Below the pieces are notes generated by a model that saw nothing but the letters and a program-made list of their open reading frames with translations, had not been told where the DNA came from and did not search any database. The translations under genes were made by a program, and so were the position numbers. From Deltaproteobacteria bacterium (GTDB lineage: Bacteria > Myxococcota_A > JAADFL01), in the NCBI GenBank assembly GCA_013152945.1, contig JAADFL010000210.1:11707-52905 (forward strand): DNA of 41,199 nucleotides. The letters are read 5' to 3'. Of the stretch, positions 1 to 41,199 are shown in pieces (position 1 is the stretch's first letter; each line of letters opens with the position of its first letter).

Positions 1-10
1 TACCAAACGA

Positions 11-41
11 TCCCCCTCGCCCGCTCTGCGGGAGAGGGGGA
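11..41. repeat. G/C-rich dispersed-type hairpin
   Basis: A near-perfect inverted repeat: arms 11-24 and 28-41 pair through TCCCCCTC/GAGGGGGA and CCCGC/GCGGG with one internal mismatch and a TCT loop. It is followed by a run of G-rich sequence (AAAAGGGGGTGAGGGCGG). The layout resembles the short dispersed intergenic hairpins found in many proteobacterial genomes. There is only one copy here, so its repeat status is inferred from appearance. It could also form a structured 3' end for a gene lying left of the window. Confidence 0.6.
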
Positions 42-115
42 CAAAAGGGGGTGAGGGCGGTGGAAAGCCGGCCTGGTCCAGGAGATAAAAATATAAATTA
101 TTGGGATTGGATCTC

Positions 116-227
116 GTAGGGGTGGTTCGCGAACCGCCCCAACTTCATGAAATAACATCATATTTTAGGCACCTTGAAAATCAACCTGGGTGGGGAGGGC
201 CTTGGGCGGTTCGCGAACCGCCCCTAC
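116..227. repeat. Short inverted-repeat element (REP/MITE-like), two palindromic ends
   Basis: Two copies of a palindromic unit centred on GGTTCGCGAACC lie at 116-142 and 202-227. They are in inverted orientation, so the outer edges read GTAGGGG and CCCCTAC and the inner edges read CCCCAA and TTGGGC. The whole is about 112 bp with terminal inverted repeats of about 26 bp and an A/T-richer middle. No clear target-site duplication was seen. No real gene covers it; the open frame across it is an accident of the repeats. It looks like a bipartite REP element or a non-autonomous mini-transposon. Other genomic copies could not be checked. Confidence 0.6.
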
Positions 228-421
228 TTAAGGTATGTGGCATGAACCATTACCCCAACGACATTTTCACTCGGCTCTTTACTGACATATTGACTCGGCT
301 TCGACACAAAGAAAAAGCGGTGGAATCCGGCCGAGGGCGGCTCCATTATTTTCCCGGCCGGCAGTGATGTAAAATAACTTGTCTTCAAGTCAACGTTTGG
401 ATGACGTCGGTATTTGTTTTT
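228..421. other. Non-coding stretch downstream of the first minus-strand gene
   Basis: I see no supportable gene between the inverted-repeat element and the stop codon of the minus-strand gene. The stretch holds a short G/C-rich patch at about 325-365 with the palindromes CGGCCG and CCGGCCGG, and the weak terminator candidate annotated separately. With 1-227 this makes the first 421 bases non-coding. Confidence 0.5.
370..390 (-). terminator. Weak candidate terminator of the DUF507-lnt-kinase-lipoprotein operon
   Basis: Read on the minus strand, a 5-bp stem ACTTG/CAAGT (plus positions 377-381 and 386-390) with a 4-base loop is followed by the T-rich stretch TATTTTA. It lies about 30 bases beyond the stop codon of the last minus-strand gene. 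The stem is short and the U-tract interrupted, so termination here is only plausible. Confidence 0.3.
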
Positions 422-1237
422 CTATTCTTCCTTCTTTCCGCCGGACTTTCTTTTTACGACTTCATTCTTGAGCTTTTCGAGTTCCTTGAGCGCCATGGCC
501 GCCTGTGGAGTTTTTGCATAATCCCTTACAACCTTGGCCAGCAGGAGTTTCTCCTTTTTCAGATGATTGTTTCCCCACCTGGCGGAAACATTCTTGGAAT
601 AGATAAGGGCGCGCTCAAGCGCCGCCTGGGCTTCCCAGGAAGTCCCCGGATAGTTCGTAATGATTTCCTGGTAGACTTTTTCAGCTTTATGTATTCCGGC
701 GAAATTTTTTGCATCGAACAGGCTTGCATGGGAGTCCTCTGCAGCAAACTTGTCTTCTGCAAGCTGACCATCTTCCCACAATGTGTTTCTTACCAGCTCA
801 TTGGCCAGGTCGAAAAGGAATTGAACGTGTTCCGCCTTGAGTTCGGGTTCGTCCTTTGTAAGGACAGCCCCTCTTTCGTAGATGCTTATGCAACCGGTCC
901 TTAACAAGTCCCTGCATTCTCCTGCGAGCCCGCTGATATGTGCAAGGTCCATCGACTCGACCGCGGCACGGTTCACCGGGGGGTACACCTTGGCGGAAAC
1001 CATTGATGGTGTGATTTTGGGCACGATTGTGGCTGATTTAACGGGTCGCTGTTTTTCTTTCGAAGAACCGGTCCCGGACAAAGCCTTTCCGTCCGATCCC
1101 AAATCCGTACCTGCACTTGTTTCGTCGTTCGCAGTATTGGTGCATGACAACTTGCAAGAGGAGAAGGAGATTATGTTGAAAAAGATTACAGCAAGGCATT
1201 TGAAGAAGTTCGTATGTCTTTTTTGCGATATCATCAT
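422..1237 (-). CDS. Putative exported lipoprotein with TPR-like helical C-terminus
   Basis: This 271-aa protein is not a family I recognise. Its N-terminus has basic residues, then a hydrophobic stretch (about residues 13-27) ending in SFSSC. That resembles a lipoprotein signal, although Phe at -3 is atypical, so a Sec signal or membrane anchor is also possible. Residues 30-75 are Ser/Thr/Lys-rich and probably disordered. The C-terminal half is helical, with a pattern of Ala, Leu and Tyr (for example KVYQEIITNYPGTSWEAQAA) like the tetratricopeptide-type repeats of YbgF/BamD-like envelope proteins. It ends in a Lys/Arg/Glu tail. It starts 43 bases after the kinase stop codon and is probably last in the lnt-kinase operon. 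Two adjacent ATG codons are possible starts and neither has a clear ribosome binding site. Confidence 0.7.
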   Translation of the reverse strand: MMISQKRHTNFFKCLAVIFFNIISFSSCKLSCTNTANDETSAGTDLGSDGKALSGTGSSKEKQRPVKSATIVPKITPSMVSAKVYPPVNRAAVESMDLAHISGLAGECRDLLRTGCISIYERGAVLTKDEPELKAEHVQFLFDLANELVRNTLWEDGQLAEDKFAAEDSHASLFDAKNFAGIHKAEKVYQEIITNYPGTSWEAQAALERALIYSKNVSARWGNNHLKKEKLLLAKVVRDYAKTPQAAMALKELEKLKNEVVKRKSGGKKEE

Positions 1238-1280
1238 TGGTAACGAAGGCTATATAGCTCACTCATTTGAGTCAAGGGGC

Positions 1281-3413
1281 TCAACTTTCCGGAATGATTT
1301 TCAGCTTGATTTGCAAGGGAAGAGCCCATTTTCGTTTCAAGTGCAATACCTGTTCACCTGGGCCGAGCCTTACGCCGTACAAGGGCGTCATACCCAATCT
1401 CCTGCCGTTCAAGTCTATATAACCCCATGGCTTGGCATCCAGGTTCAAGGAAAATATCTTGTGTCCTTTTCTGCCGGATGACTTTACATTCAGGCGCATC
1501 TTGAAGGTGAGTTTCCTTTTACCCTCAATCCTTTCGAATTTCATGAGATGGGCTCCCGGAGCCATGGTAAGCTCCCCTACCGGCGCGGAACCGATATTAC
1601 GGTTGTCTATAGTGAGCACATAGTCGGGCTCCCAGCTCATCCACATGATCACCCCTGTGGACTCGAGACGAGCTGTTACTTTTATGGATTTTCCTCCGAT
1701 GATTGATATTGTCTGTTGCCAGGGTCTGAACCCCTTTTTTGTAAGGCGCAAGGTCGTCCTTGTACCGCCTCGAAGTCCGCTCAAGGTAGCAGGAGTCTTT
1801 TTTTTGGAAGGTTCTCCGTTTATTGCCAGGTCGGCCCCGCTTGGAATACTTGAAACGACCAATTTGCCCGGCAGCCCTGTAAGAACCGGTTGAAGCGTTT
1901 TCGGCTTGGTATCCTTCAATGTGAAGCTCTTTTCAAAAGGTTCATAACCATCCAGGAAAAGATGCAATCTGTGCTTCCACCATAGGGAGAGCCCATGGAT
2001 CTCGGTGGGCGTCTTCAGGCCGGTATTCTTGCCGTCCAGTTCTATTCTCGCCCCGAGAGGGGTGGAGGAAAGGACCAGGGAACCTGTTAGAGGTTCGAGT
2101 TTCACCTGCAAGGATTTTTCTTCTCCTTGCTTCAGCATCAATATTTCCTGGTAAGGTTTGAATCCCTTCTCTTCGATCCTGACGAGCAAACCTGTATTCA
2201 CAATTAAATCTTTCACCGTTAAAGGTGTTTTACCGATTATTTTTCCGTCCACCGTGACTGTTGCGCCGTCGGGCTTGGAATTGATTTTCAGCGTTGCACT
2301 CGGGGCCCAGAAGACCAGGAAAATCGCGGCCGCCAATCCCAGCAATGCTATCGATGCGGCGAACCACACGGCAAGCCTTGTCCTGGAAAGACGGTGTCTC
2401 TTGCCGGCCCTTGGTTTTCTTGCTTGCTCCTCATGTTGTGCCAGGGGCTTTTCAGATACTATTGTCTTGTCGGACTTTGGTACTGGGATCTTCTGTTTTT
2501 CAGGAAAAAGCCTTTGGATGAAGGCTCCAAGGTGCTCGGCCCGGCGATCTTTTGACGCAATGGCTGCACTGATTTTTTCCAGGTCGTCCAGCAAGGATGC
2601 CGCCGACTCATACCGGTCGTCCGGATTTTTTTCCAACAAGCGCATGACTGCCCGATCCAATTCTTCGGGAATGTCCGGCACGATGCTCCGTGGACTCGAT
2701 GGTTGTCTGTTGCACACATCGTCCAGGGTTGACCTGATATCATCTTTGAGGGGAAACGCCTTTTTTAATGTCAAGGTTTCATAAAGTACCGCTCCAAGTG
2801 AGAAAAGGTCGCTCCTTGCATCGACCGGTCCGGCCTGGACCTGCTCCGGGGACATGTACGAAAACTTACCCTTGAGTTGACCACTGCTCGATTCACTTGA
2901 GAAAAGTGATGCCCTGGCCAGGCCGAAGTCCGTCAGTTTAATTTCTCCCTCGAAAGACACTAGGATGTTGGGAGGGCTGACGTCCCGGTGTACCAAGCCC
3001 AGGCTCCTGCCTGATTCATCCCTGGACCTGTGCAAGTAGTCCAGACCCTTACATACACCTTTTGCAATCTCGAGAGATCTTTGCCAACCAATAGGTTCCA
3101 TCCTGTCCGATGCCCTGAGAATAAGCGAACGCAAGTCGACTCCGTGGACATGTTCCATGGCCAGGAAATAAGATTTGTTCACAACGCCGAAATCAAAGAC
3201 CTGCACGACGTTCGCATGCGAAAGCCTGGCCGCCACTTCAGCTTCGTTGCAGAACATTTTTTCGAATGCAGGGTTTTCACTCAAATGCGGGAGCATCCTT
3301 TTAATTACCAGTAGTTTCTTGAATCCAGGGCCGCTTTCGAGTCGCGCCAGGTATATTTCGCCCATACCCCCGGTAGCCAGCCTGTCCAAAAGTTCGTACC
3401 TGCCGAATTTCAT
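1281..3413 (-). CDS. Membrane Ser/Thr protein kinase with C-terminal PEGA repeats
   Basis: This is a 710-aa eukaryotic-type (Hanks) kinase. The kinase domain spans about residues 5-280: Gly-rich loop ATGGMGEIYLA, ATP-binding Lys38 (VIKRM), catalytic loop HRDVSPPNIL (142-151), DFG at 162-164, and activation segment leading to SYMSPEQ. All residues needed for phosphotransfer appear present. A basic juxtamembrane linker precedes one TM helix (about 347-369). The outer part holds three clear PEGA-type repeats (about 373-440, 444-513, 516-585), each with a pattern like SKPDGATVTVDGKIIGKTPL, and two degenerate ones towards the end. PEGA modules are surface/periplasmic beta domains in deltaproteobacterial kinases. 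Its ATG overlaps the lnt stop codon (ATGA), so the two are translationally coupled. Its substrates cannot be told from sequence. Confidence 0.93.
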   Translation of the reverse strand: MKFGRYELLDRLATGGMGEIYLARLESGPGFKKLLVIKRMLPHLSENPAFEKMFCNEAEVAARLSHANVVQVFDFGVVNKSYFLAMEHVHGVDLRSLILRASDRMEPIGWQRSLEIAKGVCKGLDYLHRSRDESGRSLGLVHRDVSPPNILVSFEGEIKLTDFGLARASLFSSESSSGQLKGKFSYMSPEQVQAGPVDARSDLFSLGAVLYETLTLKKAFPLKDDIRSTLDDVCNRQPSSPRSIVPDIPEELDRAVMRLLEKNPDDRYESAASLLDDLEKISAAIASKDRRAEHLGAFIQRLFPEKQKIPVPKSDKTIVSEKPLAQHEEQARKPRAGKRHRLSRTRLAVWFAASIALLGLAAAIFLVFWAPSATLKINSKPDGATVTVDGKIIGKTPLTVKDLIVNTGLLVRIEEKGFKPYQEILMLKQGEEKSLQVKLEPLTGSLVLSSTPLGARIELDGKNTGLKTPTEIHGLSLWWKHRLHLFLDGYEPFEKSFTLKDTKPKTLQPVLTGLPGKLVVSSIPSGADLAINGEPSKKKTPATLSGLRGGTRTTLRLTKKGFRPWQQTISIIGGKSIKVTARLESTGVIMWMSWEPDYVLTIDNRNIGSAPVGELTMAPGAHLMKFERIEGKRKLTFKMRLNVKSSGRKGHKIFSLNLDAKPWGYIDLNGRRLGMTPLYGVRLGPGEQVLHLKRKWALPLQIKLKIIPES

Positions 3414-5014
3414 GTGTGGTCCTTTTTACGGGCGGTTTTCCTGGATTCGATTCTATCGGTCAATGCTCCTTTGGACCTTGTTTCAATAACTATTAGTAGA
3501 ATGAGGACTACAATGAAAATCAATGAAATGATGGGTACAAAGTCCCCGTATTTCGAATAGATGGTCTCGATCCGCATTTTTGGCACACTATCTACAAGTA
3601 TCTGCGTAGTAAAGAGTTTTGATGTCTTGCGTATCCGGCCCAAGGGATCGATGAAACAAGAGATTCCCGTGTTTGTCGAACGAACAAGGGATTTGCGGTG
3701 TTCTATGGACCTGAACACTGCGAGCGCCATGTGCTGGTAAGGCTCAGCCGTGTTTCCGAACCAGGAATCATTGGTCAGGTTTACAAATACATCCGGTGAA
3801 TGCTTGGCCAGGGCCAGTCCAAACCTTGGAATAATGTCCTCGTAGCAGATCATAGGGCCAATCCGCCAATCCCGGATTTTGAAAACAGTAGTTGTTTTGC
3901 CTCTGGAAAATCGTCCGGCATAAGGAAACCACTTGTAGATGAACGGCAGGTCTTCGCCGAATGGTATGTACTCGCTGAAGAGCATGGGATAGTTCTTGTG
4001 GTATACGCCCCCGACAAGGGGGAAACCCGGCTTGAACAGGAAGGCGCTGTTGTAATACGGCTGGGTCAGCTTGACACAGGAAATGCCTTTGCACGAGAGA
4101 CCTCCGGTTATGAGAGGCCTATCGAATGAAAGTGCCCAAAATGGTGTTTTCATGTCATCAAGGTCGATTTGGAATGCAACCGCTGTCTCAGGCCATATCA
4201 CCAAGTCGACACCAATATCATGTGTTGCCGTATGAGTAAGATCCATGAATTTGTCCAGGATGCTTCTATACTTGCTGGGATTCATCTTGTCCCAGTGGTT
4301 CACGTTCACCTGGATCAGGCCGATTTTCATTTTTTCCGCTTTTGAAATGACGGTTTCCAATGAGCGCATCCTGGCCCAACCGCCGATGGAAGCAACAGCG
4401 ACCGTCAATATGGCAATCAATGATGGAAGGTATTTCAGAAGGTTTTTACGGACAGAGCCTTGGAACAGTCCGTTTATCAGGTCGAAGACGGCACAGTTGA
4501 AAAGAACCAGGAGAAACGTAACGAGAATGATTCCTCCTACCTCGGCGGATTGGGCGAGCGGCAGGAAGTTGTACTGTGAATCGCCGAGGTACCAGGGAAA
4601 TAGCAAGGGAAACAACCATTCCAGCGTTGCCATCAGTGCCGGTCCGTGAACAATGGATGGAAGATCGAATCTGGCTTGGAATATTCTTTCCCCAAGGGCC
4701 CAGAGACCGAAAAGCAGTCCCGAGTAAAGTCCGTTCAACAGAACTCCTATCCACGCCACGTAGGGTGGCAACCCGGCGAACTCGGTCAATGTATGTGAAA
4801 TCCAATAAAAGCCGGCGATATTAGTTCCCGCTCCCATCAGCCAGCCCAGGAGGAAGGCATGTTTCGGCTTGACCGTCCTGATGGCAAGCAGCAACGGCAC
4901 CAATGATACCAAACCGAAATATGGTATGGATGCTTTTGGAAAGGCAAGCACTGTGAACAAGGCTGACAGCAATGCCGCCAACGGCCTGACCACAGCCTTG
5001 AAGTGCTCTCTCAA
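3410..5014 (-). CDS. lnt: Apolipoprotein N-acyltransferase
   Basis: Lnt transfers an acyl chain from phospholipid to the N-terminal Cys of diacylated lipoproteins in the inner membrane. The 534-aa length is normal. About six TM helices occupy residues 10-210, then a periplasmic nitrilase-like domain with the catalytic triad Glu276 (IWPETAV), Lys340 (YHKNYPM) and Cys390 (MICYEDIIP). The SWFG motif and the usual HR/ST block near 439-450 follow, and a last TM helix near 492-511. The start is TTG, supported by AAAGGG seven bases upstream. It sits 61 bases after the DUF507 gene and overlaps the kinase gene by four bases. Several putative lipoproteins in this window (residual HtrA-like protein, TPR-like protein, propeller protein) would be its substrates. 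Confidence 0.96.
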   Translation of the reverse strand: MREHFKAVVRPLAALLSALFTVLAFPKASIPYFGLVSLVPLLLAIRTVKPKHAFLLGWLMGAGTNIAGFYWISHTLTEFAGLPPYVAWIGVLLNGLYSGLLFGLWALGERIFQARFDLPSIVHGPALMATLEWLFPLLFPWYLGDSQYNFLPLAQSAEVGGIILVTFLLVLFNCAVFDLINGLFQGSVRKNLLKYLPSLIAILTVAVASIGGWARMRSLETVISKAEKMKIGLIQVNVNHWDKMNPSKYRSILDKFMDLTHTATHDIGVDLVIWPETAVAFQIDLDDMKTPFWALSFDRPLITGGLSCKGISCVKLTQPYYNSAFLFKPGFPLVGGVYHKNYPMLFSEYIPFGEDLPFIYKWFPYAGRFSRGKTTTVFKIRDWRIGPMICYEDIIPRFGLALAKHSPDVFVNLTNDSWFGNTAEPYQHMALAVFRSIEHRKSLVRSTNTGISCFIDPLGRIRKTSKLFTTQILVDSVPKMRIETIYSKYGDFVPIISLIFIVVLILLIVIETRSKGALTDRIESRKTARKKDHT

Positions 5015-5075
5015 TTCAGCACCCTTTATTGGTGAATCTCATCGTAGATCGAGCCTGCTGCGGTTACCGGAATGG

Positions 5076-5594
5076 TCAGCTTAAACCACGTATCCTTTTA
5101 AGTTGCTCGAGGATCCTCGTATATTCGGTTTCCCAGGCTGCGGTACCCTCGGTGAGGTTCTTGATCCTGCGCCTTACTTCCTGATCCAGCTCCTTGTCGA
5201 TATCAAGGTGCTCTCTAAAGACCTTGATCATCTTCCTGCGAAGGACATGATCCTCGGCAAATACCTCTTCTACGAACCTGCTGTGCATGAAGGCGCCGAT
5301 AATCTGATTGATTAGGTAGTCGATTCCATCATCTCCTGTATAGAATCCCATCTCCTCGGCGACTATTCGCTTGGTTCGGGCGAAACTCTGCTGGTCGATT
5401 CTGCGTTGCTCCATGATATCTTTTGTTTTTTCATTAACAAGGGCCTCGACCTTAAGGTATTCGTTCAAGATTGCCGAGGCATCGCGTTCTACCTCGCCGA
5501 CTTCGGCGTCCGTGACCTCTATGTCTCCGGCTTCGCGCAGGACCTTTACGATATCTCGAGCAATGGCCGGTATCTTTCCCCGGAACAATCTCAT
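5076..5594 (-). CDS. DUF507 family protein
   Basis: This 172-aa soluble, highly charged and helical protein matches the DUF507 family, whose function is unknown. The N-terminus MRLFRGKIPAIARDIVKVL and the later MGFYTGDDGIDYLINQIIGA block are typical. There are two related halves of about 85 residues, each pairing helices with an acidic/basic pattern. I chose the ATG at 5594 over an upstream in-frame start because the family begins MRL and GAGAAAGG lies about nine bases before it. It is first in the apparent operon with lnt, the PEGA kinase and the lipoprotein, and has a candidate promoter upstream. Confidence 0.88.
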   Translation of the reverse strand: MRLFRGKIPAIARDIVKVLREAGDIEVTDAEVGEVERDASAILNEYLKVEALVNEKTKDIMEQRRIDQQSFARTKRIVAEEMGFYTGDDGIDYLINQIIGAFMHSRFVEEVFAEDHVLRRKMIKVFREHLDIDKELDQEVRRRIKNLTEGTAAWETEYTRILEQLKRIRGLS

Positions 5595-5669
5595 AGTTAA
5601 AAACCTTTCTCTCGGCACCCCCACCCGGTTCGGGGCGGATCAGTGCCGGCTATTATGCCAATCAGCCCA

Positions 5670-5698
5670 AGTCTATTGTCGGGCCTCATGACTGTCAA
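5670..5698 (-). promoter_or_regulatory. Candidate sigma70-type promoter for DUF507-lnt operon
   Basis: On the minus strand, TTGACA (plus 5693-5698) is followed after 17 bases by TAGACT (plus 5670-5675). This is a perfect -35 with a 4/6 -10 box. The predicted transcript would start near 5663 and lead into the DUF507 gene. The long inverted repeat at 5708-5762 lies just upstream of this promoter. Confidence 0.5.
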
Positions 5699-5707
5699 GG
5701 CAATTGT

Positions 5708-5762
5708 CTTTAACACATTGCGTCATTTTTTTCTTGACAAGTTTTGACGCAACGTGTTAAAG
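5708..5762. promoter_or_regulatory. Long interrupted palindrome in divergent promoter region (operator candidate)
   Basis: Two 18-base arms, 5708-5725 and 5745-5762, are reverse complements with one mismatch (CTTTAACACATTGCGTCA against TGACGCAACGTGTTAAAG). They are separated by 19 bases. The spacer contains a perfect TTGACA hexamer (plus strand, 5734-5739), with a weak -10 candidate TTAAAG 17 bases later that overlaps the right arm. The element lies between the DUF507 promoter and the phasin gene, and could be a repressor or activator site controlling one or both. It could also fold as an RNA hairpin if transcribed. Confidence 0.55.
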
Positions 5763-5847
5763 GCTTTTTTCGTGTAAGAGGGAACCAATCGGCTCCCATG
5801 TTCGAGGGTAAAAAGTCCATTTTGGACGATAGGCGGAGGTAAGGTAC

Positions 5848-6435
5848 ATGTTATCCAAGAATATTTCAAAGGTTCCGGAAAATGTAAAGAATCGCCTGGA
5901 TGCTGCTGCAAGGTCCTTTGGGGCCTATCACAGGGATTTGCAGGCAGCCCTGCAATCCTTGTCAGTAAGGCGCCAGGAACAATTCGAGGCCGGCAAGAAA
6001 AGGGCAGAAGAATTATTGAGCAATGTGGAAGCCCAGGTAATAATCAAGAAGACAAGTGAGTTGTACCTGAAGATACAGGCATTGATCTCGGAGTGGCAGT
6101 CTATGGTGCAGGAGCACTTGACAGGATTAACGGATTTGTTGGGGGTAATATCCGTTTCCAGTAATAACTCTCCTCCGGAACCATTGAAGCCGAAGCCGTC
6201 TTCAAAGAGCAGGAGTGTCAATCGGGCCGCATCCAAAAGAAAGAAGAAGTCGGTAAAAACAGCGAAAAAAGGCGGCACAAGCGTTGCCAAGAAAAAGGCG
6301 GCAAGGAAATCGGCAAAGGCCGTGAGAGTAAAGGCTTCAGCCGGGACGAAGTCTTCGGCCAGGGAAGTGAAGGCCGGGAAAACCAGGAAAACAGGCAATC
6401 GAAAAACAGTCAAAAGACAGGCTGCCAAAAAATAA
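5848..6435 (+). CDS. Phasin-like protein with histone-H1-like Lys/Ala-rich tail
   Basis: The first ~110 of 195 residues form amphipathic helices (for example FGAYHRDLQAALQSLSVRRQ and KKRAEELLSNVEAQ) with the layout of phasins, which coat polyhydroxyalkanoate granules. Residues ~110-195 are almost entirely Lys, Arg, Ala, Ser, Thr and Pro, including AKKK/KRKKK clusters, like the C-terminus of histone H1 or the tail of PhaF. In PhaF such a tail binds DNA and helps distribute granules at division. The start has an excellent site (GGCGGAGGT, about eight bases upstream). A second phasin-like gene follows. Family membership rests on pattern and neighbour, not on a strict motif. A general nucleoid-associated protein is the alternative. 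Confidence 0.65.
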   Translation: MLSKNISKVPENVKNRLDAAARSFGAYHRDLQAALQSLSVRRQEQFEAGKKRAEELLSNVEAQVIIKKTSELYLKIQALISEWQSMVQEHLTGLTDLLGVISVSSNNSPPEPLKPKPSSKSRSVNRAASKRKKKSVKTAKKGGTSVAKKKAARKSAKAVRVKASAGTKSSAREVKAGKTRKTGNRKTVKRQAAKK

Positions 6436-6467
6436 AGTCTTTGAATCTGAACCCGGCTTTTCGTGAT

Positions 6468-6487
6468 GGCGGTCTCTTGAGAACGCC
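6468..6487. other. Intergenic hairpin between the two phasin-like genes
   Basis: GGCGGTCTC (6468-6476) and GAGAACGCC (6479-6487) pair as 4+4 base pairs around one mismatch, with a two-base gap that would open into a small loop. It lies 33 bases after the first phasin-like gene and about 75 bases before the next. There is no T-tract, so it may be an RNA-processing or stability element rather than a terminator. Confidence 0.3.
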
Positions 6488-6563
6488 GGAGCATGAACCA
6501 TGGCTGAAAGTGAGATATCAGTGGATTGCAGCGATTTTTTAAAAAGCAGATGGAGGTGCGCGT

Positions 6564-6983
6564 ATGGAAAAAATAATAAATGACAGGGAAACAAGCGACT
6601 CGAAAACAATTCCTAAAGGAAGCAGTAGGCAGCAATTGCCTTTCCAGGCAAAAGTAGCCGAGATATGGAGGAGTACAGTTGACAATTTTGGGCCGAAAGC
6701 CAGGCAGGCTTCTTATGGGGTGAACAAATTGATACAACGATTGGATGTCGGGCAGTCAGGAGCGCTTAAAGCGGTCGAAGAATTCTCGCAAAAGATAATA
6801 AGAGATGGAGAACAGGTCGAGCGAAGAATCCAGAACGGGGTTCGGACGACCATGACCCGTTTCAAGATCGTGGCATCGGATGAAATGCATGAATTGAGCA
6901 GGAGGGTGGACGTGCTCGGCACAAGGCTCGGCCGCCGGTTGCGCAAGAATTCAAAAAGAGATAAAGAGGTACAGGAGCATTGA
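6564..6983 (+). CDS. PhaF/PhaI-type granule-associated protein (phasin-like)
   Basis: This is a 139-aa basic helical protein. The central part (SQKIIRDGEQVERRI) and the C-terminal heptad segment (ELSRRVDVLGTRLGRRL) match the pattern of poly(hydroxyalkanoate) granule-associated proteins: an amphipathic granule-binding helix with a DGE motif, then a short leucine-zipper-like coiled coil beginning near DEMHELSRRVD. It ends in a short basic tail. GGAGG lies about eight bases before the ATG. It follows the other phasin-like gene by 128 bases in the same direction. No PHA synthase or depolymerase is in the window, so a role in PHA storage is inferred. Confidence 0.65.
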   Translation: MEKIINDRETSDSKTIPKGSSRQQLPFQAKVAEIWRSTVDNFGPKARQASYGVNKLIQRLDVGQSGALKAVEEFSQKIIRDGEQVERRIQNGVRTTMTRFKIVASDEMHELSRRVDVLGTRLGRRLRKNSKRDKEVQEH

Positions 6984-7028
6984 CGACATGACTTTGATAG
7001 ATGACATTCTCCTCCCGACCTGACCCAT

Positions 7029-7066
7029 GAAAATGTGAGCCTGCACATTTTCCCCGGGCAATATCC
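7029..7066 (+). terminator. Hairpin pair after phasin genes (possible terminator)
   Basis: A perfect 9-bp stem GAAAATGTG/CACATTTTC (7029-7037 and 7044-7052, six-base loop) is followed directly by a smaller CCCGG/CCGGG hairpin near 7053-7067. Position, about 45 bases after the phasin stop codon, fits a transcript end. There is no clear poly-T run, so intrinsic termination is uncertain. The rest of the gap 6984-7268 holds the promoter annotated next and no gene that I can support. Confidence 0.4.
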
Positions 7067-7174
7067 GGGAGGTTCTTACCTTTGTGAACAGGATAAACGG
7101 AAAATAATGCTGTATTGTCTTATTTTGTAAAGTTCCTTTTTGGGGAAGCTCCGGCATTTAGTTCGATTGTCCGG

Positions 7175-7204
7175 TTGACAGGATGTTGTTGTCTTAACTA
7201 TAAG
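7175..7204 (+). promoter_or_regulatory. Near-consensus sigma70 promoter for the DUF1844/HtrA-like operon
   Basis: TTGACA at 7175-7180 is followed by an 18-base spacer and TATAAG at 7199-7204. This is a perfect -35 and a 5/6 -10. The expected start near 7211 gives a leader of about 58 bases before the 61-aa gene. It is one of the best promoters in the window. Confidence 0.75.
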
Positions 7205-7268
7205 AGTTCCGGTTGAACATGGTATGGCGGGTCATTGGGAAGCATATCGTATGCCGGAGGTCCTATTC

Positions 7269-7454
7269 ATGGGAAAGAAAAAATTTTTCGAAAACCTTAA
7301 CGTCGACAAGCGCTTGATAGAACGCAACCTGGTGAGAGGCAAGCTCTCAAAAGAAGCTCTTGAAGATTATCTCCAAAGATTGAAGAATGTTGCAGACAAG
7401 GCGGTACCATTGTTTGCAGAAGAAAGCGAACAGGATCAGCAAGGTAAGGAATAG
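7269..7454 (+). CDS. Small conserved-looking protein, function unknown (61 aa)
   Basis: I chose the ATG at 7269 because GGAGG sits eight bases upstream; an upstream in-frame ATG at 7224 lacks a site and lies only about 13 bases after the predicted transcript start. The protein is charged and helical, with the segment DKRLIERNLVRGKLSKEAL followed by a predicted helix (EDYLQRLKNVADKAVPLF) and an acidic C-terminus. No TM or Cys is present. It heads an operon with the DUF1844 protein and the HtrA-like protein. I do not recognise a family with certainty. Confidence 0.75.
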   Translation: MGKKKFFENLNVDKRLIERNLVRGKLSKEALEDYLQRLKNVADKAVPLFAEESEQDQQGKE

Positions 7455-7480
7455 GCCGGGTAATATTTGTTGAGGAGGCC

Positions 7481-8074
7481 ATGAAGGACGAGGGGGAAAA
7501 CGGTCAATCTTTTGGATTCAGGGTCGTGGACAAGCGACGCCTTGATGAAAAGGGTGATGACCGTGGAAATGATTCAGGCAGGTCTGATGAAAGCACACCC
7601 AAAATTATCGCAGATGTTGATAAGGCCGGTGACAGTGAAAGAACCGCAGATTTAGATTTTTCTTCGGTTATAAAATCTTTTCTTTTTACCGGCCTTACAC
7701 AGGCCGGGGTAATTGATCCAGGCACGGATCATAACATGCTGGATCCAAAAGGCGCCATGCAGACATTGGACATCTTGTTGCTCTTGGAGCAAAAAACCAG
7801 AGGCAATCTTGAAGACAAGGAGTCAAATGAACTGAAGGAGGCGGTGGAGGAATTGACGAGGGCCTTGGCCCTTCGGAATATCCGGGCTGCTGTTCAAGAT
7901 AGTATCAAGACCGGAGATGCCGGCGGGGCCCGGGACGGAATAGAGAAGTTGTCCGCTCTGATTCAAAAGGTCAAAGACCTGTGTCCGGGTAAAACGATGG
8001 ATGAATTAAAGGCGGTCGAGACGGAACTCAAACTTTCTTTTGTCATCGAACTGACCAACAAAGGCGTGCAGTGA
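7481..8074 (+). CDS. DUF1844 domain protein with extra helical C-terminus
   Basis: This 197-aa protein begins with a charged, Asp/Glu/Lys-rich segment containing FRVVDKRRLDEKGDD, a pattern typical of DUF1844 proteins. The DUF1844 core spans about residues 60-130: SVIKSFLFTGLTQAGVIDPG, then DPKGAMQTLDILLLLEQKTR and GNLEDKESNELKEAVEEL. The family is widespread and uncharacterised. The usual protein ends near here, but this one carries about 65 more helical residues with no family I know. GGAGG precedes the ATG. Its stop overlaps the GTG start of the next gene (GTGA), implying translational coupling and perhaps a shared function. Confidence 0.88.
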   Translation: MKDEGENGQSFGFRVVDKRRLDEKGDDRGNDSGRSDESTPKIIADVDKAGDSERTADLDFSSVIKSFLFTGLTQAGVIDPGTDHNMLDPKGAMQTLDILLLLEQKTRGNLEDKESNELKEAVEELTRALALRNIRAAVQDSIKTGDAGGARDGIEKLSALIQKVKDLCPGKTMDELKAVETELKLSFVIELTNKGVQ

Positions 8075-9168
8075 AAAAAACAGGCTTCTTCCTTGTTCCA
8101 GTGGCTTGCTTTGTTTTCTTTGCAGGCTGTCAGATAAGAACACCAGGCCGGCCGAAGCCGTTATACCCTTTGGTTGAAGAAGAACCACCGGCTGTGACTT
8201 CATCGAGTTCGGATCAAAAATGTGAGCTTTGTGATTTGTATGATAGAGTTGCCCCGGTGGTTGTCGCAATCTTTGGGACACCGCTCATAGGGCCGGATGA
8301 AACTTCGTCTTTGAATCGCGGCAAGGGGACACAGCAGGGCTCATTACCAAATTCCAGGCTGGAAAAGTGTATTGGCAGTGGCGTTGTCATTGATGAATCA
8401 GGTTTGGTATTAACCAGTAACGACATAGTGAAAAAGGCCGGCAGACTGACGGTAAAATTGTTTGACGGCAGGAAAGCGCCTGTCACCCGGTTGGGCTGGG
8501 ATCCTGATCTCGACGTGGCATTGTTGCGAATAGAGGAATCAGGATATTTCCAGGCAGCCGGGCTTGGGGATGCCAGTTCACTGAGAGTGGGACAGACAGT
8601 GGCGGTTATCAGCAATCCGGCGGGTTTGGAGCATGCTTTCAAGGTCGGCATGATATGCGGCTTGAACAGGTATGCAGGTGTTGCAGGGATTCCCGGTTTG
8701 CATGCTTTTGTGCCATATATACAAACCGATGCAATGTTGGACAAGGGGAGTCTTGGCAGTCCGTTGTTCGATGCCGACGGCAAGGTTGTGGGTATCGGCT
8801 GCAAGGTACATACGGTAATTCACGGTATGGGCTTTGCTGTTCCCATCGATCTCGTGAACGAATTATTGCCGAAACTGAAAAAGGGCTGGAAAGGTCGTCC
8901 CTGGCTTGGAGTGGAGTTGCTTCCTCCCCTTGATGCAGGTGATGAACTGGGACCGGTTGTCAGCAAATTAGTGCCCGGCGGCCCCATGGACTCTGCGGGA
9001 ATCATGGCTGGTGACAGAATCATGGAGTTTGCTGGTTATGCAGTCGCCGATAGGGAAAGGTTGAAACAAATTCTCGAGAATGCCGAGCCTGGCAAGCCGG
9101 TTAGAGTAAAAATTCGTCGCGACCAAAAAGAGTTGGAGCTGTCGGTTACCCCGGCTATAAGGCCTTGA
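8071..9168 (+). CDS. HtrA/DegP-like PDZ lipoprotein, catalytically degenerate (pseudoprotease)
   Basis: This 365-aa protein has a lipoprotein signal (FFAGC, Cys20; Gln at +2 suggests outer-membrane sorting). A chymotrypsin-fold HtrA domain (about 52-270) and one PDZ domain (about 278-362, beginning PWLGVEL) follow. The fold landmarks are kept: GSGVVID, the VALLRI strand and the PLFDADGKVVGI strand. Two of three catalytic residues are lost. The motif normally reading TNNHVV is TSNDIV (Asp118 instead of His), and the GNSGGP motif is GSLGSP (Leu228 instead of Ser). Asp148 remains. It therefore should not cleave peptides by the usual mechanism and is more likely a chaperone, scaffold or sensor. 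Cys51 and Cys54 form an unusual CxxC before the domain. The GTG start overlaps the DUF1844 stop codon. Confidence 0.9.
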   Translation: MKKTGFFLVPVACFVFFAGCQIRTPGRPKPLYPLVEEEPPAVTSSSSDQKCELCDLYDRVAPVVVAIFGTPLIGPDETSSLNRGKGTQQGSLPNSRLEKCIGSGVVIDESGLVLTSNDIVKKAGRLTVKLFDGRKAPVTRLGWDPDLDVALLRIEESGYFQAAGLGDASSLRVGQTVAVISNPAGLEHAFKVGMICGLNRYAGVAGIPGLHAFVPYIQTDAMLDKGSLGSPLFDADGKVVGIGCKVHTVIHGMGFAVPIDLVNELLPKLKKGWKGRPWLGVELLPPLDAGDELGPVVSKLVPGGPMDSAGIMAGDRIMEFAGYAVADRERLKQILENAEPGKPVRVKIRRDQKELELSVTPAIRP

Positions 9169-9189
9169 AGGAGAGGTCGTAGGCCGTTG

Positions 9190-9301
9190 CTCTCGTTCCG
9201 GCATACCACGCTTGGTACCGCTCAAGAGGAAATTATTCAACTAATTGTTTAAGTTGGGTCGGTGAAACCAGGAAGCAGGTAACATAGAACCGGAACGAAA
9301 G
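9190..9301. other. Convergent intergenic region with 12-base inverted repeats
   Basis: The 181-base space between two convergent genes contains CTCTCGTTCCGG (9190-9201) and its near-perfect reverse complement CCGGAACGAAAG (9290-9301, one mismatch), exactly 100 bases apart. A small TACCA/TGGTA hairpin lies at about 9204-9217. This could close a structured RNA or serve as a bidirectional transcript end. There is no T-run and no RNA family I can name. Confidence 0.35.
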
Positions 9302-9349
9302 TCACGGCTTACTGCCTGCGCCAAACGGAATTTGAAAACGGCTCGCTTT

Positions 9350-9745
9350 TTAATACAGAGCAACCCTTAGATCCCTGACCGAACTCATGGGAATATATAT
9401 TCTGTCGTTATTGCTTTTCGGATCCGCCGGCTCAAGAAAAAACCAGGGCCTGCCGTCTCTGTACGTAATGGACTTGCCTACCAGGCGCTCGCCGTCATTG
9501 AACTCCACCCTTATTTTCCTGTACCCGGACGGCACGGGATCATTGAAACGCCGTTCTTCCTCGTAGCCTGAATTGCCATCAAATGTCTTTACGAAAAAAA
9601 CCGCCTTGCATTGGTCTACCCTGATTTCTTTGACATCTCCTTCAAGGGTTGTAATATGAAAAGCATTCTTTTCCGGTTGAAAATTGTTGGAGTATCCCTT
9701 GATAAGATTCCCGTTCAAAAATCTTACTACGAGCTTGTTTTCCAT
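9350..9745 (-). CDS. Uncharacterised 131-aa protein with duplicated beta-rich segment
   Basis: The protein begins MENKLVVRFLNGNLIKGYS, and a similar layout recurs in the middle (KIRVEFNDGERLVGKSITY). This suggests two small beta-barrel-like units, each with a V-R/E-F-x-N/D-G pattern followed by an aromatic strand. No signal peptide, TM or Cys pair is present apart from one Cys. The start has a strong AGGAGGGG site. I recall similar short proteins in deltaproteobacteria, but no function is known to me. It is last in a minus-strand cluster with the zinc-ribbon and the 476-aa membrane protein. Confidence 0.75.
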   Translation of the reverse strand: MENKLVVRFLNGNLIKGYSNNFQPEKNAFHITTLEGDVKEIRVDQCKAVFFVKTFDGNSGYEEERRFNDPVPSGYRKIRVEFNDGERLVGKSITYRDGRPWFFLEPADPKSNNDRIYIPMSSVRDLRVALY

Positions 9746-9795
9746 CTTCCCCTCCTAAATGAAATGTTTGCCGGGGAGCCGGCACTTTTAAACTA

Positions 9796-9990
9796 TCATA
9801 CCTCGATAAGTTTAAATCGATTGCTCCCCTCGAGCGTATGCACCTTGAATATCGTGCCGCAGTAGAAACACCGGATCTCGTCTCCATCTGTAAAGCCGTC
9901 ATCATAAGGATTGTTTGCATCACAAACCGGGCAATCAAACTCGGTGAATACCAATTTGCCGTTTTTCTTTTTTAAATTGTCTTTTGCCAA
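9796..9990 (-). CDS. Small zinc-ribbon protein (64 aa)
   Basis: Two CxxC pairs, CPVCDAN near residue 20 and CFYCGTIF near 41, separated by about 18 residues, form a typical zinc ribbon. The N-terminus is Lys-rich and the C-terminus a beta segment. The TTG start directly abuts the stop codon of the upstream 476-aa gene (TGATTG), so translation is probably coupled. The protein could bind nucleic acid or act as an adaptor; nothing in the sequence decides. Confidence 0.75.
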   Translation of the reverse strand: MAKDNLKKKNGKLVFTEFDCPVCDANNPYDDGFTDGDEIRCFYCGTIFKVHTLEGSNRFKLIEV

Positions 9991-11421
9991 TCAGAACTCC
10001 GATAGTTTTTCCTCGTTTGCATATTTCTGTATTATACCCAGTAATGAGCTGCGGCTTTTCATCAGTTCCTGGAGCAGGGATGTAATTTTTGATTCACTCT
10101 TTTGGTACTTGTCAATGGCCTGGTGCAATGGATCTTCGATATAATCCCCCAATTTTGCAATTTGCAATTGATCAGGACTAAGTTCATAAACCGGTAGTTC
10201 TTTCCCCACCTTGTGCACCTTGTAGATTCGCCCCCTGTGTTTTCTGACAATCTCCTGGATTATGACCGGTTCTCCTTTTTCCAGAACTATGTCCAGACCC
10301 GGCTTTGGAGGGGGCGGCTTAATGACCAATGCCGTCATTGTAACAGGAATCTTTTTTGAGGGATCGGCGTATTTCAACAACAAGTTCCAATCATCTTGGT
10401 CCAGGGCCTGTACATGTTCCTTGATTGCTTCCGTAAGTTCGATGAGCGTGGAGTGAAAATCTATGATATCACCAACCGTCTGGGGATGCATCAGTTTCAA
10501 GCGTCGTTCTATTTCTCCAAGGTCTTTGACGAATTTCTTGCTTATATTATCAGGTCCCTTTTTCAAGGCAAGGTCTCGCAGATCCCTGGTGAATCTTTTC
10601 TTGGCGGTCTTTTTCCTGTCAAAGATCCTTCGTATCTTGTCCAATGTGGAAAAAACTTCGTTGACCTTGTCACGTATCGTTCTGGCTGCATCTACACGCT
10701 GGTTGTAAAGGCCTCTCGATGTTACCATTTCATTTCCGAACCAGCCGAAAAACAAGGCCACGAGAGCGACCGTTCCAAGCTTTGCAATAGCTATCTTTTT
10801 CTTACGGCCGATGAGCTGTGCCTCTAATGATGATGTGTCGCTGAAGTCAGAAGCAGGCGACCCCGGAGCCCTCCTGTCCGCTCTTCTCCGCTTTGGCCTG
10901 GGACGTATTTGCGGCTCACCTGTTTTTCGTGGTTTTCTTTCAGGCAGACGTACTACCTTGGCTTCTGAGCCCTCGGTTTTTTTATCATCAATTTCCACGG
11001 CATCGGCCGGAGCCTTGGGTGGTATGGTCCTCTTCCTCCGTTGTTGCACCTGTGAAGAAGATTTCGGGGACAGGGACTGCCCTTCCCCGCCAGGTTCAGC
11101 GCCTTGTTCAAAAGTGGCATCTTCTGCCTGTTGCTCGTTGCTGTTTTGCCTGCTCGCCGCTTCCTCTTTCGCCTCGTCACGGCCTTCTTGAGGGGATTGC
11201 GCCGCTTTTTCCGCGGCTTGTGTCCCGGCCTTGTCTGAAACTCCCTCAACAACAGCCTCGTTCTCTTTTTCAGACATATCAGGGCTGCTTTTCTCTTCTT
11301 CTGTTTCGGCAGGCGCCGTTCCCTCACTTACGATGGCTGCGATTTTTTTACTCAGTTCGAGTTCCAGCTTTTTCGTGCCGTCTTTTCGGTCCCGCCTTCT
11401 CCTACGCCTCTCTTTTGCCAA
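9991..11421 (-). CDS. Single-TM protein with long charged disordered N-terminus and periplasmic helical domain
   Basis: This 476-aa protein is not in a family I recognise. Residues 1-205 are low-complexity: an Arg-rich start (ERRRRRRDRKD), then Glu/Ser/Gln/Ala-rich sequence and several basic clusters (RPRPKRRRADRR). One TM helix follows at about 210-229, with positive residues (GRKKK) before it, which predicts a cytoplasmic N-terminus. Residues 235-476 would be periplasmic, rich in helices with coiled-coil character, with a Pro-rich strand segment (VIKPPPPKPGLDI) near the middle. The TTG start is preceded by GGGAG. It heads the three-gene minus-strand cluster. The topology is reminiscent of scaffold or divisome-type bitopic proteins, but that is only an analogy. 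Confidence 0.8.
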   Translation of the reverse strand: MAKERRRRRRDRKDGTKKLELELSKKIAAIVSEGTAPAETEEEKSSPDMSEKENEAVVEGVSDKAGTQAAEKAAQSPQEGRDEAKEEAASRQNSNEQQAEDATFEQGAEPGGEGQSLSPKSSSQVQQRRKRTIPPKAPADAVEIDDKKTEGSEAKVVRLPERKPRKTGEPQIRPRPKRRRADRRAPGSPASDFSDTSSLEAQLIGRKKKIAIAKLGTVALVALFFGWFGNEMVTSRGLYNQRVDAARTIRDKVNEVFSTLDKIRRIFDRKKTAKKRFTRDLRDLALKKGPDNISKKFVKDLGEIERRLKLMHPQTVGDIIDFHSTLIELTEAIKEHVQALDQDDWNLLLKYADPSKKIPVTMTALVIKPPPPKPGLDIVLEKGEPVIIQEIVRKHRGRIYKVHKVGKELPVYELSPDQLQIAKLGDYIEDPLHQAIDKYQKSESKITSLLQELMKSRSSLLGIIQKYANEEKLSEF

Positions 11422-11483
11422 CGTGCTACTCCCATTCGAACCAGCGAGTCGGGTGCCACTGATTTTAAAATATACACAGTTTC

Positions 11484-11500
11484 CGGGTATATGATACCCG
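11484..11500. promoter_or_regulatory. Perfect palindrome CGGGTAT-N3-ATACCCG (operator candidate)
   Basis: Seven-base arms (11484-11490, 11494-11500) around ATG. The right end overlaps a minus-strand TTGACG (plus 11499-11504), and a minus-strand TATATT lies at plus 11469-11474. The palindrome therefore sits where a repressor could block a promoter for the 476-aa gene. The minus-strand promoter itself has poor box spacing, so the boxes are less certain than the palindrome. Confidence 0.45.
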
Positions 11501-11581
11501 TCAAAACACTTTGTTATTCACCGTAACCTCAAGCAATGGACAAGTCAAGGGGTGTTGGAAAGATCTTTGGTTTTACCAGCG

Positions 11582-11610
11582 TTGACTGTGTATTGGTGAA
11601 AAATTTTAAT
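11582..11610 (+). promoter_or_regulatory. Sigma70-type promoter for the DUF362/histidine-kinase operon
   Basis: TTGACT (11582-11587), a 17-base spacer and TTTAAT (11605-11610), each 5/6 to consensus, followed by A/T-rich sequence. Transcription would start near 11617, leaving a leader of about 130 bases before the chosen ATG at 11746. Confidence 0.65.
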
Positions 11611-11745
11611 AAATTCCCTAAAAATCAATTAACACATCTCATAAATTAATGCATACTGAAAAAGAAATGAAAAATGACGGACCAAAGATTTGCTTGCTGC
11701 AACGAGAGTTGTGACCGGAAGGCTGTCAAAAGTCGGAGGATTGAC

Positions 11746-14550
11746 ATGGGAGTGCTAAAGGGACTCGGCTTCAGCTTCGACGAGACTATGTCGGGGTACC
11801 TTTCGAGAGATATCGAAGATTTCAAGTCTGGTTACGAAAAGGGAAAGGCCTCAAGGTCTTCCATAAGTTTTTCCGTTCATGTCGAGATAGACGACATGGA
11901 GAAATTCATGAATACATGGGACCACACGGCTGCCTTGTCCGGCACGGTGAACTTCGAGCCTCTGGGCGGCGAGCTTCCGATAGATGACGGATGGTTCAAC
12001 CTGTTCAGCCTGGCACCCGACGATGAAGGACGCAGGATGATATATGCTTTCAGGTTCACGGGCTCTGACGGCAAGAAATATTTCTTTCACGGTCACAAGG
12101 AAATCCGTGACGATCAGGGAAAAGTCGATGTGATCGAAGACATGACCAACTTGTTTACCAGGATTTACAGGGGGCCAAGCGAACATGCCGATATCTATGG
12201 GGCCGGAGTGCTCAATTTTGCACTCGGGGATGCGCCGGATCTTATAGGTTCAATGAAAGTCCTGCATGCAGACAAGTGGTGGAAGAAGGCAGCCGGGTTC
12301 GTGGCCTTCACATCTTTTGCCTGGGGCTCATTGAGGAACGAATACCTGAAGGAGGAGAGGTTTTTATACAACACGGCGTACCAAAACCTGGTATTGAAAG
12401 GTGCACTTCGAAACGAAGCAGGCGAGCAGACCCCTTTTTTCCTGGTTTCCGGCGTGCACGATCAGGGCTTTCCATGGGGAGACAGCGAGTGTTTCTGGGA
12501 TATCTTGCTGCTCATCGGCGACAGTAACACCGGTTTTTCGAAATACGCTGTAACGGCCCGGATGCTTGCAGGCCTGGAACTGGACGTTCACGACGGCTTT
12601 TTAAGATATGAAGGCCCTATTTTCAAACTCGGGGACAATGGGAAGAGTTCTTTTTCAGACATGAGAAGAAAAAGAGGCGTTCATGATGCTCATGCATTAA
12701 TCGAGTTGTCGTTCGATTCGTTCGAATTCAGCGAAATAAGCCTGCCGTTTTTCAAGGAAAGGTCGGCGTTGAGCCTTATTCCCGGCTCCCTGAAAAAGGA
12801 TTTTGAAGAAATATTTCCATCGTACAGCAGCCTCGGCATGAACATCACGCCGTACAGCATCGACAATGCACGCGGTAAAATCAGTCTCACTATTGAAAAT
12901 AAAGGGAAGGCCAAATCATTCCATGTTGTTGAAGGTGCTGCAGGAGAGGGTGAAAGCTCCAGGATGAAAAACATAAAGGAGCCGACGCTTCTCTATGGTT
13001 ATATATGCCGCATATCTTCCGGAAACGAAGAAAAGAGAGTTCAGATACACACGAATGCACTGCGGGATGACCGGCAGCATTGGGCAAAGGACAGGTTGGA
13101 CAAGTACACCGGCATCCTGGCGTCCAGGTTTGCATCATTGGAGTTTTCCATCAGGAACAAAAAGATGGAAATTGTAGAGTTGGACGGCTGCGAGGTTCGA
13201 AGGCGACTGCGGGCCGGGCAAAGAGGCAGGGACGTTGTGTCCGCCTTCAGTTCGATGGATTCGAATTTGCTGGTTCCTGAAGGAGAACCTCTCATCGAAA
13301 TCAGGAATGACAATTACCCCACGGCTGTTTTCATCAGGAGGATCATAGGGGTAAGAGACGCCAGCGGCCGGACGGAACCAGCTTTGGAAGAGGCCATGGA
13401 TACGATGAGGCTGGAGGCTGAAAACTCGGACAAAGAGGTTGTGGTGGCTTGTTTCAAGGGGCCTGAAAAGGAAGTTCTGTTGGACAGGGTCCTGGACGAA
13501 ACCGGCTTCGATCGTATCGTACGTGACAGGATGGATAAGTCAGGTAAACCCTTGGAAGATTTCAAGGCGGTCATCAAGGCGAACTTCATGTTTTCATACA
13601 ACAAGGAGGATCCGACCAGTTACACAGATCCTGTGCTCATAGCCAGGCTTGCAAGGCGATTGAAGAAGTTGGGTGTTGAGGAAATACTACTGGTCGAGTC
13701 TCACAGCACATATGGCCAGTATTTCCTCAATAGGGATGTAAAATCCGTAGCTGAATATCTCGGGTACGACATGACAGGGGAATTGTACAAGATTGTAGAC
13801 CTTACACTCGATGCTGAAAACGCCGAAAAGGTCTACCTTGGGCCCGTGCTCAAGGATCACCCGGTTCCCCCGGCCTGGCGCGATGCCGACATGAGAATAT
13901 CCTTTGCGAAAAACAAGACCCATGCATATGCCTATTACACCCTTACCATCAAGAATGTTTACGGTGCATTACCCTTGGCCAACAAGTTCAAAGAGTACCA
14001 TTGTGAACGAAATATTTACGATGCCACCATGGAGTACATGGCGAAATTTCCAGTACACTTCGGAATCATCGATGCCATCGTGGGAGCGGACGGACCATTC
14101 GGGGTTTTCTCTGATATGCGGCCCAACCCGACAATGACTGTTATAGGCGGGTCCGATTTGGTATCGGTTGACTGGATCGGGGCAACAAAAATGGGTCTGG
14201 ACCCCAAGTTGAGTCGTTTCACGAAACTCGCCGTGGAGAAATTCGGTAAACCCACCATTCTTTTCAAAGGTGATCCGTCGTTGTACATGCCATGGCTCAA
14301 TGTGCCCGAGGCCCTGACTCTGTTCACAAACGACATCCTGGACAAGGATTATTTCTTTGGAAACCTTATGTACGCATCTGCGGCCCATATGGATGAAACC
14401 GCGTTTCCTCCGAGAAGGATGTCCTTACTGATCAGGTGCTTGAGGGTGATGACCATACCCTTGAGAAAATCCTTCTTCATCTGGACCGGGGAAAAGCCCG
14501 TGTGGTACAATAGATTGATAAATTGGTTCCTTTATAAACTGGGGTACTGA
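11746..14550 (+). CDS. Large DUF362 fusion protein with cholesterol-oxidase/GMC-associated N-terminal domain
   Basis: The ATG at 11746 has GGAGG six bases upstream, giving 934 aa. Residues ~1-180 resemble the domain accompanying some bacterial GMC/cholesterol oxidases: GLGFSFDETMSGYLSRD, ALSGTVNFEPLGGEL, GWFNLFSL, KKYFFHGHKEIRDD and MTNLFTRIYRG follow the order I know there. Residues ~200-500 are a second beta-rich region without a clear family. From ~508 onward is a DUF362-type domain (VIKANFMFS, ISFAKNKTHAYAYYTLTIKN, VYGALP, IVGADGPFGVFSDMRPNPT, VSVDWIGATKMGLDP). DUF362 is often linked to iron-sulfur proteins, but no ferredoxin Cys cluster is present. There is no FAD-binding GxGxxG oxidase domain, no signal peptide and no convincing TM helix. 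It heads the histidine-kinase cluster. Enzymatic role unknown. Confidence 0.8.
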   Translation: MGVLKGLGFSFDETMSGYLSRDIEDFKSGYEKGKASRSSISFSVHVEIDDMEKFMNTWDHTAALSGTVNFEPLGGELPIDDGWFNLFSLAPDDEGRRMIYAFRFTGSDGKKYFFHGHKEIRDDQGKVDVIEDMTNLFTRIYRGPSEHADIYGAGVLNFALGDAPDLIGSMKVLHADKWWKKAAGFVAFTSFAWGSLRNEYLKEERFLYNTAYQNLVLKGALRNEAGEQTPFFLVSGVHDQGFPWGDSECFWDILLLIGDSNTGFSKYAVTARMLAGLELDVHDGFLRYEGPIFKLGDNGKSSFSDMRRKRGVHDAHALIELSFDSFEFSEISLPFFKERSALSLIPGSLKKDFEEIFPSYSSLGMNITPYSIDNARGKISLTIENKGKAKSFHVVEGAAGEGESSRMKNIKEPTLLYGYICRISSGNEEKRVQIHTNALRDDRQHWAKDRLDKYTGILASRFASLEFSIRNKKMEIVELDGCEVRRRLRAGQRGRDVVSAFSSMDSNLLVPEGEPLIEIRNDNYPTAVFIRRIIGVRDASGRTEPALEEAMDTMRLEAENSDKEVVVACFKGPEKEVLLDRVLDETGFDRIVRDRMDKSGKPLEDFKAVIKANFMFSYNKEDPTSYTDPVLIARLARRLKKLGVEEILLVESHSTYGQYFLNRDVKSVAEYLGYDMTGELYKIVDLTLDAENAEKVYLGPVLKDHPVPPAWRDADMRISFAKNKTHAYAYYTLTIKNVYGALPLANKFKEYHCERNIYDATMEYMAKFPVHFGIIDAIVGADGPFGVFSDMRPNPTMTVIGGSDLVSVDWIGATKMGLDPKLSRFTKLAVEKFGKPTILFKGDPSLYMPWLNVPEALTLFTNDILDKDYFFGNLMYASAAHMDETAFPPRRMSLLIRCLRVMTIPLRKSFFIWTGEKPVWYNRLINWFLYKLGY

Positions 14551-14576
14551 GCAATATTGGAAACGAAATCATAATC

Positions 14577-16838
14577 ATGTACATTTTTCCATCATACCCC
14601 CTGGTCGCTTTTATCGTTTCGGTTTTCGGATTGGCGTTCATATATGGAATGTACAGGAGGAGTGCCTCCAACCGGGCGTTGTTGAAGTTCACGCTTTTTC
14701 TTACCATGGCTTTGTTCTTCAGGTTGTTGGCATATCTTCCGTGCGCAAAGGGGGATGAGGAATTACTTTTTAGAGCATCCATCCTCTTTTTTGCCCTTAT
14801 GATTCCTTTTTTCCTGGATTTCTCATATAGATTGTCCAACCGGCCCAGGGACCGGGCATTTTATCTTCTTTCAGGGCTTACAATAGTAGGCGGTTCGATT
14901 TACTCGTTGACCGGTCTCGTGGTCACAGGTTTCAAGACTCAAGCCTTTGGACCGATACTAAACCGTCACACCGGTTTATATTGGCTCGTTGTATCCCCTG
15001 TCCTTGTGACCGTTGGAGCCGGCTTGTGGCTCCTGGGAAAGGAGGCTCGCAGGCGTGGCAGGGACGAGGGCAAACCGGTACTATATTTTTTCCTTGCTTC
15101 GTGTCTCGCCCTCTTGTTGTTCCTGCTCCTGGACATGGGCATTCTGGAAATGGCCGGACTGAAGGGCATTCCCCGTTTCGGAGCCGTATCGTGTTTTTTA
15201 CCTGTCCTGGTAGTTACTATTTTTGGGGTGAGATACGACTATCTTGCACCCGGAGTAGAAGATGTGGCTGAAGAGTTGATTCGATCCATACAGGATGGAG
15301 TCGTGATAACGGATCAAAAAGGAATAATTACCACAATGAACGAATCTGCGGGAAATATGCTGGGCCTGGAACCCGGGCAAGCCCAAGGTTTATCCTTGAT
15401 GGAAGTATTTCCTCAAATGCCGGTGGGTGACGACCTGGAAGATTACGAGATAGACCTGTCACATAACGGCGAAAGAATGGTGGTGGAAATATCGAAATGG
15501 ACAAAAGATGCGTCCGGTTTGAGGCTCGGATCGATAATATTGTTGCGAGACGTTACCTCCAGGAAAGAGGCTGAAGAGTTCCTGGAGAAGCGGAACAAAG
15601 AGCTAAGCCGCGAGGCGTTTAAGAGAAACGAATTATTGTTGCAAAAGCAGAAAATGGAAACCATCGGACTGCTGGCAAAGGGCGTTTCCCATGACTACAA
15701 CAACTACCTGCATGTCATGGCGGCCAGGGCCATGGCCGCCATGGCCAGGTTGCGGCCTGGGGCAAAGGGGTACGATGAGCTAAAGACCGTGCTGGCACAG
15801 GTGAACAGGGGCAGGGAACTGGTGCAGCAAATACAGAAAAAAAGAAATTCCCGGCAGGATTCCAAAGAGAGAAGTTCCCAGGTTGCGCCCCTCGTAGCAC
15901 AGGTTTCAGCAATATTACAGGGAATGGCGCCGGAGAATGTGCATATAAATACACAGTTGAAATGCGGTTTCGTGAGGGTGGGATTGTCGGAATTGATGTT
16001 GGAGCAGGTAATCTTGAATCTGGGAAAGAATAGCCTTCAGGCCATGCAGGAAAAAGGAGGGACCCTCACCCTTAGTGCGGAGAAGCATATAGCTTCCGGG
16101 CATGAAGATGTCGAGGGAGGTCAAATACCTCCCGGGAACTATGTAATGATAACCGTACAAGACCAGGGCGTGGGAATTTCAAAAGAATTAAAGAAAAATA
16201 TTTTCGATCCCATGTTTACCACCAAGCCTGAAGGTGAGGGCACGGGCCTTGGATTGGTAATTGCCAGGCGGAATGCCGAGGAATGCGGCGGTGGAATCAG
16301 GGTGGAGAGCACCATGGGCCGTGGCACCAGGATTGTGGTCTTGCTGCCCGAGATCGCGGGGCAGGAACAAGATGCCAGGATTAAAAAAACCGGAATGGAA
16401 GAGGAAAATGAAAAGGAAGATGGGTTAACCGGGGTCGGAAGAAACAGGGGAAAGGAAAGGAACGAACAGCCTTTGGCAACCATAATGGTGGTGGACGACA
16501 TGGAGGATGTAGCGAAAGGCACTGCCCTGATGGTTCAAAACCTGGGATATCGAACGTGCATATTCATTGATCCGGTCGATGCATTGAAGGCTTTTCAAAA
16601 GGCGCCCAAGGCATTCGATGCTCTTGTTACCGACCTGACCATGCCCCACATGAACGGAATAGAACTTGCCGAGCATTATCGTGCATTGCGACCCGATGTG
16701 CCCACGATCTTGTTATCCGGTTATGCGGAAGGCATTGTTGCCGAAGAAGAGGCCTTGGAACATGTTTCGATATTCTTGCAAAAACCCTTGAGCGCGGATG
16801 AATTGAAGACAGCCTTACAAGAGGTATTGCAGAAATGA
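14577..16838 (+). CDS. Hybrid sensor histidine kinase: 7-TM-like input, PAS, HisKA, HATPase, receiver
   Basis: This is a 753-aa protein. Residues ~5-220 hold about seven TM helices, like the N-terminal 7TM region of some histidine kinases. A PAS domain follows (about 228-325; DGVVITDQKGII). The kinase core has phospho-acceptor His372 in GVSHDYNN, N-box Asn485 (NLGKNSLQAM), DQGVG from 529 and TGLGLVIARR near 556, which is the NtrB/HPK4-like type. A charged linker leads to a receiver domain (637-750) with acidic pair Asp640/Asp641, phospho-acceptor Asp686 (VTDLTMP), Ser714 and Lys736. No DNA-binding output is attached. It starts 26 bases after the DUF362 gene, and its stop overlaps the next kinase's start (ATGA). 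Confidence 0.93.
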   Translation: MYIFPSYPLVAFIVSVFGLAFIYGMYRRSASNRALLKFTLFLTMALFFRLLAYLPCAKGDEELLFRASILFFALMIPFFLDFSYRLSNRPRDRAFYLLSGLTIVGGSIYSLTGLVVTGFKTQAFGPILNRHTGLYWLVVSPVLVTVGAGLWLLGKEARRRGRDEGKPVLYFFLASCLALLLFLLLDMGILEMAGLKGIPRFGAVSCFLPVLVVTIFGVRYDYLAPGVEDVAEELIRSIQDGVVITDQKGIITTMNESAGNMLGLEPGQAQGLSLMEVFPQMPVGDDLEDYEIDLSHNGERMVVEISKWTKDASGLRLGSIILLRDVTSRKEAEEFLEKRNKELSREAFKRNELLLQKQKMETIGLLAKGVSHDYNNYLHVMAARAMAAMARLRPGAKGYDELKTVLAQVNRGRELVQQIQKKRNSRQDSKERSSQVAPLVAQVSAILQGMAPENVHINTQLKCGFVRVGLSELMLEQVILNLGKNSLQAMQEKGGTLTLSAEKHIASGHEDVEGGQIPPGNYVMITVQDQGVGISKELKKNIFDPMFTTKPEGEGTGLGLVIARRNAEECGGGIRVESTMGRGTRIVVLLPEIAGQEQDARIKKTGMEEENEKEDGLTGVGRNRGKERNEQPLATIMVVDDMEDVAKGTALMVQNLGYRTCIFIDPVDALKAFQKAPKAFDALVTDLTMPHMNGIELAEHYRALRPDVPTILLSGYAEGIVAEEEALEHVSIFLQKPLSADELKTALQEVLQK

Positions 16839-18622
16839 TCGCGTCGCTACAGGTATTTCATCTGCTTTCAATAGGGCTGTGCGCGTTCATATGGGGCTTC
16901 ATGTATGCCCAGCGAAGGAATGACCCGGTCAACGAAGCTTTCAGGCTCTATGTAATCAACGAGCTTGCTTGGGACTTGCTGGAATTCGTGTACTACTCGC
17001 CGTTGTCTTATGGTTTTGAACGAATCCTTCAAAGGGCCATCAGCTTTTTCTGGATTCCCATTGGTTTTTGGTTCTTGAACTTCGTCTATGCCTTGCTAAG
17101 ACGAAAAAAGGACATGTTGTACTGGCTTACAGCCGGAGCGGTGATAGCCGGTCTCATTCTTGACAACTTTACGGAACTTGGAACCCGCGGATGGATCAGG
17201 CACGGTTGGGGAGTTGCAAATATCAGGGGTCCTTTGCACACCTTGGTGCTTACCAACTTGGCGGCACTCCCTTGTTTGATTGGAGTTTTCCTGCTTTTCA
17301 ATGCATATATCAAGCGAAGCGTGCCGGGCATCAGAAAGCCGGTCAAATTGATCATGCTCGGTACACTCATAGTATTGGCGCTTACCTGGCTCGTCAACGT
17401 GTACATTCCGAATATCATGGGATACGAACAGTTTCCAAGGATAGGCTCGGCCGGGACATCGTTGTTTCACCTGTTTATCATGTTTCTCATACTAAAATAC
17501 GATTTCATGTCTTTGAGTCCATCCGAAGTTGCATCCGGCCTGTTCGAGGGATCCAAGGACGGCATCGTGTTACTGGACAGGCATACGAATGTTCTACGGA
17601 CCAACCCGGCAATTGAAAGGATGTTTCCCGTCCTTGCCGAGGCCCAGGGATTGCCCATTGCAAATTATATTTCCCTGCCGAAAGGCACCGGTGAGTTCAG
17701 GAATTTCGAATTGGCCGTAGATTTTGGGCCGGGGAAGCAATACTTCTCTTTGTCCAGGTCCAACAAGTTGGTGAATGAAAGGATATATTCAAGTCTAATT
17801 ATAGCCCATGACATAACAAGGCAGGTAAGAGCCAGGATGGAATTGAAACGTTCGGCCGAAGAAGCTGAAAAGGAAGTCGAGGCAAGAACCAAAGAGCTTC
17901 AGAAGGCGCAAAAGCTGGAAGCCGTAGGCATTCTCGCCGGCAGTGTCGTCCATGACTTCAACAATATTATTTTTGCAATAATGGGCCAAGTGGAATACTT
18001 GAACGACTTACGATTCGAAGACCCCGGGATAAAAGATGATCTGGATGCCATACGAGAAGCGATAGACAATTGTGCCGGCGTGGGAAGGGAGATCCTGGGT
18101 TTCAGCAGGAAGGATGTGTCAAAGGACGAATCCTTTGAATTGTACAAGCTTCTTGAAAAGGTGAAGAGTATCATCAAGGTATCGATGCCGAGCAGTATAT
18201 TGTTGGATATCAAGTGGCCCGACCGGAACTTGAGGTTGAACGGCAATTTACACAAGGTTCAGCAAGCAATCCTAAATATTTGCACCAATGCCTACCAGGC
18301 CATGCCTTCGTACAGAGGGGTGGTCAAGATAAGGTCCCGAACTTTCATTGTAGACGAGTCGTATGCAGGTGCACATCCGGCTTTGAAACCCGGCTCGTAC
18401 GTCGTGGTATCCATAGTGGACAATGGTGAAGGCATGTCCGATGCAGTAAGGAAACTGTCCCTTGAGCCTTTTTTCAGCACCCGTGAAGGGGCTTCCGGAC
18501 TCGGACTGCCGACCGCAATGAGGATAATCCGGTCCATTTCAGGGACCATGCAAATTGAGAGCAATCCCGGGATTGGCACCAGGGTGGATGTATTTCTTCC
18601 GGTCGCCCATAGCCCGGAATAA
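16835..18622 (+). CDS. Sensor histidine kinase with multi-TM input domain and PAS
   Basis: This is a 595-aa NtrB-like kinase, similar in plan to the gene before it but without a receiver domain. Residues ~4-222 contain about seven TM helices. A PAS-like domain (about 228-325, DGIVLLDRHTNVLRTNPA) and a coiled linker follow. The core has His373 (GSVVHDFNNIIFAIM), Asn485 (NICTNAYQAM), the DNGEGM box near 529 and GLGLPTAMRI near 555. Similar architecture and adjacency suggest duplication of an ancestral kinase. Translation is coupled to the upstream gene through ATGA. Confidence 0.93.
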   Translation: MIASLQVFHLLSIGLCAFIWGFMYAQRRNDPVNEAFRLYVINELAWDLLEFVYYSPLSYGFERILQRAISFFWIPIGFWFLNFVYALLRRKKDMLYWLTAGAVIAGLILDNFTELGTRGWIRHGWGVANIRGPLHTLVLTNLAALPCLIGVFLLFNAYIKRSVPGIRKPVKLIMLGTLIVLALTWLVNVYIPNIMGYEQFPRIGSAGTSLFHLFIMFLILKYDFMSLSPSEVASGLFEGSKDGIVLLDRHTNVLRTNPAIERMFPVLAEAQGLPIANYISLPKGTGEFRNFELAVDFGPGKQYFSLSRSNKLVNERIYSSLIIAHDITRQVRARMELKRSAEEAEKEVEARTKELQKAQKLEAVGILAGSVVHDFNNIIFAIMGQVEYLNDLRFEDPGIKDDLDAIREAIDNCAGVGREILGFSRKDVSKDESFELYKLLEKVKSIIKVSMPSSILLDIKWPDRNLRLNGNLHKVQQAILNICTNAYQAMPSYRGVVKIRSRTFIVDESYAGAHPALKPGSYVVVSIVDNGEGMSDAVRKLSLEPFFSTREGASGLGLPTAMRIIRSISGTMQIESNPGIGTRVDVFLPVAHSPE

Positions 18623-18717
18623 AAACAAGATCCTTGAATGCCCTGTATTTTCTAGTTTAAGATTGAGAGCGGCGAAGACAGTTGATTGGCGGGTGATTCA
18701 CACCGGAGGCAATTTGC

Positions 18718-19674
18718 ATGGCCGGTACTAGTGCCGGAATTCGAATCAGGCGTATACAGGAAAACCTGTTCCTCGGACGGCCAATATTGATCCTTGCTCT
18801 GGGGGTGCTGACCCCGGTTTTTCTCTCCACCACTCTTGGAATAGTCGCCTTGTTCATGGGTGAAAACAGCAAGGACTTGATATTGGGCGCAGTGGGTGTA
18901 TTCCTTGCAATCAGCGCAATAGGCAGCGGCGTAGTCGTGGCCGTATTGCTGGGCCGGCGCGCCCGCACCGCCCGCCTGCAATCCGATCTGCTGGGTAATG
19001 TTAGCCATGAGTTGAAGACACCCCTTGCGGCAATCCGGATGTACGGGCAGACATTACAGATGGGAACCGTGGATGGCAATCCGGATTTGATAAAGCAATG
19101 CGTGGATTCGATAGTTCGAGAAACCGAATGGCTCGGCACCATGATCGAACGGTTGTTGGTATGGCGTACCGCCGCCAAGGATCGCGATAATTTGAACCTG
19201 GTATCGCAGCCGTTGGATAAACTCGCACGCGACGTGGCCACGCGGTTCTCCCGCATGCTTCCTCCTGGCGAAGTCAAATTCGATGTCACAATCGACACGA
19301 ATCTCCCGGTGCTTCATGATCAAGGCGGAATCGGTTCGATTCTAATCAATCTGCTCACCAACGCGTACAAATATACAAATGAAAACAAGGAAATCTCCTT
19401 GTCTGTCAAGGACGGAGAAGGGCAGGTGAAAATCATTGTTCAAGACAATGGAATCGGGATTCCGAAAAAGGACCAAAAGGCAATTTTCGAGCCTTTCTAC
19501 AGGGTAACGCCGAGCTTCAAGGGATGGGCCGGGGGCGCCGGTCTCGGCCTTGCCATAGTTGATTTCATGGTCAGTGCGCACTCGGGCACCATATCCGTTG
19601 ACTCGGAGCCGGGCAAAGGAACCGTGTTCACTATTACCCTGCCGGCCTCTCCGGGCGAGGGTGATGCAAAGTGA
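18718..19674 (+). CDS. Two-TM sensor histidine kinase (PhoR/HPK1-like)
   Basis: This is a 318-aa kinase with two TM helices (about 22-47 and 54-79) and almost no periplasmic domain between them, so it may sense a membrane or cytoplasmic signal or need a partner. HisKA contains His97 in NVSHELKTPLAAIR. The HATPase has N-box Asn215 (INLLTNAYKYT), DNGIGIP (243-249), the F-box IFEPFYRV and GAGLGLAIVD. GGAGG lies upstream of the ATG. The stop overlaps the response-regulator GTG start, marking these two as a cognate pair. The 95-base gap before the gene has a weak TTGAAT/TTTAAG promoter candidate near 18634-18660. Confidence 0.94.
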   Translation: MAGTSAGIRIRRIQENLFLGRPILILALGVLTPVFLSTTLGIVALFMGENSKDLILGAVGVFLAISAIGSGVVVAVLLGRRARTARLQSDLLGNVSHELKTPLAAIRMYGQTLQMGTVDGNPDLIKQCVDSIVRETEWLGTMIERLLVWRTAAKDRDNLNLVSQPLDKLARDVATRFSRMLPPGEVKFDVTIDTNLPVLHDQGGIGSILINLLTNAYKYTNENKEISLSVKDGEGQVKIIVQDNGIGIPKKDQKAIFEPFYRVTPSFKGWAGGAGLGLAIVDFMVSAHSGTISVDSEPGKGTVFTITLPASPGEGDAK

Positions 19675-20372
19675 AGGACAATCCGGAAAAACAGGCTTCC
19701 ATATTGATTGTCGAGGACGACCGCTCGCTCAGCGAAGGCTTGGCAATGAATTTCCGTTTGAAAGGATTTAAAGTTCTGACAGCATCAAACGGAGATGAAG
19801 CCATGCGCAAGGCGTTCGACGATCGCCCGGATTTGATTATTCTTGACATCATGCTGCCGGGTTATTCAGGCCTCGATGTGTTGGACGAACTAAGGAATAG
19901 AGGCGAAGACGTGCCGGTTCTCATATTGTCTGCACGGGGAAAGGTGGAGCATAAGGTTGAGGGGTTCAGCCTTGGGGCCGATGATTACATGGCCAAACCC
20001 TTTGACCTGGAAGAACTGTTCGCCCGGGTTGATGCCCTGCTGCGAAGAGGCATGAAAGAAAACGAAACACAGCCCCTGCTGCGGTACGGTAATGTTGTCA
20101 TCGACCAGGCCGGACGGCAGGTTAAAAAAGAAGGCAACGAGGTCGCCTTGTCAGCCAAGGAATTCGACCTGCTCTGCCTCCTTGCCAAGTCCCCCGGCCA
20201 GACTTTTACAAGGGACACGATACTCGACAGGATATGGGGATGGGGTTTCGAAGGCACGCCCCGCACTGTGGACAACTTCATCATGTCTTTGCGCCGCAAG
20301 CTCGAGGATGACCCTACTCATCCCAGACATCTTCGCACCGTGCGCCAGATAGGCTATCGACTTGATCCATAG
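19671..20372 (+). CDS. OmpR/PhoB-family response regulator
   Basis: This is a 233-aa protein with a receiver domain (about 10-125): acidic residues Glu15/Asp16/Asp17 (IVEDD), phospho-acceptor Asp59 (IILDIMLPG), Ser87 and Lys109 (YMAKPFD). A winged-helix DNA-binding domain (about 137-232) follows, with LSAKEFDLLCLLAKSPGQTF and the C-terminal hairpin RTVRQIGYRLDP. It is expected to be phosphorylated by the kinase encoded just upstream, with which it is coupled through a GTGA overlap. It ends 57 bases from the convergent propeller gene. Its target genes are unknown; palindromes at 21818-21871 are not the direct-repeat type usual for this family. Confidence 0.95.
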   Translation: MKDNPEKQASILIVEDDRSLSEGLAMNFRLKGFKVLTASNGDEAMRKAFDDRPDLIILDIMLPGYSGLDVLDELRNRGEDVPVLILSARGKVEHKVEGFSLGADDYMAKPFDLEELFARVDALLRRGMKENETQPLLRYGNVVIDQAGRQVKKEGNEVALSAKEFDLLCLLAKSPGQTFTRDTILDRIWGWGFEGTPRTVDNFIMSLRRKLEDDPTHPRHLRTVRQIGYRLDP

Positions 20373-20429
20373 CGGTAATCAGGCGGCAAGCTGTTGGAAC
20401 AATCCGATTTGTGCTTTGACGACATATAC

Positions 20430-21800
20430 TCAATGAGATGAATTCAATGATGTTTCCGGGTCAAACAAGACCCCGTGTCCTCCCCATAACCACCTGACCG
20501 GCCTGGGCATGAATAAATCAGGCGGCTCCAGCATGAGCCTGTAGAAAGGAACGCCAAGCCTCTTGTTTTCCGAGAACGCATCGAAAGGGACGGTGACTGT
20601 TCTGTCCAGGTAGGCCACAGGTTCGGATGACCACCTTGGTTCGCCAAAAACCGGGATTTTTCTCTTGCTATCAGCACGTATCTTTATCCATCCTTTGATG
20701 ATGTTTTTATTATTAATACATCTTGTTTTTGCAAGCTCCAAATCCAGCCCGAAGGTGCCTGTACCTGCTCTCATGATTGCAATTTTTCCAAGTACGGCCA
20801 GGATTCGGCTTCTTAGCGGCAACCGGCAAAGGACATTGCATGCGGGTAATTTCATCAGGTAAGTTCCGTGCTCGGTGCAGGCCAGAGCCAGGGATTCTTT
20901 TTTGATAATTACGATTTTTCGAAAAATAAGGGGCGACAATGCAAGGCTTTTTTTGTACCCCGGCCGTTTCTGCGCGGCACTGCATTCTTCAAATATTGAT
21001 AACATGGATTTTCTCAACCTGTCATGGTCCGGCTTTTTCCCGGTTTCATGAGGCTTCCTGTCACATGTGTCCGGAGGACTCGGCAGGTCGAGTAGATCAT
21101 CCTCCAACTCCATGGCCCCGGCCTTTCCACAACACGGGCGGGACAATCCAACGCATATTCCATCATCCCTGGATTTGAAGAAACCGGTCGCAGTGTAACC
21201 GGCCGGCAATTTCACAATGGCCTTTACATCGCCTGTTTCAGGATCCAACCTGAATATCCTTGCTGAAATTTTATTTATTGGCGATATGGGCTCACTCATT
21301 GTCAGAAGCCATGAACCGAATATCCGTGGCCGGCCTTTCACCATCATGCCTACAGGGGAAAAACGCCAAATGGTTTTACCAGTGCCGGGATCGAGTCGCA
21401 ACAAGGCCCGGCCCTCGATAGCAAACAACAGGTTATGCAAAGTAAAAGGAGGATCGGGCGCCCTGCGAACCCACTTGATACCTGCAAGCCTTTGTGCTGC
21501 CAGTAATTCAGCCCCGAAGTTTTTAGGCCGTGCCGGGCCCAGAAGTGAGGACAATACGTTTCGCAGTGTTTGTTTACCTGTGACCCCCTTGTCTGAAGTA
21601 TATATTTTTTGTTTTAAAGTAACGCCTTGTTCCTTCGTTGTTCCTGTAGTCTGGGGTGACTTCGGGACTGCTTCCCTGGTTTCAATGCCCGAACCGATCA
21701 TGTTTGGCCGGGCTTGCTCGGATCTGCAGCCCCACTGATTGACTGACAAGGCCGCAGCTATTGCCAATCCATGTAAAGAGAATGAGGCATGGCTTTTCAT
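20430..21800 (-). CDS. Exported beta-propeller-like (PQQ-type repeat) protein, possible lipoprotein
   Basis: This 456-aa protein starts with a hydrophobic segment ending VNQWGC (Cys25), a possible but non-canonical lipobox. Residues ~30-90 are a low-complexity linker. The rest contains beta-propeller-type repeats, clearest in ALLRLDPGTGKTIWRFSPVG and in IFRLDPETGDVKAIVKLPAG, the Trp/Gly pattern of PQQ-like blades. Remaining blades are degenerate. Several Cys residues are present (a CCGKAG segment). A good GGAGG site precedes the ATG. It is convergent with the response regulator and divergent from gspC, with paired palindromes between. No function can be assigned; binding or scaffold roles in the envelope are typical of such proteins. 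Confidence 0.75.
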   Translation of the reverse strand: MKSHASFSLHGLAIAAALSVNQWGCRSEQARPNMIGSGIETREAVPKSPQTTGTTKEQGVTLKQKIYTSDKGVTGKQTLRNVLSSLLGPARPKNFGAELLAAQRLAGIKWVRRAPDPPFTLHNLLFAIEGRALLRLDPGTGKTIWRFSPVGMMVKGRPRIFGSWLLTMSEPISPINKISARIFRLDPETGDVKAIVKLPAGYTATGFFKSRDDGICVGLSRPCCGKAGAMELEDDLLDLPSPPDTCDRKPHETGKKPDHDRLRKSMLSIFEECSAAQKRPGYKKSLALSPLIFRKIVIIKKESLALACTEHGTYLMKLPACNVLCRLPLRSRILAVLGKIAIMRAGTGTFGLDLELAKTRCINNKNIIKGWIKIRADSKRKIPVFGEPRWSSEPVAYLDRTVTVPFDAFSENKRLGVPFYRLMLEPPDLFMPRPVRWLWGGHGVLFDPETSLNSSH

Positions 21801-21817
21801 TTGGCCTCCTGGTCTTT

Positions 21818-21830
21818 TGACATTTTGTCA
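21818..21830. promoter_or_regulatory. Palindrome TGACA-TTT-TGTCA (operator candidate 1)
   Basis: A perfect 5-bp-arm palindrome 18 bases upstream of the propeller gene start. It matches the second palindrome in arms and spacing. Its position would overlap the ribosome-binding region or the early transcript of the propeller gene. Confidence 0.5.
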
Positions 21831-21857
21831 CGTCAAGCCATGGTCCGTCGAGTCCTC

Positions 21858-21872
21858 ATGACATGTTGTCAT
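21858..21872. promoter_or_regulatory. Palindrome ATGACA-TGT-TGTCAT (operator candidate 2)
   Basis: A perfect palindrome with 6-bp arms and the same TGACA-N3-TGTCA core as the site at 21818. The centres are 41 bases apart, close to four helical turns, so two dimers could bind the same face of the DNA. It overlaps the -35 of a weak plus-strand promoter candidate. Confidence 0.5.
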
Positions 21873-22007
21873 ACAATGGATTCAAACCTATTTGGACGAA
21901 TTCGGCGCACATCAAGCCGCTTTTTTTACAAGCGCCGTAATGTAATATTATTAAAAGATATATTATGTTATTTTCAAAAAAAAGTTTCCCGAATACATTA
22001 ATGGGCA

Positions 22008-23132
22008 ATGGCACAAAGGTTGCTTAAGAAAAAAATGGAGGAAATCGAAGAAGTGTTAAATACGTACCTGCAAAAATATTTTTGGACTTTCCAGCTCGTG
22101 GTTGTCGGTGTGTGCGCGTATTTGTCTGCCTCGATTCTGAATAACTTCGTGGCAGCATCCATTGACCCGTACAAGGTTGAAAAATCTTTTTCAAAATCAG
22201 CGAGGAATGTCTTTGGAATAAAATCGAGAGGGGAGAAACCCGTATTCGAGAAGAATCCCTTTTGCGATCCTTCGGATCCGTCCTGTGTTCCGCCAGGGCC
22301 CTTGAATAGTACCTCACCGGTTACAGTATCCCCGGCGGAAGTGGATCAACAAGAGACTGATGCGCGAGAGGCTGTTGGCTCTTGCCCTCAAAGGAGCAAG
22401 CTTTACGAATTCGCCCGTAAGATGCTTGAATACCAGGCCCGTAACAAATTGACGGCAAACGAGAATCAGGACCTGGATAACCGGCCCGAGCCTCCGCATC
22501 TTGCCGGGGTTGAGCCTTCATCACTGAAAGTCAAATTACTTGCAACCGTGGTGGCTTCTTCACCCGAGCTGTCCCTTGCCACTTTCGAGGAAAATAATGA
22601 AGTAAAGTTCTACCGCGGACATGACGATGACCTGCTCATGGGCGAGGCCAGGGTGGAGGAAATCCTGCGGCAATTCGTTTTCGTGGTCAGGGGCGGTAAT
22701 TGCGAATACATCGCCTTGAGCGGGGAAAAGGCAGGCAGAGCGCGTACAGTAGGCTTTGCAGCCAACAGGAACAGAAATACAGCCTATGGAAAAGGAATCA
22801 AGAAGGTCGGGCAGAACGAATACCTGATCGACAGGGATGAAATCGAAAACACGCTGGCAAACCTGAACAAGGTTGCAACCGACGCCAGGATCGTGCCGTC
22901 ATTCAAGAACGGTAGGGGTAATGGGTTCAAACTCTTTTCGATAAGGCCGGGGAGTATCTATTCCAGGATAGGTATCCAAAATGGTGACGTAGTCCAAAAA
23001 ATCAATGGTTATCCCATGGACAGCCCGGAAAAGGCCCTCGAGGTATACCAGAAATTGCAGGACGCCGACCATGTTACAATCGACCTGATGAGGAGAGGCA
23101 GGAATATAACAATGGAGTACACGATAAGATGA
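22008..23132 (+). CDS. gspC: Type II secretion protein GspC (inner-membrane, PDZ)
   Basis: GspC links the inner-membrane platform to the secretin. The 374-aa protein has a cytoplasmic N-terminus, one TM helix (about 26-46), a Pro/Ser-rich linker with paired Cys (FCDPSDPSC), and a homology region (about 170-240) that contacts GspD N0. A C-terminal PDZ domain covers about 305-374 (FKLFSIRPGSIYSRIGIQNG). The start is uncertain: ATG at 22008 has no good site and an internal ATG at 22035 follows AAAGG at a long distance. It is first in the operon, and its stop overlaps the gspD start (ATGA). Confidence 0.93.
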   Translation: MAQRLLKKKMEEIEEVLNTYLQKYFWTFQLVVVGVCAYLSASILNNFVAASIDPYKVEKSFSKSARNVFGIKSRGEKPVFEKNPFCDPSDPSCVPPGPLNSTSPVTVSPAEVDQQETDAREAVGSCPQRSKLYEFARKMLEYQARNKLTANENQDLDNRPEPPHLAGVEPSSLKVKLLATVVASSPELSLATFEENNEVKFYRGHDDDLLMGEARVEEILRQFVFVVRGGNCEYIALSGEKAGRARTVGFAANRNRNTAYGKGIKKVGQNEYLIDRDEIENTLANLNKVATDARIVPSFKNGRGNGFKLFSIRPGSIYSRIGIQNGDVVQKINGYPMDSPEKALEVYQKLQDADHVTIDLMRRGRNITMEYTIR

Positions 23133-25717
23133 GATGCCTAAAGAAGCTCGTTAAAGCGGTTTGTTGCCTGGGCCTTTCGCTTGTACTGCTGGCAGCGGCC
23201 TCTAATCCGGTTTTGGCTGAAGGCGAGAGTAACAGCAGCAACAAGATAAAGAAGTTGAAGAACGGCAGGAGACCTGTAATAAGGTCGAGGCTCAATCCTG
23301 TCCGGATTATCCCGAAGTTGCCGGGAAAAATGGGAATCAAACCCAATGCGCAGATATTGACGCATCCTGAGAATCTGGGCAAAGCCATCAGAGCGGCGAC
23401 CCCGAAGCAGGGGTATGGAAGAGACAGTGGACCTGCAAAACCTGTCAAGAGAACCAAGAGGAACTACAAGAAGGCGAGGAACCAAAAGTACAACCTGGAC
23501 TTTGCAAAGGCGGACATAGGCGACGTGATCAAGGTCATCAGCGAAATGATCGGACAGAACTTCATACTAACGGACAAGACCAGGAGTGCTAAAATTACAA
23601 TAATGACGCCAAGACCTGTAAGTGCGCAGGAAGCGTACCAGGCCTTTCTCGCGGCCCTGTCCATGAACAGGCTCGCCGTGGTTCCGTACGGCAACTATTT
23701 GAAGATAGTCGAGAAGAAGGACGCAAGGGGAGATGCAATCAAGATCTATGATTCTCCGGACGATATTCCCCCGGATGACAGGCTGATTACCTATATTCTA
23801 CGGCTTCAATATGCTGACGTGAAAGATATCGAGACTGTTATAAAGCAGATAAAGTCCAGGGAAGGCAATACCGTTGCGTACTTGCCTATGAATACGCTTG
23901 TACTCAACGAGATGGCGCATAACCTGAAAAGAATACTCAAGGTGGTATCGAAGCTGGATATCCCGTCTCCGGGTTCGAGGATACGCATCATGGATATCCA
24001 GTACGCCGATGCATCGGACATAGTGGACACGATAAAGGAATTGTTCGGAGAAAAATCAAAGAGGAACAAGCGCAAGGCCAAGCGCCGTGCAATAACCATC
24101 GCAAGGAATAGAAAAAAAGAAGAGGTCAAAAACGGCACAGCCGCCGTGACAGTGGACACTGTAATGGCCGATGAACGTACCAATAAATTGATAGTGATTT
24201 GCACGGACAGTGCATGGACGAAGGTCAGGCAGCTCATCGACGAACTCGATGTTCCGGTGCCGGGTGACGAGCAAATCCACGTGCACTACCTGGAAAACGC
24301 CGATGCCACGGAGCTTGCCACGGTCTTGTCCAATTTGGCGCAGGGCCGGGTGGGTAGAACAAGGAAGAGAAAGAGGAGGGGTAAAAAATCTCCCAAAGGG
24401 ACGAGCTCGGAGCTATTCGAAGGCGAGGTAAAAATCACTGCGGACAAGGCCACGAATTCGCTGGTCATTGTCGCGTCTTCCAGGGATTATGCCTCGCTCA
24501 GGAAGGTGATAAAGAAACTCGATATCCGCAGGAGGCAGGTTTTTGTTGAGGCCACAATCCTGGAGGTAAGCCTTAAAAAGGACAACAAGGCGGGATTCGC
24601 TTGGAATGCGGGCAAGGTCCTGGGCGTAAGCGGCGAGGACATCCCCTTGTTCTTCGGCACCAACCTCTCCGGACTTTCATCCCTGGCCCTTACCGATCCG
24701 TCCATACTTTCCGGTATTGCCGCAGGATTGAGAGGGCCGGACGTAAAGGGAACAGAGAACTTGATACCCGGCCTTTCCACGCCGCTGCCCTCGTTCGGCG
24801 CCATATTGATAGCGCTGCAGGAGAACAGCAATGTAAATGTGCTCTCGTCTCCCCATATTCTGACCACTGACAATGAGGAGGCATCAATAACGGTCGGCAA
24901 GAACGTGCCTTTTATCATGGGATTTACCGGCTACGGAGGAGCAGGCAGAACAGGCGGATATTATTCGAATCCGGTAGTCTCTATTCAGCGGCAGGATGTG
25001 GCGCTCACGTTGAAACTGACTCCACAGATCAATGAAAGCGACTACGTGCGATTGAAAGTAGAGCAGGAGGTAACCGAGCTTGCAAAGGGCGGTGATGTCA
25101 GGACAGGCCCTATTACGAGCAAGAGAGCGGCAAAGACTACCGTAGTGGTCAAGGATCAACAAACCGTTGTTTTGGGCGGTCTCATGCAGGACAAGGTCAG
25201 TGAAGGTTCGGCCAAGGTTCCGTTCCTGGGAGATATTCCGGTCATCGGTTGGCTGTTCAGGTTCACGGACAAGACAAAGGAAAAGACCAACCTACTCATA
25301 TTCCTGACTCCGTACATTATCAAGGATCCCAGTGATTTCAGGAAGATTTTCAAACGCAAGATGAGAGAGAGAAAGGAATTCATCGAGCGTTTCTACGGTG
25401 AAGCCAAGAATATACATATCGATATCGACTATTCGAGAAAGAAGGGTCCCTTGGCTGATATCGAATCCACTTTGTATCAGGAAAAGAAAGAGGCCCAGGA
25501 GCGCAAGAAGGAAAACGAGAAATTGAAATCAGAGCTGCCTAGAGTCAGAATACTTGGAAATACGAATGATTCAGGGCCTTCATCCAAGGCCGGACCCGGA
25601 GAGGGTGACGAAATCGACGAACAGGCCCCGGCCGAGAACGGCAAACCTCCGGAGAAACGTGAGCCGGAGGATGAGACCGGCCCTGGTGGCGGCGAAGAAC
25701 AAGGCGAAGGAGAATGA
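23129..25717 (+). CDS. gspD: Type II secretion secretin GspD
   Basis: The outer-membrane channel of the T2SS, 862 aa. A signal peptide ends near LAEGE (about residue 32). An N0 domain (starting near YNLDFAKADIGDVI) and N1-N3 modules (each with a [Y/L]xxADAxxxxxVI pattern) precede the secretin core, which has VEATILEV and VLSSPHILTTDNEEASI. It ends with QTVVLGGLMQD and the usual FLTPYII. Unusual are two strongly basic insertions in N2 and N3 (about residues 307-333 and 410-425; RKAKRRA, TRKRKRRGKK) and a C-terminal extension of about 100 residues ending in an acidic Pro/Gly/Glu tail. No S-domain typical of pilotin binding is clear. It is coupled to gspC and gspE by ATGA overlaps. Confidence 0.96.
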   Translation: MRCLKKLVKAVCCLGLSLVLLAAASNPVLAEGESNSSNKIKKLKNGRRPVIRSRLNPVRIIPKLPGKMGIKPNAQILTHPENLGKAIRAATPKQGYGRDSGPAKPVKRTKRNYKKARNQKYNLDFAKADIGDVIKVISEMIGQNFILTDKTRSAKITIMTPRPVSAQEAYQAFLAALSMNRLAVVPYGNYLKIVEKKDARGDAIKIYDSPDDIPPDDRLITYILRLQYADVKDIETVIKQIKSREGNTVAYLPMNTLVLNEMAHNLKRILKVVSKLDIPSPGSRIRIMDIQYADASDIVDTIKELFGEKSKRNKRKAKRRAITIARNRKKEEVKNGTAAVTVDTVMADERTNKLIVICTDSAWTKVRQLIDELDVPVPGDEQIHVHYLENADATELATVLSNLAQGRVGRTRKRKRRGKKSPKGTSSELFEGEVKITADKATNSLVIVASSRDYASLRKVIKKLDIRRRQVFVEATILEVSLKKDNKAGFAWNAGKVLGVSGEDIPLFFGTNLSGLSSLALTDPSILSGIAAGLRGPDVKGTENLIPGLSTPLPSFGAILIALQENSNVNVLSSPHILTTDNEEASITVGKNVPFIMGFTGYGGAGRTGGYYSNPVVSIQRQDVALTLKLTPQINESDYVRLKVEQEVTELAKGGDVRTGPITSKRAAKTTVVVKDQQTVVLGGLMQDKVSEGSAKVPFLGDIPVIGWLFRFTDKTKEKTNLLIFLTPYIIKDPSDFRKIFKRKMRERKEFIERFYGEAKNIHIDIDYSRKKGPLADIESTLYQEKKEAQERKKENEKLKSELPRVRILGNTNDSGPSSKAGPGEGDEIDEQAPAENGKPPEKREPEDETGPGGGEEQGEGE

Positions 25718-27408
25718 TAACAATGCTTCTTGGTGAGATACTTGTCCAAAGAAGCGGCCTTAGTCCTGACAAGCTGGAAGAAGCCCTGGCGCTCCAGAAG
25801 GAAAAGCAGGAGAGAATAGGCAAGATTCTGGTTTCAATGAAAGAGGTAACGGAAGAGGATGTGGCCCAGGCCCTGGCTGAACAATTTGATTTGCCCTATT
25901 ATCATGAATTCGACCTGGACATTCCGTCGGAACTGGTCTCCGGCCTGCCCATAAACTTTTGCAAGAGCCACCTGTTGCTTCCAATAGATGGAAAGCAGGA
26001 CATGGGACCGGTAAAGATTGTGTGTGCCGATCCCCTGGACCTGGCGGCTCTCGACGAGGTGCGGCTGAACTTGGCCAGGACAGTCGAGCTCGTCATATCT
26101 TCACCGGCCCGAATTTTGAGCGCCATAAACCATGTTTATTCCAATGCCGAGCAGATAACGGACGGCCTTGAAGAGGGAGACCTGGAAGATATCAATGACC
26201 AGGGTGAGGTTATCGAGGACCTTTTGGATGCCTCGGACGAAGCGCCGATCATTCGTTTCGTGAACAACATCCTGTTCAGGTCGGTAAAGGAGCGAGCAAG
26301 CGATATTCACTTTGAACCTTTTGAAAAGAATCTGCTCGTGAGATTCAGGATAGATGGAGTGTTGTATGAGGTGGCAAGGCCTCCCAAGGCTGCACAGGCG
26401 AGTATTACTAGTCGTATCAAGATAATGGCCGGCATGAATATCGCCGAGAAGCGTCTGCCGCAGGATGGCAGAATAAGGATAAAAATAGCCGGAAAGGATA
26501 TCGATATCCGTGTGTCTACAGTGCCGATAGCTCACGGTGAAAGTATAGTCATGCGTCTCTTGGACAAGTCCGCCGTATTGCTGGATCTCGAGTCACTCGG
26601 GTTTTCTAAAGACCAGCTTGAAATCACGGACAAGTTGATACACAGGAGTCACGGCATCATCCTGGTCACCGGTCCTACGGGCAGCGGCAAGACCACGACA
26701 CTATATGCTGCTCTTTCCAGGATAAACAAGCCCGAGATCAAGATCATCACCGTGGAAGATCCTGTGGAGTACCAACTGCCCGGAATAGGACAAATACAGG
26801 TCAATTCCAAGATCGGCCTGACCTTTGCGAACGGATTGAGGTCCATAGTCAGGCAGGATCCGGATGTGATACTGGTAGGTGAAATCCGGGACCTGGAAAC
26901 AGCGGAGATAGCGATACAAGCTTCCTTGACAGGCCATCTCGTTTTCAGCACGGTCCATACAAATGATGCGCCGAGCACAGTGACCAGGCTCATAGACATG
27001 GGAGTCGAACCGTTCCTGGTGGCTTCATCTGCCATCGCCATCCAGGCCCAAAGGCTGGTAAGAAGAGTCTGCAAGTATTGCAAGGAACCATACGTACCTG
27101 AAACCTCTGAACTGACGGAATTGGGCATCGATCCGGGTAATTACGACGGCAGGAAATTCTACAGGAAAAAAGGTTGCGATAGATGTATGGGAACCGGGTA
27201 CCTGGGTAGAACGAGCATTGTGGAACTCATGCCGATCGACGATGAAATCAGGACCATGATACTCAAGAACACAATGTCCACCGAGATAAAAAAAACAGCC
27301 AAGAGACGGGGAATGAGGACCTTGCGCGAAGACGGCGCAAACAAGGTCTTCCAGGGAATCACCACTACAGAGGAGGTGCTTCGAGTGACCCAGGAGGATA
27401 GCCTGTAG
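25714..27408 (+). CDS. gspE: Type II secretion ATPase GspE
   Basis: The cytoplasmic hexameric ATPase that drives pseudopilus assembly, 564 aa. The N-terminal domain (about 1-150) contacts GspL. The core shows ASDIHFEPFEKN, Walker A GPTGSGKTT (320-328), the Asp box ITVEDPVEYQLPGIGQIQVN (345-364), Walker B ILVGEIRD (386-393) and the His box STVHTND (412-418). The tetra-Cys zinc site is intact (Cys453, Cys456, Cys488, Cys491). The start overlaps the gspD stop codon; a second ATG nine bases later is an alternative. Confidence 0.97.
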   Translation: MITMLLGEILVQRSGLSPDKLEEALALQKEKQERIGKILVSMKEVTEEDVAQALAEQFDLPYYHEFDLDIPSELVSGLPINFCKSHLLLPIDGKQDMGPVKIVCADPLDLAALDEVRLNLARTVELVISSPARILSAINHVYSNAEQITDGLEEGDLEDINDQGEVIEDLLDASDEAPIIRFVNNILFRSVKERASDIHFEPFEKNLLVRFRIDGVLYEVARPPKAAQASITSRIKIMAGMNIAEKRLPQDGRIRIKIAGKDIDIRVSTVPIAHGESIVMRLLDKSAVLLDLESLGFSKDQLEITDKLIHRSHGIILVTGPTGSGKTTTLYAALSRINKPEIKIITVEDPVEYQLPGIGQIQVNSKIGLTFANGLRSIVRQDPDVILVGEIRDLETAEIAIQASLTGHLVFSTVHTNDAPSTVTRLIDMGVEPFLVASSAIAIQAQRLVRRVCKYCKEPYVPETSELTELGIDPGNYDGRKFYRKKGCDRCMGTGYLGRTSIVELMPIDDEIRTMILKNTMSTEIKKTAKRRGMRTLREDGANKVFQGITTTEEVLRVTQEDSL

Positions 27409-27417
27409 GGAGGCGGT

Positions 27418-28641
27418 ATGCCGATCTTCGAATACAAGGGCGTAAATGCCAAGGGTAAGAATATCGCCGGTATAATTGATGCCGAATCCCCGAGGGTGGC
27501 CAGGACACGTCTGAAACGTGAAGGAATATTTCTTACGAACCTGATCGAAGGCAAGGAGGGTACCGCAGGAGGAAGAAAGGCATTCGATCTAAAGAAATCC
27601 TTTCAGAGGGTGTCCGCACTCGACTTGGCGATAATCACCAGGCAGTTTGCAACACTGGTCAGGGCCGGAATACCTTTGGTGGATTGCTTGACCGCCTTGG
27701 TGGATCAAACCGACAATGAGAAACTCAAGAGAGTCTTGAGCAGGGTAAAGGACAGGGTCAATGAAGGAAGCAGTATGGCCGATGCCCTCAAAAACTTTCC
27801 AAAGGTATTCAATTCCTTGTACATCAACATGATCGCTGCAGGAGAACAGTCGGGCACCTTGGAAATCGTGCTGCAACGATTGGCTGATTTCACCGAGGCC
27901 CAGGTCAAACTTAGGTCCAAGGTCAGGAGCGCCATGCTCTATCCGATCATACTGTCGGTAATAATCGTGATCATACTGGCGGTGCTGTTCACTTTCGTGA
28001 TACCGAAAATAACCAGGGTCTTCGAGGGCGCAAAGATCGTGCTTCCGCTTATCACCAGGATTCTGATAGCCATGGCCGATTTGTTCAGCTCTTACTGGTA
28101 CATGGTCTTGCTCCTAGTAATAATCCTGACCGTTGTATTGCGCGGAATTTTAAAAACCGAGGCAGGCCATGCATTCAAAGATCGAAAGGTACTCGAACTT
28201 CCTGTTTTCGGTCCCTTGATCAGGATGGTCGCGATTTCAAGGTTTTCAAGAACCCTGGCGACATTGCTCAAAAGCGGAGTTCCCCTGCTCGTGTCCATGG
28301 ATATTGTTAGAAACGTCGTTGCCAACCAGACATTGGCCGATGCTATCGATGATGCAAGGGATGCAGTGAGGGAAGGCGAGAGCATAGCAACGACTTTGAA
28401 AAAATCCGGCCAGTTCCCTCCTATCGTATTTCACATGATTTCAACCGGGGAAAAAACAGGACAGCTTGAAGAAATGCTCTCAAATGTAGCAGATACGTAC
28501 GACGAACAGGTTGATGCAAAGCTTTCCGCCCTGACTACTGCGCTTGAACCTTTGATGATCGTAATTATGGGCGGAATCGTCGCTTTTATAGTTTTTTCAG
28601 TCTTGCTGCCGATTATGCAGATGATGGAGCAGGTTAAATGA
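27418..28641 (+). CDS. gspF: Type II secretion inner-membrane platform protein GspF
   Basis: A polytopic platform protein of 407 aa, the usual length. It has two GspF domains (about 70-195 and 275-395). The first contains FATLVRAGIPLVDCL and GEQSGTLEIVLQRLADF; the second repeats these as LATLLKSGVPLL and GEKTGQLEEMLSNVAD. TM helices lie near 170-192, 222-242 and 375-400. The ATG is preceded by GGGAGGCGG, nine bases after the gspE stop. Confidence 0.97.
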   Translation: MPIFEYKGVNAKGKNIAGIIDAESPRVARTRLKREGIFLTNLIEGKEGTAGGRKAFDLKKSFQRVSALDLAIITRQFATLVRAGIPLVDCLTALVDQTDNEKLKRVLSRVKDRVNEGSSMADALKNFPKVFNSLYINMIAAGEQSGTLEIVLQRLADFTEAQVKLRSKVRSAMLYPIILSVIIVIILAVLFTFVIPKITRVFEGAKIVLPLITRILIAMADLFSSYWYMVLLLVIILTVVLRGILKTEAGHAFKDRKVLELPVFGPLIRMVAISRFSRTLATLLKSGVPLLVSMDIVRNVVANQTLADAIDDARDAVREGESIATTLKKSGQFPPIVFHMISTGEKTGQLEEMLSNVADTYDEQVDAKLSALTTALEPLMIVIMGGIVAFIVFSVLLPIMQMMEQVK

Positions 28642-28677
28642 AACCGGAAAAAGACTCTTTGAGAAAAGGAGATTGAC

Positions 28678-29115
28678 ATGAGGCACTTGAGAAAATTGAC
28701 CGCTGTCCTGAGGGCGTACAGACGTACAAACGGTTTTACACTTCTCGAGGTCATGGTGGTCCTGGTCATCTTGGGACTTATAGTTGGCACTGTGTCGGTT
28801 GCTGTTTTCAGCCAACTCGAAAAGGCAAAAAGGAGGGAAGCGGTACTTCAGATACGGGCCATTGAGCAGGCCCTGGACGCATATAGACTGGATAACGGGA
28901 AGTATCCCAGTACAGCAGATGGCCTGGATGCGCTTACTACGAAAAACGATAGCGGCGAGTGTTACCTGAAGGGATGCAAGTTGCCGAAAGACCCATGGGG
29001 AAACGACTATGTATACATCAGTCCAGGCCAGCACGGTGGAGGCTATGATATCGAATCCTATGGATCGGACGGTGCTGACGGCGGTGAAAAGGATATCGAA
29101 TCCTGGAACATGTGA
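28678..29115 (+). CDS. gspG: Major pseudopilin GspG
   Basis: A 145-aa major pseudopilin. The prepilin-peptidase site is TNG|FTLLE, cleaving after Gly19 with Glu at mature position 5. A hydrophobic N-terminal helix (about 20-42) and the GspG C-terminal fold follow: ALDAYRLDNGKYPSTADGLDAL, then DPWGNDYVYISPGQ and the Gly/Asp-rich calcium-binding-type loop near SYGSDGADGG. An AGGAG site precedes the ATG. Processing would need a prepilin peptidase, which is not in this window. Confidence 0.97.
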   Translation: MRHLRKLTAVLRAYRRTNGFTLLEVMVVLVILGLIVGTVSVAVFSQLEKAKRREAVLQIRAIEQALDAYRLDNGKYPSTADGLDALTTKNDSGECYLKGCKLPKDPWGNDYVYISPGQHGGGYDIESYGSDGADGGEKDIESWNM

Positions 29116-29133
29116 GAAAGAGGAAATGGCGAT

Positions 29134-29892
29134 ATGAGAACAGGTGCAGCTCTATTCGATAGAATCGATAGAAAAGGATTCACCTTGTTCGAGGTGAGTG
29201 TAGCACTTCTCATAGTTGCCTTTCTCCTGGGTACAGCCATCATTTCCATAGACAGCTTGTCAGGCGCAGACCTCAAGAATGCAGTGCGGAGGATGATAGG
29301 TACGGTTAAGTCTCTGCGTGACGAAGCCGCGTTGAGATCCGCAACCGTGAGGCTGGTAATGAATCTCGATGATAACACTTATTATGCCGAGTACACCGAC
29401 GAACCTTTCGGACTTTTCCCGGACAAGATGGTTATCGAAGAGGGCTCGGCAGTGGAAAGCGACGAGGAAAAGAGTTATGAGGAAGAGCTTCGTGACTTTG
29501 AAGAGAATCAGGAGTCACAGGGTGAAACCGTCAATATACCCACCGGCGGCATGGGCATATTTGGAAACCTGTTACAGGGCTTGGATCCTGCAAAGGTTGA
29601 TAGGTTGAAGCCCCCTGTGTTCAAACCACTCGAAGGCCTCCTGTCGAAGCCTAAGCGTCTTCCGGGTAATACCTCTTTCAGCGGGTACTGGGTAAATCAC
29701 CAAGATGGGCTGGCCGAGCACGGTGAAGCTTACCTTTATTTTTTTGAAAACGGCATGACGGAAAGCGCCATGATTTACCTGGAAGATGACAGCGGAAGGG
29801 TGTTCAGCCTGCGCGTGCATCCCCTGACCGGAGACGTTACTCCGACTGAAGGCAAGGAGGAATTGCCACAGGAACAGGAAGAAGAAGAATGA
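29134..29892 (+). CDS. gspH: Minor pseudopilin GspH-type, with acidic insertion
   Basis: This is a 252-aa pseudopilin in the gspH position. Cleavage is predicted at RKG|FTLFE after Gly15 with Glu at +5, followed by a hydrophobic helix to about residue 38. The GspH pattern KSLRDEAALRSATVRLVMNL follows. It is longer than a usual GspH (about 150-200 aa). An insertion of about 90 residues after ~105 is very acidic (SDEEKSYEEELRDFEENQES) and then Gly/Pro/Leu-rich. The extreme C-terminus is also Glu-rich. Its stop overlaps the gspI start codon. Confidence 0.88.
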   Translation: MRTGAALFDRIDRKGFTLFEVSVALLIVAFLLGTAIISIDSLSGADLKNAVRRMIGTVKSLRDEAALRSATVRLVMNLDDNTYYAEYTDEPFGLFPDKMVIEEGSAVESDEEKSYEEELRDFEENQESQGETVNIPTGGMGIFGNLLQGLDPAKVDRLKPPVFKPLEGLLSKPKRLPGNTSFSGYWVNHQDGLAEHGEAYLYFFENGMTESAMIYLEDDSGRVFSLRVHPLTGDVTPTEGKEELPQEQEEEE

Positions 29893-30590
29893 GAAGATTG
29901 CGACCGGATACAGGCTTCACCTTGCTGGAGACCATGGTGGCGCTGTTGATACTGGCCATGTCCCTGACGGCATTGGTTGATGTCCAAAGCATGTCGACAT
30001 CAGCAGTGATACGGTCCAAGAATCTTGCGCTGGTCACGGAGCTTGCCAGGGGCAAAATGTACGACTTGATACTGGAGATTAAAAAAAAGGGTTTTAGTGA
30101 ATTCGAGGATACGTTGGAGTGTGATTTCGAACAAGAGGAGCATCCCGAGATTGGATGCTCCGCCACGTTGAGTAAGATCGATATTCCAATTCCAGAGGGA
30201 GGGGATCTTTTCGGGCTGGGCGGTGATATGCAGAATGAGCAAGCCGCAAACCAGGAAAACAGCCCCGTGGGAATGGTTCAGCAGGCTGCAAAGAGCCTGG
30301 TTTCCATGTACAGCTCCATGATTAAGGACATGGTGACTAATGCTGTCAGGCAGTTGACCCTTACTGTGACATGGAAGGACAATGGTATTCAACATTCGTT
30401 CACCGTCACCACCCACCTTATCGATGTCATGCGTGCCGGCGGTACGGGCATGCCGAGTATGCCCAAGATACCCGGGTTCGGGTCAAGGCGTAAACCGGGC
30501 GGTAAGAAGCTGCCTTTCGGTGCAGGCTCAATCCCCCCACTGCCGCTCGGAGCACCAAGGCCGGGAACGAATATAGGGTGGCCAAGATGA
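29889..30590 (+). CDS. gspI: Minor pseudopilin GspI-type
   Basis: This is a 233-aa protein with cleavage site DTG|FTLLE (after Gly9, Glu at +5) and the GspI-like helix TMVALLILAMSLTALVDVQS. In the T2SS, GspI forms the tip complex with J and K. It is longer than the usual ~125 aa: an insertion of about 70 residues in the middle (Gly/Asn/Gln-rich, with several Met) and a Pro/Gly-rich C-terminal tail. The LTLTVTWKD strand typical of GspI is kept. Confidence 0.88.
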   Translation: MRRLRPDTGFTLLETMVALLILAMSLTALVDVQSMSTSAVIRSKNLALVTELARGKMYDLILEIKKKGFSEFEDTLECDFEQEEHPEIGCSATLSKIDIPIPEGGDLFGLGGDMQNEQAANQENSPVGMVQQAAKSLVSMYSSMIKDMVTNAVRQLTLTVTWKDNGIQHSFTVTTHLIDVMRAGGTGMPSMPKIPGFGSRRKPGGKKLPFGAGSIPPLPLGAPRPGTNIGWPR

Positions 30591-31285
30591 CGCTTTTAGC
30601 GAGATTAAGACACCTAAAAAACCATGAGGCGCGCAACCAGCTTGGTTTTTCCCTTCTCGAGGTGGGCCTCGCGGTTTTGATCACCGCTATGATAACAACC
30701 GCCATTTGGATGGTGTTCAAACGGACCTTTACCCTGAGAGAACAAGCTCTGGACATGGCTGCACGTTACAGGTCGGTGCGCACGGCCATGGACATGATGG
30801 CCAGGGATCTGGAAATGGCCTTCATTTCTCTTCGCCAAGGGCCGACGAAATCCACCCAGACCATATTCAAGCAAGAGGATGGCTCACCTTGTGACAAGTT
30901 GACTTTTACCTCTCTCGGCCACTTGAGGCTTGTAAAAGACAGTGCAGAAAGCGATCAGAACGAGCTTTCATATTATTGCGATGATGATCCGGACAACCCG
31001 GGTACCCTGGCCCTTTTCAGGAGAGAGGCTAGAAGGATTGACGAGGATCCGGAAAGAGGCGGGGTGCACTATGTGCTTCTTAGTGATATTTCCAGCCTTG
31101 ATTTCAAGTTTTATGACCAAAAGACCGATGAGTGGGTCGACGAATGGGATTCTACGCAACTCGAGCATGCAATGAAACTACCCACTCTGGTCAGGATCGA
31201 GGTGAAGATTCCAAGTTCGGACAACAGCAAAGACGAGGTTTTCGTCACAAAGACCAGGATAGAACTGAACGAGGTTCTGAGATGA
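30587..31285 (+). CDS. gspJ: Minor pseudopilin GspJ
   Basis: I chose the ATG at 30587, which overlaps the gspI stop as ATGA, over an upstream in-frame GTG at 30578. This gives 232 aa. Cleavage is predicted at QLG|FSLLE (after Gly20, Glu at +5). The hydrophobic helix and GspJ features follow: RSVRTAMDMMARDLEMAF, then beta strands with LTFTSL and VLLSDISSLDFKFYD near the C-terminus. It is a tip component together with GspI and GspK. Confidence 0.93.
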   Translation: MTLLARLRHLKNHEARNQLGFSLLEVGLAVLITAMITTAIWMVFKRTFTLREQALDMAARYRSVRTAMDMMARDLEMAFISLRQGPTKSTQTIFKQEDGSPCDKLTFTSLGHLRLVKDSAESDQNELSYYCDDDPDNPGTLALFRREARRIDEDPERGGVHYVLLSDISSLDFKFYDQKTDEWVDEWDSTQLEHAMKLPTLVRIEVKIPSSDNSKDEVFVTKTRIELNEVLR

Positions 31286-32559
31286 CTTTGTTCCGACATA
31301 GGGCAAACCGCATTGCACTTCATGGCAGGAGTATAGAAAGGAACCTGTCTTCCGCATTCCTGTCCTTGTACAGATTCGTCTTTGTTCGTTCCAGGGCTCA
31401 AAGGGGCGTGGCTCTTCTCTTGGTTGTCACTACCATAGTCATGTTGACCTCCGCGACCATGGAGTTCGCATATGGCTCCAAGGTTGAACTGGATTTGGCG
31501 GGAAATGCCAGGGACAGGGTGAGGGCCGAGTTTCTCGCAAGGTCTGCAATTGAGTTTTCCAGGGTCATAATACACATACAGAAGACCGTGATCGATCGGT
31601 TCAAAAAGCAGCTTCCATTCCCGATTCAACTCTGGAAGATAGTACCCATAGACAGTGATTTGGCTGCGGCTTATTTTTCCTCCATTTCCAGGGGGCAGGA
31701 CCGGGAAGATCAAAGAGGACAAGGAGGACAGGAAATTAAGGAGGAAGATACCGAAGCGGGGCAACTGGATTCTCTTTCCACCGGAATCAAGAGATTCGGC
31801 GACTTCAAGGGGCGTTTTTTTGCGAATGTGGAAGACGAGGATGGAAAGATTAACGTGAACATGGCACAATTTAAAACTCAACAAAAACAATTCAGGGAAC
31901 TCATGCTAATGCTCATGGCGCCTGCAAAATATAATTTTCTGTTCGAGCACCCGGACAAGGATGGAAACTTCACGGACCGGGAAGAACTCATTGCTTCGAT
32001 AGTGGACTGGGTCGATCCCGATGACGAGAGAAGCGGCCCGGAGGGCGGGCACGAAGACTCCAGGTATTCAACACTGGACGATCCTTATGCATCGAAGAAT
32101 GCACCCTTCGATACTTTACAGGAACTTCATATGGTTAGGGGGGTGAACGACGAGTTCATGCACATCTTTGGTAAGAGACTGACTGTTTGGGGCAAGACAA
32201 TCAACGTGTTGACAGCAGACGCCCCTACCATAGCCGCACTATTGCGATTTGGGCTGCCGCATGATGATCCGCTCCAGTCTCCATCCGCTGATTCAAAGGT
32301 CTTGGAGCTGGCATACGAATTCGTGGCACTTCGAAATCAAGAGTTGTTGGTGAATTCGCTGAAAGACTTTGTCGATTTCTTCAAGACGGAAGGTCTGACC
32401 CTCAATCAGGCCAAGATAGCCAGGGTGGCAGGAGTCGACAGCTCGGTCTTCAAAATAAAGGCCGTCGGTGAAGTGGGACGGGCCAGGGTGAGAATAACAG
32501 CGGTAATTGATGCCTCCCAGGTCCCGGGCGGCAGGCTGGTCTACTGGAGGTTGGACTGA
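31282..32559 (+). CDS. gspK: Minor pseudopilin GspK
   Basis: This is a 425-aa protein from the ATG at 31282, which overlaps the gspJ stop as ATGA; a longer open frame upstream is inside gspJ and is rejected. The prepilin site is AQRG|VALLL after residue 42, with the absence of Glu at +5 that marks GspK. The leader of about 42 residues is unusually long. The family motif IVDWVDPDDERSGPEGG is followed by FDTLQELHMVRGV, as in GspK proteins. It caps the pseudopilus. Confidence 0.94.
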   Translation: MTLFRHRANRIALHGRSIERNLSSAFLSLYRFVFVRSRAQRGVALLLVVTTIVMLTSATMEFAYGSKVELDLAGNARDRVRAEFLARSAIEFSRVIIHIQKTVIDRFKKQLPFPIQLWKIVPIDSDLAAAYFSSISRGQDREDQRGQGGQEIKEEDTEAGQLDSLSTGIKRFGDFKGRFFANVEDEDGKINVNMAQFKTQQKQFRELMLMLMAPAKYNFLFEHPDKDGNFTDREELIASIVDWVDPDDERSGPEGGHEDSRYSTLDDPYASKNAPFDTLQELHMVRGVNDEFMHIFGKRLTVWGKTINVLTADAPTIAALLRFGLPHDDPLQSPSADSKVLELAYEFVALRNQELLVNSLKDFVDFFKTEGLTLNQAKIARVAGVDSSVFKIKAVGEVGRARVRITAVIDASQVPGGRLVYWRLD

Positions 32560-34298
32560 TGTCCCAGCGAGTGCTTGGTCTGGATCTTGGTAACCGCTCC
32601 ATAAAGGCGGTATCGCTCAATGTGAGCTTCAAGGGATTCGAGTTTATCGAATACATCGAAAAAGAAAGGTCGCCTCTAGTGGACCTTGCGAAAGAACTGG
32701 AAGAACTGGTTGGCGCGAAAAAACTTTCGCCCGACCTTTGTATCGTCGCAATGCCGGGTGAAAAAACTGCAGTGCGAACCATTGTACTGCCTTCCAAGAG
32801 AATCGAACAGACATTGCCTTTCGAGTTGGAGGATCAAATCCCGTTCAAACTTGATCAGATTGTCTATGATTATCACCTTTTATCCAGGACCGCGGAAAAC
32901 GCCAAGGTCCTGGTCGCTTACAGCCGGAAGGATGATTTCATAGATTTGGTTGACTCCATGGGCCATGCCGGTCTGGATCCCAAGATCGTCACTGTGGATG
33001 TACTGGCATATTCTTCATTGTTCGGAAACATGATCACACCGTCAAGCAATGGTCTCGATGCTATCGTGGATATGGGACATGAGTGGACATCCGTATGTAT
33101 CATGAACCAGGGACAACCCGTGGCTGCGCGGGCTCTGGGCGGCGGCGGGAGGTGTGTGACCGAGGCACTGGCAAAGGCCTTTGATTTACCTCTCGAGAGG
33201 GCCGAGAAAGGTAAGCTCGTCGATGGCGTGATATATACCGAAGAGCAAGAAGCAGATGGGGACTCCGCCCGTGTATCGGAGACGATAAAGGCTGCCCTGG
33301 CTCCTACAGTGCGGGAGTTGAACCAGACCTTCAGGTCCGTTACATCAGAGTTGAAGATGCCCTTGAACAAGATCTACCTTTGTGGAGGATCCAGCGCTAT
33401 CAGAAACCTGGATAAACACCTGTCATCCAGAACAGGCAGTGAAGCGGCGTTGCTGACTCTGGATTTTGAAAAACAAGTTGGATCCGGTACGGGCAACAGG
33501 ATTGCATCAATGGCAAAGGCGTTTTCACTGGCCCTTCAGGGAACCAGGAGCGGCAGGGCCAAGCCCATGAATTTCAGAAAGGGTGAATATGCATACAAGG
33601 GAGATACGGCGACGCTAAAGGGTAAGTTGGTGCAGACCGCCGTTCTCCTGGGTGCCATCTTGTGCTTGTTGATTGCCGATACGGCATCGAGATTGTATTT
33701 TTTAAGCACCGAAGAAACCAGGGTGACCAATCGCCTGAAATCTATCAGCAAGGAAATAGTGGGTAAACCTTTCACCGAGCCTAAGAAGGTCCTTTCCATT
33801 GTGGAAGAGGAAATACGAAATGGCGCCGGCGGTGGAATCGGATTGCCGGAAGTAACCGCGTTAGAGGCTTTCAGGGAAATGGTCAACAGGATTCCCAAGG
33901 ATTCCAAGATAGTGTTCAAGGAGGTCATGATTGGAGATCGCAGGTGCAGGCTCAAGGGCAAAACCGACAGTCTGGGATCGGTTAGTACATTCGTTGACAA
34001 CCTTGGGGCCTACCATTGCTTCAGCGACATAACAAGAGGAAGGACCGGAACCGATGTTGCAGGCACGGGCATGGAGTTCGAGCTTGGAATGAATTTGGTC
34101 TGTCACGAAATAAAAAAGGATAAGAGTTCATCAAAGGCGGAGAAAATGAATGCCGGCAAACAGGTAAGCCCGGGGACCAAAGCGACGGAAGGCATCAAAA
34201 AAAGCAAGATTTTGAAAATTAAGGCAACGGGAAATGAAAAGACGGGAAGAATGCCCAACCAGGAAATCGTGGGAAGCAAGGGGGGGAAGACAAGATGA
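32559..34298 (+). CDS. gspL: Type II secretion GspL-type protein with PilM-like actin fold
   Basis: This is a 579-aa protein. The cytoplasmic part (about 1-340) has the PilM/FtsA-like ATPase pattern LGLDLGNRSIKAVSL, VDMGHEWTSVCIMNQGQ, ALGGGGRCVTEALA and LCGGSSAIRNLD. This is closer to PilM than to classical enterobacterial GspL. One TM helix follows at about 362-385 and then a periplasmic ferredoxin-like domain. The last ~70 residues are Lys/Ser-rich and low in complexity. It would bind GspE and GspM. The start overlaps the gspK stop (TGATG). Confidence 0.92.
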   Translation: MSQRVLGLDLGNRSIKAVSLNVSFKGFEFIEYIEKERSPLVDLAKELEELVGAKKLSPDLCIVAMPGEKTAVRTIVLPSKRIEQTLPFELEDQIPFKLDQIVYDYHLLSRTAENAKVLVAYSRKDDFIDLVDSMGHAGLDPKIVTVDVLAYSSLFGNMITPSSNGLDAIVDMGHEWTSVCIMNQGQPVAARALGGGGRCVTEALAKAFDLPLERAEKGKLVDGVIYTEEQEADGDSARVSETIKAALAPTVRELNQTFRSVTSELKMPLNKIYLCGGSSAIRNLDKHLSSRTGSEAALLTLDFEKQVGSGTGNRIASMAKAFSLALQGTRSGRAKPMNFRKGEYAYKGDTATLKGKLVQTAVLLGAILCLLIADTASRLYFLSTEETRVTNRLKSISKEIVGKPFTEPKKVLSIVEEEIRNGAGGGIGLPEVTALEAFREMVNRIPKDSKIVFKEVMIGDRRCRLKGKTDSLGSVSTFVDNLGAYHCFSDITRGRTGTDVAGTGMEFELGMNLVCHEIKKDKSSSKAEKMNAGKQVSPGTKATEGIKKSKILKIKATGNEKTGRMPNQEIVGSKGGKTR

Positions 34299-34864
34299 AG
34301 ATGTTTTTCGATAGGTTGAATCTATCGGCACTCAATCCAAGGGAGAGAGGCCTGGTGACAATGGCCGGCGGGGTCCTGCTGGTGTTTGTATTCACCATGG
34401 CCGCTTGGGCCATCAACAGCAGGTTGAGGGAGACCGAGAGAAGAATCGAACAAAAACGCCGGGGACTTGAGAGGGTTCATGCATTGTCTTCGAAATATTT
34501 CCAGGCAAAGGAACAGTTGAGAAGATTCGAATCCAGGATCGCCAGGAACAAAATTAACCTTTTTACTTATTTGGATAAAGTTGCCAAAAGCACAGGTGTT
34601 CAACTTTCGCAAATAGAAGAGAAACAGCCTCCCCCGAGGGCCGGTGGCAAGGCATCCAGGGCAAAAAATGAAAATATCAAAGAAGAATTAGTGCAGGTCA
34701 AGATTACAAAGACGGATTTCGACAAGTTGCTCTTGTTCCTTGAAAAAATCGAATCCCGCGACAAACTGGTGATAGTTCGCAGTATGACTCTCAAGAGGCG
34801 ATACGACAAGGACAAGCTCATAGACGCGAGGATACAAATCTCCACTTACAAGAAACGGGGCTGA
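34295..34864 (+). CDS. gspM: Type II secretion protein GspM
   Basis: This is a 189-aa bitopic inner-membrane protein. It has a short cytoplasmic N-terminus with LNPRERGLV, a TM helix (about 20-41), a coiled-coil segment (about 43-85) and a small periplasmic domain with FDKLLLFLEKIESRDKLVIV. GspM stabilises GspL. It overlaps gspL by ATGA. Confidence 0.92.
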   Translation: MKMFFDRLNLSALNPRERGLVTMAGGVLLVFVFTMAAWAINSRLRETERRIEQKRRGLERVHALSSKYFQAKEQLRRFESRIARNKINLFTYLDKVAKSTGVQLSQIEEKQPPPRAGGKASRAKNENIKEELVQVKITKTDFDKLLLFLEKIESRDKLVIVRSMTLKRRYDKDKLIDARIQISTYKKRG

Positions 34865-34868
34865 TGCC

Positions 34869-35771
34869 ATGGCGGAAACAGGCAAGAGCAGATTGTGGTT
34901 AAAGATATTAGGTTATCCCCTGTTCTTCATCATTATCTTCGTGCCCAGCGTCTTTTTGACATTTCCCTTGGACAGGATAAGGGCCAGGGCCCTGTTGGAG
35001 GTGGAAAAGAGGCTCAACAGGAAGATAGACGTGGCTTCTCTTGAGGCCACTGTCACCGGTGGTGTCAGGATTAAAGATCTGGCCATCCATGATAAGGCCG
35101 ACCCGAATTCCAAGGTGTTATTGGAGGTTCCCGGCGTGACAGCCAGGTTGGGGCTTTTCGCCTTGATCACAGGTGCGCTGCAAATCAATGTGGAGGCGGA
35201 TCTGTTCGGCGGCGGCTTGGATTGCTCTTTCACCAAGAAGGGGCAGAATCAGGATATCATAATATCCTGGTCTGATATTCCCTTGAACAAGATTACGCAG
35301 TTCAGGGATTACCTGGGAGTCGAGCTAAGTGGAAACTCGCAGGGAAGGGCCGAAGTAAAGATTGAAAAGAAGAAGATTTCCAGGTCATCGGGACAGCTTG
35401 AGCTGAAAGTCTTTGGCGCGGCAATACAGGGAGGCAAGGTGAGAGGATTTGCATTACCGCATATGGTTCTCGGCGACCTGGATTGGAAAGCCAAACTTGA
35501 CAAGGGAAGATTGATATTGAAAAACTTAAAGGCCGAGAGCGACGATGTACGATTTTCCGCTGATGGTAGTATTACCTTGTCCGATAGAATCAACAACAGC
35601 AGGTTGAACCTAAAAACGATTTTCTCATTTTCAGACAGGTTCCTTGAAAAGAACAAGGCCATCAAGGGAGGCCTTTCGCTATTGAGAAGGGCCTTGGGAA
35701 AAGACAAGAGCTATGGTTACCGGATAACAGGCACCTTGAGGCGCCCGATTCCAAGGCCCTGGAGGAGATGA
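34869..35771 (+). CDS. gspN: Type II secretion protein GspN
   Basis: This 300-aa protein has one N-terminal TM helix (about 11-31), then the beta-rich, AsmA-like pattern of GspN: LNRKIDVASLEATVTGGVRI followed by KDLAI, then VTARLGLFALITG, and later GQLELKVFGAAIQGG and VRFSADGSITLSDRI. The gene is present in only part of known T2SS operons and is dispensable in some. It lies four bases after gspM and ends the operon, 49 bases from the stop codon of the convergent kinase-cyclase gene. I see no terminator in that gap. Confidence 0.9.
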   Translation: MAETGKSRLWLKILGYPLFFIIIFVPSVFLTFPLDRIRARALLEVEKRLNRKIDVASLEATVTGGVRIKDLAIHDKADPNSKVLLEVPGVTARLGLFALITGALQINVEADLFGGGLDCSFTKKGQNQDIIISWSDIPLNKITQFRDYLGVELSGNSQGRAEVKIEKKKISRSSGQLELKVFGAAIQGGKVRGFALPHMVLGDLDWKAKLDKGRLILKNLKAESDDVRFSADGSITLSDRINNSRLNLKTIFSFSDRFLEKNKAIKGGLSLLRRALGKDKSYGYRITGTLRRPIPRPWRR

Positions 35772-35820
35772 ATTCATCCGCTCCGGTTATTCTTTTCGAT
35801 TTTGTCATTGCCAAAAGTCT

Positions 35821-38172
35821 TTATTTTCCATTACGTGGAAGCATCTTACGGTCGATCTTTTCAAGATTCCTGATCGCGTTGTTCAAAGTGCCAATCATGC
35901 ACAGGTTGCGAAACAGCCCGGCCTTTCTGGTCTTTATCAGCAGCGGCAATGCCTTTGGATCTTTCAACCTGCCAAGTGCTATTACTGCTTTTTTTTTCGC
36001 CCTGCACGACCTGGCGAGCTCAAGGTCCCTTGAGTAGACTGTTACTTTGTCTTGTCGATCGGCCTGTACCAGGTCCTCGAGTATTTGGAGTGCATTGTGC
36101 CTAAGCCAAAAGGATTTGGAAGCAAGAACCGACTTCAGTTTTTTCACGGCAACAGTTGACGAGTGCTTTTCAATGAGAGCAACCGTAGTTTGTGCATTTT
36201 TTCTGTCCAGGCATGAGATCAAGCTGTCTGTGAAATCAGGTGATGATGCGAGTGATGAATCCAGGGTCAGGGCGGCCTGGATGAGTCCCTCTGCCTCTTC
36301 GATGTTGCGGGGGCCTTGGGCGAGCAAGGCCCTCGCCTTCAGTAACATTCCTCTTGGGCCAAGAGAAATCTTGGAGTTGTCGAGTATGGCGAGCGCTGCT
36401 GCAGGCTTGCCTGAATCGAGCGCCTTTTCAGCCGGCTTGAGCCAGTCAGAATCATTTTTTTTAAAATCCAGAACAAAGAGGCCTGCTGCGAGGCTCAAGA
36501 CCACGATTGCAGAGAAAACAAGCCAGGGCATGCTGACATGAAAAGCCCTCATGCGTAATGCCATTAATGATTTTGCGAGCAATGAATGTCCGTCCGGTTT
36601 CCATCCCAGAGCCTTTGCCCTCATAGTACCTATTCCCCTGAAGGGAGGCCCCTGCGGTTCTTCTGAACCTCTTCCGGGTATCCTGTATATTTTGATTGGT
36701 TCGGCAATACCTTTGAGTAATCGGGGTCCGACCTCGATGCAAGGGATCTCGGAACGAGTCATCGAAAGATAAACTGATTCGGAGAACCAAATTTCTCCGG
36801 CAGGAGTGACTGATTCGATCCTGGAGACCAGGTTGACCGGCTGACCCAGAACATCACCCTTGTCCAGCCTGACCTCTCCGGTATGGGCTGCAACACGAAG
36901 TGCGATCTGTTCCGACTGATTATTTTTGGATACACGGTACGCCTCATCTTGCAGGGCCATTGCAAACAGCATGGCGTTTGTCGGTGATTGAAATGTCAAG
37001 AGATAGCCATCTCCCAACCCCTTGACTTTCCTCCCTTTGAAGGTTTGCATCAATGGGATAACGATATTTTCGAAATCTTTTAAAAAACGGGCGTTTTCTC
37101 CACGGCTCTGGCCGGATGTCTTAGCCGTAAATCCGGCAAGGTCCACAATTACGATAGTAAGGTTCTCAGACTCGATTTTCCGAAAACCGACGGAATCCTG
37201 ATCAGCGTCGAGAGCCGCCTGTCCGGACCCGAGTGCTTCTAAAGCTACGGCCATCTCACCGGCATTTTTAAACCTATTCTTCGGATCCTTTTTCATTGCC
37301 TTGAGTATTATTGCTTCAAGCCCACGGGATATCGTCCTGTCTTTCAATCGTTTGGACGGTGGTTCGGGTTCCTCGAAAAGATTTTTGGCAACAACGGCCA
37401 TGGGCGTATCCGACGGAAAGGGCAAGGTGGAGGTAGCCATCTGGTACAGGACGACCCCGAGGGCGAAAATGTCACTTCTGCCATCCAGTTTGTCCCCCCG
37501 GGCTTGCTCCGGGCTCATGTACTCGGGTGTGCCGCATACGGAGCCCATCTGGGTTAGTGCCTGGGTCTTTGTCTCGTTCAGATCGAGTATCTTGGCAATG
37601 CCGAAATCCAGGACCTTGACTTTTTCCCTGCTATTCGAGGAACCAAGGATCATGATGTTTTCCGGTTTGAGATCCCTGTGCACGATTTGTTTGTTATGTG
37701 CCTCTTCCAGGGCTGCGCAAATCTGTATGCCGATATTCCTGATCCTGGATTCTTCAAGCGGGCCCTCTTCATGCAGGACCTGGGCAAGGTCACGGCCTTC
37801 GAGGTATTCCATGGCCATGTAGATTATGCCGGACTTGTCTTGTCCGAAGTCGATGACCTGGATGCTGTTGGGATGGTCCAACCTGCTTGCAGCCCTTGCC
37901 TCTCTTTCGAATCTTTTTACCAGCTTCGGCTGTTCCATGTAGTGCTCGTGGAGTATCTTCAAAACCACGAAACGATCCAAAATGATATGCCTTGCCTTGT
38001 AGACTCTGCCCATGCCTCCTATACCGAGCAATTCAAGCAACTGGAACTTGCCGGCCACTGTCCTTCCGACAAGAGGGTCCTGGGAGCCTTCATCCCATGG
38101 ATTCGATCCGCAGTAAGGACAAAGAGTAATGCCATCGTCGATCCTGGCATTACATTTCTTGCAGTAAGGCAT
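35821..38172 (-). CDS. Zinc-ribbon / Ser-Thr kinase / class III nucleotide cyclase fusion, membrane-anchored
   Basis: I use the ATG at 38172 (CGGGAG six bases upstream), giving 783 aa; a TTG just before it is possible. Order: zinc ribbon with Cys4, Cys7, Cys18, Cys21; Hanks kinase (about 40-315) with GIGGMGRVYKA, Lys72, HRDLKPEN (165-172), DFG (189-191) and GTPEYMSPEQ. A class III adenylate/guanylate cyclase domain (about 335-490) follows. It keeps both metal Asp (344 in VDLAGFT; 388 in LGDGYLLTF), Lys384 and Asp440 at the base-recognition positions, and Asn447 and Arg451 (VNLVSR). One TM helix (about 548-569) and a C-terminal TPR/HEAT-like region (580-783) complete it. Both catalytic domains look intact. 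It is convergent with the T2SS operon. Confidence 0.92.
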   Translation of the reverse strand: MPYCKKCNARIDDGITLCPYCGSNPWDEGSQDPLVGRTVAGKFQLLELLGIGGMGRVYKARHIILDRFVVLKILHEHYMEQPKLVKRFEREARAASRLDHPNSIQVIDFGQDKSGIIYMAMEYLEGRDLAQVLHEEGPLEESRIRNIGIQICAALEEAHNKQIVHRDLKPENIMILGSSNSREKVKVLDFGIAKILDLNETKTQALTQMGSVCGTPEYMSPEQARGDKLDGRSDIFALGVVLYQMATSTLPFPSDTPMAVVAKNLFEEPEPPSKRLKDRTISRGLEAIILKAMKKDPKNRFKNAGEMAVALEALGSGQAALDADQDSVGFRKIESENLTIVIVDLAGFTAKTSGQSRGENARFLKDFENIVIPLMQTFKGRKVKGLGDGYLLTFQSPTNAMLFAMALQDEAYRVSKNNQSEQIALRVAAHTGEVRLDKGDVLGQPVNLVSRIESVTPAGEIWFSESVYLSMTRSEIPCIEVGPRLLKGIAEPIKIYRIPGRGSEEPQGPPFRGIGTMRAKALGWKPDGHSLLAKSLMALRMRAFHVSMPWLVFSAIVVLSLAAGLFVLDFKKNDSDWLKPAEKALDSGKPAAALAILDNSKISLGPRGMLLKARALLAQGPRNIEEAEGLIQAALTLDSSLASSPDFTDSLISCLDRKNAQTTVALIEKHSSTVAVKKLKSVLASKSFWLRHNALQILEDLVQADRQDKVTVYSRDLELARSCRAKKKAVIALGRLKDPKALPLLIKTRKAGLFRNLCMIGTLNNAIRNLEKIDRKMLPRNGK

Positions 38173-38341
38173 CAAAACTCCCGGGAGCGTTCCAGGCCCA
38201 AAGACACAATTCAGCTCGAATTTCCCGAATCATTGTATGAACAAACTCGATATCGTTCCCGCCTCCGGATGCGGAAAATATTATTGGCAACGGCTCTGGA
38301 AGATAGTTCGTAAAATTCCATTCAGGCAAAGGCCTCTAAAG

Positions 38342-39844
38342 TTAAAGTCCATATAGTTCACCGAACTTGTTTTCCATGTACGAAATCAGAGAGGACTCGG
38401 CAGGAGATTCACCGCATGCCTTCTCTATCAGTTGGGCCGGCAGGTACCTCCTGCCCTTGCTGTGAATGTTTTCTCTCAGCCATTGCAATAGCTCGGCCGT
38501 ATCTCCTTTTTGGAGTTTGGAGTCCAATCCGGGTATGTCCTTTAAGATTTTGCCGTAGAGTTGGGCCGCGTACACATTTCCGAGACTGTAAGTAGGGAAA
38601 TAGCCGAACAGTCCCCAAGACCAATGAACATCCTGTAGACATCCTTCTGCATCCGAGGAAGGACTGATGCCGAGAAGTTCCTGGTATTTTTTATTCCATG
38701 CCGCGGGAATGTCGTGTACCTCCATGGTACCGTTTATCAGTGCCCTTTCCAGCTCGAACCGTATGATGATGTGAAGGTTGTAGGTTACTTCGTCAGCCTC
38801 GACCCGGATTAGCGACGGCCGTACTATATTGACTCCTTTGTAAAAGGTGTCCAAATTTCGGCCGACTATATCCCGGCCGAAATATTGCCCGGCAGTATCG
38901 AGCAAGTACGCGGAAAACGCCCGGCTCCGGCCCACCTGGTTTTCCCACAACCTGGATTGTGATTCGTGCACGCCCATGGAGCTTGTTTCGCCAAGCGGAG
39001 TTCCTTGGTGCTCTGCCTGGGTTCCCTGTTCGTACAGCGCATGTCCTGTTTCGTGTATCAACGCGTACAGTGCGGGCCTGAAGTCTGATTCGTCGTACCT
39101 GGTAGTCATCCGGACGTCATTTTTGCCGCCTGATGTAAATGGATGGGCCGATGTATCGAGACGGCCGCCCTCGAAATCGAAGCCCATTGTTTTGGCCACA
39201 TGCTTGCACATCTTTTCCTGCATCGGCCTCGGAAAAGAGCCATTGAAAGGAGTTTCGTCCGCTTGGTCTCCCTTCTCCATTATTCTGGACAACAAGTTGG
39301 AGAGCTTTTCCCGCAAAGAGGAAAACATGGGAACCAGGGTCGCTTCCCGTGCACCTTCTTCGAAATCCTCTATCAGGGCGTCGTAAAGGGTTTGTCCGGG
39401 TTCCTTGAGATGCTTGGCTATTTCTCGTTTCAGGGATATCATCTCTTTCAGCCTTGGCGAGAAGAGACTGAAGTCTGATGCGTTCCTGGCCTTTATCCAT
39501 GCATCCTGGCTTAACGCACCCAGCCTGGAAATATCCTGAACCAGCTTTTTGGGTACGCGTTTGACCCTGTTGAATGCACGTTTCAATTCACGAAGATTGG
39601 CACCTTCTTCCTCGTTGTCGATTTGCTTTTGGGCTTGCAACAACAACTCACCCATGTGGTCGGACGAGGTCTTTTCGTGGATAAGACCGGATAGGGCTGA
39701 TAGCTCCCTTGAACGAAGTTCCACTCCTTTTGGAGGCATACATGTTTCCTGGTCCCATTCAAGCACTTCTTTGGCCATTTCCAAGGCATGGATTTCCCTG
39801 GTTTCGTCCAGCAAGTCTTTGTATGCTTGTTTCTTGTCTTCCAT
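38342..39844 (-). CDS. M32 family metallocarboxypeptidase (carboxypeptidase Taq type)
   Basis: This is a 500-aa cytosolic zinc carboxypeptidase, the usual length for the family. The HExxH site is HETGH (264-268); the third ligand is probably Glu294 in GVHESQSRLWEN. Family signatures are HPFTSGGKNDVRMTTRY (234-250) and the mostly helical N-terminal lobe. M32 enzymes remove C-terminal residues with broad specificity except Pro. The ATG at 39844 has AGGAGG about seven bases upstream; a longer frame to 39889 is disfavoured. It follows the acyltransferase gene by 93 bases in the same direction. Confidence 0.95.
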   Translation of the reverse strand: MEDKKQAYKDLLDETREIHALEMAKEVLEWDQETCMPPKGVELRSRELSALSGLIHEKTSSDHMGELLLQAQKQIDNEEEGANLRELKRAFNRVKRVPKKLVQDISRLGALSQDAWIKARNASDFSLFSPRLKEMISLKREIAKHLKEPGQTLYDALIEDFEEGAREATLVPMFSSLREKLSNLLSRIMEKGDQADETPFNGSFPRPMQEKMCKHVAKTMGFDFEGGRLDTSAHPFTSGGKNDVRMTTRYDESDFRPALYALIHETGHALYEQGTQAEHQGTPLGETSSMGVHESQSRLWENQVGRSRAFSAYLLDTAGQYFGRDIVGRNLDTFYKGVNIVRPSLIRVEADEVTYNLHIIIRFELERALINGTMEVHDIPAAWNKKYQELLGISPSSDAEGCLQDVHWSWGLFGYFPTYSLGNVYAAQLYGKILKDIPGLDSKLQKGDTAELLQWLRENIHSKGRRYLPAQLIEKACGESPAESSLISYMENKFGELYGL

Positions 39845-39937
39845 GGGTAAACCTCCTATTTGTGATGAAGAGGTTACTTCGACAGGCATGAGTAGGCAAG
39901 CTTTGGTTTCATGGTGATTATTATTTTGTTATTGGCT

Positions 39938-40705
39938 TCAACTTTCGTCAGGAGGCAATCCCGAAGCAATCGCTTTCCGGACATCCTCCATCAGACTGTC
40001 CCGGCCTTCTATTCCGTAATTGGAAACATCTATCGGATCGTGCACGGTTATCTTTATTTTTCCGGGAAGCAACCTCATGGTATGGCTTGGTAAGACTTTC
40101 TTGGAACCGGATATGGATATGGGGAGTATGGGCAAACCGAGGTCTATGGCCATCATGAATCCGCCCTTCTTGAATTTTCCGAGCCTGCCGTCTTTACTCC
40201 TGGTTCCCTCGGGAAAGAAGAGCACGGATATTCCTCCCTTGAGAAGGGGACGGGCTGCCTTGAGGCTCTTTATGGCCTTCTCCCGGTTTGTTCGATCTAT
40301 GAATATGTGTCCGCCTGCAGAACAGTACCAGCCCAGCCCGGGTACCTTGCGCAGGCTTTCCTTCATTACCCAACGAAACTGTCTTGCCCAATGGCCATAA
40401 AAGGCCAGGACATCGAATAAGCTCTGATGATTACACATGATTATATATGAAGTGTCCTCATTTATCTTCTCCCTGCCTTCGATCTTTACGCTTGTAAAGT
40501 TTAGTTTACACAAGGTCCAGGCCCAGATTGTGCCGCAATGAAAGGCAATCCTTGGGCTGAACGAGGCGATTAATGCAGCTATGACGCCCCAAGTAAAGGT
40601 GCTGATTGCAAGAAAGGGTATGAATACGAGGTACATCCATGGAGCATATAGAAGCCACAATATATCCCTGTTTATCCGGAATTTTGTTTTTTCATTTGAA
40701 TTCAA
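39938..40705 (-). CDS. plsC: 1-acyl-sn-glycerol-3-phosphate acyltransferase (PlsC type)
   Basis: This 255-aa membrane-associated acyltransferase would convert lysophosphatidate to phosphatidate. Motif I is NHQSLFD (92-98, catalytic His93/Asp98), motif II GHIFIDR (132-138), motif III FPEGTRS (164-170) and motif IV LPILPISI (191-198). One or two hydrophobic helices lie near residues 16-50. The start is TTG, strongly supported by GGAGG five bases upstream; the nearby ATG is out of frame. Lysophospholipid acyltransferases with other acceptors share these motifs, so the exact substrate is inferred. Confidence 0.92.
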   Translation of the reverse strand: MNSNEKTKFRINRDILWLLYAPWMYLVFIPFLAISTFTWGVIAALIASFSPRIAFHCGTIWAWTLCKLNFTSVKIEGREKINEDTSYIIMCNHQSLFDVLAFYGHWARQFRWVMKESLRKVPGLGWYCSAGGHIFIDRTNREKAIKSLKAARPLLKGGISVLFFPEGTRSKDGRLGKFKKGGFMMAIDLGLPILPISISGSKKVLPSHTMRLLPGKIKITVHDPIDVSNYGIEGRDSLMEDVRKAIASGLPPDES

Positions 40706-40736
40706 TCAATCCTCCGGGCACGGATATCTTGTTAAT

Positions 40737-40764
40737 TCTATATTGATGTAAAAGAGTATGCCAA
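40737..40764 (-). promoter_or_regulatory. Candidate promoter for plsC and M32 peptidase
   Basis: On the minus strand, TTGGCA (plus 40759-40764) is followed after 16 bases by TATAGA (plus 40737-40742), 5/6 and 4/6 to consensus. It lies in the 65-base gap between the coiled-coil gene and plsC, with the expected start about 25 bases before the TTG codon. Confidence 0.5.
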
Positions 40765-40770
40765 GAGAAA

Positions 40771-41199
40771 TTATCTCACGATTTTCATCGATTTGAGTAG
40801 CCGCCAGGATTTCGAGGCATAGATATCAGCCAGTCTTTTCTCACGTTCCTTAACAACCAACTGTAGGGCTTCAAGTTTTTTCTCAAGGTCGGCTCGTGTC
40901 TCGTCCCTTTCAATCTCCACCTTGTATTTTTCTTCCAGTAACTTCGCGATCTGTTCTTTCAAAACATCCAGGTTTGTGTGTGTGGATTCAAGTTCTGCTT
41001 CGAGGCCTTTTTGAACAGCCTCTTTTGAATACTTGATCCTATCCAGCTCCGACTCAACCTTGTACAACTTTTCGTATAACCGGGCCTTTTCATGCTCTCC
41101 CTTTTTGAGCCTTTCCTCGGCCTGGTCGAGAAAGAAAAGCAACCTGTCCCGATCTGCAGTCAGCAAGTCGTACTTACTTTGCAGCTCTGCGCGTTCCCT
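40771..41199 (-). CDS. Partial coiled-coil protein (C-terminal part; gene continues past window)
   Basis: The minus-strand frame is open to the window edge (the last codons at the edge read REREL-like charged residues), so the start lies outside and only about 142 C-terminal residues are seen. They form a continuous heptad coiled coil rich in Glu, Lys, Leu and Arg. The protein ends with YASKSWRLLKSMKIVR. A coiled coil followed by an SxSWRL segment is a pattern I know next to glycosyltransferase or methyltransferase domains in surface-polysaccharide genes, which suggests a large glycosyltransferase-type protein. The catalytic part is not in view. Confidence 0.6.
   Translation of the reverse strand, partial: RERAELQSKYDLLTADRDRLLFFLDQAEERLKKGEHEKARLYEKLYKVESELDRIKYSKEAVQKGLEAELESTHTNLDVLKEQIAKLLEEKYKVEIERDETRADLEKKLEALQLVVKEREKRLADIYASKSWRLLKSMKIVR

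Follow-up and report, generated by a model that had tools for sequence, protein, structure and literature searches.

The gene at positions 8071-9168 (forward strand) of the window, by which we mean the whole 41,199-nucleotide stretch of DNA that was analysed, is predicted to encode an HtrA-like lipoprotein of 365 amino acids with a Trypsin_2 domain and one PDZ domain, and this protein has very probably lost catalysis. Judged from its sequence it combines homology to HtrA proteins with loss of the catalytic residues and is classified here as a putative HtrA pseudoprotease. We tentatively propose that it is a lipid-anchored protein that no longer cuts but could still bind, and that it would most likely work together with an active DegP protein encoded elsewhere in the same genome (G000:C168, hereafter C168 DegP).

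The open reading frame begins with a GTG start and runs for 365 codons without interruption. A profile search, with the protein itself excluded from the profile, gave HtrA homology at an E-value of 1.5e-63, and Pfam models identified a Trypsin_2 domain (PF13365; 1.3e-27) at residues 102-242 (8374-8796, forward strand) and a single PDZ domain (PDZ_2; 1.8e-12) at 8896-9156 (forward strand). The best NCBI family was TIGR02037 (DegP/DegQ/MucD), with 189.8 bits, which is below its cut-off of 416.2, and the cut-offs of the DegS family (TIGR02038; 120.3 versus 423 bits) and of the MamO equivalog (37 versus 800 bits) were not reached. The signal peptide (8071-8130, forward strand) contains the lipobox FFAG-Cys20, which conforms to the PROSITE-type pattern, and a lipobox is also present in most orthologues of the phylum. 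The CxxC noticed at residues 51-54 (8221-8232, forward strand) in an earlier reading of the DNA from its letters only (hereafter the sequence-only reading) is indeed there, reads CELC, and lies shortly before the protease domain. An AlphaFold2 model of the protein, built from 23 sequences, had a pLDDT of 80.4 and a pTM of 0.72, with most of the degenerate trypsin-like core above 90, and the closest solved folds were those of MucD (Z 29.7), DegS (Z 29.0), and AlgW (Z 29.0) (VIA; Foldseek was also run). The overall rmsd of about 5 Å between the model and the solved folds probably reflects two domains in a variable arrangement. The structural comparison with DegS that had been suggested earlier thus gave an agreeing fold; since the alignment used as input consisted of intact relatives, such a match was expected and is uninformative on activity. 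Sequence and model together point to a protein of the HtrA/DegP type (an S1C homologue), in which a trypsin-like domain with the predicted HtrA fold is followed by a PDZ domain. The earlier claim that fold and PDZ domain were intact stands for the modelled fold, but not for the PDZ domain, in which seven residues are deleted after WLGV and the loop that follows has a length of 13 versus the usual 20.

Active HtrA/DegP peptidases of the S1C family need a His-Asp-Ser triad and the GNSGG motif. The protein at 8071-9168 departs from both, its triad columns reading D-D-L where the aligned relatives have H-D-S, and GSLGS standing in place of GNSGG. Asp118 (GAC; 8422-8424, forward strand) occupies the position of the catalytic His within TSNDIV (residues 115-120), Leu228 (CTT; 8752-8754, forward strand) occupies that of the catalytic Ser within GSLGSP (residues 226-231), and Asp148 within DLDVAL (8512-8514, forward strand) is the retained catalytic Asp, so that codons and alignment agree with the replacements of TNNHVV and GNSGGP reported before. 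The columns of Asp118 and Leu228 hold His and Ser in all rows covering them (36 HtrA open reading frames of the phylum and a DegS fragment), and serine-mechanism proteolysis is taken to be lost because of the established chemistry of the family.

Limiting the losses to His and Ser, as the sequence-only reading did, proved too narrow: both are lost, but 23 of 70 family-conserved positions (defined by at least 85% conservation across 90 aligned relatives) are altered in total, and the 47 positions kept (67%) compare with a median of 97% elsewhere and a next lowest value of 80%, the G001 protein without a recognisable protease domain being set aside. The alterations include Asn116, His118, and Val119, the Ser and Ala of the GIVSA strand, the Ile-Asn-Pro before GNSGG, Asn227, Ser228, and Gly230, and the Asn and Ala of GINTA. 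They affect 13 of 20 catalytic and substrate-loop positions, a set chosen by the analyst from HtrA structural knowledge, versus 10 of 50 other positions (Fisher p 6e-4). The mean identity of the protease domain to the family is 0.36 (others: mean 0.54, minimum 0.42), and the identity of the PDZ domain is ordinary (0.30 versus a mean of 0.34 for the others). Sequencing error as the cause of the changes was ruled out because many positions are altered within an open frame.

The conserved upstream partner of the gene encodes a DUF1844 protein of 197 amino acids (7481-8074, forward strand; Pfam 8.2e-14), the stop of which overlaps the start of the HtrA-like gene in the sequence GTGA (8071-8074). 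At its C-terminus this DUF1844 protein extends about 70 residues past the core, as compared with tails of at most 28 residues in other DUF1844 proteins. Upstream of it lies a small gene (7269-7454, forward strand; 61 amino acids, DKRLIERNLVRGKLS...), for which the NCBIfam search gave no match and similar short sequences were found in 13 other DUF1844 loci (E <= 0.01). Further features of the window are two small genes at 5848-6983, the first with a Lys/Ala-rich tail and the second weakly phasin-like (PF05597, 1.2e-4, under the cut-off), a gene at 11674-14550 for a 958-amino-acid protein with DUF362 (residues 633-837) as its sole Pfam match and no assignment over its N-terminal 600 residues, a type II secretion or pilus-type cluster at 22008-34298 with secretin, T2SSE, T2SSF, and PilM-like genes, in which the gene starting at 22008 has a weak PDZ match at its end, and a single protein at 35821-38175 (reverse strand) in which an adenylate/guanylate cyclase domain comes after a protein kinase domain.

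A DUF1844 gene was found in 339 of the 377 genomes of the phylum. In 66 of the 194 DUF1844 loci examined the next gene downstream, on the same strand, was HtrA-like; 45 of these loci belong to the phylum sample and 21 to named records outside it (largely from Desulfobacterales or Deltaproteobacteria). As loci were picked by family and match rank, these fractions are not natural frequencies. Of the 66 HtrA proteins in this slot 63 retain the catalytic His and Ser motifs, the three exceptions being those of the window and of genomes G001 and G007. Within the phylum most of the slot proteins have one PDZ domain and a lipobox; among the others, two PDZ domains without a lipobox are the rule. With its gene directly after a DUF1844 gene of the same strand, its lipobox, and its single PDZ domain, the protein at 8071-9168 fits the DUF1844-linked HtrA lipoproteins. 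It shares the slot with the DUF1844-linked HtrA proteins of Myxococcota and Desulfobacterota at large, and differs from nearly all of them in the loss of the motifs. As read from these motifs, the DUF1844-then-HtrA slot is normally held by a predicted active protease, and since homologues with intact His and Ser occupy the same slot the loss in the window is lineage-specific. It looks like the conversion, in one lineage, of an enzyme into a putative non-cutting binding protein.

Close homologues with intact His and Ser in otherwise identical operons had been named in the sequence-only reading as evidence that would speak against a pseudoprotease. Intact residues do occur in the same slot (42/45 in the phylum, 21/21 outside), but none of these proteins is close, with identities of at most about 40%, and intact slot homologues elsewhere do not make the protein at 8071-9168 active. 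The open frame and the coupled position that the same reading had held against a pseudogene were both recovered, and the gene is not an obvious pseudogene. The view of an anchored HtrA protein that lacks catalytic residues was likewise borne out by the Cys20 lipobox and the lost His and Ser columns; the chaperone, scaffold, or decoy-sensor role proposed with it is hypothetical.

Scanning the GTDB species genomes with this protein alone returned no confirmed relative, and the matches in the 377 genomes of the phylum at an E-value of 1e-48 were only its own paralogue and two distant proteins of family f7. The genome of the window is the sole member of its class among the genomes compared. It contains two intact DegP genes elsewhere (C168 and C164), of which C168 DegP, a protein of 506 amino acids with two PDZ domains, is encoded on another contig than the HtrA-like gene. 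In the best tree the protein at 8071-9168 was sister to C168 DegP with a support of 91/93, just under the usual threshold, and in the AU test the alternative grouping with one-PDZ DUF1844-linked proteins was not rejected (p 0.37). Among about 100 HtrA proteins only these two have at least two Cys residues just before the protease domain, C168 DegP reading CRAGKCC at about the position equivalent to CELC. The simplest account would be that a gene was duplicated and that the copy now in the DUF1844 slot then lost catalysis. The branch leading to this copy is long (1.37-1.53 versus a family median of 0.19-0.39). The HtrA proteins of family f6 group with the named Polyangiaceae record L214, which makes Myxococcota the probable phylum.

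The other two exceptions, G001 and G007, belong to one family (f2) and are the sole two members of their class among the genomes compared. Directly after DUF1844 both encode a protein with a lipobox and a significant PDZ domain (L058, 1812-2945; L039, reverse strand), in which no protease domain was detectable with an unbiased profile. A degenerate triad in these proteins was considered and rejected, only the PDZ domain being significant with that profile. The two proteins align with 29% identity over 242 residues, and this kind of protein therefore spans two genera. Both genomes retain an intact DegP elsewhere (L014, L022). In the RpoB tree they group with the window genome at 76/92, which is only suggestive of kinship. 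It is conceivable, if rather doubtful, that an anchored HtrA protease in the DUF1844 slot was converted more than once into a functional lipoprotein that binds without cutting, in the window lineage and in the f2 lineage. With an intact DegP elsewhere in each genome, this would give a non-magnetosome pair of active and inactive HtrA proteins.

Duplication of HtrA genes with loss in one copy, and the pairing of active with inactive HtrA proteins, are on record (PMC4794232). MamO is a degenerate HtrA protein with two non-catalytic activities, one of which activates MamE-dependent proteolysis, and magnetosome HtrA pseudoproteases arose independently in three taxa (PMC4794232). With MamO and inactive MamE copies the protein at 8071-9168 shares the derivation from HtrA, a degenerate triad, a fold that is predicted to be kept, an active HtrA relative alongside, and, on the simplest account, an origin after duplication. 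It differs from MamO in lacking both His and Ser, whereas MamO has His and Asp with Thr for Ser, and in being a one-PDZ lipoprotein of a DUF1844 pair, whereas MamO is found in magnetosome islands. DegS and AlgW resemble it in being anchored, in their one PDZ domain, and in being among the nearest PDB folds to the model, but they are active protease stress sensors; the anchor of DegS is a transmembrane helix. From DegP/DegQ/MucD (TIGR02037) it is set apart by the absence of a second PDZ domain and of the triad.

According to the explanation that we favour, the protein would be anchored in the membrane by its lipid, would have kept fold and PDZ domain while losing the ability to cut, and would bind envelope proteins at unfolded or C-terminal segments, leaving them uncut. 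It might then aid C168 DegP, either as an inactive partner subunit or as an activator that presents substrate, as MamO does for MamE. Such a partner role with the active paralogue is at best an even bet. A related but rather less probable explanation is that of a stand-alone membrane-anchored holdase or sensor, which would capture misfolded envelope proteins without cutting them and without the active paralogue. Protease-dead DegP keeps chaperone activity, lipobox and PDZ domain are both kept in the window protein, and the two f2 genomes keep just these two elements in the DUF1844 slot, which suggests that it is binding that counts in them; all of this fits the partner role equally well, however, and the substrate-binding strands beside the active site are altered and the PDZ domain is shortened. 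MamO being the nearest case that has been worked out, we favour a role beside the active paralogue, as its partner or by presenting substrate to it, over the stand-alone holdase.

The long branch, the loss of 23 of 70 conserved positions, and a weak codon signal (codon usage of both this gene and DUF1844 separates the true frame from a shifted frame poorly) would also suit early decay, in which the active paralogue took over and the copy at 8071-9168 is drifting towards a pseudogene. We consider this improbable, given the open frame of 365 codons, the GTGA overlap, the retained lipobox, and a divergence focused in the protease domain with ordinary PDZ identity. Still less probable is the gain of a different activity, such as metal or redox chemistry that would use CELC together with the additional cysteines at 100, 196, and 244. 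Cys196 occupies the position of a family-invariant Ser, Cys244 lies within the strand that reads GINTA elsewhere, and MamO provides a precedent of repurposing for metal binding (PMC4794232), but no motif of a metal or redox family was matched, and Cys residues near the position of CELC also occur in the paralogue, whose triad is intact, so that CELC need not accompany catalytic loss. Continued protease activity through a shifted or alternative nucleophile is highly improbable: Asp148 and the oxyanion-hole Gly226 remain, but Leu replaces the nucleophile, Asp replaces the base, and the substrate strands are altered.

In the literature searched, the bacterial HtrA pseudoproteases all come from magnetosomes. 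Pseudoproteases themselves are known, and what is new here is a putative HtrA pseudoprotease that is a lipoprotein, is paired with DUF1844, and, to judge from the window, does not belong to a magnetosome context. DUF1844, which is uncharacterised and mentioned by one paper in the literature searched, is now tied to HtrA genes, and the gene pair, otherwise conserved with an intact enzyme, offers a natural comparison of cutting and putatively non-cutting forms.
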